Shown piece by piece: positions 1 through 64,000 of a stretch of DNA of 64,000 bases. Within the stretch, counting starts at the first letter, position 1. Each line of letters begins with the position of its first letter. The notes under the pieces were generated by a model that did no database searches, was not told the DNA's origin, and saw nothing but the letters and a program-made list of their open reading frames with translations. Source of the stretch: Platanthera guangdongensis. Lineage: Eukaryota > Streptophyta > Magnoliopsida > Asparagales > Orchidaceae. Location: contig CM077153.1 in NCBI GenBank assembly GCA_039583875.1, positions 65,666,482-65,730,481 on the forward strand. The letters are read 5' to 3'. The translations under genes and the position numbers were made by a program.

Positions 1-527
1 AGGCCTTCGAGGGCCAGCACAAGTTTGGGCTTAAGCCCGCTACTCCCCGCCTGGTACTGCAACACCTGTACGCCAACGTCTCGACGAGCGGCGGCCAACT
101 AGTCATCGGTCGGCTAATATAAGCGGGCCAAACATATTGCGCACACCCCCTTTTATGGGGCTTGTGGCGCGCATTCCCTGCAAGCGGCTAAATAAACAAC
201 TTCTCCGGAGTCTTCTCCGGTAACCCCAGAACATCACCAATCCGGCTCACACGTCCGGATGGGCTTCACACAGCATGCCTAAACCCGTACTCACACTTCC
301 GGGTACTAATGCAACTAACTGCGGGGACGTACACGTCAACCCGTCGGGAAGCTCCCTTCCCCCCACCTGTTGGTGGAGAGGGACTTCCGTGCAAATATGC
401 AAACTGAAGGCTTCACATGCCCAAGTTGAAACATCGTTACCCTTGTCGCGTGTTTGGCGGCGGGGACGGGAGAGGAGCTCCGGGTCGATTCTGCTACGTG
501 CGGCCGCGTCTGTGGCCGATTTCCACT
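1..527. other. GC-rich stretch with no recognised gene
   Basis: This stretch is GC-rich and open in several frames on both strands, but the translations are Pro/Arg/Ser/Gly-rich and match no family I know. The open frames look like a by-product of low stop-codon density. It precedes the minisatellites and may be part of the CACTA-like element interior. Confidence 0.4.
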
Positions 528-594
528 CCAGGCCGAGCCTCGCTCCAGGCCGAGCCTCGCTCCAGGCCGAGCCTCGCTCCAGGCCGACCGTGCT
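528..594. repeat. 17-bp tandem repeat, about four copies
   Basis: The unit CCAGGCCGAGCCTCGCT is repeated at 528, 545 and 562 without change. A fourth, altered copy runs from 579. Confidence 0.95.
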
Positions 595-646
595 CCAAGT
601 GGCATCGAAGAAGTCGATCTCGGCCTCCACGACTTTAGGCGGCGTT

Positions 647-905
647 GGGCTGCCCATGTTGGCCGACGGGAGAAAGGAAGGGGCGGCGTCGGGCTGTCCC
701 AGTTGGCCGACTGGAGAGAGAAAAGTGCAGGGCTCGGCATGCCCTAGTTGGCCGACTGGAGAGAGGAAGGGGGCCTGCTTCGGGCCGCCCCTCTTGGCCG
801 ATGGGAGAGAGAAAGGTGGCCGACGTCGGGCTGCCCCTGCTGGCCGGTGGGAGAGATAAAGGTGGCCGGCGTCGGGCTGCCCCTGCTGGCCGGCGGGAGA
901 ATCGG
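647..905. repeat. Degenerate GC-rich minisatellite, about 45-bp unit, six copies
   Basis: Units begin near 647, 691, 735, 782, 828 and 874 (spacing 44-47). Each holds a core like GGGCTGCCC followed by TTGGCCGA or CTGGCCGG and a GGGAGAGA tail. The last two copies are most alike. The repeat makes open frames on both strands, which I do not regard as genes. Confidence 0.9.
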
Positions 906-1383
906 TCTCAAAAGAGGGCCAGGGTTGCGTGGCTCCAGGCAGAGAGAGGGAGAGAGGGGCGATGGTAGAGGGGCGGCTCCTCCTTGCTGGTGGGTGGCCG
1001 GAGAGGGAGACGGCGGCGGGTGGTTCCTGCTGCTCCCGGCCAAGAATCAGAGAAGAGGGGGCGGCGGCGGCGCTACTTTGCCGGCGACGGGAGAGGGCGG
1101 GGAAGGGGCGGCGGCTGGGCTCCAGGATCCGCCGGGCTAGGGCTCCCGATCTCTCCCCTGCATCCATTTCTCTCTTTTTTCTCTCCCCGATCTCCTTCTT
1201 CCCAACCCGAGCCCCCCTGCTTCCTTATCTTCCCTTTCTATTTCTTATTTTTCTCTTTTCTTCTCCCCAGCCCCCACCCCCTGCTGAACCCTATCCCCCC
1301 TGCTATTTTCTTTTTTTCTTTCTCTTACTGAAACCCGTGCCCCTTCTTCTCTCTCCCCGATCCCCTCCTACCCCCTCTCATAA
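906..1383. other. Purine-rich then pyrimidine-rich stretch, no gene recognised
   Basis: Bases 906-1140 are GGAG/GGCGG-rich. Bases 1141-1383 are strongly CT-rich on the + strand (CTCTCC, TTCTTTCTC). Such strand-asymmetric sequence is common in transposon leaders and promoters. Nothing coding is supported. Confidence 0.5.
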
Positions 1384-1393
1384 CAAAAATCTA

Positions 1394-1434
1394 TAATATA
1401 TATATAATATATTATATATATATTATGATATAAG

Positions 1435-1512
<78 letters not shown>
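1394..1512. repeat. AT dinucleotide microsatellite
   Basis: A long TA run occupies about 1437-1512. Shorter interrupted TA runs lie just upstream. Open frames across it encode only Tyr-Ile repeats and are artefacts. Confidence 0.97.
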
Positions 1513-1515
<3 letters not shown>

Positions 1516-2020
1516 AGAAACCCATGCGCACAGGAACTCCGCACGCACGCACGCACGAGGACCCGCACGTCCTCAAACGGGGTCGCACCAAAACGTCGCT
1601 CATAGCACGCCCCTAGGCCGACATTTGGGGAGGGTACCACTCGCCCGGCTACGGGGTTGTACACTCTTAGTTTAAAATCCATACCTCTCCCTCCAGCTCT
1701 GAACGGCGGAGGCGTTTTCATACATTCGTCGCTCCCACTGAATCAAACGAAGCGAAAGAGAGATCAATTTTTTCAAAATAATAAATTTTTATCTCTATAA
1801 ATATTTTGCAACAAAATAATTTGTTGTTATTTTGCAACAAAAATTTTGCTACAAAAAAAAATTGTTGTTATTTTAGCAACAAAAAAAATTGTTGCTAATT
1901 TTGCAATAAAGAAAATCCCTTGCTATTTTTGTAGGTGAAATAAAAAATTATTTTCTTAGCTAAATCCGATGCTAATTAGGAAGGATTATCAAGTCTTTCT
2001 AATTTACTTTGCTAAATGAG
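1513..2020. other. CACTA-like subterminal region
   Basis: A short CG-rich part (1513-1740, with ACGCACGC runs) is followed by AT-rich sequence with repeated TTGCAACAA, TTGTTGTTATTTT and TTGCTA words up to the terminal motif. No gene is seen. Confidence 0.5.
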
Positions 2021-2035
2021 AATTTTCTTGTAGTG

Positions 2036-3079
2036 TCTCCTGCCCAACGAGTGGACCCATCATAAGAAGACCCAGTCAAGTGGTGCGCTGTCTAGGTCTC
2101 AGGAGAGTCGGACGGGCGATTGTAGTGGACTTCCCCGACTCGCTCAGGTGAGTGGTCAGAAGTGTGGGGGCGAATGGAGAGTATGGGCTCGCACTCACTC
2201 ATGGCAAGGGGTGGGCGAGTGGGGGTAGTCAGACCCGCACTCGCCCTAGGCCCCGGGCAGGCAGCGAGTGTCAGCCCCGTTGATCACCCACCTTCTCAGG
2301 CGAGTGGCATTTTCATGGACCACTCGCCCAGTGGTGTCTTTTACCATATTGCCCCGGTTGTCATGCTAGTAGCTTTTCAGAACAGTGGAGTTATGATGTT
2401 GCAAGACTAATTTGGGTTGCGTATAGCATTTCAGAATAGCGGGGTTGGGCTATTTGCAGACCCGGCTTGGAATTCTATAAATAGACCCTGTGGGCACCTT
2501 GGAGGGTTTTAGAGATCGGCGGTCTGACAGTCTAATCGGGTGGCTAGCTATTCAGGCGGTCTGACAGTCAGTCCAGAGGACTGGTGATCAGATGGATTAT
2601 CTTAGCAGTTGTGGTCTGAAGGCTTTCCGCAACTGCGGTCTGACGTTCTAGTCGGGCGGCTAGATGCTCAGGTGTTTTGGCGGTTAATCCAGCGGTCTAG
2701 TGGTTTGATGGCTTAACTTAGCAGTTGTGGTTTGAGGGCCTCCCACAACTGCGGTCTGGTCGGTTACACACTGCTGTGGTCAGGCTTCTAGTATTGGCAG
2801 TTGGAGGCTAGCAGGCGGACTGGCGGTTAGCTGGAGCAGTCCGGCGGTTAGCTAGTGGACAGGCAGATAGCTGGCGGTTAGGCGGTTTGCTAGCAGACAG
2901 GCAAATAGCAGTGGCAGATTCATATTTAGTCCCACGTCTCTTATTGTATTCTCTCATTTTCCTGTTTCATATAAATATGGGGGCATACCTATGTAATAAT
3001 TATCTTTTTGGGAGCAATAAAATCTGCGGTTTATTTATTGTTTGTCGTCTTCTCGCTTATTTCTTGCTCATTTCTCACA
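2036..3079 (+). repeat. Probable 5' LTR of old copia element O (left boundary unresolved)
   Basis: The right boundary is supported: sequence ending TTTCTCACA at 3079 is followed at once by a tRNA-Met type primer site. Inside are two TATA-like boxes (2476-2483 and 2969-2977) and an AATAAA at 3016-3021. From about 2100 to 2345 GCGAGTG and its reverse complement CACTCGC recur. From about 2517 to 2890 GCGGTCTGACAGT, GGCTAG and GCGGTTAG words recur. I cannot place the LTR start. It could lie directly after the CACTA end, or the LTR could be only the last few hundred bases with another fragment before it. Confidence 0.55.
2100..2345. repeat. Dispersed GCGAGTG / CACTCGC motif cluster
   Basis: About eight copies of GCGAGTG, ACTCGC or close variants, on both strands, lie upstream of a TATA box at 2476. 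The arrangement parallels the palindrome arrays in the other LTRs of this window, though with a different word. Confidence 0.6.
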
Positions 3080-3090
3080 TGGTATTAGAG
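3080..3090 (+). other. Primer binding site of element O (tRNA-Met type)
   Basis: TGGTATTAGAG directly follows the LTR end. It differs at one base from the TGGTATCAGAG used by elements A and B and matches the 3' end of initiator tRNA-Met. Confidence 0.8.
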
Positions 3091-3753
3091 TAAATCGATT
3101 CATTGCTCCAATCAGATTGCGACTTGTTTTTCTAACCACATGGTTTGCTTCCCGCGCGGCTTCTTCTGGCTTTCTTTCCGCTCTGGTTTCTTGGTGTATT
3201 CTTCCCACCCGTCCTTCCCTGGTTTTCCCTCTCTTGTGGTCTCTTTTTTCGCACGTGTTCAGTTTGCGCGACTTCCTTTGCTTAGTATTATTTTTTTGCG
3301 GCTTCTTTCTTCATTGCTTCTATTCTCTAGTTCGAGTCCTGCATTTTGGTCGCGGCATCGTCCTTGCTGCTGGTGTGCTCTCACCTTGACTGTGCGGCCT
3401 CTTCTTTTCCTCTTACTTCACGCGACGACTTCTCTGGTTGCTGCGGCTTCTCTAACCGATGTGGGCTCCACATCCTGGTCGCAGCCTCTGCTTTTTTATG
3501 GCTAGTGTGTTATCACCGTGACCATGTGGACTTCCCTTGTGATCTCTTTGCTTTTTGCCTGTTTTTTGTCTCTACGACATCTTTAACCGTTGCGGGTTCC
3601 ACATTTTGCTCGCGACATCTTTCCTTTCCGCTGGTGTTTTTTTGGCACCGTGACTGTATGCTTCTCGTGCGGTTTGTTCGATGCTTGTTCGCTGCCTTGT
3701 GTCTTATCGTGCGGGTTGTTCTTGCTTAACCATACGAGTTCGTTTTGGTTTTT
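3091..3753 (+). other. Leader of element O, non-coding
   Basis: Pyrimidine-rich sequence lies between the primer site and the gag start. Open frames here encode Phe/Leu/Ser/Cys-rich chains with no family features, so they are not annotated as genes. Confidence 0.6.
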
Positions 3754-3867
3754 ATGGACACTCTGCCTTCTTCTTCTTTCTCTGCTCCTCCTTCTATTTC
3801 CTCTTCCTCTTTCTCTGCTTCTGGTAATTTGGGTACCACTTTTAAGCTTATCGGTCTCAATTATCCT
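3754..3867 (+). pseudogene. copia gag of element O, N-terminal piece
   Basis: An ATG at 3754 opens 38 codons: a Ser-rich start, then FKLIGLNYP, the well-known opening of plant copia Gag (UBN2-type). The frame is cut exactly at 3867 by element A. The rest of gag resumes at 61806 in the same phase once one copy of the ATCCT duplication is discounted. The insertion at codon 38 ended Gag production from this copy. It is a short relic, identified by motif and by continuity with the distal half. Confidence 0.85.
3863..3867. repeat. Target-site duplication of element A, left copy (ATCCT)
   Basis: ATCCT at 3863-3867 is repeated at 61801-61805, directly after the 3' LTR of A. Both LTR ends are TG...CA. 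Confidence 0.95.
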
Positions 3868-4039
3868 TGTTGGGTACATTGGTCACAATGTACTTGATTT
3901 GAAGAAGCACTTTCAACTCAATGATAGACACATATTTGTATTTGATATATATTTTAGTTTATGTTTGCAGGATTACATATTGATTGGACAGGTGGACACA
4001 AGAAACTAACTTGATTTTGAAGAAAAATTGTCAAAGTTC

Positions 4040-4720
4040 AAAAGTATCGACACACTTCAACTATGTCGACGCCTTTGCAGTAGCTGTGTCGAGACAAGTC
4101 AGCACAGTCTACATTCAACAACTTATAGTGCATAAAATTGACTAAGTACAAAAGTGTCGACACACTTCAACTGTGTCGACATCTTTAAAGAAGCTATGTC
4201 GAGACAAGTCAGTTAACTCGACACATAGAATATTAAAGATAGTTGTGTCGAGCCAAGTCAGTTGTCTCGACACCTTGAAGACTACGTCAGCTTACTTGAC
4301 ACTATAAAGCTCAAAGCAGTTGTGTCAAGAAGAGACAACTGTCTCGACACAAAAAAGATAGGAAATTTTACGAAGTAAAATTGTGTCAAGGCAAATCAAC
4401 TGTCTCGACACAATGAAGAATTAAAGATAGACTTTCTGACATCAAGTAGACAGTTATGTCGAGATAACCCAACTGTCTCGACACAAGGCAGAACAAAAGA
4501 TGTCGACACAGACAACACTTGTGTCGAGACAAATCAACTGTCTCGACACTCTCAAGTTTCAAATGAAAATTCTATCAAGTAGAATTGTGTCGAGACTGCT
4601 AAGATGTCTCGACACAAGTGTCGAGACACTTTTGACATCTCGACACTTATGTTTCAAAAAATGTGCAGAGTCAACACATAAGTGCCAAGATGGGTCAGAA
4701 CTTTCACATCAGGTACAAGA
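4040..4720. promoter_or_regulatory. Array of inverted pairs GTGTCGAGACA ... TGTCTCGACAC in the U3 of A
   Basis: About eight hairpin-like pairs are visible. The clearest is 4521-4531 with 4539-4549, separated by seven bases. Others lie near 4195-4226, 4243-4273, 4381-4412 and 4455-4484. Each arm contains GAGACA or TGTCTC, the core word of plant auxin-response elements. Any hormone link is inference. The array lies directly upstream of the TATA box. Confidence 0.85.
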
Positions 4721-4814
4721 ATAAGATATTTCAACAGAAACAGTCTAAGAACGGATTTGATGTATGGTGTCAGATGCTGATGTCATTATTCAGTAACTAA
4801 CCATCCATGAAGAC

Positions 4815-4822
4815 TATAAATA
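4815..4822 (+). promoter_or_regulatory. TATA box of the A 5' LTR
   Basis: TATAAATA sits about 100 bases after the last palindrome. The same position is kept in the 3' LTR (60916-60923) and, in equivalent context, in element B. Confidence 0.8.
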
Positions 4823-5698
4823 GAGGGGTAGTCTACACCAACAACAAGAGAGAGAATCGATCAAGCAAACAAAAAATTCACATTCTCATTCTAATCCTGA
4901 GGAGGAAGAAGAAGATGAAGGTCTTCAAGAAAATCTCCAGATACTTTATATAAGTCGATCTGCAGATCAAGCTGGATCTGATCCACAATTTCTTCAAGGT
5001 TATCAAGCCGATCAACATTAAGAAGATAGCAGATCCAGAAAAACAACTTTTCAGGCAAACAATTTATCAAGAAGAAAACCATTGCTGTTGATTGAAGAAT
5101 CTGTGCTAACAGATAAGTCAGATTACAGAAACTCTGTTTTCTGAAAATTTATCCTTTATACTTTACCTCTTTATTTTGTAAGATCTCCTAGAGATCTGAG
5201 TGGGTAGGACATCTTATCTCTGAGTTGTAAGTCTAATTTATAAAGACTGAGGTAGGGTTCTTGATGGACCTGAGGTAGGTGGTTTTGAGTGAATCACTGA
5301 GTTGTAAACCTAATTTATAAAGGCTGAGGTAGGGTTCTTTAGGGACTTGAGGTAGGAGAATAGCAAAATCTCTGAGGTAGGACCTGTTGATCTGAGTGTA
5401 GGTTTCTTAACAGAAACTGAGTCTGTAGGATCTTTAGATCTGAGTTAAAGAGGATGACCTATAACCTTATCTAGCACATTGCTAGTGATGAAGAAGAGGG
5501 AAAGTAGATGTATCCTAGATAGGGGAGCTACTATAAATTCTTTGTGCGCAGTATGCTGTGATTTCTATTGCTTGTACTGTGTTCTGAATTCTCTAACTAC
5601 TGATTTTGTTAATTGATACAGATTTGCTAAAGTATTTTAAAAAAGTCATCAATTCACCCCCTCTAGGTGATTATCTACCCATACGATTATCTTTCAAG

Positions 5699-5709
5699 TG
5701 GTATCAGAG
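5699..5709 (+). other. Primer binding site of A (tRNA-Met type)
   Basis: TGGTATCAGAG lies two bases after the LTR end, the standard copia arrangement. Confidence 0.9.
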
Positions 5710-5777
5710 TGAGGTTGTTCAAGAAAGACCTAACAGTCTGAAAAACATCCAAAGGGTATTAGAAAAATATCAGATTT

Positions 5778-8052
5778 ATGGCTTTTGAATCACACAGAGA
5801 ACTCGATTATATGAAACTGCCTATTTGTACCCATGACAACTTTGTTATATGGAAATAGAGAGTAAGATTGTTTATGGAAGCCTCAGATCCAAGAATCTTT
5901 GTCACTGTACAAGAAGGACCATATATACCAATGAAGACATCAGTCCTAGATGCAAATGTTCGAACCCCCAGGAAACTATCATAAATGATAAAAGATGGGG
6001 TGGTACTTGCCACCATGGATAAGAGGGCATAAAATATAATAGTCAGTACTACATACAATTCAACCTTTCAGAATCTTGTGCACTGTAATACCTCCAAGGA
6101 GATGTGAGATACACTCATAGTATACATGGAAGGTACAGAAGAAGTGTGAGATGACAAAAAATCTCTCCTCAACCCGCAGTATGAGGCCTTTAGCTAAGGA
6201 AAGACTAATTCTATAGAACAATATTATGAAAAGTTCTTTAGAATAGTAAATGACTTAAGAAACCATGACAGAATTTTCTCAAATTATGAGCTGAATGACA
6301 AGTTTTTGAGATCCCTAAACAAAGAATGAGATATCAAGATTTGTGATATAAGATAAATAGGAAATCTAAGATATATGTTACCCCAAGACTTGTATGAGAA
6401 GCTTATGTCACATGAGCTCCAGCTAAACTCTAGAAAAGCTGAAGTAGAATCTGCCAAAATTTCAACCCACATTAAATCTGTGGCCTTCAAAGCAGATACA
6501 TCTAAGAAAGCTAGAAGAGAAATTACATCATCACCCAAAAGGGATGAAGATACAGATAGCACTGGAGTCTGTTCTTCATCAGAAGATCTATCAGATGATG
6601 AATTGACACTGTTTATCAGGCAATTTAAGAAAATGCTAAGGAGATGGAAGTAGTTGAATAAAAAGAAACCTTCCGGATCAAGCTTCAGTAAAAGCAAAGA
6701 TAAACACAGAGATAAATCTGTGGTCATGTATGATTCTCATCAAAACAAACAATCTAAGACTGACATTATTTATTTTTGCTGTAACAGGCTTGGGCATGTC
6801 ATAGCTGACTGTCCAGTAAAAAAGAAGGAAAGCAAAAAGTCAAAAGAAAAGAAGTTCTATAAGAACAAGAAATCAGAGAAGGGTCTGATGACAAAGAAAT
6901 CCAAGAGCATATTTGATGGTGATACTGACTCAACTGAGTAAGAAGAAGAACTTGCTGGACTGTTCTCCTATGAAGAAGAGTTCATCCGAAAGGCTATTTA
7001 TAATGGGGAAAGCTCCATAACTTCATCACACCATGGTGATTCTGAAGAAGATATAGAGATCAATTTAATGGCACTATCTGATGATCCAGAAACAGAAGCA
7101 CTTGACTGTCAGAATACTCAGGTAATCTATGACAATTCAACAAGTACTAAAACTTCTATATATGAGACTGGGGATGAGCTAGACTCATGTGACTCAAAGT
7201 TTTATTCACATAAGACTAACTCTGTTATTGAAATACAGCAGCTCACAGTCAAGTTTGGAAAGTTGTTACAAGCCCTAGTAAATAGCAAAAAGCTTGTCAA
7301 AGAACAAGCTGTAGAGATAGCTTCACTAAAATGTTTTGAGTATCATCATAAGATGGATACTCAAAAAAATGGTCTTCAAAGTTCTAAGTTGGTAAAGCTG
7401 ACTAAGATCATTGATGATCAAATTTTATTGCTGAAGTAGAAGGATGCAACAATTCAGGAGCTGGAACTCAAACTCCTGAATGAGAAAAAATTAGTTCAAC
7501 AATTTTGTAAACGTAAAACTGTATTACCCATTATAGATACCTTCTCAGGAACACCTGGAAGTGGTCTTGGGTATGTTAAACCCAAGAAGAAAAGAGGCAA
7601 GAAGCTGACAGGACAAAAAAGGTCTAGTCATTCCACAACCTGTAATTCAGACTAAAGGAAAAGAAATCCAGAAGTTTGGACTAGTTGGACCAAGTTTATA
7701 TGTGAATAGGAAAGCTATACTTAATGTGCCTGCTCCAAGGAGGATAGTTGTAACTGAGAGATAAAACAACTTGTTTGCTCCCAATCAAATTACAACAGTC
7801 AAGTGTGCTGATTCATGTACTAAGGAATGTCAGCACAAAGTTCCTTCTGTTCCTCCAAAGAGGAGGTACAACAGATATGAATGTTGGTGTTGTGGAAAGG
7901 TAGGGCATTTTGCCTTGGACTGTTGGTTCAATTACTCAGTGTCTTATATTCAGAAAATATATCCAGTTAAGAAGCTCACTGGTGGTTTCAATAGAACCAC
8001 ATCTAACAAGAACCTAGGACCCAAAACAACTTTGGTTCCTAAGGAAAAATAA
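5778..8052 (+). pseudogene. Degraded Sirevirus gag of element A
   Basis: The ATG at 5778 opens a frame whose product aligns by eye along its length with the intact gag of element B (MKLPIC near the start, then an RLFMEASDPRI block). At least seven in-frame stops lie in the first 600 bases, several at codons that are Trp, Gln or Glu in B, and there are later frame changes. Two CX2CX4HX4C zinc knuckles survive, near 6775-6820 (CCNRLGHVIADC) and 7880-7925 (CWCCGKVGHFALDC). A coiled-coil-like stretch lies between them. The frame ends with TAA at 8050-8052, followed in frame by pol, as in B. This copy cannot make Gag. Confidence 0.9.
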
Positions 8053-9660
8053 ATTCTTATTTTACAGGAATGTCCAAGCACCAAAGATAAACCAATCTGG
8101 TACTTGGATAGTGGGCGTTCCAGACACATGACTGGAACAAGAGGAAATTTAAGGGAATTTATTCCCATGGATAATGGACCAAAGGTGATCTTTGGTGGAG
8201 CTAACAAAGGAATAACAAAAGGTTATGGTAAGATCACAAATGGCTTAGTCACTCTCACTAAAGTAGCTTATGTGGAAGGCTTGAAATACAACCTTATAAG
8301 AATAAGTCAACTTTATGATCTTGGCTATGACATTTCTTTCCACAAAGATGAGTGCCTAATAAAGAATTCAAGTGACCAAGATGTCATCTTGACAGGCACT
8401 AGATGTGGGAATGTGTATTGTTTGAATTTTCTTTATTAAAAGTTAGACTCATCCTTATGCCTAGTTGCAAATGAGAAATCCTCACACTGTGTCAAATGGC
8501 ACAAGAGGCTAGCTCATTTGAACTATAAGGCCATAAGCAAACTTTTTAGTAGAGAGCTTGTTAGGAATGGCCCTAACAGTAAATGCTCAAAGGAGAGCAT
8601 ATGCTCAGCATGCCAAAAGGCAAGCAAACTAAAACTACGTTCAAAAGTATTGAATGTAAAGATTCAGTGAGGTGTTTATATTTCTTGCATATGGACTTGT
8701 TTGGTCCTATATCAGTTCATAGTTTAGGAAGGAGAATTTGCACTTTTGTAATAGTTGATGACTATTCCAGATTCACTTGGATTTTCTTTTTAAGGAAAAA
8801 GTCTGAAACCCCTAATATCTTCAAGACTTTTGTCAAACAAATTCAGAATGAATTAAGCAGCTCTGTTGTCAAAATTAAAAGTGATCATGGAACTGAGTTT
8901 CAATCTGATTATATGACAAAGTTTTGTGAAGAATTGGGGATTCAACAAGAGTTTTCCTCACCAAGAACACCCCAGCAAAATAAGATTGCTGAGAGGAAGA
9001 ATATGACTCTCATTGAAGCTGAAAGAACCATGCTGAGTGATTCTTCACTTCCAGAATACTTCTGAGCTGAAGCAATAAACACATCATGTCATGTTCTTAA
9101 TAGAGCTTCAATCAACAAAATATTGAATAAAACTCCTTATGAACTTATGAAGAGCAGAAAACCAAACTTGGCCTATTTTAGAATCTTTGGATGTAGATGT
9201 TATGTCCTAAACAATGGGAAAACATACATAACCAAGTTTGCTGAGAAGTCTTATGATGACATATTTGTTGGTTATAGTGACTACAATAGGGCCTATAGGG
9301 TCTACAACTTAAGGGATCAAGTTGTGGAAGAGTCTATTCATGTTGTATTTGATGAAAGTTCTATGTTTTATAATGATAAGTTATGTTCATCAAACATAAC
9401 AGATGAAGACTTGAAGCTAAAGGAGCTGACTATAAATGATAATTTTCCAACAAGCCAGAATATACAAAATGGAGTCAACATAGTTGAAGAAGTGTTTGCA
9501 CAGGAACAATAAGGAGAAGAAACTCAGCATGATGTAGGTGGTCAAGGAGAAGAAGTCACATTACATGTGGCTATCATACATCTAAGGGATCATCCAAGGG
9601 AGTTGATCATAGGAGATGTTGCACAGGGTGTGACTATAAGAAGCAAACATCACAACACAG
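8053..9660 (+). pseudogene. Element A pol: protease and integrase part, degraded
   Basis: Directly after the gag stop the frame continues into a copia protease (WYLDSG near 8098-8115, carrying the catalytic Asp). A GAG-pre-integrase zinc region follows (WHKRLAHL near 8500, then a C..C pair), then the integrase core (MDLFGP, VDDYSRF, SDHGTEFQ, TPQQNKIAERKN). The usual Gly after PQQN is Lys here. A stop follows PEYF near 9062 and another stop ends the tail near 9510. Integrase would transfer strands during insertion, but this copy is broken. Confidence 0.9.
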
Positions 9661-10259
9661 TAATGTATTCAAGTTTTCTATCCTAGACAGAACCAAAGAA
9701 ATTTGAAGAATCTAATGTGGATCCATTTTATATAAGTGCAGTGCAGGAAGAATTGAGCCAGTTCAGGAGGTGCAATGTCTGGAAGCTAGTTCCCAGACTA
9801 GATAACTACAACATCATAGGAACCAAATGGATATATAGAAATAAATTGGATGAGAATGAGGTTATAGTCAGAAACAAACATAGATTCGTTGCAAAGGGAT
9901 ATGGACAAGAAGAGGGAATAGACTTTGATCAAACTTTTGCACTAGTGGCTAGATTGAAGGCTATATGACTCTTCCTAGCATATGCAGTCTACAAAAGTTT
10001 CAAAGTTTACCAAATAGATGTAAAGTCAGCCATCTTAAATGGTAATCTTTAGATAAGGATGGTGCTGGGAAGCCAGATGATATCACTTTGTATAGGGGCA
10101 TAGTTGGTTCACTACTCTATCTAACAGCTAGTAGACCAAAAATAATGTATGCAACTTATGTTTGTGCTAGGTATCAAGCATGCCCTAAAGAATCTCACTA
10201 TACAACAGTTGAAAGAATACAGAGATGTCTAAAGGGCATACCTAATCTTGGCCTATGGT
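9661..10259 (+). pseudogene. Element A reverse transcriptase, internally deleted
   Basis: The RT N-terminal block is clear ([30 protein letters not shown]), then YQIDVKSAILNGNL near 10010-10050. Directly after comes sequence matching a region about 480 bases further on in element B ([17 protein letters not shown]). The catalytic YVDD block is therefore missing. Stops occur at 9966 and near the deletion point. The frame is then cut at 10259 by element C and resumes at 43880 in the RNase H region. Confidence 0.9.
10255..10259. repeat. Target-site duplication of element C, left copy (ATGGT)
   Basis: ATGGT at 10255-10259 recurs at 43875-43879, directly after the right LTR. Removing C and one copy restores continuity of the pol-like sequence of A. 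Confidence 0.95.
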
Positions 10260-10981
10260 TGTAAGACCCCCCTTTTTTTCTTTTTAAAGAACCGGGGTCT
10301 TAGGCCCAGAACCGCCGCTTTGCGGTGACACCTTCACACTCGGGAAGGTCATCACTACAAAAGCCGATTCTGTCGGCCAAATCGATCATAACTGTAGCAA
10401 AATAATAAAGCAAGTTCATAGCAATCACATATATTGCAAATAAACTCCACGAAGGGAGTGTCCATAGATATACAAAATACTAAAGCTTGGGCTCATGCCT
10501 AGTACATCAAGTCCTTACTACATTTCTCTCATCGCGGAAGCAAACTAATATAACTACTAGTAGCAATCAGGACTCATAGTCCCTGTCATCTGGACTCCGA
10601 AACTAGACTGTCTGATCTCTAAGCGTGCCGACCTCCGGGGCTGCTCCTCCATGCTGGGCTCCATGGTCCCCTAAAATGATGTGGTTCGAAAACCGTTAGT
10701 CTAAAAGACTAAATCCTATCATACCCCACCCCTTCCCCCATGGCTCCTAGGGACCGAGCGGAGAGGAAGAAAGGGGAGGACTTGAAGGTGGAGAATAATC
10801 AAAAACAGATGCCAGCGGACCTATACTAGCAATTTTATAATAGATATTGACAATAAGATGAAATATGAAAAGTAACCTTCACTTATGTGGGAACACATAA
10901 GCCAAGGGATCTTCTGCAAGGCTACCATCGTATAAAAAGTCTCATACCAATTTATACGTTGGGGGTGTCGGTTATCAAACA

Positions 10982-10983
<2 letters not shown>

Positions 10984-11041
<58 letters not shown>
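10984..11041. repeat. TA microsatellite in the C left LTR
   Basis: About 29 TA units. The partner is in the right LTR at 39300-39358. In D the same site has only a few units (about 15245-15255). Confidence 0.97.
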
Positions 11042-11043
<2 letters not shown>

Positions 11044-14000
11044 AAATTGATCTTAATTTATAAACTTGCCCACACAAGCTTATAGACCAAGGGGTCGTTT
11101 TGCAAGTCCTAATGTATAAGCGTCTCATTCCACTTATACTTTAGGTGTCAGGGGTTAAATGAATCGATTATTCCATGACATGCAAGTGGGTATGATGGAA
11201 CATGCAAGTGCAACACACACACCCGACTCTGTGCACACAGACCTTTAGTTTCCCCTTTCTAGAGCCGTAACCTCCCAGGATACCTCCGTAGTGGCAGACG
11301 AAAATGGTGGGTTGGGCCTCGCCCACCTCTAAACCAGTAAAGCACTACCGATCAGACCTATCGTACGCCTCAACGCTTGGTGCACGAAGCGGACTCCTGC
11401 GTACTCTTGCCGGCTGGCGCACCGAACTTCTGTTGGCGAAGTGCTAACCACACTTGCCGAGTCAGCGTTTTGGCGTCGGTGCATCGACCCTCCAATACTG
11501 AAGACCCACCACCTTAATTTTCTTTCCATTTATGCACATGCAAATTTATCGTATTCAAAACCGAGCCGAATCTCCCAGGACCATAATGTCCGTCTCAAAC
11601 AATCGAGCCGAAACTCGCCGGGCCATCCTGCCCCTCACAAATATCAATCGAGTCGAACCAACTCCCCGAGACACCGGGGTGTGTGAAAGTGAACCCCTAA
11701 TTATTCTAGTTGCTCTTTAGGATTTATCACTCCTACCGTTTACGTTAGCATAGGACTGCCCAAGGTATACCCCGTGAAGGGCTCTTGAAGGCACTAGGAA
11801 CTACGATGGGATTACGCCCAAAGCTCCATTTCGCAAGGCACTTACTATTATTGGTTGCTACCCGATTTCTCGACCCTTAATTAATTTTACTGAATCTAGC
11901 CCTAGTGCATTAAACACTTCCTTCCTACGGGGAAGACGATCTTTCGTCGATCCTGGGCACCGCCTAACTCTAGTCAATCCATCCCTCTACTCATCATACT
12001 ACCAATAATGAGCTTATTTTTAACCATCCAAACCAGCATACCACTAATACCAAGACATGCATCAATTATACTCAAACATAATTTCTGCAGTTTTTACTAT
12101 ATGCAGACCACTTAAGCCATATGACTTGTAAAATGGGAGATACACCAAATAATCATCCAGTACCCCAATGAAAATTATTAGAGGGCTATAATGACATTTT
12201 AAGCATAAATCCAGAAATTCATAATTTTCCTAATTTGTCTGATAATTTATTTATTTATTCTAGTAACCAAAAAGCCCAAGTTTGAACATGAAGTACCAAT
12301 TTCAGATAAGATAATATTCCACTAAATTTATGTTAATTACAAAATGAATAATCAACTCTAAATCCTAAGTCTTCCAATTTTCAGCAAGATTTAAGCCCTT
12401 AATTGTATTTTCAAATATATCACATAATAAATCATTTTAAGAGGTATGTACAGCAATAATACTTCCAAAAATTCAGATAAAATCCAAGTATGATTATAAG
12501 GACATACAAATTCTTTACATCAAGTTTCACAATTTATCATTGAATAATAAAGTCTATACTTGATTTTCTCATGAAATTCCAAGTTAATGGGTTAATGAAC
12601 AAAGTATGACAATTATCCATCTAAAAATTCCAATTAAATTCCCATATGAGCATAATGAACTAGGAACACCACTTATCAAGTTTCATAATTGTTCATTAAG
12701 TATTAAGCCCTGTAAGAATTATTTAGCATGTTCCCAAAGTTATGAACTTGTGAAGTAGATGCCCTAATTATGTATCCAAAAATTCTATTAAAATTCATAT
12801 ATGATCAAAATGGGCTAACACTACCTCTGCCAAATTTCCATGACTTTTCAATGGGCAGTGAGATCATAATAGTCAAATTATTAATTAGGGCAATCCCATG
12901 GGTTACAAATGAAGTGCTAAACATATTGATCCAAAATTCATAACAAAATTTCTAGAGATGATTAACACTGAAAATACGTTTACCAAAATTTCATCTTGAA
13001 TCAAGGTCATATGATCCACTAATTAATTCCTAGGGTGTAAAGACCTAAATATTTATTTAGTGGTTTAAGTGGGGTGTATGTGTCCAACTACTGCCCAATC
13101 CCTTCCTAGGGCATTTCAACCTCCTAGGATTACATGGACTAAACCCCAAGTCCATTCATGAACATATCACCCTATGTCCTTCACAAGCCCCCAAAGTTCA
13201 ACCTTAGGGTTTGAACTTGAGTCCTAGGGAAAACCCACGCCAATCCACCCCATAATCCATGTGGGGGTGCTTACTGTCATAACAAGCCAGTGGACCAAAT
13301 TTCAGCCTCTGTTGAGGTGATTTGGCCACATAAACCCACATGGGGCATTTTGACCTACTTACCACCTTTTAGCCAAATCTAGTGTTTACTAAATCCCCAA
13401 CCAAATCTTTACCAAATGGGATGAAATTTTATAAAGAGTCCAATAATGACCACAAGAACCTCTCACCAAAATTTGGGAGAATTTGGAGGTCATTAGACCC
13501 AATAAATAATTCCTACATGGATTATTAAATTTCTACGAAAACGTTAGGAAAATATTTTCCAAAAATTCCCAATTTTGGATATGATCAAGGTATAGGTAAT
13601 AATGATCCCCACCAAAAAATTTCAGGTCATTTGGATGGATGGATTGTTGGGGGCACTCAAAATGGTCTCTGGTCTAGCCTAGGTATAGTGCTCACCAAAA
13701 TGAGTTCTGTAGTCAAAACACTTACTTAAATTGATTGAAACCAATTTTAAATTAAAGTATACTCATAGAGCTACAATATTTTTGTTTATAACTTTTTTCT
13801 GAAACGACCCTAAGTATTTTTAATATTTATTATAAAATTGACCAGTAAACAAGACAGAAATTTGAAATAATAGTATTTAATAAAATCAGATCCAGCACGG
13901 ATCTTAAAGCAAAATCGTGGGGCTCCTGGTCATCTTCTTCCTCCAGCCAAGGGCTGGGATCAGCCTGACCTGGAGCTTATTCCAAGCCTATTTCCCGGCC

Positions 14001-14515
14001 TCCCGACCACCTCCCTGGCCGGCCACCATCTCCACCACCTTTGTTGAGGTGGGGGCTATCGCGGGGCGGCGGCACGGCCGCTGGAGGGGTGGTTTCTGGC
14101 GAACCCGACCCTTTTTTTTTGGAAAACCAGGAAATTTAGAAATCTTCTCACTCCAATCGAGCTCAATTGAGCCCGATTCTTGGCCATATTTATTCCTATG
14201 ATCTAACCATAGAAGAAGAGGAAGGGGAGGACCTTGCTGGGTTGTTGTAGGCTTGCCAATTGTCGGATTGCCATGGTGGCGGTGGTGGTGGTCGGATTTC
14301 TGCAACAGCACTATGAAAATCCTTGGCTCCCTCAGGTAAGTGGTGGGAATGACTCCTTTGAGTCTAGAGAGGCTTTTAAGAAGAAGAGAAGGGGTGTTAG
14401 GTGGCTGTAGGGTGCTTTGCCATTATTGTCCTTAGTCAACAATGGCGGCCATGGTAGGTAGGGGGAAAAGCTGGCTCTAGCCAGTCAAGGAGTAGATGGT
14501 TGGATTGGGGATGCA

Positions 14516-14520
14516 TTCCT
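14516..14520. repeat. Target-site duplication of element D, left copy (TTCCT)
   Basis: TTCCT at 14516-14520 recurs at 36880-36884. The flanks match the uninterrupted right LTR of C near 42836-42842. Confidence 0.95.
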
Positions 14521-16051
14521 TGTAAGACCCTCTTTTTTTTCTTTTTAAAACACCGGGGTCTTAGGCCCAGAACTGTCGCTTTGCGGTGACACCTTCGCAC
14601 CCGGGAAGGTCATCACTACAAAACGCCGATCCTGCCGGCCAAATCGATCGCAACTGTAGCAAAATAGTAAAGCAAGTCCACAGAAATCACATATATATGT
14701 AAATAATCTCCACGAAGGGAGTGTCCACAGATACACAGAAATATAAGATCTTGGGTTCATGCCTAGTACATCATGTCCTCACTACAAATCTCTCAACGCG
14801 GAAGCAAACTAATATAACTACTAGTAGCGATCAGGACTCACAGTCCTTGCCGTCTGAACTCCGGAACTAGACTGCCCGATATCCAAGCATGCCGACCTCT
14901 GGGGCTGCTCCTCTATGCTGGGCTCCACGGTCCCCTAAAATGATGTGGTTCGAAAACCGTTAGTCTAAAAGACTAAGTCCTATCATCCTCCGCCCCTTCC
15001 CCCATGACCCCTAGGCACCGAGCGGAGAGGAAGAAAGGGGAGGACTTGAAGGTAGAGAGTAAACAAGAATCAGATGGCAGCGGACCTATACTAGCAATTT
15101 TTATAGTACATGTGGCAGTAAAGCATAGTATGAAAAATAACCTTAACTTATACGGAACGTATAAGCAAGGGATCTTCTACAGGGCTCCCATCGTATAAAA
15201 AGTCTCATACCAATTTATACGTTGGGGTGTCGGTTAATAACAGCATTATATATATAAAGAATTTAACCTTTAATTTATAAACTTGCCCACACAAGCTTAT
15301 AGACTAAGGGGTCGTTTTGCAGGTCCTAATGTATAAGCGTCCCATTCCACTTATGCTTTAGGTGTCAGGGTTAAATGAATCGATTATGCTATGACATGCA
15401 AGTGGGTATGATGGAACATGCAAGTGCAACACACACACCCGACTCTGTGCACACAGACCTTTAGTTCCCCCTTTCTGGAGCCGTAACCTCCCAGGATACC
15501 TCCGTAGTGGCAGACGGAAGCGGTGGGTTGGGCCTCGCCCACCTCTAAACCAGTAAAGCACTACCGGTCAGACCTATCGTACGCCTCAACGCTTGGTGCA
15601 CGAAGCGGACTCCTGCGTACTCTTGCCGGCTGGCGCACCGGACTTCTGTTTGCGAAGTGCTAACCACACTTGCCGAGTCAGCGTATTGGCGTCGGTGCAT
15701 CGACCCTCCAATACCGATGACCCACCACCTTAATTTTCTTTCCTTTTATGCACATGCAAATTTAACGTATCAGTACCGAGCCAAAGCTCCCCGGACCATC
15801 TCGTCCGTCACAAACATCAACCGAGCCAAAGCTTGCTGGACCATCCTGTCCGTTACAATCATCAACCGAGCCAAAGCTCGTCGGGCCATCCTGCCCTTTT
15901 CCACAATTATCAACCGAGTCAAACCAACTTCCCGAGACATCGGGGGTGTGTGAAAGTGAACCCCTAATTATTCTAGTTGCTTTTTATGATTTATCACTTC
16001 TACAGTTTACGTTAGCCTAGGACTGCCCAAGGTATACCCCGTGAAGGGCTC

Positions 16052-17450
16052 TCCCATTTGGTGAGAGGTTATTGTGGTCATTATTAGACTCTGTATAAAA
16101 TTTCATCCCATTTGGCCAAATCACCTCAATAGAGGCTGAAATTTGGGCCACTGGCTTATTATGACAGTAAGCACCCCCACATGGATTATGGGGTGGATTG
16201 TCGTGGGTTTTCCCTAGGACTCAAGTTCAAACCCTAAGGTTGAACTTTGGGGGCTTGTGAAGGACATAGGGTGATATGTTCATGAATGGACTTGGGGTTT
16301 AGTCCATGTAATCCTAGGAGGTTGAAATGCCATAGGAAGTGATTGGGCAGTAGTTGGACACATACACCCCACTTAAACCACTAAATAAATATTTAGGTCT
16401 TTACACCCTAGGAATTAATTAGTGGATCATATGTCCTTGATTCATGATGAAATTTTGGTAAAAGTATTTTCATAGTGTTAGTCATCTCTGGAAATGTTGT
16501 TATGAATTTTGGATCAATATGTTTAGCACTTCATTGGTAACCCATGGGATTGCCCTAATTAATAATTTGACTATTATGATCCCACTGCCCATTGAAAAGT
16601 CGTGGAAATTTGGCAGACGTAGTTTGAGACCATTTTGATCATATATGAATTTTAATAGAATTTTTGGATACATAATTATGACATCTACTTCACAAGTGCA
16701 TAACTTTGGGAACATGCTAAATAATTTGTACAGAGCTCAAAACTTGATGAAAAATTATGAAACTTGATAAGTAGTGTTCCTAGTTCATTATTCTCATGTG
16801 GGAATTTATTTGGAATTTTTAGATGGATATTTGGTATACTTTGTTCATTAACTCATTAACTTGGAATTTTATGAGAAAATTAAGTATAGACTTTATTATT
16901 CAATGATAAATTGTGAAACTTGATCTAAAGAATTCATATGTCCTTATAATCATACTTGGAATTTATCTGAATTTTTGGAAGTATTATTGCTGTACATACC
17001 TCTTAAAATGATTTATTATGAGATATATTTGAAAATAAAATTAATGGCTTAAACCTTGCTGAAAAATCGGAAGACTTAGGATTTAGAGTTGATTATTCAT
17101 TTTGTAATTAACATAAATTTAGTGGAATATTATCTTGTCCGAAATTGGTACTTCATGTTCAAACTTGGGCTCTTTTTGGCTACTAGAATAAATAAATAAA
17201 TTATCAGACAAATTAGGAAAATTATGAATTTCTGGATTTATGCTAAAAATGTCATTATAGACCTCTAATAATTATCATAGGGGTACTGGATGATTATTTG
17301 ATGTACCTCCCATTTTTGCGAGTCATATAGCTTAAGTGGTATGCATATAGTAAAAACTACAGAAATCATGTTGGAGTATAATTTGAGCACATGAGATGTG
17401 ATTAGTGGTTGACTAGTTTGGATGGTTAAAAATAAGCTTGATTTGATTTG
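16052..17450. repeat. Inverted LTR segment inside the D left LTR
   Basis: This block is the reverse complement of sequence equivalent to about 12005-13478 of the C LTR. Its left edge (CTCCCATTTGGTGAGAGG onward) is the inverse of sequence that also occurs in normal orientation just after the block (about 17466-17525). About 60-70 bases are thus present in both orientations flanking the inversion. Roughly 230 bases of normal LTR before it are missing. Confidence 0.85.
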
Positions 17451-18719
17451 GAGTCAAACCAAATCATCACCAAATGGGATGAAATTTTATACAGAGTCTA
17501 ATAATGACCACAATAACCTCTCACCAGCATTTGGGAGAATTTGGAGGTAATTAGACCCAATAATTAATTCCTACATGGATTATTAAATTTCTACGAAAAC
17601 CTTAGGAAACTCTTTTCCAAAAATTCCCAATTTTGGATATGGTCATGGTATAGGTTATAAGGATTTCCACCCAAAATTTCAGGTCATTTGGATGGAGGGA
17701 TTCTTGGGGGCACTCAAAATGGTCTCTGGTATAGCATATGTATAGTGCTCACCAAAATGCGTGCTGTAGTCAAACCACTTACTTAAATTGGTTGAAACGA
17801 ATTTTACTTAAAGTAGACTCATAGAGCTACAAAGTTTATGTTTACAACTTTTTCTGAAACGACCCCTAAGTATTTTTAATATTTATTATAAAACTGACCA
17901 GTAAACAGGACAGAAATTTGAAATAATAGGATTTAATAAAATCGGATCCAGCACGGATCTTAAAGAGAAATCGTGGGGCTCCTGGTCATCTTCTTCCTCC
18001 AGCCAAGGGATGGGATCAGCCCGACCTGGAGCTTATTCCAAGCCCATTTCCCGGCCACCCGTCCACCTCCCTGGCCGGCAACCACCGCCACCACCTTCGT
18101 TAAGGTGGGGGCTATCGCCGGGCGGCGGCACGGCCGCCGGAGAGCACTATTCCGGCGAACCCGAGTGGTGAAAAATTTCAGAAAACCATGAAATTTTGAA
18201 CTTGGATCGGGCTCAATTGAGCCCGAACCTTGGACCTAAGCATTTCTATGATCTATCCATGGATGAAGAAGTGGAGGAGGACCTTTTTGGTGGCTTGAAT
18301 CCTTGCCGATCGCCGGGATGCCATTTTTGGTGGTGGTGGTGGTCAGATTTCTACAACAACACTATGAAACACCTTGGCTCCTTCGGGTAAGGGGTGGGAC
18401 TGACTCCTTGGGGTCCAGTGAAGCTTTTAAAATGAAGAGAAGGGGTGTTAGGTGGCTGGAAATGCATTTGCCATTATTGGCTCTTGGTCAAGCTTGGCGG
18501 CCATGGTAGGTAGGGGGAAAACGTGGCTCAAACCAGTCAATGGGTAGCTAGTTGCACTCCTCTGGTCTTAGGGAATTGAATGGGAGGTTGGGGAAGGTTG
18601 GGGAAAGGGAAGGATGAGTCCAAGTCTTCCTCCATTTCTTCTCTTCTCTTTCTCTCTCTTCCCTTTGAAGCACTTTCTCTCTCCCATTCACCAATCTGAA
18701 TTTTTGACTCCTACCTAAC

Positions 18720-19330
18720 CCTAAGGCAGCCCACATGTTTATTTCACCCATCCAAGCAAGGTTAGCCCAAGAGAATTGGGCATGAGCTTGAGTTAGCCCA
18801 TTTGGGCTAGCTTGACCCAAACTTAGGCTAGGGTTGAACTTGGTCAATTTGGTCTTTGAGCTTGCCCCTAATGGGTCCTTGGTGACCCATTGGACTCCCC
18901 TAAGGCCTAGGTAGGGTTGTCTTGGCCCCTTGGAGGTCACTTGACCCTTAGGTAGGGCACTTGACCATTTTAGGGCTAGAGTTGACTTTGGTCAACTTAG
19001 CCTTTTTGATTGGTCCCAATGGGTCCTTGGTGACCCATTGGCCTCTCACTAGGGTTATGAAGGTAAGTGTGGGGTCCACTTGGCTTGGAGAAGGTCAGTT
19101 GACCATATATAGACCAGTTTGACCTATTTAGGGTCAGAGTTGACTTTGGTCAACTTAACCTCTTGGACTGCCCTTCTTGGGTACTTAGAGACCCATTGAC
19201 CTCACTTTAGGTCTAGGAAGTCCCTGGTAGGGTTAGTTGGGCTTTACTAGGGCTCCTACCCTTAGTTAGGGCACATTGCCCAATTTAGGCCTAAAGTGGT
19301 CCTAGGTCAAATTGGCCACCTGTGGTTGAC
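18720..19330. promoter_or_regulatory. TTGAC/GTCAA (W-box-like) cluster in Tekay U3
   Basis: The palindrome AGTTGAC-TTTG-GTCAACT occurs near 18971 and 19137. Many single TTGACC, TTGACT and GGTCAA words lie between. The clusters repeat at about 36420-36620, 37070-37680 and 43080-43640. TTGAC(C/T) is the core of the plant WRKY-factor site; the functional link is inference. Confidence 0.6.
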
Positions 19331-19579
19331 TCCAATGGACACTTAAGGCTCTAGTGGACCCTCTAATGGGTTAGTGATGTTGTGGTGGGGTCATGGAGTC
19401 ATGGTGAAGTCCTAAGTCAAACCCTAGGTTGGGTGATGAGGTTGTGCCATAGGCAGACCATGGTGATTCTCACCTTGGCCTTCTATCTCTTGGCCCATTT
19501 CTGGCTTCCTAGGGTTTTGTCATGACCTAGTCATGACCAAAACTACTCTTAGGGGTCTAGTTGGAAATGAGATGTTACA

Positions 19580-19810
19580 AATCCCAATAAACAAAACAAA
19601 GATTTCGTCCCCGAAATCAAGGTTAAGCCTACGAGAATTTCTACCAAATAAAAGAAACTTGTAACATCCCATCACGACGCCATGTTTGATAAATTAAGTT
19701 TAAAGGGAAACCTAAATTGATGACCAATTCGCCTAATTGGCAAACCAAGATCCCAATAAACAAAAAATTAGCCTCTACTCTTCCTGGAGCAGCTTTACTA
19801 GTAAAATAAA
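19580..19810 (-). other. 3' non-coding interior of D
   Basis: Sequence between the integrase stop and the 3' LTR. On the minus strand GTTTATTGGGATT next to the LTR is the candidate polypurine tract. CCCAATAAACAAAA words recur here and at 37901-38110. Confidence 0.6.
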
Positions 19811-21000
19811 TTAAACATCTTGAGGGATTGTGAGGTATACCTGACTGAACAGCTCTGGGTACTTTTGTCGCATCAGGTCCTGCGGTTTCCAGGTATGCTC
19901 CTCCTGTCCGTGGTTCCTCCACAAAACTTTGACTAACGGAACCTTCTTGTGACGCAAGATCCGTACTCCTTTGTCGTCGATCCGTACCGGCTCTAAGCGA
20001 ACTGACCGGTCTGAGGCTACCGGTCCATCTGTGGTCGAAATGTGTTGCTCCGGGCGTAATAGAGCCCTCCTGAGCGAGGAAATATGGAACACATCATGCA
20101 AGGCTTCCAGCTCTGGTGGCAACTCCAGCCTGTAAGCTAGGGGTCCGATCCGCACCAGGATCCTGTAAGGGCCCATATACCTAGGGCTGAGCTTCTTCTT
20201 CCGACCACGCACCCGTGAAACTCCATGCATAGGACGGATCTTCAGAAACACTCGGTCCCCCACCTGAAACTCCACCTGACGATGTCGGGCGTCATAGTAC
20301 TTAGCCTGTCTGCTCTGCACCTCTAGCATCCTGTCTCTGATCAGCCACACCTGAGCCTCGGTGTCTTCAACAAAATCCGATCCCAACACCTTCAGATCCA
20401 CATCCTGAATCCAAGAAAGCGGGGTCCTGCATTTCCTTCCATACAGGGCTTCGTAAGGCGCCATCCTGATGCTGGACTGGTAGCTGTTGTTATAGGAGGA
20501 CTCGACTAGGGGTAAGAGCTTCTCCCACGGTTCCCCGCGGTCCAAAATGCACAGCCTCAAAAGATCTTCCAGCGTACGTTGGCGCGCTCCGTCTGCCCAT
20601 CCGTCTGGGGATGGAATGCGGTGCTGAAGGTCAATCGCGTGCCTAAGTAAGCCTGCACGGATCTCCACTCCCTGGAAGTGAACCGGCCATCTCGATCCGA
20701 CACGATCGTCTTGGGAACCCCGTGATATCGAACGAACTGCTCCACAAATCTCCGCACTAATACTCCCACAGAGTCGTCCTTCCTGATCGGAATGAATCTG
20801 GCCACCTTCGTCAACCGATCGACGATGACCCAAATCGAGTCGTTTCCCGTCCGTGATCGGGGAAGTCCATGGATAAAGTCCATCGCGATGTCTTCAAACT
20901 TCCACTCCGGTACCGGGAGTGGTTGCAACAATCCTGCGGGGTTTTTGCACTCCGCCTTCACTAGCTGGCACGCTTCGCAGTGGGTCACAAACTGAGTGAT
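19811..21000 (-). pseudogene. Tekay-type integrase with chromodomain-like C-terminus (element D)
   Basis: On the minus strand, from about 21000 downward: the end of an HHCC zinc region (THCEACQLVKAEC), then the core with DFIHGLPRS (first Asp), VSDRDGRFTS (second Asp) and HPQTDGQTER (Glu). All three catalytic residues are present. Near 20578 the frame shifts by one missing base. The other frame continues through YGRKCRTPLSW, GDRVFLKIRP, RYMGPYRI and HDVFHISSLR to a C-terminus with KVPLVKVLWRNH and EEHTWK and a YPELF tail, typical of Tekay/Del chromoviruses, which target heterochromatin. It stops at 19811-19813. RT and RNase H that should precede it are absent, so this is a 5'-truncated, frameshifted remnant. 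Confidence 0.9.
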
Positions 21001-21240
21001 ATCCTATGTGTGAAAACCTCTAATTATATCCTCGAACTTCCACTCTGACTCGAGCATAGGCTGTAATAGTTTTCCCAAAAATTCTTGCACTTAACCTTCA
21101 TCGGCCGACAGACCTCACCGTGCGTCACCAAATCCATGACACCCTTCTTCACTCTAGGGAGAATCACTTTCCGAGATACACCAAACTTCTGGTGATTAAA
21201 TTTCTTATCTGTATGGGTAGACAACGACTCTATAAATTCT
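21001..21240 (-). pseudogene. Second, diverged integrase zinc-finger fragment
   Basis: The minus-strand translation (VILPRVKKGVMDLVTHGEVC) resembles the H2C2 zinc region that comes before a gypsy integrase core, with one Cys replaced by Gly. It overlaps in content with the zinc-region end at 20940-21000 instead of continuing it, so two copies of this region lie side by side. It is either an old relic into which D sequence was joined or a product of template switching. Confidence 0.55.
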
Positions 21241-21419
21241 CTACTTCACAATCAGATTCTTATCCTTATGAAAACGCCAGAGTAACAACAAATACGGTTT
21301 ACTCCATTCCACTATATTCACGACGCAAAGTTTTCTAGATAAGGTCTATGGGAAACCTAAGTCAATAACTACTTGCCCAATAAACAAAAGATCAGCCCCC
21401 AATAAACAAAAGATAAGCC
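21241..21419. other. Short rearranged spacer before element B
   Basis: It contains two close copies of CCCAATAAACAAAAGAT with AGCC (about 21381-21419), the last cut by B. The same words appear inverted at 36262-36294. No gene. Confidence 0.6.
21415..21419. repeat. Target-site duplication of element B, left copy (AAGCC)
   Basis: AAGCC at 21415-21419 recurs at 34309-34313 right after the B 3' LTR. Confidence 0.95.
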
Positions 21420-21563
21420 TGTTGGGTACATTGGTCAAATGTACCTGATTTGAAGAAGCCTCACCTAACTCAATGATATATATCATAGTGTATTTGATGT
21501 TTGTTTGAGTTACTTGTGCAGGTCAGGAATACACTGGACTGAAGCTAAAAATTCTAAGTCCAT

Positions 21564-22380
21564 GTGTCGACACCCAGAGGGAAAGTGTCGACACTTGAGA
21601 AAGCTTGTGTCGACACCCAGACAAGCAGTGTCGACACTTGGAGTCATTGTGTCGACACCTGGGAAGAAGAGTCGACACCAGTCAGAAAGTGTCGACACTT
21701 GGAACTGTGTCGACACTCAGTGTAGAAGAATGCAGAAAAGCTGTGTCGACACTTAGCAGAAGTGTCGACACCTAGAAGAGCTGAGTCAACACCAGAAAGT
21801 GTCGACACTTGAAGTAAGTGTCGACACTCAGCAAAAGTCTGCAGAATCTAAGTACAAGTGTCGACACTCAACACAATGTGTCGACACTATGCAGAAGAGT
21901 CAACACTTGAAGAAAGTGTCGACACTCAGCACAATGTGTCGACACTTAGTTGAAGACTCTACACTTGAAGTAAGTGTCGACACAAGGAGCTGTGTCGACA
22001 CTTAGCAAAGATCAGAAAAGTTGCAAAATATTCTAAGTACAAGTGTCGACACTAAGGGAATGTGTCGACACTCAGCTGAAGAAACAAAAGTGAAGACTTG
22101 TGTCGACACCAAGAAGCAGTGTCGACACTTGACAGTTTCAACACATAAAGTTGTGTCGACACAAAGGAGTTGTGTCGACACTTAGAAGAATACAGTTGCA
22201 GAATGAAGTACAAGTACTTGTGTCGACACTCAATTTCAGTGTCGACACATGCAGAAGAAACTGTGTCGAGACATATAAGGAATTGTGTCGACACCTTGTA
22301 GACTTGTGTCGACACTTATACAACATGTGTCGACACTTGGCTTATAAGTGTCGACACTTAAGAACAGAAAGTCTCGACAC
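21564..22380. promoter_or_regulatory. GTGTCGACAC palindrome array in the U3 of B
   Basis: About 29 exact copies of the 10-bp palindrome plus several one-base variants, upstream of the TATA box. Early copies start at 21564, 21585, 21607, 21628, 21649, 21669 (variant), 21689 and 21707. This is a spacing of 18-22 bases, close to two helix turns. Later copies come mostly in pairs 17-22 bases apart. Bases between copies are not conserved, unlike a simple tandem repeat. The same array is in the 3' LTR (32462-33278) and, shorter, before ORF3. Confidence 0.95.
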
Positions 22381-22514
22381 TATCTGACAGTTAGAAGAAT
22401 TTCAAGAAGTGACTGGTTGACAAGACAGCTGCCGATCCAGCCGGTCTACATCAACTGTCAGTGATATCAGAAGTCTGTTATGAACCGGACCAGCCGGTTA
22501 CCATGAAGGAAGCC

Positions 22515-22522
22515 TATAAATA
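22515..22522 (+). promoter_or_regulatory. TATA box of the B 5' LTR
   Basis: TATAAATA in the context AGCCTATAAATAGGC, about 140 bases after the last palindrome. The 3' LTR copy is at 33413-33420. Confidence 0.85.
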
Positions 22523-23019
22523 GGCACTCATAGTCTACAGAAGATATTATTGAGATTAAGAGATTGATTGTTGAAGTAATATAGAAGTGGTTGACAAAGT
22601 TTTTACAGAGAGAGTTCAGATCTTTGTAAAAGTGATATATTGAGGATCAACACAAGAAGATCTTGCTGTGCATCAGCAGATCTAAGAAGTTGGAGAGAGA
22701 GAGCTCCAACTAAGTATTCAGTCTTTGGAACTAAGGCTGAGAAAAAGAATTCAGAGTCATCTGGATTTCAAGAAGCAGAGGTCAAGGAACAACTGCAGAA
22801 GATTCAGACTAATTCAGTTCTAATCAAGAAGCTTTGAAGGAAGCTAAGTCAGTTTGGATCTAACTGAGTTCTTCCAAGAACTCTTCAAGAATCTCTCAAC
22901 TCCTCTCCTATTTTCTGAGTTGTAGAGTTAACTATTGTACATTCTATTTTTACCTGTAGGATCCATTGGATCAGAGTGAATTGTAAGCCTATTTTATAAA
23001 GGCTGAGGGTAGGGCTTGG

Positions 23020-23140
23020 TTGCCTGAGTGTAGGAGTTAAAGAACTCTGAGTGTAGGCCTTAATTGGCTGAGTGTAGGCCTGGGTGGCTGAGTGTAGGCC
23101 TTTTGGCTGAGTGTAAGGCTTTGGGCCTGAGGTAGGAACC
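23020..23140. repeat. Short repeats GGCTGAGTGTAGGCC in LTR R/U5
   Basis: Four to five copies of CTGAGTGTAGGCC or close variants lie in tandem. A diverged equivalent (GAGGTAGGGTTCTT) is in the LTRs of A near 5190-5450. Confidence 0.85.
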
Positions 23141-23411
23141 TAGTTTGGTTCTGAGTTAGTGGAGAAGTTTGGCCGAATCTAGTACACTGCTAGATAGGCA
23201 AAGGGGGAAAGTGGATGTACCCAAAGATTGGGGAACCACTATAAATTAGTGTGTCTGCTGTGGTGTGCTGTGCTGTGCTGTGGATTACTTGTTTGATTTC
23301 TGTAATTGGTGTTAGCTGGAATAATTGTTGTGCTGCCAACAAAGTTTAAAATAAGGTTTAGGTCACCTATTCACCCCCCCCTCTAGGTGTTTAGGTACCA
23401 TATCTTTCAAG

Positions 23412-23424
23412 TGGTATCAGAGCC
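23412..23424 (+). other. Primer binding site of B (tRNA-Met)
   Basis: TGGTATCAGAGCC begins two bases after the LTR end and pairs with the initiator tRNA-Met 3' end. Confidence 0.95.
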
Positions 23425-23514
23425 AGGTTACTCAAAAAGGACTAACTGTCTGAGGAGATCCAGTTTGGCAGATTCAGTATAAGTCAGGAAACAGTTTCAA
23501 GAAAATCAAGAAAT

Positions 23515-25554
23515 ATGGGATCTTCAGAGAATCACAAGGAATTGGGTTCAATGAAACTGCCCATATGCAGAAAAGAGATATTTGGAATCTGGAAAGAAAG
23601 GGTAAGGCTGTTCATGGAGGCCTCTGACCCTAGGATCTACATCACAGTCAAGGAAGGGCCTTATGTGCCCATGAAGATTTCAGTCTTGGATGCTACACAG
23701 AGAACTCCAAAGGATTTTTCTGAGATGACCAAGGATGAGATTGTCCTAGCTACAATGGACAAAAGGGCACAGAACATCATAGTTAGTGCAATTGATGATG
23801 CCACCTTCCAGAACCTTATTCACTGTAAAACAGCAAAAGAAATGTGGGATACCCTCATTGTCTACATGGAAGGTTCTGAAGAAGTAAGACAAGATAGGAA
23901 ATCCTTGCTTAATCAAGAATATGAGAGCTTTAGGCAAGGAAGAGGAGATAGCATCACTGAATGCTACAAAAAGTTCTACAGAATTGTTAATGAACTCATG
24001 TCCTATGGAAGGGAGTTCACAAACTATGAATTGAATGATAAGTTCTTGAGGTCCCTAACCAAAGATTGGGACACTAAGATCTGTGCCATCAGAGAAATGG
24101 CAAAGTTGGGAGAAATTCCTCCTCCCACACTGTTTGGCAAGTTGTTATCTTATGAGATGCAATTGTCAGTAAGAAAAGAGGAGGAAAAGTCAACAAGGAC
24201 TGAACACAGGGAAAGGACTGTTGCCTTTAAGTCAGAAGTACCTAGAAAGAACAGGACTAAGTCATCAACTCCTCCTCCAGAGGTAGTTGAATCAGATTCT
24301 GATGAGTCTGTTAGCACTAAATCTACAAGCAGTGAAAGTGATGAAGACTTTGCTGCATTTACCAGACATTTTCAGAAATTCCTGAAGAAGAAACAGTGGA
24401 AGTCCAGACCTTCTTTTTCAAAAGGGAAAGAAGTTCAGTATCAGGAGAAGAAGCCTTCAAAGAAGGACAAGCAAAGGACAAAGACTAGCAAGGCAACTGG
24501 GTCTAAGATTGTGTGTTACTGCTGCAACAGACAGGGTCATGTAATTGCAGATTGTCCTGAAAGAAGGAAAGAATCCAGTGGCAAAAAGAAGACTCACTTC
24601 AAAGGAAAGAAGGAGAAGTCCTTTGTTGCAAAGAATGAGAAGACTCTTTCAGATATTTCTTCTTCAGACACTGAGACAGATGCTGAAGCCTATATAGGGC
24701 TATTTGCTGAAGAAGAAGAAGAGTTTATGCATATCATGGAATCAATCTATGAACAAGAAGAGGTTCAGTGCCAAGGACTAATGGCATTGACTGAAAGTAC
24801 CAAAATCCTGGAGCAGCCAGGACCTAGTCAGGTACAAAGTCCAACTCCAAGTTCTGATTCCAGTTCTAGTTCAGAGTCAGAATCATCTTCATCAAGTGAT
24901 GGAAGTGATTCTGAATCTGAGGGAGATATTCATCAGCTCTTAGATGAATACCAAGTACTGTTGCAAGCCTATAAGAAAAGCAAGATCCTAGCCAAAAGTC
25001 AGGCAAAGGAGATTGCTGATCTCAAGGCAGCTGCAACAGATTTTGAGAAGGAGTATGATCAAAAACTGAATGAAGTAGCCAGGCTGAAACACATTACTGT
25101 GATTCAGATGGGTACTATTACATTTAAAAATGATCAAATTAAGTTGCTGGAGATCAATCTCCAGAAGGAGAAAGAGCTAGTTGCTAGGTTTTCAAAACCT
25201 AAATCAGTGCTACCCTTGATTGATGAATTTGTTCATCATAAAGGAAAGGCTGGATTGGGTTTTGTTAAGCCTGTGAGGACTGTTCAGGATCAGTCCAAGT
25301 CCAAGGGCAAAGCCCCAACATTCAACAAGGCTGCTGTGGTCAAGACAGCAAAGGTTGTACCTAAGCAAAGGTACAACAAGTTTGAATGCTGGTGTTGTGG
25401 CAAGGTTGGCCACTTTGCCTTGGATTGTTGGCACAATGCCAGTGCCAAGTTGAGTAACAAGTTACCTGTTGGAAAGCCAGCAGGTAGCTATGTCAAATTG
25501 CAAACTAACAATCACCAAGGACCCAAGTTTACTTTGGGTTCTAAGGTTCATTAA
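23515..25554 (+). CDS. gag: Gag polyprotein of element B (679 aa)
   Basis: The ATG at 23515 is the first after the primer site and opens an unbroken frame. Residues 1-230 resemble the copia Gag (UBN2) fold, with MEASDPRIYITVKEGPYVP near 33-51. A first CX2CX4HX4C knuckle is at residues 334-347 (CYCCNRQGHVIADC). Acidic and Ser-rich segments follow (about 380-480), then a coiled coil (about 485-560). A second knuckle is at residues 625-638 (CWCCGKVGHFALDC). Two knuckles flanking a coiled coil is unusual next to the single knuckle of most copia Gags; the same layout is in A. Gag would package element RNA in cytoplasmic particles. The frame ends in TAA at 25552-25554, and pol follows in the same frame. 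Confidence 0.95.
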   Translation: MGSSENHKELGSMKLPICRKEIFGIWKERVRLFMEASDPRIYITVKEGPYVPMKISVLDATQRTPKDFSEMTKDEIVLATMDKRAQNIIVSAIDDATFQNLIHCKTAKEMWDTLIVYMEGSEEVRQDRKSLLNQEYESFRQGRGDSITECYKKFYRIVNELMSYGREFTNYELNDKFLRSLTKDWDTKICAIREMAKLGEIPPPTLFGKLLSYEMQLSVRKEEEKSTRTEHRERTVAFKSEVPRKNRTKSSTPPPEVVESDSDESVSTKSTSSESDEDFAAFTRHFQKFLKKKQWKSRPSFSKGKEVQYQEKKPSKKDKQRTKTSKATGSKIVCYCCNRQGHVIADCPERRKESSGKKKTHFKGKKEKSFVAKNEKTLSDISSSDTETDAEAYIGLFAEEEEEFMHIMESIYEQEEVQCQGLMALTESTKILEQPGPSQVQSPTPSSDSSSSSESESSSSSDGSDSESEGDIHQLLDEYQVLLQAYKKSKILAKSQAKEIADLKAAATDFEKEYDQKLNEVARLKHITVIQMGTITFKNDQIKLLEINLQKEKELVARFSKPKSVLPLIDEFVHHKGKAGLGFVKPVRTVQDQSKSKGKAPTFNKAAVVKTAKVVPKQRYNKFECWCCGKVGHFALDCWHNASAKLSNKLPVGKPAGSYVKLQTNNHQGPKFTLGSKVH

Positions 25555-25567
25555 TTTGTTTTGCAGG
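25552..25567 (+). promoter_or_regulatory. Gag-pol junction: in-frame UAA followed by a pyrimidine-rich CAG
   Basis: The stop is followed by TTTGTTTTGCAG and then pol, with no change of frame. Element A has TAA at 8050-8052 followed by ATTCTTATTTTACAG, also in frame. The conserved stop between two diverged copies suggests it is part of the design. Candidate mechanisms are stop read-through, or splicing that uses TTTTGCAG as an acceptor so that pol is made from a spliced RNA. Confidence 0.6.
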
Positions 25568-26751
25568 TGAATCCAAGTGACCATACCCCTACATGGTACT
25601 TGGATAGTGGTTGTTCCAGACACATGACTGGAACTAGGGGACTACTGAAGGACTATATCCCAATCAAAAATGGTCCAAAGGTGACCTTTGGTGGTTCTGA
25701 AAAAGGAATCATCAAAGGGTTTGGTAACATTTCTTCTAACCTTGTTACCATTACTCAAGTGGCTTATGTTAAAGGTTTGAAACACAACCTCATTAGTATA
25801 AGTCAATTAAGTGATGTAGGGTATGACATCTCATTTGTTCAAAATGGTTGTCATATCAAGAGGTCAAGTGATCAAGAGATCATTTTGACTGGATATAGAA
25901 AGAGAAATGTCTACTGCTTAGACATTATGGTTGAGAACAATTGTTCTCCAGTCTGTCTTGTAGCTAATGAGACAGTCTCTCAATGTGTCAAATGGCACAA
26001 GAGGCTTGCTCATCTTAATTACAAGACTATTGGCAAACTCTTTAGTAAAGAGTTAGTGAGGAATGGTCCTCAAGTTAAGTGTGTCAAAGATGGCATTTGC
26101 TCAGCTTGTCAAAAGGGCAAGCAGACTAAATCCACCTTTAGAAGCTTAGACAACAAAGATGCTGTGAGGTGTTTATACCTCTTGCATATGGATCTATTTG
26201 GTCCAATGCCAGTTCACAGCTTAGGTAGGAAGGTCTACACCTTTGTAGTTGTTGATGACTACTCAAGGTTTTCCTGGGTGTTCTTCTTAAAGCAGAAATC
26301 TGAAACACCTAGTGTCTTCTATAGTTTTGTTAAGCAAATTCAGAATGAATTGAACTGTACAGTGGTCAAAATTAGAAGTGACCATGGTACTGAGTTTCAG
26401 TCTGAAAGCATGACAAAGCTGTGTGAAGACTATGGGATATTTCAAGAATTCTCTTCACCTAGAACACCTCAGCAAAATGGCATTGCTGAAAGGAAAAATA
26501 GGACCTTGATAGAGGCTGGTAGAACCCTATTAAGTGATTCATCACTGCCAGAATATTTCTGGGCTGAAGCAGTAAACACTGCATGCCATGTGATAAATAG
26601 GGCTACCATCACTAAAAGGTTAAACAAGACCCCCTATGAAGTAGTGAAAGGCAGGAAACCAAATCTGTCCTATTTTAGGATCTTTGGTTGTAAATGCTTC
26701 ATACTTAACAATGGGAAGTCTTACTTAACTAAGTTTGCTGCCAAGTACTAA
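25561..26751 (+). CDS. pol: Pol of element B, part 1: protease and integrase
   Basis: Same frame as gag, directly after its stop; the listed start is a TTG and not a real initiation codon. Order: aspartic protease (WYLDSG, Asp codon 25603-25605), GAG-pre-integrase zinc region (WHKRLAHL near 25993, C..C near 26100), integrase core with MDLFGP, VDDYSRF, RSDHGTEFQ and TPQQNGIAERKN carrying the Asp, Asp and Glu catalytic residues. Protease cleaves the polyprotein; integrase inserts the cDNA. A TAA at 26749-26751 breaks the frame just before the conserved FVGYS block. Element A reads through this point with sense codons, so the stop is probably a recent inactivating mutation. Confidence 0.93.
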   Translation: MQVNPSDHTPTWYLDSGCSRHMTGTRGLLKDYIPIKNGPKVTFGGSEKGIIKGFGNISSNLVTITQVAYVKGLKHNLISISQLSDVGYDISFVQNGCHIKRSSDQEIILTGYRKRNVYCLDIMVENNCSPVCLVANETVSQCVKWHKRLAHLNYKTIGKLFSKELVRNGPQVKCVKDGICSACQKGKQTKSTFRSLDNKDAVRCLYLLHMDLFGPMPVHSLGRKVYTFVVVDDYSRFSWVFFLKQKSETPSVFYSFVKQIQNELNCTVVKIRSDHGTEFQSESMTKLCEDYGIFQEFSSPRTPQQNGIAERKNRTLIEAGRTLLSDSSLPEYFWAEAVNTACHVINRATITKRLNKTPYEVVKGRKPNLSYFRIFGCKCFILNNGKSYLTKFAAKY

Positions 26752-26757
26752 GAGGGA

Positions 26758-28728
26758 GTGTTTGTTGGGTACAGCAATAATAGTAAGGCTTATAGAGTCT
26801 ACAACTTGACTACACAAGTTGTAGAGGAATCTGTGCATGTAGTTTTTGATGAGTCACAACTAATTAACAATGAGTTGTCTAGTAGTGTGTGCAGCCCCAC
26901 AGGTCTTACTAAGAAGATGGACCAGCTAACCATAGAATATGTACCTGCTGCAAGACAGCAAGTAGAAGAAGATGGCTTATGTCCAGGGGGAGAACTACAT
27001 GTACCAGGAGCTGTAGAAGTACAAGGAACTCAGCTTGATGAAGATGCTGAAGAAGTTCAACCAGAAGTAAGGATGCCTCAAGCCAACAGGCATCTAAGGG
27101 ATCATCCAGTAGAGCTGATCATTGGAGATCCAAGACAAGGTGTTCAGACTAGAAGCAGAAATCAGAATGCTGTAGTATATTCAAGTTTTCTGTCTCAAAT
27201 AGAACCAAAGAAATTTGAAGAAGCTATACAAGATCCACAGTGGACTGAAGCAATGCAGGAGGAGCTTAATCAGTTCAAAAGGTGTAAGGTTTGGGATCTG
27301 GTTCCTAAGCCTAAAGATCACAATGTGATAGGAACAAAGTGGATCTACAGGAACAAGTTAGATGAACAAGGTGTCATCATTAAGAATAAGGCAAGACTGG
27401 TTGCAAAAGGATATAGGCAAGAAGAAGGTATTGATTTTGATCAAACCTTTGCTCCAGTAGCCAGACTGGAAGCCATAAGGATGTTCATGGCCTATGCAAC
27501 CTACCAAGGATTCAAAGTATACCAAATGGATGTGAAGTCAGCATTCCTTAATGGTAATTTAAAAGAAGAAGTATATGTGGAGCAGCCTTCAGGTTTTGTT
27601 GATTCTACTCTTCCACATTATGTCTATAGACTTAGGAAAGCATTGTATGGGTTAAAGCAAGCTCCTAGAGCTTGGTATGAAACCCTATCTAGTTTCCTCA
27701 TTGAGAACAAGTTCACAAGGGGGAAAATAGATAAGACTCTATTCCTTAGGGAATCTAGAGGCAAAGTAATACTTGTCCAAATATATGTAGATGACATTAT
27801 ATTTGGGTCTACTGAAAGTAGCCTTTGCAAAAAGTTTGTAAAGCTTATGCAAAGTCAATTTGAGATGAGTAGTATGGGAGAGCTGAAGTTTTTCTTGGGT
27901 CTCCAAGTTAAACAGACTGAAAGTGGCTTGTCCATATGTCAGTCAAAGTTCACCCTGGAACTCATAAGGAAATATGGTATGGATTCATCCAGTACCATGA
28001 AGACTCCTATGGGGTCAAGTATGTCTCTAAGCAAGGATGATGCAGGGAAACCTGTAGATGAAACCTTGTATAGAGGGATAGTTGGCTCTCTTCTATACTT
28101 GACTGCAAGTAGGCCTGACATTATGTATGCTACATGTGTTTGTGCCAGGTATCAAGCATGCCCCAAAGAGTCTCACTTGACTGCAGTCAAGAGAATATTG
28201 AGATATCTAAAGGGCACACCTTATCTAGGCCTCTGGTACCCTAGGAATGGAGATTTTGATCTAACAGGCTATTCAGATGCAGACTTTGCAGGATGCAAAG
28301 AAGATAGAAAGAGCACAACTGGATCCTGTCAATTCCTAGGTGGAAGACTCATTTCATGGAGTAGTAAGAAGCAAACCAGTGTGGCCATCTCCACAGCTGA
28401 GTCAGAATATGTAGCTGCAGGAAGTTGCTGTGCTCAACTTCTGTGGATTCAACATCAGCTAGAAGACTATGGATGTCAGGTAAGTAGAACTCCACTTTAT
28501 TGTGATTCTACTAGTGCTATTTCAATAGCTAACAACCCTGTATCACATAGTAGAACTAAACATATTGAGATTAAATATCACTTTCTTAGGGAGCATGTAG
28601 AAAGAAATGATATTGCACTTGAATATGTTAGAACTGATAATCAGATAGCTGATATGTTCACTAAGCCCTTAGATGAAGCTAAGTTTAATAGGTTCAAAAT
28701 TGAACTAGGTATGATAAACTTAGATTAA
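26758..28728 (+). CDS. pol: Pol of element B, part 2: reverse transcriptase and RNase H
   Basis: Continues the frame after the TAA at 26749. It begins with the integrase tail ([15 protein letters not shown]) and a variable linker. The RT follows: [52 protein letters not shown] and the catalytic YVDDIIFG (Asp codons 27790-27795). RNase H comes last: [43 protein letters not shown], with the [13 protein letters not shown] tail. It ends in TAA at 28726-28728. RT and RNase H copy the RNA into DNA inside the particle. All key residues are present, so only the upstream stop seems to disable the copy. Confidence 0.95.
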
Positions 28729-29242
28729 GTATACAGAACAAAAATTGGCTAAGTAAAAAGGTGTCGACACATAGACAAGTCTATGTCGACACAGAATAGT
28801 AAGTGTCGACACTTCAGGAAAATGGTGTCGACACATCTAGGAAGTTAGTGTCGACACTTCAGAATGTTAGTGTCGACACATGTCGAGTAGGTGTCGACAC
28901 ATCCAATGTAGTGTCGACACTTAAGTTTTACTCAGAATTTTTCTAAGTAAAGTCTCGACTACATGTCGAGTAGTGTGGTGTCGACACTTAACCAAGTGTC
29001 GACACATAAAATCTGTTGACTAAATTTATGTCGACACATGAGTGTCGAGACATTATAAGTCAGTGTCGACACTTAATGTCAGTGTCGACACATGTTTAGC
29101 TCACTATCCCGCCTGTTCATCTTCAAAACTCAACAGGTATAAATAGAGTTCTGTTTGTGTTTGTCGACACGCTTTCAGAGTTTCGAGACTAAACTCCTGT
29201 GTCGACATTTCTCTTCTCCAAAGACTAATTCTCAAAACCCTA
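28729..29242 (+). promoter_or_regulatory. LTR-like promoter module between pol and ORF3 of B
   Basis: 514 bases without a gene. From 28761 to about 29095 there are about eleven exact GTGTCGACAC copies and variants, the same word as in the U3. They are followed by TATAAATA at 29138-29145, 98 bases before the ORF3 ATG. Array, TATA box and coding start thus repeat the order of the LTR promoter. A separate transcript for ORF3 is the simplest reading, which is inference. The array cannot be a plain copy of the LTR because the bases between the motifs differ. Confidence 0.8.
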
Positions 29243-32023
29243 ATGGCTCCCAAGCTGGAAGAGAACGTAAACGAAGGCTATGAGCTCGTGCGAGGTGCAT
29301 TCGACGACGGAGATCGTGAAATCAAATCAGTAATAACCCTAGTCAGCAATTCAGGATTGGAGTTCTTGGTTTCAGAACCAACCAAGATATGGAAGAAAGA
29401 GGTGCTTGAATTTCTTACTGGAGCGTCTGTAGATGACTCAGGCTACAGAATTAAGTCAAGGGTGCATGGCACCAAGGTCAAAGTATCACCCAAAAGTCTG
29501 CGAAAGGTACTTCAGCTACCTAAAGTTCAGGAAGAAGAGGAAGTCACAACATCAAAGACCAAAGATGCTTTGGACTGGTGCGGTCTTGATCCTAAGATGA
29601 AAATAGGATCAGTTTTCAACAGGAAGGGGATGAACAATCAAGGCAAATTCCTGTCTGAAGTTGTAGGCAAGGTTATTCTAAGCAAACCAGGAGGGCATGA
29701 CAGGGTGTCAGCCTCTATGTTCAGTATCATGACCAGAATCATCTTCAATCTTAAGACAGACTGGTCTATGATTGTATTTGAGAAAGTAAAAGAAAGTCTG
29801 AAGAAGCCCAATCTGGGCAGGATACTAAGTCTCTACCTGGCTGGATCAATTCCAGAGGTAATGAGCTCTGCTGCAGGAACAAAAATCAATCACATGAGGA
29901 GAATGGACTCAAGAATATTCTCTAGATGGGAAAGGGTGCTGGTGTCAAAGGAATTGACCACCCCTGAAAAGCAAGCTTCTAAGAAAGACTCTCCTCCCAG
30001 GAAGAAGAGGAAGACTGCTGCTGTGCCTCAAGAGTCATCCAGCAGCTCAGGCAGTGAAGAACATGTGGTCTTCACTCCTGATAGTCCAATGGATAAGGCT
30101 GCAGAGAAGACACCTGCTCCTCAAGAGTCAGCTAACATCCAGGGGGAGCTTCCAGGTGTAGCAGAACCATCTACACTGGAGAGTGAGCAAGCCACCCTCC
30201 TCATTCAAGAGGTACTTGTTGACCTTAATACTTTGAATTTTTCTATAATAAATTCTGATTTGTCTGATGATCATCAGCAAAATCAGCCAGCAACTCAAGA
30301 ACCAGATGTTGTTCTCCAAGACACATCTGTTGTAGCTGATGAAACCAGAACATCTCCTGCACAGTCTCCAGCAGAATATACAATGGAAGACCTATTTTTG
30401 AATTTAGATCAGGATGATTTTGATATGGAAAAGAATGCTGCTGATGCAGTGAAGGATGCTGCTGCTGAGGGGGAGAATTTGGATATTCTAGTAGAGCCTA
30501 TAAGGCTAGATACTGAGAAGGCACAAGATGTGCACACTGAAAAACCATCCAGCCCTAAGGATATGGTGGATATTGCCAGTACATCAGAATCTGAAGATGA
30601 TGAAGCTGAGCAAGCTAAGAAAAAGAAGTTCTTTGTTTTCAAAAGAAGGAGCCAGAGCTACAAGAAGGCTCTCCAAACTGTTGCACAACATTCCTTAGTT
30701 CAACAACCTCCATCCACTGATTACAGTGCTCTACTGCTTGCCATGCAAATCAAGATGGATGAACAAAGGAAGGCTTTAGAAACTTATGTTGATGAAGGGC
30801 ACAAGGCACTACAATCTGATCTGGGACAGGAAATCAAGTCAATAAGGTTTGAAATGAACCTTAATAAAAAGGAAATGACTGATTGTTTTACAAAGGGTGC
30901 TCATGCAGTGGTCTATCTGGCTAAACATCAAGAAACAATCAAAGAGAAAGTAGACGATATAGCACTAAAGCAAGGCTATGTGCTGGAGAATCAACTCAGG
31001 ATGAATGATAACTTGACTGCATCTCACAATGCAATAGTCACTGAACTCAAGAAAAAGTCTGATGAACCATCAACCTCCTCTGCTGCTGCCAAAGCTGCTT
31101 TTGATAAACTCTTTCAAGCTGAACTAACTGCTATCAAGACTGCCATCAAGGACTCCCAGAAGGTCATTTCTGAACAGCTTACCAAGCTAAGACCTTTCTT
31201 TAAAGAGGGCATAAGATATTTGGACAGCCAAATAAGGTTCCAGAAAGATGATGTGAGAGATCATGTAGCCCAAGAAGTCATAAAGGGGGAGAGAGTGTTA
31301 GTCAAGGCCAGTTCTGAGCATGCCAAATGGATTTCAAATTCAATCAGGGCTACACTTGGATATCCTCCCCTGTGTGATGACAATGAAGTAGCTGAATCTG
31401 GTATTCAAGGAACATATCTTGGAGGTGAGCAACAGGCAGTGGCTGATGTAATCTATCCACCTCCAGATTTTGAAATGATTCATGCAGATATAAGCACAAT
31501 GTATAGTCCAACTGCTGGTAAGCCTAATATTATTCTGGAAAAGGTTGTTCAACCTATCACAGCTGCTATGCAAGAGGCTTTGGACAAAGAAGAAGAGACT
31601 AGGCTATCAAAGAAGAAGTTCAGGGAACTTGCTGAACAAAAACCTGATTTTGAACAGTGGAGCCCTACTTCTAGGAACATCATTCTCACTGCATGGAAAG
31701 CAGCCAAGGACAATGCCCATGAGAGGAACAAGTGGTTCTCAGAGGCTGAATGGAGGAAACATGAGAGTAGGCAGGAAGCAATTGTCCAATATAGAAGAAA
31801 GGCTAAGTTAGGAAAGCTACCTCCTACAGCTGTGGAGCCTAGCAAGTACTTTCCTAAGCCCTATCATTATTTTGAAAGGCAAAAGATCAAGGCTGAAGAA
31901 CAGAAGAAGAAGGACTCCAAAGGGAAGAAGCCTGCTGAAGCTGAGCCTGCTGCTGCTGCTGCTGTGAAAGCCAAAGTGCAAGCTGGAAAAGGCATAGTCA
32001 TTAAAGAACCAGAGCAGAATTAG
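29243..32023 (+). CDS. ORF3 of element B (926 aa), Sirevirus 3' ORF of unknown function
   Basis: The ATG at 29243 is the first after the TATA box, and the frame is open for 926 codons. Residues 1-230 form a likely globular domain (GYELVRGAF, VLEFLTGASVDDSGYRIKS, HGTKVKVSPKSLRKVLQLP, NHMRRMDSRIFSRW). I believe it belongs with the plant-retroelement ORF families annotated as putative plant transposon protein or retrotransposon ORF-1. A basic patch (PPRKKRKTA) is near 253, then an acidic, Ser/Asp-rich middle. A second basic patch (KKKKFFVFKRRSQSYKKA) is near 467-484, then long helical, coiled-coil-like segments (about 510-700). I see no signal peptide or membrane segment of usual length, so the label envelope-like, often used for ORFs in this position, has no support here. 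Two basic patches suggest a nuclear role. Element A keeps the same architecture. Confidence 0.9.
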   Translation: MAPKLEENVNEGYELVRGAFDDGDREIKSVITLVSNSGLEFLVSEPTKIWKKEVLEFLTGASVDDSGYRIKSRVHGTKVKVSPKSLRKVLQLPKVQEEEEVTTSKTKDALDWCGLDPKMKIGSVFNRKGMNNQGKFLSEVVGKVILSKPGGHDRVSASMFSIMTRIIFNLKTDWSMIVFEKVKESLKKPNLGRILSLYLAGSIPEVMSSAAGTKINHMRRMDSRIFSRWERVLVSKELTTPEKQASKKDSPPRKKRKTAAVPQESSSSSGSEEHVVFTPDSPMDKAAEKTPAPQESANIQGELPGVAEPSTLESEQATLLIQEVLVDLNTLNFSIINSDLSDDHQQNQPATQEPDVVLQDTSVVADETRTSPAQSPAEYTMEDLFLNLDQDDFDMEKNAADAVKDAAAEGENLDILVEPIRLDTEKAQDVHTEKPSSPKDMVDIASTSESEDDEAEQAKKKKFFVFKRRSQSYKKALQTVAQHSLVQQPPSTDYSALLLAMQIKMDEQRKALETYVDEGHKALQSDLGQEIKSIRFEMNLNKKEMTDCFTKGAHAVVYLAKHQETIKEKVDDIALKQGYVLENQLRMNDNLTASHNAIVTELKKKSDEPSTSSAAAKAAFDKLFQAELTAIKTAIKDSQKVISEQLTKLRPFFKEGIRYLDSQIRFQKDDVRDHVAQEVIKGERVLVKASSEHAKWISNSIRATLGYPPLCDDNEVAESGIQGTYLGGEQQAVADVIYPPPDFEMIHADISTMYSPTAGKPNIILEKVVQPITAAMQEALDKEEETRLSKKKFRELAEQKPDFEQWSPTSRNIILTAWKAAKDNAHERNKWFSEAEWRKHESRQEAIVQYRRKAKLGKLPPTAVEPSKYFPKPYHYFERQKIKAEEQKKKDSKGKKPAEAEPAAAAAVKAKVQAGKGIVIKEPEQN

Positions 32024-32317
32024 ACTAAGATTAAAACTGAAGAATGTTGTAATCAAACATTTTGTGTAAATCATTGAAAGTGTATTAACAACAATGTATG
32101 AACAATTTTTGATAAATATATATTTCATGATTGTTCAGTAGAATGTGTCTAATTCTTGTTTGTTCTGTAATGCTGAATGAGTATACATGTGTGCTTTATT
32201 ACATGTTTAAGTTTAACTCTGTTGTCATACATCTGTTTTACTTCATTTTATAATTTTTAATTATGAGTGATGTATATCATTGACTAAGGGTTATGACTTC
32301 TCCAAATAGGGGGAGAT
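32024..32317 (+). other. 3' untranslated stretch and polypurine tract of B
   Basis: AT-rich, no gene. It ends in CCAAATAGGGGGAGAT (about 32302-32317) directly before the 3' LTR. A has the same CCAAATAGGGGGAGAT at 59953-59968. This purine run would prime plus-strand DNA synthesis. Confidence 0.9.
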
Positions 32318-34308
32318 TGTTGGGTACATTGGTCAAATGTACCTGATTTGAAGAAGCCTCACCTAACTCAATGATATATATCATAGTGTATTTGATGTTT
32401 GTTTGAGTTACTTGTGCAGGTCAGGAATACACTGGACTGAAGCTAAAAATTCTAAGTCCATGTGTCGACACCCAGAGGGAAAGTGTCGACACTTGAGAAA
32501 GCTTGTGTCGACACCCAGACAAGCAGTGTCGACACTTGGAGTCATTGTGTCGACACCTGGGAAGAAGAGTCGACACCAGTCAGAAAGTGTCGACACTTGG
32601 AACTGTGTCGACACTCAGTGTAGAAGAATGCAGAAAAGCTGTGTCGACACTTAGCAGAAGTGTCGACACCTAGAAGAGCTGAGTCAACACCAGAAAGTGT
32701 CGACACTTGAAGTAAGTGTCGACACTCAGCAAAAGTCTGCAGAATCTAAGTACAAGTGTCGACACTCAACACAATGTGTCGACACTATGCAGAAGAGTCA
32801 ACACTTGAAGAAAGTGTCGACACTCAGCACAATGTGTCGACACTTAGTTGAAGACTCTACACTTGAAGTAAGTGTCGACACAAGGAGCTGTGTCGACACT
32901 TAGCAAAGATCAGAAAAGTTGCAAAATATTCTAAGTACAAGTGTCGACACTAAGGGAATGTGTCGACACTCAGCTGAAGAAACAAAAGTGAAGACTTGTG
33001 TCGACACCAAGAAGCAGTGTCGACACTTGACAGTTTCAACACATAAAGTTGTGTCGACACAAAGGAGTTGTGTCGACACTTAGAAGAATACAGTTGCAGA
33101 ATGAAGTACAAGTACTTGTGTCGACACTCAATTTCAGTGTCGACACATGCAGAAGAAACTGTGTCGAGACATACAAGGAATTGTGTCGACACCTTGTAGA
33201 CTTGTGTCGACACTTATACAACATGTGTCGACACTTGGCTTATAAGTGTCGACACTTAAGAACAGAAAGTCTCGACACTATCTAACAGTTAGAAGAATTT
33301 CAAGAAGTGACTGGTTGACAAGACAGCTGCCGATCCAGCCGGTCTACATCAACTGTCAGTGATATCAGAAGTCTGTTATGAACCGGACCAGCCGGTTACC
33401 ATGAAGGAAGCCTATAAATAGGCACTCATAGTCTACAAAAGATATTATTGAGATTAAGAGATTGATTGTTGAAGTAATATAGAAGTGGTTGACAAAGTTT
33501 TTACAGAGAGAGTTCAGATCTTTGTAAAAGTGATATATTGAGGATCAACACAAGAAGATCTTGCTGTGCATCAGCAGATCTAAGAAGTTGGAGAGAGAGA
33601 GAGCTCCAACTAAGTATTCAGTCTTTGGAACTAAGGCTGAGAAGAAGAATTCAGAGTCATCTGGATTTCAAGAAGCAGAGGTCAAGGAATAACTGCAGAA
33701 GATTCAGACTAATTCAGTTCTAATCAAGAAGCTTTGAAGGAAGCTAAGTCAGTTTGGATCTAACTGAGTTCTTCCAAGAACTCTTCAAGAATCTCTCAAC
33801 TCCTCTCCTATTTTCTGAGTTGTAGAGTTAACTATTGTACATTCTATTTTTACCTGTAGGATCCATTGGATCAGAGTGAATTGTAAGCCTATTTTATAAA
33901 GGCTGAGGGTAGGGCTTGGTTGCCTGAGTGTAGGAGTTGAAGAACTCTGAGTGTAGGCCTTAATTGGCTGAGTGTAGGCCTGGGTGGCTGAGTGTAGGCC
34001 TTTTGGCTGAGTGTAAGGCTTTGGGCCTGAGGTAGGAACCTAGTTTGGTTCTGAGTTAGTGGAGAAGTTTGGCCGAATCTAGTACACTGCTAGATAGGCA
34101 AAGGGGGAAAGTGGATGTACCCAAAGATTGGGGAACCACTATAAATTAGTTTGTCTGCTGTGGTGTGCTGTGCTGTGCTGTGGATTACTTGTTTGATTTC
34201 TGTAATTGGTGTTAGCTGGAATAATTGTTGTGCTGCCAACAAAGTTTAAAATAAGGTTTAGGTCACCTATTCACCCCCCCTCTAGGTGTTTAGGTACCAT
34301 ATCTTTCA
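32318..34308 (+). repeat. 3' LTR of element B (1,991 bp)
   Basis: Nearly identical to 21420-23409. Differences noted include one C fewer in the C run near 34280, two extra bases in the GAGAGA run near 33597, and about eight substitutions. It carries the same palindrome array (32462-33278) and TATA box (33413-33420). Confidence 0.97.
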
Positions 34309-35462
34309 AAGCCCCTACCAAATGGGACGCTTATACATTAGGACCTGCAAAACGACCCCTTAGTCTATAAGCTTGTGTGGGCAAGTTTATAAATTAAAGG
34401 TTAAATTCTTTATATATATAATGCTGTTATTAACCGACACCCCAATATATAAATTGGTATGAGACTTTTTATACGATGGGAGCCCTGTAAAAGATCCCTT
34501 GCTTATACATTCCGTATAAGTTAAGGTTATTTTTCATTATTAACAATTGACCAATTTCATCTTAGATTTGTAGTGAGGAATAATTTGAGCACGCTTCACT
34601 ATGGAGTTCCTTCACTTCTCATTTGGTGATGATTTGGTTTATAAATTATGTGGGTAGGACATGCAAAACGACCCCTTAGTATATAAGCTTGTGTGGGCAA
34701 GTTTATAAATTAAAGGTTAAATTCTTTATATATATAATGCTGTTATTAACCGACACCCCAACGTATAAATTGGTATGCGACTTTTTATACGATGGGAGCC
34801 CTGTAGAAGATCCCTTGCTTATACGTTCCGTATAAGTTAAGGTTATTTTTCATACTATGCTTTACTACCACATGTACTATAAAAATTGCTAGTATAGGTC
34901 CGCTGCCATCTGATTCTTGTTTACTCTCCACCTTCAAGTCCTCCCCTTTCTTCCTCTCCGCTCGGTGCCTAGGGGCCATGGGGGAAGGGGCATAGGATGA
35001 TAGGACTTAGTCTTTTAGACTAACGGTTTTCGAACCACATCATTTTAGGGGACCGTAGAGCCCAGCATAGAGGAGCAGCCCCAGAGGTCGGTACGCTTGG
35101 AGATCGGGCAGTCTAGTTCCGGAGTTCAGACGGCAAGGACTGTGAGTCCTGATCGCTACTAGTAGTTATATTAGTTTGCTTCCGCGTTGAGAGATTTGTA
35201 GTGAGGACATGATGTACTGGGCATGAGCCCAAGATCTTATATTTCTGTGTATCTGTGGACACTCCCTTCGTGGAGATTATTTACATATATATGTGATTTC
35301 TGTGGACTTGCTTTACTATTTTGCTACAGTTGCGATCGATTTGGCCGGCAGGATCGGCGTTTTGTAGTGATGACCTTCCCGGGTGCGAAGGTGTCACCGC
35401 AAAGCGACGGTTCTGGGCCTAAGACCCCGGTGTTTTAAAAAGAAAAAAAAGGGTCTTACAAG

Positions 35463-35474
35463 TGGTATCAGAGG
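35463..35474 (+). other. Primer binding site of D, in the inverted block
   Basis: TGGTATCAGAGG lies two bases after the LTR terminus at 35460. It reads on the + strand although D lies on the minus strand, which shows the inversion. Confidence 0.9.
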
Positions 35475-36261
35475 AAACCTCGATCGAAAAGTAGCAGTCC
35501 ACAACCCCTGGGTCACCCCCGCACGAGTTTAGTTTGGGGACAAACTAAGCAGCGGAAGCAGTGGTGTGCCCATATGGGGGAAATCACATGTAAAAGTCCA
35601 CTTTATCTCTTCCATTCATTCCATTTGTACGCTAGATAACATTTGGAATTCTTATTTGTAGCCTGCGGCAAACCCTGCCTCCAGTAGGGAGCACTTTAGG
35701 CTGCGAAGATCTCATCTTATAATTCTTTAGTCAATGAGTTAGACTCAACCCACTAGGATACATGACTAATCACGATAACTTATAGTATGCCCTAGACTGA
35801 AATAGACCTCTGGTATGAACTTGGTTAAAGTAAGGAGATACCCAAAGAGAATAACAGAGGGATTTAACACGAGAATGACTACCTAAGACATAAACTCAGG
35901 TGTCCCTACGGACCCAATCAAGGATTACTCAATCTGATAGGTTTGCCTTATGGAGAATTGAGGCCAATAATTTATTAGCAGACACCTTTTCTCAACCCTC
36001 GTACAAGTAACAAGATTACCTGGAGACAACCACCGTGACAAACACCGAGGGTCGGATAGGAATTCAAGTTCAGAAGAGACCCAATGGGGATTGAGAACAT
36101 TTTGACCCAGATAAGGTTGTCATAAATGGTGACTTAGAGTGTTTAAAGTATGGAGTATATCAACAGGTTGCAGGTTGGAACCCCAAGTCGAAGATTGATG
36201 CCCTCGGGATTGTGCACCCAGCTAGGACGGATATAACATGGTAATATCAAAGATACTTAAC
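35475..36261 (+). other. Leader of D (inverted), no gene
   Basis: It starts AAACCTCGATCG and matches, in reverse, the leader next to the C primer site (38460-38563), including GTTTAGTTTGGGGACAAACT. No frame with gag similarity is open. Confidence 0.7.
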
Positions 36262-36369
36262 CCAAGGTAGGTAGGGGCTTATCTTTTGTTTATTGGGGGA
36301 TTATCCCTTGCTTAAGGATAATGAGGAATAATTTGAGACCCATTGACCATGTATGGAACGTATAAGCAA

Positions 36370-36879
36370 GGGGTCCACTTGGCTTGGGGAAGGTCAGTTG
36401 ACCATATATAGACCAGTTTGACCTATTTAGGGTCAGAGTTGACTTTGGTCAACTTAACCTCTTGGACTGCCCTTCTTGGGTCCTTAGAGACCCATTGACC
36501 TCACTTTAGGTCTAGGAAGTCCCTGGTAGGGTTAGTTGGGCTTTACAAGGGCTCCTACCCTTAGTTAGGGCACATTGCCCAATTTAGGCCTAAAGTGGTC
36601 CTGGGTCAAATTGGCCACCTGTGGTTGACTCCAATGGACACTTAAGGCTCTAGTGGACCCTCTAATGGGTTAGTGATGTTGTGGTGGGGTCATGGAGTCA
36701 TGGTGAAGTCCTAAGGTCAGACCCTAGGTTGGGTGATGAGGTTGTGCCATAGGCAGACCATGGTGATTCTCACCTTGGCCTTCTATCTCTTGGCCCATTT
36801 CTGGCTTCCTAGGGTTTTGTCATGACCTAGTCATGACCAAAACTACTCTTAGGGGTCTAGTTGGAAATGAGATGTTACA
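36370..36879 (-). repeat. Terminal 0.5 kb of the D 5' LTR
   Basis: It matches 19073-19579 with about five differences and ends GATGTTACA before the TTCCT duplication. The rest of this LTR (about 3.7 kb between here and the inverted fragments) is missing. Confidence 0.9.
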
Positions 36880-36884
36880 TTCCT

Positions 36885-37900
36885 GGTCTTAAAGCAATGA
36901 ATGAGAGGTTGGGGAAGGGGAATGAGTGAGCCCAAAGTCTCCTCCATTGCTTCTCTTCTATTTCTCTCTCTTTCCTTGAAGTTTCTCTCTCTATCCTACT
37001 CACCAAGCTGAACTTTGGCTCCTACCTAACCTAATGGAAGCCCACATGTTTATTTCATCCACCAAAACAAGGTTAGCCCAAGTGAATTGGGCTTGAGCTT
37101 GAGTTAGCCCATTTGGGATAGCTTGACCCAAACCTAGGCTAGGGTTGACCTAGGTCAATTTGGTATTTAAGGTTGGCCCTAATGGGTCCTTGGTGAACCA
37201 TTGGCCTCCCCTAAGGTGTAGGTGGGGTTGTCTTGGCTCTTTGAAGGTCACTTGACCCTTAAGCAGGGTACCTTGATTACTTTAGGGCAAGAGTTGACTT
37301 TGGTCAACTTAGCCTTTTTGATTGGTCCAATAGGTCCTTGGTAACCCATTGGCCTCTCACTAGGGTTATGAAGGTATGTTTGGGGTCCACTTGGCTAAGG
37401 GAACTTCAATTGGCCTTTGTGCAGGTCAGTTTGACCCAATGTAGGTTAGGTTGACCCATTTAGGGGTAGAGTTGACTTTGGTCAACTTAAACCTTTGGAT
37501 TGCCCTCCATGGGTCCTTAGTGAATTAATACCACTTTAAGTCTAGAAGGTCCTTGGTAGGGTTAGTTGGGCTTTACCATGGCACACTGCCCTTAGTTAGG
37601 GCACCTTGCCCAATTTAGGCCTATGGTGGTTTTAGGTCAACTTGGGCACCCTGGGTTGACTTCAATGGACCCTTAGGGCTCTAATGGACCCTATAATGGG
37701 TTGATGAGACCATGGTGGGGTCTTGGTGAAGCCCCATGATCATCTTAAACAAGAGTTCAGAAATTTACTATGTGCAGACCATAGTGGTCTCACCCACATT
37801 CTTAGGTTTTCTTGGTCTTCTTGGGCTTCCTAGGGTTTTGTCATGACCTAGTCATGGCCAAGACCACTCTTGGGGGTCTAGTTGGAAATGGGATGTTACA
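36885..37900 (-). repeat. 3' LTR of element C, second part (U3 side)
   Basis: Resumes the C LTR after the TTCCT copy, co-linear with 42843-43874, and ends GGATGTTACA. It contains TTGAC/GTCAA palindromes near 37290 and 37475. Confidence 0.93.
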
Positions 37901-38577
37901 AATCCCAATAAACAAAACAAAGATTTCGTCCCCGAAATCAAGGTTAAGCCTACAGGAATTTCTATCGAAGAAAAGGAAACTTGTAACATCACATAAGAAG
38001 TGAAAGATTACATCTCGACGCCATGTTTGTTAAGTGGGGTTTAAAGAGAAACCTAAATCTATGACCAATTCGCCCAATTGGCAAAGCCAGAATCCCAATA
38101 AACAAAAGATTAGCCTCTACTCTTCCTAGCATAATATCTTCCCGGACCTGGCCTCCCTCAGGTACGTACACTCATCCTTTGAAACACACTAGACCATCCA
38201 TTAATGTGTAATCCCCAGTAGTGCCTGCTTCTAAGGCCTGGATTACCGACTCTAACTGGGCATCCTGCCTCTGCCCATCTCTGACTTGGTCTCTAATATC
38301 ATATAGGGCAATCAAGGACGCTAGGTACTCCCGGTACAGCTCAGGGTGATCCTCGGACACAAAGGATGTCTGCATCTTTTCTAATGTCTGGATCAACTCC
38401 AAAGCCATCAGTAAGTAATTGTCTCAACCCTAAAAAGTGGACGATTTACATGTGATCCCCCCATATGGGCACACCACTGCTTCCGCTGCTTAGTTTGTCC
38501 CCAAACTAAACTTGTGCGGGGGTGACCCAGGGGTTGTGGACTGCTACTTGTCGATCGAGGTTTCCTCTGATACCACT
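37901..38577 (-). pseudogene. Residual interior of element C (677 bp) with pol-linker fragment
   Basis: Everything left between the C LTRs. A minus-strand frame starts at an ATG (38406-38408) and reads QLESVIQALEAGTTGDYTLMDGLVCFKG to a stop near 38172. In-frame sequence after it gives YVPEGGQVREDIM. This resembles the linker between RNase H and integrase of gypsy pol, apparently joined to other element sequence by deletion. The leader and primer site lie at 38440-38575. RT, protease and integrase are gone. A polypurine-like GTTTATTGGGATT adjoins the 3' LTR on the minus strand. Confidence 0.65.
38564..38575 (-). other. Primer binding site of C (tRNA-Met type)
   Basis: CCTCTGATACCA on the + strand reads TGGTATCAGAGG on the minus strand, two bases from the right LTR. 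This fixes the orientation of C. Confidence 0.93.
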
Positions 38578-39293
38578 TGTAAGACCCCTTTTTTTCTTTT
38601 TAAAGCATCGGGGTCTTAGGCCTAGAACCGCCGCTTTGCGGTGACACCTTCACACCCAAGAAGGTCATCACTACAAAATGTCGATTCTGCCGGCCAAATC
38701 GATAATAACTGTAGCAAAATAATAAAGCAAGTCCACAACAATCACATATATAACAAATAAACTCCACGAAGGGAGTGTCCATAGATATACAAAATACTAA
38801 AGCTGGGGCTCATGCCTAGTACATCAAGTCCTCACTACATTTCTCTCATCACGGAAGCAAACTAATATAACTACTAGTAGCGATTAGGACTCACAGTCCC
38901 TGTCGTCTGAACTCCAAAACTATACTATCTGATCTCCAAGCGTGCCGACCTCCGGGGCTGCTCCTCCATGCTGGACTCCACAGACCCCTAAAATGATGTG
39001 CTTCGAAAACTATTAGTCTAAAAGACTAAGTCCTATCATCCCCCACCCCTTCCCCCATGGCTCCTAGGCACCGAGTGGAGAGGAAGAAAGGGGAGGACTT
39101 GAAGGTGGAGAATAATCAAAAATAGATGGCTGCGGACCTATACTAGCAATTCTATAATAGATATTGACAATAAGATGAAATATGAAAAGTAACCTTCACT
39201 TATGTGAGAACACATAAGCCAAGGGGTCTTCTGCAAGGCTCCCATTGTATAAAAAGTCCCATACTAATTTATACGTTGGGGTGTTGGTTATCA

Positions 39294-39299
<6 letters not shown>

Positions 39300-39358
<59 letters not shown>
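39300..39358. repeat. TA microsatellite in the C right LTR
   Basis: Same position within the LTR as 10984-11041 and nearly the same length. Confidence 0.97.
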
Positions 39359-39359
<1 letters not shown>

Positions 39360-42300
39360 ATCAAAATTGACCTTAATTTATAAACTTGCCCACACAAGCT
39401 TATAGACCAAGGGGTTGTTTTGCAAGTCTTAATGTATAAGCGTCCCATTACACTTATACTTTAGGTTTCAGTGGTTAAATGAATCGATTATGCTATGACA
39501 TGCAAGTGGGTATGATGGAACATGCAACTGCAACACACACACCCGACTGTGTGCACACAGACCTTTAGTTCCCCCTTTCTCGAGCCGTAACCTCCCAGGA
39601 TACCTCCGTAATGGCAGACGGAAGCGGTGGGTTGGGCCTCGCCCACCTCTAAACCAGTAAAGCACTACCGGTCAGATCTATCGTACGCCTCAACGCTTGG
39701 TGCACGAAGCGGACTCCTGCGTACTCTTGTCGGCTGGCGCACCGGACTTCTGTTGGCAAAGTGATAACCACACTTGCCGAGTCAGCATATTGGCATCGGT
39801 GCATCAACCCTCCAAAACCGAAGACCCACCACCTTAATTTTCTTTCCTTTTATGCACATGCAAATTTATCGTATTGAAAACCGAGCCGAAGCTCCCCGGA
39901 CCATAATGTCAGTCTCAAACAATCGAGCCGAAACTCGCCGGGCCATCCTGTTCATCACAAATATCAACCGAGTCGAACCAACTCCCTGAGACACCGGGGT
40001 GTGTGAAAGTGAACCCCTAATTATTCTAGTTGCTCTTTAGGATTTATCACTCCTACCGTTTACGTTAGCACAGGATTGTCCAAGGTATACCCCGTGAAGG
40101 GCTCTCGAAGGCACGAGGAGCTACGATGGGATTATGCCCAAAGCTCCCTTTCGCAAGACACTTATTATTATTAGTTGCTACCCGATTTCCCAACCCTTAA
40201 TTAATTTTACTGAATCTAGCCCAGTGCATTAAACACTTCCTCCCTACGGGGAAGACGATCTTTCGTCGATCCCGGGCACCGCCTAACTCTAGTCAATCCA
40301 TCCCTCTATTCATCCTACTACCAATAATGAACTTATTTTTAACCATCCAAACCAGCATACCACTAATCCCAAGACATGCATCAATTATACTCAAACATAA
40401 TTTCTGCAGTTTTTACTATATGCAGACCACTTAAGCTATATGACTCGTAAAATGGGAGATACACCAAATAAGCATCCAGTACCCATATGATAATTATTAT
40501 AGAGTTATAATGACATTTTTAATATAAATTTAGAAATTCATAATTTTCCTAATTTGTCTGATAATTTATTTATTTATTCTAGTAGCCAAAAAGCCCAAGT
40601 TTGAACATGAAGTACCAATTTCAGACAAGATAATATTCCACTAAATTTATGTTAATTACAGAATGAATAATCAACTCTAAATCCTAAGTCTTCCAATTTT
40701 TCAGCAATGTTTAAGCCCTTAATTGTATTTTCAAATATATCCCATAATAAATCATTTTAAGAGGTATGTACCGCAATAATACTTCCAAAAATTCAGATAA
40801 AATCCAAGTATGACTATAAGGACATATAAATTCTTTAGATCAAGTTTCACAATTTATCATTGAATAATAAAGTATATACTTGATTTTCTCATGAAATTCC
40901 AAGTTAATGGATTAATGAACAAAGTATGACAATTATCCATCTATAAATTCCAAATAAATTCTCATATGAGCATAATGAACTAGGAACACTACTTATCAAG
41001 TTTCATAATTTTGCATGAAGTATTAAGTTCTGTAAGAATTATTTAGCATGTTCCCAAAGTTATGAACTTGTGAAGTAGATGCCATAATTATGTATCCAAA
41101 AATTCTATTAAAATTCATATATGATCAAAATGGTCTAACACTACCTCTGCCAAATTTCCATTACTTTTCAAAGGACAGTGGGATCATAATAGTCAAATTA
41201 TTAATTAGAGCAATCCCATGGGTTACAAATGAAGTGCTAAACATATTGATCCAAAATTCATAACAAAATTTCCAGAGATGATTAACACTATGAAAATACG
41301 TTTACCAAAATTTCATCATGAATCAAGGTCATATGATCCACTAATTAATTCCTAGGGTGTAAAGACCTAAATATTTATTTAGTGGTTTAAGTGGGGTGTA
41401 TGTGTCCAACTACTGCCCAATCCCTTCCTAGGGCATTTCAACCTCCTAGTATTACATGGACTAAACCCCAAGTCCATTCATGAACATATCACCCTATGTC
41501 CTTCACAAGCCCCCAAAGTTCAACCTTAGGGTTTGAACTTGAGTCCTAGGGAAAACCCATGCCAATCCACCCTATAATCCATGTGGGGGTGCTTACTGTC
41601 ATAACAAGCCAGTGGCCAAAATTTCAGCCTCTTTTGAGGTGATTTGGCCACATAAACCCACAAGGGGCATTTTGACCTACTTACCCCCTTTTAGCCAAAT
41701 CTAGTCTTTACTAAATGCCCAACCAAATCATCACCAAATGGGATGAAATTTTATACAGATTCAAATAATGAACACAAGAACCTTTCACCAAAATTTGGGA
41801 GAATTTGGAGGTCATTAGACCCAATAAATAATTCCTACATGGATAATTAAATTTCTACGAAAACTTTAGGAAAATGTTTTCCAAAAATTCCCAATTTTGG
41901 ATATGATCAAGGTATAGGTAATACTGATCCCCAAAAAACATTTCAGGTCATTTGGATGGATGGATTATTGGGGGCACTCAAAATGGCCTCTGGTCTAGCC
42001 TAGGTATAGTGCTCACCAAAATGAGTTCTGTAGTCAAAACACTTAATTAAATTGATTGAAATAAATTTTAAATTAAATTAGACTCATAGAGCTACAATGT
42101 TTATGTTTACAACTTTTTCTGAAACGACCCCTAAGTAGTTTTAATATTTATTATAATACTGACCAGTAAACATGACAGAAATTTGAAATAATAGGATTTA
42201 ATAAAATCAGATCCAGCACAGATCTTAAAGCAAAATCGTGGGGATCCTAGTCATCTTCTTCCTCCAGCCAAGGGCTAGGATCAGTCCAACCTGAAGCTTA

Positions 42301-43079
42301 TTCCAAGCCCATTTCCCGGCCTCCCGACCACCTCCCTAGCCGGCCACCACCTCCACCACCTTCGTTGAGGTGGGGGATATCGCCGGGCGGCGGCACGGCC
42401 GCCGGAGGGGTGGTTTTCGGCGAACCCGACCCATTTTTTTTGGAAAACTAGGAAATTCAGAAATCTTCTCACTCCAAATCGAGCTCAATTGAGCCCGATT
42501 CTTGGCCATATTGATTCCTATGATCTAACCATAGAAGAAGAGGAAGGGGAGGACCTTGCTCGGTTGCTGTAGCCTTGTCGATCGTCGGATTGTCATGGTG
42601 GCGGTGGTGGTGGTCGGATTTCTGCAACAACACTATGGAACTCCTTGGCTCCCTCAGGTAAGTGGTGGGAATGACTCCTTGGAGTCCAGTGAGGCTTTTA
42701 AGAAGAAGAGAAGGGGTGTTAGGTGACTGTAGGGTGCTTTGCCATTATTGGCCTTAGTCAACAATGGCGGCCATGGTAGGTAGGGGGAAAAGCTGGCTAC
42801 AGTCAGTCAAGGAGTAGCTGGTTGGATTGGGGATGCATTCCTGGTCTTAAAGCAATGAATGAGAGGTTGGGGAAGGGGAAGGAGTGAGCCCAAAGTCTCC
42901 TCCATTACTTCTCTTCTCTTTCTCTCTCTTTCCTTGAAGTTTCTCTCTCTCTTTCTCCTACTCACCAAGCTGAACTTTGGCTCCTACCTAACCCAGTGGC
43001 AGCCCACATGTTTATTTCATCCACCAAAACAAGGTTAGCCCAAGTGAATTGGGCTTGAGTTTGAGTTAGCCCATTTGGG

Positions 43080-43640
43080 CTAGCTTGACCCAAACCTAGG
43101 CTAGGGTTGACCTAGGTCAATTTGGTCTTTAAGGTTGGCCCTAATGGGTCCTTGGTGACCCATTGGCCTCCCCTAAGGTGTAGTTGGGGTTGTCTTGGCC
43201 CTTTGAAGGTCACTTGACCCTTAAGCAGGGTACCTTGATTACTTTAGGGTAAGAGTTGACTTTGGTCAACTTAGCCTTTTTGATTGGTCCCAATGGGTCC
43301 TTGGTAATCCATTGGCCTCTCACTAGGGTTATGAAGGTATGTGTGGGGTCCACTTGGATAAGGGAACTTCAATTGGCCCTTGTGCAGGTCAGTTTGACCC
43401 AATGTATGTTAGGTTGACCCATTTAGGGGTAGAGTTGACTTTGGTCAACTTAACCCTTTGGACTGCCCTCCATGGGTCCTTAGTGACCCATTGATCCCAC
43501 TTTAGGTTTATAAGGTCCTTGGTAGGGTTAGTTGGGCTTTACAATGGCACACTGCCCTTAGCTAGGGCACCTTGCCCAATTTAGGCCTATGGTGGTTCTA
43601 GATCAACTTGGGCACCCTGGGTTGACTTCAATGGACCCTT
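43080..43640. promoter_or_regulatory. TTGAC/GTCAA palindrome cluster in the C U3
   Basis: GTTGACTTTGGTCAACTT occurs near 43255 and 43435, with ten or so single TTGACC or GGTCAA words around. For a minus-strand element this is the first kilobase of U3. Confidence 0.6.
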
Positions 43641-43879
43641 AGAGCTCTAATGGACCCTACAATGGGTTGATGTGACCATGGTGGGGTCTTGGAGTCTTGG
43701 TGAAGCCCCATGATCATCTTAAACAAGAGTTCAGAAATTTACTATGTGCAGAACATAGTGGTCTCACCCACATTCTTAGGTTTTCTTAGTCTTCTTGGGC
43801 TTCCTAGGGTTTTGTCATGACCTAGTCTTGGCCAAGACCACTATCGGGGGTCTAGTTGGAAATGAGATGTTACAATGGT

Positions 43880-44368
43880 ATCCCAGGAATAGTGATTTTG
43901 ATCTAATAGGCTATTCATATGCAGACTATGCAGGGTGCAAAAAAGACAGGAAAATCACATCAGGGTCATGTAAATTTTTTGGAAGGAGGCTAGTGTCATT
44001 GAGCAGCAAAAGCAGACAAGTGTAAAAATATCCACAGCTGAATTTGAGTACATTTCAGCTGGAGGTTGCTGTGCAAAATTTCTCTAGATTAAACATCAAA
44101 TACAAAATTATAATTTACAGCTAAGTATAATTCTTTATACTGTGATTCTACTAGTGTTATTTCTATTGCAAATAATCCTGTGTCACATATTAGAACTAAG
44201 CACATTGAAATTAGATATCATTTTATTAGAGAACATGTATAAAATGAAGATATGAACTTAGAATTTGTTCCAACAAGTAAACAAATTGCTGATATTTTTA
44301 CTAAGCCTTTGGAAGAAAAGAAATTTAATTTCTCCAAATTTGAACTTGGAATGTTAAATCTTGAGTAA
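43880..44368 (+). pseudogene. Element A pol, RNase H end, after the C insertion
   Basis: It resumes with WYPRNSDFDLIGYSYADYAGCKKDRK, the copia RNase H start, in register with 10259 once the ATGGT copy (43875-43879) is discounted. A frameshift near 44010 follows; the next frame gives STAEFEYISAGGCCAKFL, then [25 protein letters not shown] and a C-terminus ending TAA at 44366-44368. Several stops interrupt it. It is clearly homologous to the end of B pol and non-functional. Confidence 0.9.
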
Positions 44369-44479
44369 AATCATTATAATATAAGTATACAACTGATTGG
44401 TCGGTAAATAAGTCAACTCATTTAGATTCCAAGGGTAAACTTCATAAGAGTCGAGAATTTACACTTAAGAAAATCAAAA

Positions 44480-44682
44480 TTTTGACAAGTCTGTGTCGAG
44501 ACAACAAAAAGTGTATCGACACTATAAATAGTAATGTGTCAAGACACATGAAAGTGTGTCGACACATCTCGACAAACTTGTGTTGACACTCAAGACTGGT
44601 GTCGACACTAGGTTATTTCCTAAAAACTTAGAATAGAATTAGCATCACGCCTTTACAACTTCTGCGACATCTACTATAAATA
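44480..44682 (+). promoter_or_regulatory. LTR-like promoter module before ORF3 of A
   Basis: Copies of the A palindrome words (GTGTCGAGACA, GTATCGACAC, GTGTGTCGACACATCTCGACA) occupy about 44491-44610. TATAAATA follows at 44675-44682, 118 bases before the ORF3 ATG. Same order as in the LTRs of A and in the spacer of B. Confidence 0.8.
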
Positions 44683-44799
44683 GGGCAAGAAAGAAGGTGT
44701 CGTCTATGCTTACCTAAATTCGTGAGAGATTGATCCCTAAGTGTCGAGACCTAGAACTCCTTTTGTTGACACATCTTCTTCCTCAATTTCTCAATTCCA

Positions 44800-46222
44800 A
44801 TGGCTCCCAAGAATGACGATAACATCTTCGAGGGATACGAGCTGGTTCGTAATGGATTCCAGTCGGCGAATGATGAAATCAAGGAGGTGGTAAAACTGGT
44901 CATTGAAGCTGGCTTGGAGTATTTGCTTTCTGAACCAACAAATATCTGGAAAGAGAAGTGTCAAAATTCTTCTCCAATGCTTACTGGAATCAAATTCAAC
45001 AAAGATTAAGTTCAAGGTGAATGGAACAAAAGTGAAAATCACAACAATAAGACTGGCCAAGGTATTCCACATATCTAGAATTGACCAAGAAGAATAGTTA
45101 GACTATGCCAAAACCACAAATGCATTAGAATGGCGTGGATTGGATCCAACCACCAAGCTGGGAAGTACCCTGTTCTGCAAAGGTATGAACAATCAAGGGA
45201 AATTCCTGTCAGAAATAATAGGGAAGGTGCTGTTGTGCAGAATAGGAGCACATGACAGGATATCAGCCAACATGTTTCAGCTAATGGCTCAAGTAATATT
45301 CAAAGTGAAGACTGACTAGAGCAAAGTAGTCTTTGACAAAATTACAGAATGCCTTAAGAAGCCCAACTTGGGCAGAATAATAAGCCTCTACTTGGTACAA
45401 GCCATTCCTAATTGTCTGAACTTGAATACTAGAACAAAAATCAATCACATGCGCATAATGAATATGAGGATTTTATCTAGATGGGATAGAGTTCTATCTA
45501 AAGAGACATCTAGAGTGGTAAAGAAGCAAGAGAAAAAGAAGAAGAATGTAGTAGTGGAAGAAAATTCTTCCAGTAAATCTGATGGACAAGAGAGTTCAAG
45601 CTCAGATGACCAAGATGTTCCAGCCCCAGAAATTTCTCCTAGACCCTCATCTGAAATTAGGGAACAGATGCAGGGGGAGATAATACCAGAGAAGGAACAC
45701 ATTGAAGAAGAAAACCTCAATGTGCTTCCAACTTTAGAAAGTGAAATTGCAGGCAAAATAGTGATGGTTGTGCTCCATGACCTAAACAAAGAGGAAAGAC
45801 TGAATGATGCAACTACACAAGATCTGCAAATGACAGATGAAGAAACTGAAAACGCAATCAATAAGGAGACTGAAGAAGAAACTCTATTGGATAAAATAGA
45901 TGACATCCAAGGGGAGATAACTATAACTTTTGAGAACCTAGTTCCTGATATTGAAGTTCAGGAAGATGAAGTTCACTTGGAGGACATTAATATTGATAAA
46001 GAAGATGCAAGGGTTGAGGGGGAGTTGGACCCAGATACTAACAAAGCCAAAGAGAAACCAACAGTTAAAGAAGTAAATTCTTCTAAATCTGAGGAAGAAG
46101 AAGTGTCTCAGCTGAAGAAAAGTAAATTATTTGAAATGAAAAAGAGAAGTAGGAGCTACAAAAGGATTTTTCAGTCTGAACCAACTCCAGTTCCTCTAGA
46201 GGACTCAAGCTCCCTGCTAGTT
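44800..46222 (+). pseudogene. ORF3 of element A, 5' part
   Basis: The ATG at 44800 opens MAPKNDDNIFEGYELVRNGF, plainly homologous to B ORF3. A frameshift near 44980 moves it to the next frame, where TAG codons at about 45095 and 45317 interrupt it. The second is a Trp codon in B. From 45318 it is open to 46222 (KKPNLGRIISLYL, NHMRIMNMRILSRWDRVL), then an acidic middle with a basic patch (KKSKLFEMKKRSRSYKR). It is cut by element E at 46222 and continues at 58460 in the same phase. Confidence 0.9.
46218..46222. repeat. Target-site duplication of element E, left copy (TAGTT)
   Basis: TAGTT at 46218-46222 recurs at 58455-58459, right after the E 3' LTR. Confidence 0.95.
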
Positions 46223-46499
46223 TGATGAGTGCGATTATGATAGGCTTTTTACTATCATAATTGTAATCATGTCTGCTATTCCTACCTCATTTTGCAGTAA
46301 TTTCGCAAGAAAAGTCAAAGAATTGTTTTATCATGATTAGGAGAGCATAGTTAGGATCTTTGTTACTCCTTATATTGAGTTATCTAATTTATTACATCAC
46401 TTTTATATGCAGGTAGCGCTAACCAGTGGAACTAAAAGTCTTGGAGCAAACAAAGGAGTTCACAGAGTCAACATGAATGATGACAGGACAAAAATTTGG

Positions 46500-46790
46500 C
46501 GCACACGGGTGGACACACGGCCATGTGCCTACCCGTGTCCTATGCACCCTGGAGCTGAAGAAATTGGACGCAGGAGACAGAGACTCACACGGGTAGGAAT
46601 ACGCCCGTGTGCCTACCCGTGTCATATTTGAACACGACTGCCGACCAACCCATGTCTGAAGAACGTGAAGACCCACACGGCCATGTCAGTACCCGTGTCA
46701 TCTGACACGTCCCACTACCAGACACGCCTGTTCATGGGGAACCGCCTAGGAACCATCCACACGGCCGTGTTGGAACCCGTGTCCGACCTG
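46500..46790. promoter_or_regulatory. ACACGG / CCGTGT palindrome array in the E U3
   Basis: Four clusters (about 46502, 46587, 46673 and 46759) each pair ACACGGGT or ACACGGCC with CCCGTGT on the other arm; ACACGGCCGTGT at about 46761 is a perfect 12-bp palindrome. The array ends 15-20 bases before the TATA-like box. The 3' LTR has the same array (about 57171-57470). Confidence 0.9.
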
Positions 46791-46803
46791 TTTGCAAAGG
46801 GAC

Positions 46804-46810
46804 TATATAT
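46804..46810 (+). promoter_or_regulatory. TATA-like box of the E 5' LTR
   Basis: GACTATATATTT directly downstream of the palindrome array; repeated at 57487-57493. Confidence 0.7.
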
Positions 46811-47824
46811 TTCCTGTAGAAAAATTAGTGGAGAACTTTTGGATCATTCTGGGATTGGAGAACTGCTGAAGCCCGAAGTGGAGCATCCAAGAGAAGGAGG
46901 ATTGAAGGGTATTTTGTATGTATTTTTATCTATTCATTAATCCCTTTTAATCTTGCCTTTCTCTTGGTGATTCAACTTAGTTTATTATTTTAATTTGCAT
47001 GAGCTTATATTTGAACAATTTGTTAATCATGTCTCGCATGATTTACATCAAATTTGTAGTATTTTATTCGTATGTGGGCTTACAAACAAAGATCTTAATC
47101 CTAATTATGAATTTCTTATTTGTCTTACATGAATTGCAAATCTCTAGATTGAGAAATTAGATGTTTGTGATGAAATTTACATGTTCATAGTTTGGTGTGA
47201 GATCTCTTTATAATTCGAATTTCATGATCGAGAGATATGTTATTTGGATAATTGGAATACAAATAAATGAATTCATGATATTTTAGAGATATGATTTCGT
47301 GGTTTATGTAATAGATAGGGTGTTTTATTCAATGCAAATTTGAGTATTGTAAATTATTCGAGAGAAAATTTACTAACTTAGATTTAGGATTTGAATTGCT
47401 CGAGAGAGAATTTGATAAATATTTACCCTTTACAATTCAACAAATTTGATAGTCTTATGCTTTCATGATTAAATAGAATTGAGTGAATGAATGAATAATT
47501 TCATGTAATTGCTCATAAGCGTTCAGGTTGTTATCATGTTCAATCTTCCAATGCTGATTTATCCAATAGTCATAGTTAGGTTAATTTAGGTTAGAAGTCA
47601 ATTTTACTTATAGGTACGATAATAGAGTGAGGATGAGTACGAATACTTGAAATGGCCCTGTGGAATACGACACGAGATGTAGATTTCTCCTGTACTATGA
47701 TTGATAGGTGCACTTGCCTGAATGTTATTTCAATCTAGCTTATGCCCATCTACATAGTTATACTAGAATGTAGAATGAAATCGCATTGAGTTATTACTTG
47801 TTAGCAAAGCAATCATCAAGTTTT

Positions 47825-47842
47825 TGGCGCCGTTGCCGGGGA
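47825..47842 (+). other. Primer binding site of E (tRNA-Asp type)
   Basis: TGGCGCCGTTGCCGGGGA, the standard Athila/Tat primer site, begins six bases after the LTR end. Confidence 0.95.
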
Positions 47843-47966
47843 CGTTTTCAATATTTCGAAAGTCCAAAATTTATTAATCTACCAGTTTTTGTTTAGTAAT
47901 AAATAGTTGTAAATTATTATTTGAATAATTATATTGCTTAATCTCTGTTTTGTAGTCTGTTAGTCT

Positions 47967-49500
47967 ATGACCAGGGGCAGAAATTCTGGGCTAGCACCAT
48001 TTCATCCTGACCCAGAACGACTTATCCATAACACTAACCTAAGGGACGTGGGAATTAATACCACAGACATTTCAAACGGACTATCAGAAAAGGAGACAGT
48101 GAACCAAGGAGAGAATCATCTGGAAAACCTAGACACCATGGCCAACCAAAATGAGCAAACCATGTCTGACTTTGCTAAACCTAATCTCCAAGGAACTGGG
48201 TCGAGCATCGTTAGATCACCAATAGCTACCAATAACTTTAAATTGAAGCCTAGTGTGATACAAATGGTTCAACAGTATGTCCAGTATGATGGCTTGCAAG
48301 ATGAGGATCCTAACACCCACTTGGCCGGATTCCTGGAGATATGTGACACATTCAAGATCAATGGTGTTTCCAACGATGCCATTCGATTGAGATTGTTTCC
48401 ATTTTCTTTAAGGCATAAGGCGAAGCAGTGGTTGAACTCACTACCTAGAGGGTCGATTACTACTTGGGACATGATGGTTGAAAAGTTTATGATGAAGTAT
48501 TTCCCACCGATAAAGAATGCGAAGTTAAGGAATGACATTTCTACGTTTATTCAAATGGAATCTGAATCGTTGTATGACACATGGGAACGATTCAAAGACC
48601 TTTTGAGGAGATGTCCCCACCATGCTCTACCTTCATGGCTTCAGATTCAGACCTTCTACAATGGTCTAAATTTGGCCACTAAACAGATGATTGATGCGGC
48701 TAGTGGAGGCACTTTGAATAACAAGACACCTGAAGCGGCTTAGCAGTTGATTGAAGATATGGCTATGAATAATTACCAATGGACTACAGTAAGACAAAAT
48801 CCTAGCAAGCACGCAGGAATTTATGAAGTAGATGTCATCACCGCCTTAGCTATTCAAGTGGAGAAGCTTCACTAAAAGATGGACAACCTTGCCTTAGTAT
48901 CACCCTCCATAGCACCGCAATAATGGGACCCTTCATGCAGTGGAATGCCTGGTTGTGAACCTCAAGCTCAAGAGCATGTTGACTATATGGGCAATAATAT
49001 TAGACCTCCTTTCAATCAAGCCAACAACCCATATAGTTCTACATATAATCCTGGATGGTGAAACCACCCCAATTTCTCTTGGGGAGGATAAGGAAATCAA
49101 GGGAAGCAACCCATGTTTGGACAACAACTACAACCGGAACCAAGGAAGCCTACATTGGAAGATGTGCTTACCAAGTTCATGCAAACTACCGATGTAGCCT
49201 TCCGGAATCAAGAGGGTTCAATTCGGAACTTGGAGAATCAAATTGGTCAGCTTGCAAGGATGGTTTCTGAAAGGCAGAAAGGAACACTTCGGGGGAACAC
49301 TGAGATAAATCCAAGGGAGCATGCAAAAGCCGTTCAATTGAGGAGCGGAAAGGAGTTACAAGACCCAAGGCCTGCGAAGGAAGCACCCCAAATGGAGTCT
49401 AGCGACGAAGGATCAAGCGAGATGAATGTGCAACCGATGGAGTACCAACTAGCAATACCATACCCAGCAAAGCTTAACAAGGAGCGCATGGATGCGCAGT
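47967..49500 (+). pseudogene. Gag of element E
   Basis: The ATG at 47967 opens a gypsy Gag. The core retrotransposon-gag block is clear at residues 105-235 (HLAGFLEICDTFKI, RLRLFPFSLRHKAKQWL, FMMKYFP, ESLYDTWERFKDLLRRCPHH). The frame is stopped at 48741 (TAG) and again near 48873, 48921, 49059 and 49089. Most are one-base changes from Gln, Arg or Trp codons. It then stays open through KPTLEDVLTKFMQTTDVAF and IRNLENQIGQLA, the usual Athila Gag tail. No zinc knuckle is seen, which is normal for this group. Non-functional. Confidence 0.9.
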
Positions 49501-50504
49501 ATGGTAAATTTTTATCTATGTTTAAGCAATTACATGTCAATTTACCTTTTTCTGAAATTATTCAAATGCCTAAGTATGCTAAATTTCTTAAGGATTTAAT
49601 TTCTAATAAAAAGAAAATAGAGGAATTATCATTAGTAACACTTAGTGAAGAATGTTCCGCTATTTTGCAAAATAAATTACCACAAAAACTTAAGGATCCC
49701 GGTTCATTTTCAATTCCATGCTTAATCGGAGATTTACAAGTCAATAAAGCTTTAGCAGATTTAGGAGCAAGTATAAATTTAATGCCTTATAAACTATATC
49801 TGAAACTAGGCCTAGGAGAACTTAGCCTAACTAGAATGAGTATTCAATTAATGGATCGATCAGTTAAGTATCCTAGAGGAATAGTAGTGGATGTATTGGT
49901 TAAGGTAGACAAGTTTATATTTCCTGCTGATTTTGTTATTCTAGATATGGATGACAATATCGAAGTACCACTCATACTAGGTCATCCATTTTTAGCAATA
50001 TCTAGAGCACTTATTGATGTTTTTGATGGTAAATTAGTCGTGCGAGTAGGGGAAGATGAAGTCACTTTTCAAATTGGCAATACTATGAAACAATCTTTAG
50101 ATAATGATGATTATTGCTATTTTTCTCATGGCGTCGATGATTTTATGACTTCTATAAATTCTAATTTTTATTTTAAAGATCCTTTAGAAATTTGTATTAC
50201 TAACTATTTTCTAGAAGAAGAAAAAAATAAAGACATTACTGAACATTTATTTTTTCTAGATAATAGTGTTACAATGAATAGAACGACTGAATATAGTTTG
50301 ATTACTCAAGGAGATTATGAAACTCTTAAGAATAATACTAAGAATCCACCAATAGTAGAACTTAAAAAATTACCGGATCATCTTGAGTATGTTTTCTTAG
50401 GAAATAATTCTTCTTACCCAGTTATTATATCCTCTAATCTTTCCAACATTGAAAAAACTAAATTAATAACTGTATTGAAGAAATATAAAGGTGCAATAAC
50501 ATGA
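49501..50504 (+). pseudogene. Protease region of element E pol
   Basis: In frame with gag. An Athila-type aspartic protease is visible: IPCLIGDLQVNKALADLGAS near 49709-49770 with the catalytic Asp of DLGAS, followed by INLMPYKLY and VPLILGHPFLA. A variable linker leads toward RT. A TGA at 50502-50504 stops it, probably from a Trp codon. Confidence 0.9.
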
Positions 50505-50558
50505 CAAATATCTAATATAAAGGGTATTAATCCTAGTTTTTACACTCATAAAATCCTT

Positions 50559-51806
50559 TTGGAAGAAAACTATAAGTCTTCTATTCAACCGCAACGTAGG
50601 CTAAATCCTAATATGAAAGAGGTAGTTAAGGCTGAGATTGTTAAGTTATTAGATGATGGTATTATATATCCTATTTCGGATAGTTCATGGGTTAGTCCTG
50701 TCCAAGTAGTTCCTAAGAAGGGTGGCCTGACAGTGGTAGCAAATGATAGAAATGAATTAATTCCAACGCGAATGGTAACAGGTTGGCGTGTCTGTATAGA
50801 CTATAGGAAATTAAATGATGCCACTAGGAAAGACCATTTCCCTCTTCCTTTCATTGACCAGATATTAGAACGCTTATCAGGACATTCTTATTATTTTTTT
50901 CTAGATGGACTTTCTGGATACTTCCAAATTCCTATAGCACCAGAAGACCAAGAGAAAACAACATTTACTTGCCCATTCGGTACTTTTGCCTATAGACGTA
51001 TGCCTTTCGGGTTATGTAATGCACCCGCCACGTTTCAAAGGTGCATGCTAGCCATTTTTAACGAGTATGTTGAAGATATCATGGAAGTGTTCATGGATGA
51101 TTTTTCTGTTTTTGGCGACTCATTTGATCTATGTTTGAATAATTTAGAGAAAGTTCTTAGGAGGTGTGAGGAGACGAACCTAGCACTTAGTTGGGAGAAG
51201 TGCCATTTCATGGTACAAGAAGGGTTAGTACTTGGCCATAAAATCTCAAGCCAAGGAATCCAAGTTGATAGAGCAAAAATAGAGACCATAGAGAAATTAC
51301 CACCACCAACCTCCATTAAGGCAGTGAGAAGTTTCTTAGGACACACAGTATTTTATCGCCGATTTATTAAAGACTTCTCTAAAATAGCTAAACCACTTAC
51401 AAGGCTTTTAGAAAAAGACACACCTTTTATTTTTTAACAAGAGTGTCTACATGCCTTTGAGTTCTTAAAAGAGAAATTAATTAATTCTCCTATTATGATC
51501 GCACCCGATTTTAGTGAACCATTTGAGATCATGTGTGACGCTAGTAGTTTTGCGGTAGGGGCTTTTTTAGGACAACGCCGAAACAAACATTTTCACCCTA
51601 TATATTATGCTAGCAAAACACTTAATAATGTACAAGAGAATTATACAACTACCGAAAAAGAACTCCTAGCACTGGTATTTGCCTTTGATAAATTTAGACC
51701 ATATTTAACATTATCCAAAGTGCTAGTTTACACGGATCACTCTGCCCTTAGATATTTGCTAGTCAAAGCGTAAGCAAAGCCTTGTTTAATTCGTTGGTTT
51801 CTTCTA
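50559..51806 (+). pseudogene. Reverse transcriptase and RNase H of element E
   Basis: Same frame. RT blocks: IYPISDSSWVSPVQVVPKKGG, WRVCIDYRKLNDATRKDHFP, FLDGLSGYFQI, PFGLCNAPATFQRCM, and FMDDFSVFG with both catalytic Asp codons at 51096-51101, then GHKISSQGI and the connection domain. A TAA at 51435 follows FIF. RNase H (MCDASSFAVGAFLGQR, TTTEKELLALVFA, VYTDHSALRYL) is open to a TAA at 51771. Only stop codons break it. Confidence 0.93.
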
Positions 51807-53267
51807 TTGCAAGAATTTGACTTAGAAATTAGGGATAAACGAGGAGCGAAAAACTTAGCAGCAGATCATCTTTCACGTTTAGAAAATCCACTACGATCAA
51901 TGTTAGATGAATCTGAAATTTCTGATACATTTCCTGAGGAATCACTATTTGCCATATCTACAAATATACATCTTGATTATCCATGGTTTACATATTATGC
52001 AAACTATCTTGTGGCTAAGGTCTTTCCAAAAGATTTTTCATATCAGCAAAAAAAGAAATTTTTCTCTGATTTGAAATATTACTTTTTGGAGGACCCATTT
52101 CTTTTTCGGATATGTACATATTCTATTATACGAAGGTGTGTATCAGCGGAGGAGGGTTGGAAGATTTTGGGGCAGTGTCATTCAGACCCTGCTGGTGTTC
52201 ACTATGGAGCGAATCGCTCTGCGAAAAAGGTTCTTGATTCCGGTTTTTATTGGCCCCTTCTATTCAGGGATGCCCAAAGGTATGTGCTTTCATGTGATTC
52301 TTGTCAGAAAGCAGGTAATATTTCTAAATTACATGAAATGCCACAAAAAATTATTCTTGAATGTGAAGTATTTGATGTGTGGGGTATTGATTTTATGGGT
52401 CCATTTCCAGTTTCCTTTGGGAATAAATATATTTTAGTAGATGTAGATTATGTATCGAAGTGGGTTGAAGCACAAGCTTTGCCTACTAATGATAGTAGGG
52501 TAGTAATCCGATTTTTAAAATCCTTATTTGCACGATTTGACACACCACGTGCACTTATTAGCGATAGGGGTTCACATTTCTGTAATTTATAGCTAAATAA
52601 AATATTAGAAAAATATGGAGTTACACATAGCATAGCCACTCCTTATCATCCGCAAACTAGTGGTCAAGTTTAAGTTTCCAATAGAGAGCTTAAGAGGATC
52701 CTAGATAAATCTGTAGAAGGGAATAGGAAGCAGTGGTCTAGGAAACTTAACGATTGTTTGTGGGGTTATAGGACCACCTTCAAAACACCTATAAGTACCA
52801 CCCCATTTAGATTAGTCTATGGTAAATCTTGTCACCTACCTATAGAATTAGAGCATAAGTCGTATTGGGCAATACATTCTTTGAATTTTGACACTAGTTC
52901 TATAGGGGAGAAACGGAAGCTTCAACTTAATGAATTAGATGAGTGGAGAACTATGGCCTATGAGAACTCCAGGATTTATAAGGAGAAGACTAAGCTATTT
53001 CATGACCGTCACCTTCGTAAACCCAAGACATTCCAAAAAGGTGACCAAGTCCTCCTTTTTAATTCCAGACTGCGTTTATTCCCTGGGAAATTAAGGTCTA
53101 AGTGGTCCGGACCCTTTAAGGTTAAAGAAGTCATTCCCTACGTCACAGTCGAGCTAACTCACCCTGAAAAGGGAGATTTTAAGGTTAATGTACACCGACT
53201 TAAGCCTTATTATGGTGAGCTTCCTAGAGACTTCACTTGTCTAGAGACCTGTCTCCATCTAGATTAG
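51807..53267 (+). pseudogene. Integrase of element E
   Basis: After a stretch ending RNase H ([11 protein letters not shown]), the H2C2 zinc region is visible ([28 protein letters not shown]). The integrase core follows with [11 protein letters not shown] (first Asp) and [10 protein letters not shown] (second Asp). A TAG lies at 52590. A TAA at 52671-52673 sits inside GQV-stop-VSN, exactly where the catalytic Glu is expected. The C-terminal part reads [20 protein letters not shown] and [13 protein letters not shown], ending TAG at 53265-53267. No frameshift seen. Confidence 0.92.
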
Positions 53268-53985
53268 GTTTATGTTAAATTAATAACTATAGAAAGTATT
53301 TCTTATTTATAATTTTTTTTAGTATAAGTCTAGTAAAATTTAATGAAAAAAAAATTTTAATGAAAAAAAATTATGTAAAAATTTTTCTTAGGAGGAATGT
53401 AATTTTGGAGGAGCACACGGGTCACCACACGCCCGTGTGGGTAGTCGTTTACTCGACACAGCCTCATGCCCAGCCATGTGAATTAATTCCGAAAAAGGGC
53501 GATTTTTCCCGAGAACAACACGGGTTCACACCAACCCGTTTGTCTTGCCGTGTTTCTTCGCTCGACGATCGTCAAGACCGCTGTGTCGAGACATCCGACA
53601 CTCCCGTGTCACCTAACACACGGCCGTATCGCCTACCAACCCGTGTATTGTTAATACGCCGTGCCAGTTCAGACACGGGTCGACACACAGCCATGTCATG
53701 GCCCGTGTCCACCTGCCGCGCAGTCCCCTGTCAGTTTGACCGCACGGCCCCCCAAAGCCCGTGTTTCACGAGGCCAAGATTCCTCAACACGGGTTCGCAC
53801 ACGCCCGTGTGCGTACCCGTGTTCGCCGACTATATATAGGGGCCGTGTCTTTCATTCTTTTCATCTCCTAAACCATCTCCTGAGCACAGCCATCCTCCCC
53901 TTAACCCAATCTCAGAGCTCGGTTGGAGTATTCCTTGCCTCCAAAATTCGCGGATTCACCTCTAGTCAATCGTCCCTCCTTGATC
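53268..53985 (+). promoter_or_regulatory. LTR-like promoter module between pol and the extra ORF of E
   Basis: After an AT-rich 120 bases, 53413-53830 is filled with ACACGGGT, CCCGTGT and ACACGGCCGTAT words, the same family as in the E LTRs but in different order. TATATATA at 53831-53838 directly follows the last copy, 147 bases before the ATG. One GTGTCGAGACA, the A-type word, lies near 53583. Open frames across it are artefacts of the repeat. Confidence 0.8.
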
Positions 53986-55242
53986 ATGTCGTCCGGAAGA
54001 ATCCAAGGCGGTCGCCGTCGCCGACCGGAGCTGCAAGTGTCAACAGAGAGGCGTGATGCCGCTGCTCCGCTAGTATTTACCGACCCAGCGCACACCGCCC
54101 GCTTCAACCGCCTACAATTAAAGAAATATCAAGATATCCGCATGATCGACTGGAGTGTTCTCGAGGAAATAAACTTAGCGGGGGATGTAAGGGCATTAAT
54201 CTCTGTAATGGGTTGGGAGCGGTTTTTCGCTATAGAGGAGTTAGGTTTTAAGGAACTCACGTTAGAGTTCCTGTCCTCGTTTTATTTCAATTTTCGGCCT
54301 AACTTCATTGATACACCGCACACGCCCGAGGGGGTAATTTCATTTCGAGTGGGCGGCACCTTTTATACACTCACCATGCTCCAGTTCACCCAGTATTTAG
54401 GGGTTTATGAGGATTCATTCCTCTTTAGTGCTGCCTACCCCAAGCTCCATTTCGACCTCCCCTCTCGCGATAATGCCGACGGTATTTGGCGCCAGCTTTC
54501 TTTTGACACTAGCACCTATGAGGCCAAGCGATCTAAGGCCTCTAAGTTGGTTTCAGCCGCCCTCCATTACATTCACCATCTCCTTAGACACACATTGAGC
54601 GACCGGGGCGAAAGCTCTGGTGTTGTAAGTCGACAGGACCTACTGTACCTCTACAGTATGTCTTCATGTTATCCTCTGCACCTCGGTTTCCTACTCGCCC
54701 AGTTCATCCTCCACCAGGCCGACACCCCCCGCATAGGGTCTATTTGTGTAGCACCCTACATCACTTGCCTGGTGAAGAACATGGGCATATTCTCAGCCCT
54801 CCCCCAGATGACAGTGGTCTCGAAGACCGTGCCCATCACGATGGCCAGTCTTCGCTCCCTCCGCCTCGTCACCGCCCGTCAGGTCCGGGGAGGCATCACA
54901 TATGCTATTGCGAGGCGTGGGCCGCAAGTGCAGGATGATAGTGATGACGAGGTGGATCCTAACCTCGATGTGCCTTTGGTACCTCCGCCCCATTCCACTT
55001 ATGCTCATGGCGAGTCTTCTACTACACCCCCTCCACCTCGTTCATGAGATTCGCGGGAATTCCGACAGTTCTTCGACACCGAGCTCTCGCCGCGCCTACA
55101 ACATATTGAGGAGTCGCAGCAGCGGACCGAGGCCCTCCTCATCCAGATCAGAGACCACCTAGGGATCACTCCTCGCCAGCCGACAGCTCCTGCCCCGCCT
55201 TCCTTCCCTGACGATGCGACCGACCACCCCGCATACTTATGA
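53986..55242 (+). CDS. Athila-type extra 3' ORF of element E (one in-frame TGA)
   Basis: The ATG at 53986 is chosen because it is the first after the TATA box; the open frame extends a little upstream without another ATG. It reads 353 codons to a TGA at 55045-55047, then continues in frame for 64 more codons to TGA at 55240-55242. The internal TGA is probably a mutated Arg codon. Residues about 45-150 (GWERFFAIEELGFKELTLEF, SFRVGGTFYTLTMLQFTQYL) match the pattern of the Arabidopsis retrotransposon ORF-1 (ATHILA) family as I remember it. The start is Arg-rich (GRIQGGRRRRPE). The C-terminal tail is Pro-rich, then helical. I see no signal peptide or convincing membrane span. Function unknown. 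Confidence 0.85.
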
Positions 55243-56878
55243 TGTGTCTCTATGTCGTGTTATCTTTATGTATTGTGTCTTGTACTATTTCTTATATCAG
55301 TGTATTTAGTCCTTTTAGCTATTGTATATCAGTGCATTTCATTACAGCTCCTGTTTTATTACTGTGATCTTCTACTTTTTATGATAGCAGTTTTTTTCTT
55401 TCTCTTATTTCTTCGTGAAATTACTCTATGTCCGCTCTTTACATTGCACGGAGGACATTGCAAATTCTAAGTCTGGGGGTGGAATGGCTGTTCACGTGGT
55501 TACAATTGATTCTAATTTGCTTATCATAATACTCAAGTTTGTTATACCCCCCTACAAATTTTTGTTTGATCCTTTAAGCTCTCATTAATTCATTCATTTG
55601 GGATTATAACTATCTAATTTAACTTAGCACGCTGATTAAAATTGATGTAGACTCATAGAGTGTTCAACTTTGTTGATTCGTAATTAAGCATAGAAATTCA
55701 TTAGCTTAATTTTCTCTATATAGTTTACTCTTAAGATTAATCATCTATATTATTAACTATCAATCACTCAATTTTAGAAAATATACTTATCTATAATAAT
55801 GTGAGTCGATGAGTGTAACATTTTTTATAATCTGGTATTAGGGAATCAAAATGAAAAATACTCTCTATTGATGTCCAGAACTTATCCTCTAGCGATCCTC
55901 AAAATATTATATAGGTTAATTAGTAAGAGCGGAAATGACTTTGACCCCCTATTGGATAGCTTGAGCCTTGTAAACCCAAAACCTTTAACATGATACCCTT
56001 GCACACCCAATTTGAACCTAATCCCCATCCTTTTGATGCTCTACCACCAAAATTCATCAAGGCCAAATCCTTATCTATTAGCACACCTATCATTGAGACC
56101 TTCTTGGAATGAGTTTTTTCATAGTGATATGTGGCCTGAGTGTGTGTATATTTGCACCCACTTGGAATGATCCCTACTATGAACCTAAGGCAAAAAAAAA
56201 AGAAGACATAGTGATATGTGGCCTGAGTGTATGTATACTTGCATCCACTCAGAATGATCCCTACTATGGTCCCTTGGTTAAGAACAATAAAAGTTTGGAG
56301 TATCTTTCAAAAAAATAAAAAAATATGGGAAGTAGGCTAATTGCAAAGTCTGGGGGTGCTTTTATAACACCGATGTATGTTAAGGTATATACCAACAAAA
56401 GGCTCAATCGTGATTTAGGTGTGGAAAACCCATCGCATTTATCTTTTATCACCTCGCCTATAATCTTCTATCCTAAGCCAAAAAGGCTACACCATCATAC
56501 AAGTCCTAAGGATCTTACCTTACTGAGTCTAACTAAGTGTCATGGAGAGGACGTAAAAAGGGTAAGCTCGTGACCTTCAATATAGGTACTTATAAGTTTT
56601 GAAATACTAATACGTATCTTATAGAGATTGTTATTTTTTCCTCATATTTGTTATAGATAACAATACTCTTATTTCTAAAAATGAGTGAGAGATAGTTAAC
56701 AGATATATTGGAAGAAATTTAAGACTATGTTATATTTAGAAAAGTCTGCTAAACTATTTCCTATGCGATTACATCATCAAAGTTCTCTTAAATTCATCGC
56801 AACCTATGTGCGGAGGCAAAATTATTTAATGGTAACCCAAGTGTTTGAATTAGTTTGCTTAGGGACAAGCAAACATCT
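55243..56878 (+). other. Long 3' non-coding region of E
   Basis: About 1.6 kb of AT-rich sequence without a convincing gene; small open frames are shorter than expected to matter. It holds two extra copies of the polypurine word AAGTCTGGGGGT (55469-55480 and 56346-56357) and an 87-bp direct repeat near 56121-56268. Confidence 0.7.
56121..56268. repeat. Direct repeat, period 87 bp
   Basis: ATAGTGATATGTGGCCTGAG and the following 40 bases occur at 56121 and again at 56208 with a few differences. Confidence 0.9.
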
Positions 56879-56893
56879 AAGTCTGGGGGTATT
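56879..56893 (+). other. Polypurine tract of E
   Basis: AAGTCTGGGGGTATT lies directly before the 3' LTR. Confidence 0.85.
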
Positions 56894-58454
56894 TGATGAG
56901 TGCGATTATGATAGGCTTTTTACTATCATAATTGTAATCATGTCTGCTATTCCTACCTCATTTTGTAGTAATTTCGCAAGAAAAGTCAAAGAATTGTTTT
57001 ATCATGATTAGGAGAGCATAGTTAGGATCTTTGTTACTCCTTATATTTAGTTATATAATTTATTATGTCACTTTTATATGCAGGTAGCGCTAACCAGTGG
57101 AACTAAAAGTCTTGGAGCAAATAAAGGAGTTCACGGAGTTAACATGGCTAATGACAGGACAAAAATTTGGCGCACACGGGTGGACACACGGCAGTGTGCC
57201 TACTCGTGTCCTATGCACCCTGGAGCTGAAGAAATTGGACGCAGGAGACAGAGACTCACACGGGTAGGAACACGCCCGTGTGCCTACCCGTGTCATATTT
57301 GAACACGACTGCCGACCAACCCGTATCTGAAGAACGTGAAGACCCACACGGCCGTGTCAGTACCCATGTCATCTGACACAGCCCACTACCAGACATGCCT
57401 GTTCGTGGGGAACAGCCTAGGTACTATCCACATGGCCTGAGACACGGCCGTGTTGGAACCCGTGTCCGACCTGTTTGTAAAGGGACTATATATTTCCTGT
57501 AGAAAAATTAGTGGAGAACTTTTGGATCATTCTGGGATTGGAGAACTGCTGAAGCCCGAAGTGGAGCATCCAAGAGAAGGAGGATTGAAGGGTATTTTGT
57601 ATGTATTTTTATCTATTCATTAATCCCTTTTAATCATGCCTTTCTCTTGGTGATTCAACTTTGTTTATTGTTTTAATTTGCATGAACTTATATTTGAACA
57701 ATTTGTTAATCATGTCTCGCATGATTTACATCAAATTTGTAGTATTTTATTCGTATGTGGGCTTACAAACAAAGATCTTAATCCTAATTATGAATTTCTT
57801 ATTTGTCTTACATGAATTGCAAATCTCTAGATTGAGAAATTAGATGTTTGTGATGAAATTTACATGTTCATAGTTTGGTGTGAGATCTCTTTATAATTCG
57901 AATTTTATGATCGAGAGATATGTTATTTGGATAATTGGAATACGAATCAATGAATTCATGATATTTTAGAGATAGGATTTCGTGGGTTTATGTAATAGTT
58001 AGGGTGTTTTATTTAATGCAAATTTGAGTATTGTAAATTGTTCGAGAGAAAATTTACTAACTTAGATTTAGGATTTGAATTGCTCGAGAGAGAATTTGAT
58101 AAATATTTACCCTTTACAAGTCAACAAATTTGATAGTATTATGCTTTCATGATTAAATAGAATTGAGTGAATGAATGAATATTCCGATGCTGATTTATCC
58201 AATAGTCATAGTTAGGTTAATTTAGGTTAGAAATCAATTTTACTTATAGGTACGATAATAGAGTGAGGATGAGTACGAATACTTGAAATGGCCCTGTGGA
58301 ATACGACACGAGATGTAGATTTCTCCTGTACTATGATTGATAGGTGCACTTGCCTGAATGTTAATTCAATCTAGCTTATGCCCATCTACATAGTTATACT
58401 AGAATGTAGAATGAAATCGCATTGAGTTATTACTTGTTAGCAAAGCAATCATCA
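56894..58454 (+). repeat. 3' LTR of element E (1,561 bp)
   Basis: It matches 46223-47818 with scattered substitutions, about 13 extra bases near 57430 and a deletion of nearly 50 bases near 58180. Confidence 0.95.
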
Positions 58455-58459
58455 TAGTT

Positions 58460-59727
58460 CAACTACAGATTTTATTAGACAAGCAAAGAACTCAATTTGA
58501 GAAATATGTTGATGAAAGGAACAAAGACTTGCAATTTCAACTGGACCAGGATATTAAGTCCATAAGATTTGAAGTAAATTTGCTAAGAACAGATATAACT
58601 GCTTTCTTTCAGATGGGAGCAAATGTTGTAGTCTATATTGAAAAACAACAACAAGAAGCAAAGAAACTGAAGATGAAATGATTGTCAAACAAGGCTACGC
58701 CCTTGAAAATCAAAGAATCTTAGATGAAAACATGACTGTCATGCATACAAAAACATTGGTCAAGCTGACTCAGCAAACTATTGATTTAGAAAACAAAATA
58801 GCCGATGCTACAAAAGACATGAAAACTTAGCTAACATACCATTCAACATCATTTCTTAAAGATATAAAGGCTTCTGATAAAAGTTTGGATAACAATTTGC
58901 TGAAAGTGAAGAATACTATAACCTCATGAATCAATTATCTAGATGGACAAGTGAGGTTTCACAAGAATGATTTGAGAGATCATATAGAAATAGAAGTCAT
59001 AAAGGGGGAGAGAGTAATGATAAGGGCCAGTTCTGAACATGATATCTGGATATCAAATAATACAAGAGACACTATAGGCCATCCTCCCCTATGGTATGAT
59101 GGTGACCAAACTGTTGAGTCTTGTTGCCAACCAACTCAATTTGAATCTACTCATACTACTGAGCAAACTATGTACAATCCTGCTGTACAAGTTCCATTTG
59201 AGGCTATCAGAGCTGCTGTCCAAACCATGTATAGTCCTCCACCACTAGTTCAAAATGTTATAGGTGAAGAGGTGGAGATGTCTGCATCTGTTATGCTTAA
59301 AGAAAAAGAAGCTCAGTTGTCAAAGAAAAGGTTTAGGGAACAAGCTGAAGCTATACCAAACTTTGAACAATGGAGCCCAACCTCCAGATCAATAATCCTC
59401 ACTACATGGAAAGCAGTTAATGCTAATGCTACAGATAGGGGAAAATGATACCAAAAGCAAGAATGAGCTAAACATTAAAAGCAGCAAGAGGTTATCCAGA
59501 AATTCAGACATGATATGAAGACAGGGAAGATTCTTGCTAATTCAGCTGAGCCCAGCAAATATTTCTCGAAGCCTAATAACTATTTTGAAAGACAAAGGCT
59601 CAAGGAAACAGATCTCAAAATCCAAAATTGACAAAGGGAAAAAATAGCAGATAACAAGGTGCATGAAGTAAAAGCAAAGATATAATCTGGAAATGGCATA
59701 ATCATCAAAGAACCAAAGGATCCGTAG
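58460..59727 (+). pseudogene. ORF3 of element A, 3' part
   Basis: It continues the third ORF in phase after the TAGTT copy: long helical segments (QLQILLDKQRTQFEKYVDE, DIKSIRFEVNLL), a frame change near 58665, stops near 58828 and 58927, then an open stretch (58951-59448). That stretch is very close to B ORF3 (RDHIEIEVIKGERVMIRASS, NFEQWSPTSRSIILTTWKA). More stops follow before the C-terminus ending TAG at 59725-59727. The strong match of this C-terminal block between A and B marks it as the most conserved part of ORF3. Confidence 0.9.
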
Positions 59728-59956
59728 AATATATTTTCTAGGCATTTTGTACCATTACTTTTAGATCAGTATAACGAATCTAACAAATGTAATCATGAAC
59801 AGATTCATAATTAAAATTTTAGTTACACTATGTTCTATATATGTGTTATCAATTGTGTCATTTCATATGTTATTCAACACTATTGAATTTATAATGGTGT
59901 CATCATATTTTGGTATCATATTGTATATCATTGAATTGAGGTTACGAATTCTCCAA

Positions 59957-59968
59957 ATAGGGGGAGAT
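59957..59968 (+). other. Polypurine tract of A
   Basis: ATAGGGGGAGAT just before the 3' LTR, the same word as in B. Confidence 0.9.
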
Positions 59969-61800
59969 TGTTGGGTACATTGGTCACAATGTACTTTATT
60001 TGAAGAAGCCCTTTCAACTCAATAATATGCATATATTTGTATTTGATGTATATTTCAGTTTATGTTTGCAGGATTATATATTGATTGGACAGGTGGATAC
60101 AAGAAGCTAACTTGATTTTGAAGAAAAATTGTCAAAGTTCAAAAGTGTCGAAACACTTTAACTGTGTCGACAACTTTGTAGTAGCTATGTTGAGACAAGT
60201 CAGTACAGTCTGCATTCAGTAACTTGCAGTGTAGAAAATTGACAAAGTACAAAAGTGTCGACACACTTTAACTGTGTCGACACCTTTAAAGAAGTTGTGT
60301 CGAGACAAGTCAGTTAACTCGATACATAGAAGATTCAAGATAGCTGTGTAGAGATAAGTCAGTTGTATCGACACCTTGAAGACTAAGTCAGATTACTTGA
60401 CACTGTAATGCTTAAAGCAATTGTGTCGAGACAATACAACTGTCTCAACACAAAGAAGACATGAAATTTTACTAAGTAAAATTGTGTCAAGACAAATCAA
60501 CTATATCGATACAATGAAGAATTAAAGATATACTTTCCGACATCAGGCAGATAGTTGTGTCGAGACAACCTAACTGTCTCGACACAAGGTAGAACAAAAG
60601 ATGTCGACACAGACAACACTTGTGTCGAGACAAATCAATGGTCTCGACACTCTCAAGTTTCAGATGAAAATTCTATCAAGTAGAATTGTGTCAAGACTGC
60701 TAAGATGTCTCGACACAAGTGTCGAGACAATATGGACATCTCGACACTTATGTTTCAGAAAATGTGCAGAGTCAACACAGAAGTACCAAGATGTGTCAGA
60801 ACTGTCACATCAGGTACAAGAATAAGATATTTCAACAGAAACAGACTAAGAGAGGATTTGATGTATGATGTCAGATGCTGATGTCATCATTCTATAACTA
60901 TCCATCCATGAAGGCTATAAATAGAAGGGTAGTCTACACCAACAATAAAAGAGAGAATCGATCAAGCAAACAAAAAATTCACATTCTCATTCTAATCCCG
61001 AGGAGGAAGAAGAAGACGAAGGTCTTCAAGAGAATCTCCATATCCATTATATAAGTCGATCTGAAGATCAAGGTGGATCTGATCTATAATTTCTTCAAGG
61101 TTATCAAGCCGATCAACATCAAGAAGATAGCAGATCCAGAAAAGCAACATTTCAGCCAGCCAATTTATCAAGTAGAAAACCATTGCTGCTGATTCAAGAA
61201 TCCGTGCTAACAGATAAGTCAGATTGTAAAAACTCTATTTTCTGAAAATTTATCCTTTATACTTTACCTCTTTATTTTGTAAGATCTCCTAAAAATTTGA
61301 GTGGGTAGGAGATCTTATCTCTGAGTTGTAAGCCTAATTTATAAAAACTGAGGTATGGTTCTTGAGGGACGTGAGGTAGGTGGTTTTGGGTGAATCGCTG
61401 AGTTGTAAGCCTGATTTATAAAGGCTGAGGTAGGGTTCTTGAGGGACCTGAGGTAGGATATTGGGAGAATCTCTGAGGTAGGACCTGTTGGTCTAAGTGT
61501 AGGTTTCTTAACAGAAACTGAGTCTGTAGGATTTTTGGATCTGAGTTAAAGAGGAGGAGCTATAACCTTATCTAACACATTACTAGTGAGGAAGAAGGGG
61601 GAAAGTGGATGTACCCTAGATAGGGGAACCACTATAAATTCTTTATGTGCAGTGTGTTGTGGATTGTTATTGCTTGTCTTGTGTTCTGAATTATCTAACT
61701 GCTGAATTTGTTAAGTGATATAGATTTGATAAAGTATTTTTTAAAAAATTCACTTATTCACCCCATCTAGATGATTATCTACCCATATGATTATCTTTCA
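59969..61800 (+). repeat. 3' LTR of element A (1,832 bp)
   Basis: Matches 3868-5696 at roughly 90%. It has the same inverted-pair array (about 60145-60760), TATA box (60916-60923) and R/U5 repeats, ending GATTATCTTTCA. ATCCT follows at 61801-61805. Confidence 0.95.
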
Positions 61801-61805
61801 ATCCT

Positions 61806-63077
61806 GATTGGAGTGTGTCCTTTATTTTTCTGTTACACTCTCAGCGAAAACATCATCATCTGACAGATGACCCTACACCTTCTGACTCTGCTTCTTTTGA
61901 TGAATGGGATGCAAACGATGATTTGGTTCATACTTTGTTAGCTAACAGTTTGTCAGATGATTGCTTCCTGGTTATTCGACATGATCCTACGGTCAATGCT
62001 ACCTGGAATCATCTTGTTGCTTTGTATTCCATATGATGCGGATCTCTTTACTTGCCCAACCATGCCTCCTGCGTTGGCCTATCAGGAGGTTCAGACTCTT
62101 AGTGCTGAACTCCTTTAGCATAGGCCATTTTCTGCTGATCTTGCCAAGCAACACAAACATTTTCAGGAGCTTCTTGTAGTGTGCTATTTACTTTGCATCC
62201 CAGACTCGTATCATATGATTCGTCAACAGATTCTTAGGGAGGCGGAGTCTCCAACTCTGGATGCTACTGCTCGAATTTTCGCTGTTACTACTCTTCTCCA
62301 GCGTCCTTTTCTTCCTTCGCCTCCTGATCTAGTTGCTCATCCAGGTCGTTCTGATATCTCTGGTAGCCAAGGTGGCCGTACTGGTGGCCGGGGTTCCTCT
62401 AAGCACCTCTGTTCTCATTGTGGCCGGGTTGGTCCTTTGGTTGATCGTTGCTGGACCAAACATCCTCACCTTCGTCCCGGTTCGAGTGATTCATCCAAGA
62501 AGTCTACTACTTTGGCTACTTCTGGAGTTGCTCAGGTGGCCATTATGGGTAGGTGTCTAATCGATTCTGATGCAACTAATCATATGACGGACAATTCTCG
62601 ATTATTCTCTTGTCTTTACAAGAGTAACCGGTTTCCTCCGGTTTTTATAGCAGATGGTTCTCCATCCCCAGTTTTTGGATCTGGCACGGTGCATGTGACT
62701 CCGTCTGTTTAGCTTCAGGACACTCTTTATGTCCCAAAGTTTTCGTATAATCTTCTTTCGGTTATAGCTCTTTGCAGATAGCTGAAATGTGAAGCTGTTT
62801 TCTCATCCTCTACTTGCATTTTTCATATTTCTCATTCCAAGGAGATGACCGCTACTGGGACTGAAAGCGGCGGTTTATTCTACCCTGATACTACTTCTAC
62901 CTTTTCTGCCTCTTCTTCCTTACTTCAGTGGCATCTTCTCCTTGGGCATCCTCCTCCTCAACTCCTTTATCCGCTTCTACCCGATTTACCTTGCGGGATT
63001 TATTCTTTTTAATGTGAAGCTTGTCAAATTGGCAAACATTACCGGTCTACTTTTCCCGCAAAGGTGGGTCACAACTC
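61806..63077 (+). pseudogene. Element O: rest of gag, protease and pre-integrase region
   Basis: It resumes copia gag at codon 39 (DWSVSFIFLLHSQRKHHHLTD), stops at TGA near 62034, and changes frame. The next frame gives helical Gag (YHMIRQQILRE), a damaged zinc knuckle (CSHCGRVGPLVDRC, Pro where His belongs), then a damaged protease (IDSDATNHMTDNSRLF, second residue after Asp not Gly). After LYVPKFSYNLLSV and two stops comes the pre-integrase zinc region (WHLLLGHP, CEACQIGKHYRSTFP). It is cut at 63077 by element F. This copia lineage (NHMT and LYVP words) differs from A and B. Confidence 0.88.
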
Positions 63078-63240
63078 TGTTGGATCCCTAGTTTGATTTG
63101 GGCTAGGTTCACTAAGTTAGGATCATATGACCCATCATGTATAGCCAGGGTCATGGTTGTGTCCTAGAGTCTGGGCCAAGTCCTTAGAATCAACATCACA
63201 TGGACCAGCCTTCAACAAACTGCGAAAGACTCAAGTAATT

Positions 63241-63550
63241 GTGTCGACACTTGGGAAAAACTGTGTCGACACCAGAAGCCAGATTATGTCAACACACAGG
63301 ACTTGTGTCGACACACAGAACATATGTTGACATCAATTGTGTCGACACACAGGACTTGTGTCGACACACAGAACATCTGTCGACATCAATTGTGTCGACA
63401 CCAGAAGCAAGATTGTGTCGACACACAGGACTTGTGTCGACGCACAGAACATCTGTCGACATCAATTGTGTCAACACGCTCCAGATTTCTGTCAAAACAA
63501 CAACTATGTCGCGACAAGAAGCAATTGTGTCGACACACAGGACTTGTGCC
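63241..63550. promoter_or_regulatory. GTGTCGACAC array in F
   Basis: Exact copies near 63241, 63263, 63305, 63347, 63357, 63397, 63416, 63434 (one base changed) and 63528. ACACAGGACTTGTGTCGAC segments recur, so part of the array grew by local duplication. Confidence 0.9.
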
Positions 63551-63569
63551 GACACATCCCAACGAAACT

Positions 63570-63870
63570 AGTTCTTAGTTCGACCCAGTTCTCAGGTCGA
63601 CGATTTCTGGATACTCTACTTCAGCATTTCATTCCAGAAATATCTAAGTCCAAAAATACTTCACTGGACTCAGCTTGATGAAGTCAAATTATTAGCTCGA
63701 CGAACTTGATATGCATAAAAGGCAAGATTCTAGAGAATACAGTTATCAGTTCTCAGCTCGACGATCTTGGAACTCAGCTCGACGAACATAAACCATATGG
63801 TCGACGAACACAACTCCTCAGCTCGACGAACTGTGGACTCAGCTCGACGATTTCTATTTTCTATTCGACG
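63570..63870. repeat. AGCTCGACGA motif cluster in F
   Basis: About eight copies of TCGACGA, mostly preceded by AGC, with irregular spacing of about 20-70 bases. Confidence 0.85.
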
Positions 63871-64000
63871 AATCCAGACTTGGTTATTTCCATCCTTCTG
63901 TCCCTTTCCTACTATAATAATTCCTGAGTAATTAATGCTAAAATATAATCTGAATATTACCGTGAGACGGAGCATTAATTATGACCTTCATCAGGATTAT

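Follow-up and report, generated by a model that had tools for sequence, protein, structure and literature searches.

Twin palindrome arrays before the LTR and ORF3 TATA boxes of a young orchid Sirevirus, and a similar layout in an Athila-like element

The closest described counterparts of the arrays reported here are the RM palindromes of Sireviruses, which lie in the LTRs and, in all nine motif-bearing elements with an envelope-like gene (ENV), also upstream of that gene (Bousios et al. 2010, PMC2829016). In the linker, 77 of 79 RM copies were upstream of ENV, the four RM elements without ENV had none there, and an internal promoter upstream of ENV was already suggested. LTR arrays were kept in all four motif-bearing Sireviruses without ENV, at least six ENV-containing Sireviruses had no RM motif, and a CGG-CCG signature marked 12 of 13 RM words, the exception being Tnd-1 (PMC2829016). 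For the extra 3′ gene of Sireviruses and of some Gypsy elements, MASiVEdb gives the origin as unknown and the function as unproven, and allows that it might be no true envelope gene (PMC3414828).

Other systems resemble parts of this arrangement. VANC/VANDAL (Hosaka et al. 2017, PMC5735166) has clusters of short motifs in the element’s non-coding DNA that vary between relatives, as does the Sirevirus described here, element B, whose reader may likewise be encoded by the element. VANDAL, however, is a DNA transposon for which binding and demethylation have been shown (PMC5735166), whereas a reader role for the ORF3 protein of B is putative. In the portion of the sunflower Athila 14 report cited here (PMC11728184), a sense ORF after pol carries PF20167, like the Athila-like ORF in our window, and is predicted to be nuclear; that portion does not mention paired word arrays, which our Athila-like element has. 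The main text of an Arabidopsis Athila paper (PMC2410132) has no mention of ‘palindrom’, ‘promoter’ or ‘tandem’. Retand TRP28 (PMC11963269) is an accessory protein encoded between pol and the 3′ LTR with predicted DNA binding, and the region contains tandem repeats, as in B. Unlike ORF3, the TRP28 ORFs are antisense and have another domain, and the sections of that source used here do not mention repeats shared with the LTR. Grande is reported to encode, between pol and the 3′ LTR, an accessory nuclear protein with its own promoter (Gomez-Orte 2013, as cited in PMC11963269). The MAIN/MAIL1 plant mobile domain proteins are a TE-derived family linked both to a promoter motif, ‘DOWN’, and to the silencing of TEs (PMC7156037).

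Element B and its palindrome arrays

The window, by which we mean the whole 64 kb stretch of Platanthera guangdongensis DNA analysed, contains element B (21420-34308, + strand), with a target-site duplication AAGCC read from its flanks. The 5′ LTR (21420..23410, +) was delimited by BLAST against the 3′ LTR (about 32318..34308, +), to which it is 99.5% identical. The gag frame (23446..25554, +, stop to stop) matches Retrotran_gag_2, with a zinc knuckle below the cut-off, and the pol frame (25555..28728, +), which has a single in-frame stop at 26749-26751, contains integrase and RVT_2. Copia-type gag and integrase preceding RVT_2 in the Pfam matches give the Sirevirus/Ty1-copia order and, with the LTR identity, bear out the preliminary description of B as a young Sirevirus. 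The Sirevirus marks of PMC2829016 are also present: a PBS, TGGTATCAGAGC, at 23412, adjoining the 5′ LTR, a terminal polypurine tract, GGGGGAGA (32309..32316, +), adjoining the 3′ LTR, and a poly-C signal near the LTR ends (23374 and 34274). Extra copies of GGGGGAGA sit in pol (26986) and in ORF3 (30469 and 31285), the latter being a region in which PMC2829016 counts linker copies. Rfam gave no match reaching the gathering score over 21000-34500.

Allowing one mismatch, the palindrome GTGTCGACAC has 127 matches in the 64 kb window, where 0.78 would be expected. The LTR array of B (21564..22380, +) holds 32 TCGA-centred sites, 29 of them exact, upstream of a TATA box, TATAAATAG, at 22515..22523 (+); the 3′ LTR holds its own array (32462-33278) and TATA (33413). 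A second array lies in the gap between pol and ORF3 (28761..29091, +), and about 50 bp past it stands a second TATAAATAG (29138..29146, +), followed before the ORF3 start by two further near-copies and one degenerate copy of the palindrome (29161..29208, +). Half-sites (GTGTCGA/TCGACAC) number 61 in the part of the 5′ LTR that precedes the TATA and 27 in 28729-29242, with none in the LTR downstream of the TATA, the 5′UTR plus gag, pol, ORF3 or the 3′ linker; maxima in local dinucleotide shuffles (500 per stretch) were 3 for the LTR and 2 for the pre-ORF3 stretch. Within the 5′ LTR and the internal part of B, this bears out the earlier claim that the palindrome is dense in just two places, before the LTR TATA and before ORF3. 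When 7-mers were scanned without bias (400-bp windows, six or more copies of one word), solely array stretches were flagged, namely those of B, of the LTRs of an older Sirevirus, A, of element E and of the Athila-like element.

In B, spacings of 18-24 bp account for 22 of 31 in the LTR array (random mean 6.9; none of 5000 random placements reached 22) and for 11 of 19 in the pre-ORF3 array (15 of 5000). Each of the ten positions of the word holds 1.8-2.0 bits in the LTR array; of the 14 positions that flank it, 13 hold no more than 0.75 bits and one holds 1.0. With the words masked, the LTR and the stretch before the extra ORF share one 13-bp match in B (E 0.89), eight short matches in A (E 0.19-0.65) and one 10-bp match in the Athila-like element (E 0.66). 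Matches this weak and short show that the second array did not arise by recent copying of the LTR.

The defining traits of Sirevirus RM arrays, a palindromic word in at least eight copies that lie both in the LTR before its TATA and ahead of ENV, are found in B, which also shares CpG islands and a single consensus per element with the published arrays (PMC2829016). B differs from them in its TCGA core, the CGG-CCG core being absent, and in an explicit TATA before ORF3, which the earlier authors could not conclusively identify. A second array before ORF3 had been put forward as perhaps undescribed, but was published in 2010 for nine elements (PMC2829016). What goes beyond that work is the absence of CpG counted across gag-pol in B and the Ty3 parallel in the window.

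ORF3, its putative promoter and the CpG pattern

On the + strand of the window TATAAATAG occurs eight times, on the - strand once. Six + strand copies are the LTR or ORF3 TATA positions (4815, 22515, 29138, 33413, 44675 and 60916); the others lie within the array of A (44523) and elsewhere (2476). The LTR box and the ORF3 box have the same sequence in A as well as in B, while the surrounding sequence differs. All three frames of the gap between pol and ORF3 are closed, with 9, 8 and 9 stops, so that expression of ORF3 calls for either a start of its own or splicing. The predicted ORF3 leader of B has no upstream ATG, and that of A has one, at its very start. Array, TATAAATAG, three-frame stops and ATG-free predicted leader together support the earlier proposal of a second TATA and a separate, predicted promoter for ORF3. 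An acceptor-like CAG directly ahead of the ORF3 TATA in B leaves room for a spliced ORF3 RNA, and splicing was predicted for Athila env (PMC2829016).

ORF3 (29243..32023, +) runs from an ATG at 29243 to a stop ending at 32023 and encodes 926 residues. Basic patches lie at about residues 251-257 and 459-475; the protein also has an SV40-like basic stretch and an acidic middle with a net charge of -27 across residues 281-440. No membrane segment was found in it, the highest 19-residue hydropathy mean being 1.26 against a usual threshold of about 1.6. The charge pattern reported previously was recovered, and these features support a nuclear rather than envelope character for the predicted protein, as had been proposed. 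The N-terminal part matches PF20167 (Transposase_32) at 26.3 bits (E 7.8e-6 with the piece as query and 8.4e-5 with the whole frame), which, like the match of the Athila-like ORF, is significant yet below the gathering cut-off of 45 bits. PF20167 may be related to the plant mobile domain. Beyond PF20167, Pfam gave just chance-level matches to ORF3, with no plant mobile domain and no PF03078. A PDB sequence search gave three chance-level matches (E 0.18-0.46), NCBIfam matched neither ORF3 of B nor the Athila-like ORF, and scans of viral contigs for relatives of ORF3, of the Athila-like ORF and of the second pol piece gave 0, 8 and 12 pattern matches, none of them confirmed. Structure models were of low confidence (mean pLDDT 41.0 for the ORF3 N-terminal domain, from a 6-row alignment; 32.9 for the Athila-like ORF, from 2 rows). 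As BLASTP of the ORF3 N-terminus against the Athila-like ORF gave nothing significant (best E 1.4), the link between the two is through the shared PF20167 profile.

The CpGs of B are concentrated around the two putative promoters, where 105 of 108 lie within 2784 of its 12890 bp; gag and pol contain none. Judged by a limited literature search, this concentration is possibly new. LTR pairs were compared with a CpG position defined as a CpG in either copy, which leans to more mismatches: upstream of the TATA, 10 of 52 CpG positions have diverged in A against 80 of 896 others (p 0.024), and 8 of 56 against 19 of 525 in the Athila-like element (p 0.002). With CpG positions diverging faster after insertion, the near-perfect words of B imply upkeep in an active lineage. 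The fast decay is not specific to arrays, as it is also seen downstream of the TATA in A (7 of 20 CpG positions against 75 of 863 others). Selection on the words alone, with no lowering of methylation, can explain CpG retention. The Athila-like element lacks the contrast found within B: its gag-pol retains CpG (observed/expected 0.55 against 0.77 and 1.20 at the arrays).

Related arrays in the window

The array stretches near 4, 44.5 and 60 kb are parts of a single old element, A (3868..61800, +), with LTRs 90.5% identical and an intact target-site duplication, ATCCT. It is split by nested insertions, one at 10260-43875 that includes B, the other the Athila-like element. Before its ORF3, which starts at 44800, lies a mix of GTGTCGAGAC and GTGTCGACAC sites (44451..44747, +), six TCGA sites upstream of the TATA at 44675 and one downstream; these seven sites and seven half-sites are under the 7-mer scan threshold. 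Spacings of 18-24 bp make up 11 of 19 in the A LTR (1 of 5000 random placements) and 6 of 10 in E (30 of 5000), but the pre-ORF3 array of A is unphased (1 of 6, equalled by 2833 of 5000).

The half-site GTGTCGA is common to A, B and E, and ORF3 of A and B are 37-57% identical in aligned parts. Perfect and GAGAC-form words stand at 3:18 in the A LTRs against 29:2 in the B LTR (p 5e-9), and at 2:2 against 11:1 before ORF3 (p 0.14, not significant), ratios that leave out 16, 1, 3 and 8 sites of neither class in the A LTR, B LTR, A pre-ORF3 and B pre-ORF3 sets. Position weight matrices of the A and B LTR words, applied to both pre-ORF3 arrays, preferred the looser A matrix twice (sums +17.3 and +20.7). 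The suggestion that word and ORF3 co-vary thus found no support in the two Sireviruses of the window.

The two-array layout of B recurs in the nested Ty3/Athila-like element with an unrelated word, ACACGGG/CCCGTGT. One array lies in the LTR (46503..46782, +), ahead of a TATA-like TATATAT at 46804, and a second after pol (53415..53822, +), ahead of another at 53831. As CTATATAT has six + strand copies, three of them at arrays, these TATA-like sites are weaker evidence. ACACGG/CCGTGT hexamers number 11 and 14 in the two array stretches and 1 in the 5445 bp of gag-pol. A fixed 36-bp frame, ACACGG-N24-CCGTGT, occurs at 46503 and 46587 in the LTR and at 53518, 53673 and 53787 before the ORF, its only other copy in the window being in the 3′ LTR of the same element (57258). 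The ORF that follows (53986..55047, +) matches PF03078 (ATHILA ORF-1; 35.5 bits, E 6.9e-9, above the gathering cut-off of 20.2) and PF20167 (30.2 bits, E 5.2e-7, below the cut-off of 45). The two-array layout with a PF20167-type ORF in a Ty3/Athila-like element is possibly new, within a limited literature search.

How the arrays may be read

It seems probable, at roughly two chances in three, that B has two co-regulated promoters of the same design, both read by one dimeric factor. The LTR promoter would direct RNA polymerase II to make genomic RNA and the internal promoter a separate ORF3 messenger. Each would place TATAAATAG behind a field of 10-bp palindromes that contain CpG and recur about every two helical turns, and a single dimeric DNA-binding factor reading both fields would switch on ORF3 and the genome together. 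The transposing lineage would retain CpGs at both promoters and lose those of the element body. For B we infer the transcription start, the co-regulation and the dimeric reader.

The reader may be a host transcription factor, responding to stress, hormone or cell type, whose binding both promoters borrow; we consider this quite possible, a little short of even odds. It would suit the half-site shared by A, B and E despite the differing ORF3 of A and B. The TGTCTCGACAC form of element A contains TGTCTC, the auxin-response core. However, words vary by family while both arrays of an element match, so a different factor would be needed for each family. Published RM words matched mainly stress-related sites in PLACE, and LTR arrays persist in Sireviruses without ENV, yet a common site for a single factor could not be identified (Bousios et al., PMC2829016). 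It is rather unlikely, though worth considering, that the ORF3 protein itself binds its own word at both promoters in a VANC-like manner, as activator, autoregulator or anti-silencer. Its nuclear-type character without a membrane segment would fit, as would the coupling of the second array to the gene in RM elements (PMC2829016), the DNA binding predicted for another accessory domain, TRP28 of Retand (PMC11963269), and the survival of B’s CpGs nearly only at the arrays, as expected if these were kept unmethylated. That Copia and Gypsy elements with differing words have the same layout about a PF20167-type ORF is also what a self-recognition module would be expected to produce. Against this stand PF20167 matches below the gathering score, low-confidence structure models, the unsupportive A/B matrix and word-class comparisons, and the published LTR arrays without ENV and ENV elements without motif (PMC2829016). 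A further extension is unlikely: a portable cassette, shared by Copia (Sirevirus) and Gypsy (Athila), in which a nuclear protein of PF20167 type would bind both the array of its own array-plus-TATA promoter and the matching LTR array and keep the two promoters unmethylated and active, with element-specific words such that each family would wake only itself, a retrotransposon counterpart of VANC.

A role in RNA, with transcript hairpins feeding or dodging small-RNA silencing or serving RNA dimerisation, is distinctly improbable. Folding exceeds that of shuffles (z -11.2 for the B pre-ORF3 array, -5.6 for the Athila array), but any palindromic DNA folds well, so the score does not discriminate. 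The part of PMC5311732 cited here describes maize Sirevirus LTR palindromes as small-RNA mapping hotspots; placement upstream of the TATA and phased spacing would nevertheless favour action as DNA. We give very little credence to the arrays being functionless by-products of slippage. Tandem repeats do occur in about half of the studied Retand elements (PMC11963269), but here the words are retained while spacers differ, in each of three elements one word occupies two separate and otherwise unlike stretches, always ahead of a TATA-like box, and the CpG words of B outlast CpG loss elsewhere. Equally hard to credit is a true envelope gene with the array merely its promoter. Naming tradition and the transmembrane and coiled-coil domains said to be shared by Sirevirus ENV-like proteins speak for it, but the same source allows that the gene may not be a true envelope (PMC3414828), and ORF3 of B has nuclear-type basic patches, a PF20167-type domain and no membrane segment.

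The presence of the layout in an unrelated type of element, with a different word, makes the idea of shared control testable. Should the gene together with its pair of arrays prove to be a single control module across two superfamilies, asking whether the gene is an envelope would give way to a straightforward test of binding, and the host’s silencing of these abundant elements might face a counter-system. Were a host factor the reader instead, the paired promoters would still account for expression of the extra gene.

The palindrome arrays of element B

Element B, a young Sirevirus, spans 21420-34308 as a complete LTR element; its target-site duplication is the 5-bp AAGCC, and its two LTRs share 99.5% identity (7 mismatches in about 1990 bp). 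It encodes gag, pol and, 3' of pol, a third frame, ORF3 (29243-32023, 926 aa). A single in-frame stop within pol (26749-26751) makes this copy young but not intact. Its PBS, poly-C signal and terminal and additional polypurine tracts match published Sirevirus features (PMC2829016). The polypurine tract GGGGGAGA recurs within ORF3 (30469 and 31285) and pol (26986). Immediately 5' of the ORF3 ATG is AAACCCTA (29230-29245), which we take to be telo-box-like.

The preliminary description placed a dense palindrome at exactly two sites in B, and the counts bear this out. The 5' LTR has 61 GTGTCGA/TCGACAC half-sites upstream of its TATA box, and the 514-bp stretch from pol to ORF3 has 27. None occur in the other parts counted, namely the remaining 5' LTR, the gag and pol frames, ORF3 itself and the 3' linker. 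The exact word GTGTCGACAC makes up 29 of 32 TCGA-centred sites in the LTR array and 11 of 20 before ORF3. Spacing between sites is 18-24 bp, about two helical turns, in 22 of 31 cases in the LTR array (random mean 6.9) and 11 of 19 before ORF3 (random mean 4.5). The spacers of the LTR array are much less conserved than its words, and the LTR and pre-ORF3 arrays resemble each other in their words alone, with a single 13-bp match (E 0.89) beyond these. Downstream of each array is TATAAATAG, at 22515 in the LTR and 29138 before ORF3; six of the eight plus-strand copies of this 9-mer in the window are LTR or ORF3 TATA positions of B and of A, the older Sirevirus surrounding it. The arrays are real and beyond chance.

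The same layout in element A and in a Ty3-type element

Element A (3868-61800, LTRs 90.5% identical, TSD ATCCT) is interrupted by nested insertions, with B lying inside the one at 10260-43875, and the arrays seen at about 4, 44.5 and 60 kb are all parts of A. The layout of B recurs here: an LTR array, a TATA box and a small group of seven TCGA sites ahead of ORF3 (44451-44747), six before the TATA at 44675 and one after. This group shows no phasing (1 of 6 spacings), and the ORF3 that starts at 44800 is broken. With both LTRs pooled, the commonest word class is the less symmetric GTGTCGAGAC/GTCTCGACAC (18 of 37 sites), the rest being 3 perfect and 16 other sites. The ORF3 products of A and B are 57% identical across the first 53 residues, 37% across a further 443 alignment columns and, in the C-terminal part, 47% across 72 and 40% across 386 columns.

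An LTR-like start (TGTTGG, 63078-64000) is cut by the window end; it has a GTGTCGACAC array (63241-63555), then a cluster of a different word, TCGACGA (63597-63871). By eye, it seems to be inserted into the remnant of another Copia-type reading frame (61806-63077).

Inside ORF3 of A lies an Athila-like Ty3-type element (about 46221-58459), with LTRs at about 46222-47822 and 56893-58459 and a PBS-like TGGCGCCGTTGCC at 47825. Its post-pol ORF (53986-55047) matches ATHILA ORF-1 (E 6.9e-9) and the Pfam profile PF20167, Transposase_32 (E 5.2e-7). It has its own word, ACACGGG/CCCGTGT, arrayed in the LTR (46503-46782) upstream of a TATA-like TATATAT at 46804 and again upstream of a TATA-like site at 53831, ahead of the post-pol ORF. 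The hexamer ACACGG/CCGTGT occurs 11 times in the LTR array, 14 times in the pre-ORF array and once in gag-pol, and is absent from the post-pol ORF and from 55048-56891. Part of both arrays has a common 36-bp frame, ACACGG-N24-CCGTGT (46503, 46587, 53518, 53673 and 53787), found elsewhere in the window only in the 3' LTR, at 57258. The TATA-like CTATATAT is not rare, with 6 plus-strand copies in the window, 3 of them at these arrays. Three half-sites of the Sirevirus word GTGTCGA/TCGACAC lie inside the pre-ORF array (53453-53686).

PF20167 also matches ORF3 of B (E 7.8e-6). As both scores fall below the Pfam gathering score and direct comparison of the two proteins gave no match, a common origin of the two ORFs is likely, not proven.

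The second array before ORF3, put forward at the outset as perhaps undescribed, is mostly known: twin arrays and the idea of an internal promoter have been in print since 2010 (PMC2829016). Other papers describe an Athila element with a PF20167 ORF of predicted nuclear location (PMC11728184) and, for Retand, tandem repeats together with accessory proteins of predicted DNA binding (PMC11963269). A limited literature search found no earlier description of paired arrays in Athila-type elements or of a Sirevirus-Athila ORF link through PF20167, and these two points may be new. The sample behind any generalisation consists of two Sireviruses, a single Athila-like element, an LTR truncated where the window ends, and a published table.

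CpG in the arrays

B contains 108 CpGs, 80 of them within words (at most one mismatch), and 105 fall either in one of the two LTR array-to-TATA stretches or within 28729-29600, which make up 2784 of 12890 bp and were chosen after the CpG list was seen. In this element with its 99.5% LTR identity, gag and pol (23446-28728, 5283 bp) have no CpG and show an excess of TpG and CpA (o/e 1.26-1.37), the expected deamination trace of methylated CpG. Upstream of the TATA box, no LTR mismatch of B falls on its 72 CpG positions. In a test biased by counting a position if either LTR copy has CpG, such positions diverged faster than others upstream of the TATA box in the older elements, A (10/52 versus 80/896) and the Athila-like element (8/56 versus 19/525), and likewise downstream of it in A (7/20 versus 75/863). 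This faster divergence after insertion means that silencing of a copy leaves its words prone to decay; as they are nevertheless near-perfect in the young B, we infer upkeep of the words in the transposing lineage.

The gag-pol of A is likewise CpG-poor (9 in 4562 bp and 0 in 493 bp), but that of the Athila-like element is not (o/e 0.55), so the CpG footprint is here a Sirevirus feature, outside the cross-superfamily parallel. Bousios et al. had already described the arrays as the sole predicted CpG islands of seven Sireviruses with the repeated motif, RM (PMC2829016).

Two probable promoters and their proposed reader

Stops in all frames between pol and ORF3 of B mean that there is no read-on from pol into ORF3. 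ORF3 would be served by a second promoter of the same design as that of the LTR, and a single palindrome-binding factor would switch the two together. Two like promoters under a common factor is the simplest reading, to which we give a probability of about two in three; it is possible that the ORF3 RNA is made by splicing. A 10-bp palindrome at two-turn spacing suggests that the factor of the two-promoter reading may be a dimer, binding in rows along one face of the DNA.

The plainer choice for this factor is a host protein, because arrays are kept in all four published RM Sireviruses that lack the gene, because the gene comes with no such motif in at least six published elements (PMC2829016), and because one half-site is common to A, B and E, a further array-bearing element. 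The bolder choice is the ORF3 protein of the element itself. In that paper the second array accompanies the gene in 9 of 9 RM elements and is found in 0 of 4 without it, and in another superfamily the layout recurs, with a different word, around a PF20167-type ORF. ORF3 also looks nuclear, as the preliminary description had proposed in preference to an envelope: it has an SV40-like basic stretch near residues 251-257 and no membrane segment. Against this, the envelope-like (ENV) proteins of published Sireviruses are said to carry transmembrane domains (PMC3414828).

What lifts these arrays above the ordinary, and makes the idea that such an element recognises itself testable, is the CpG footprint together with the parallel in another superfamily.
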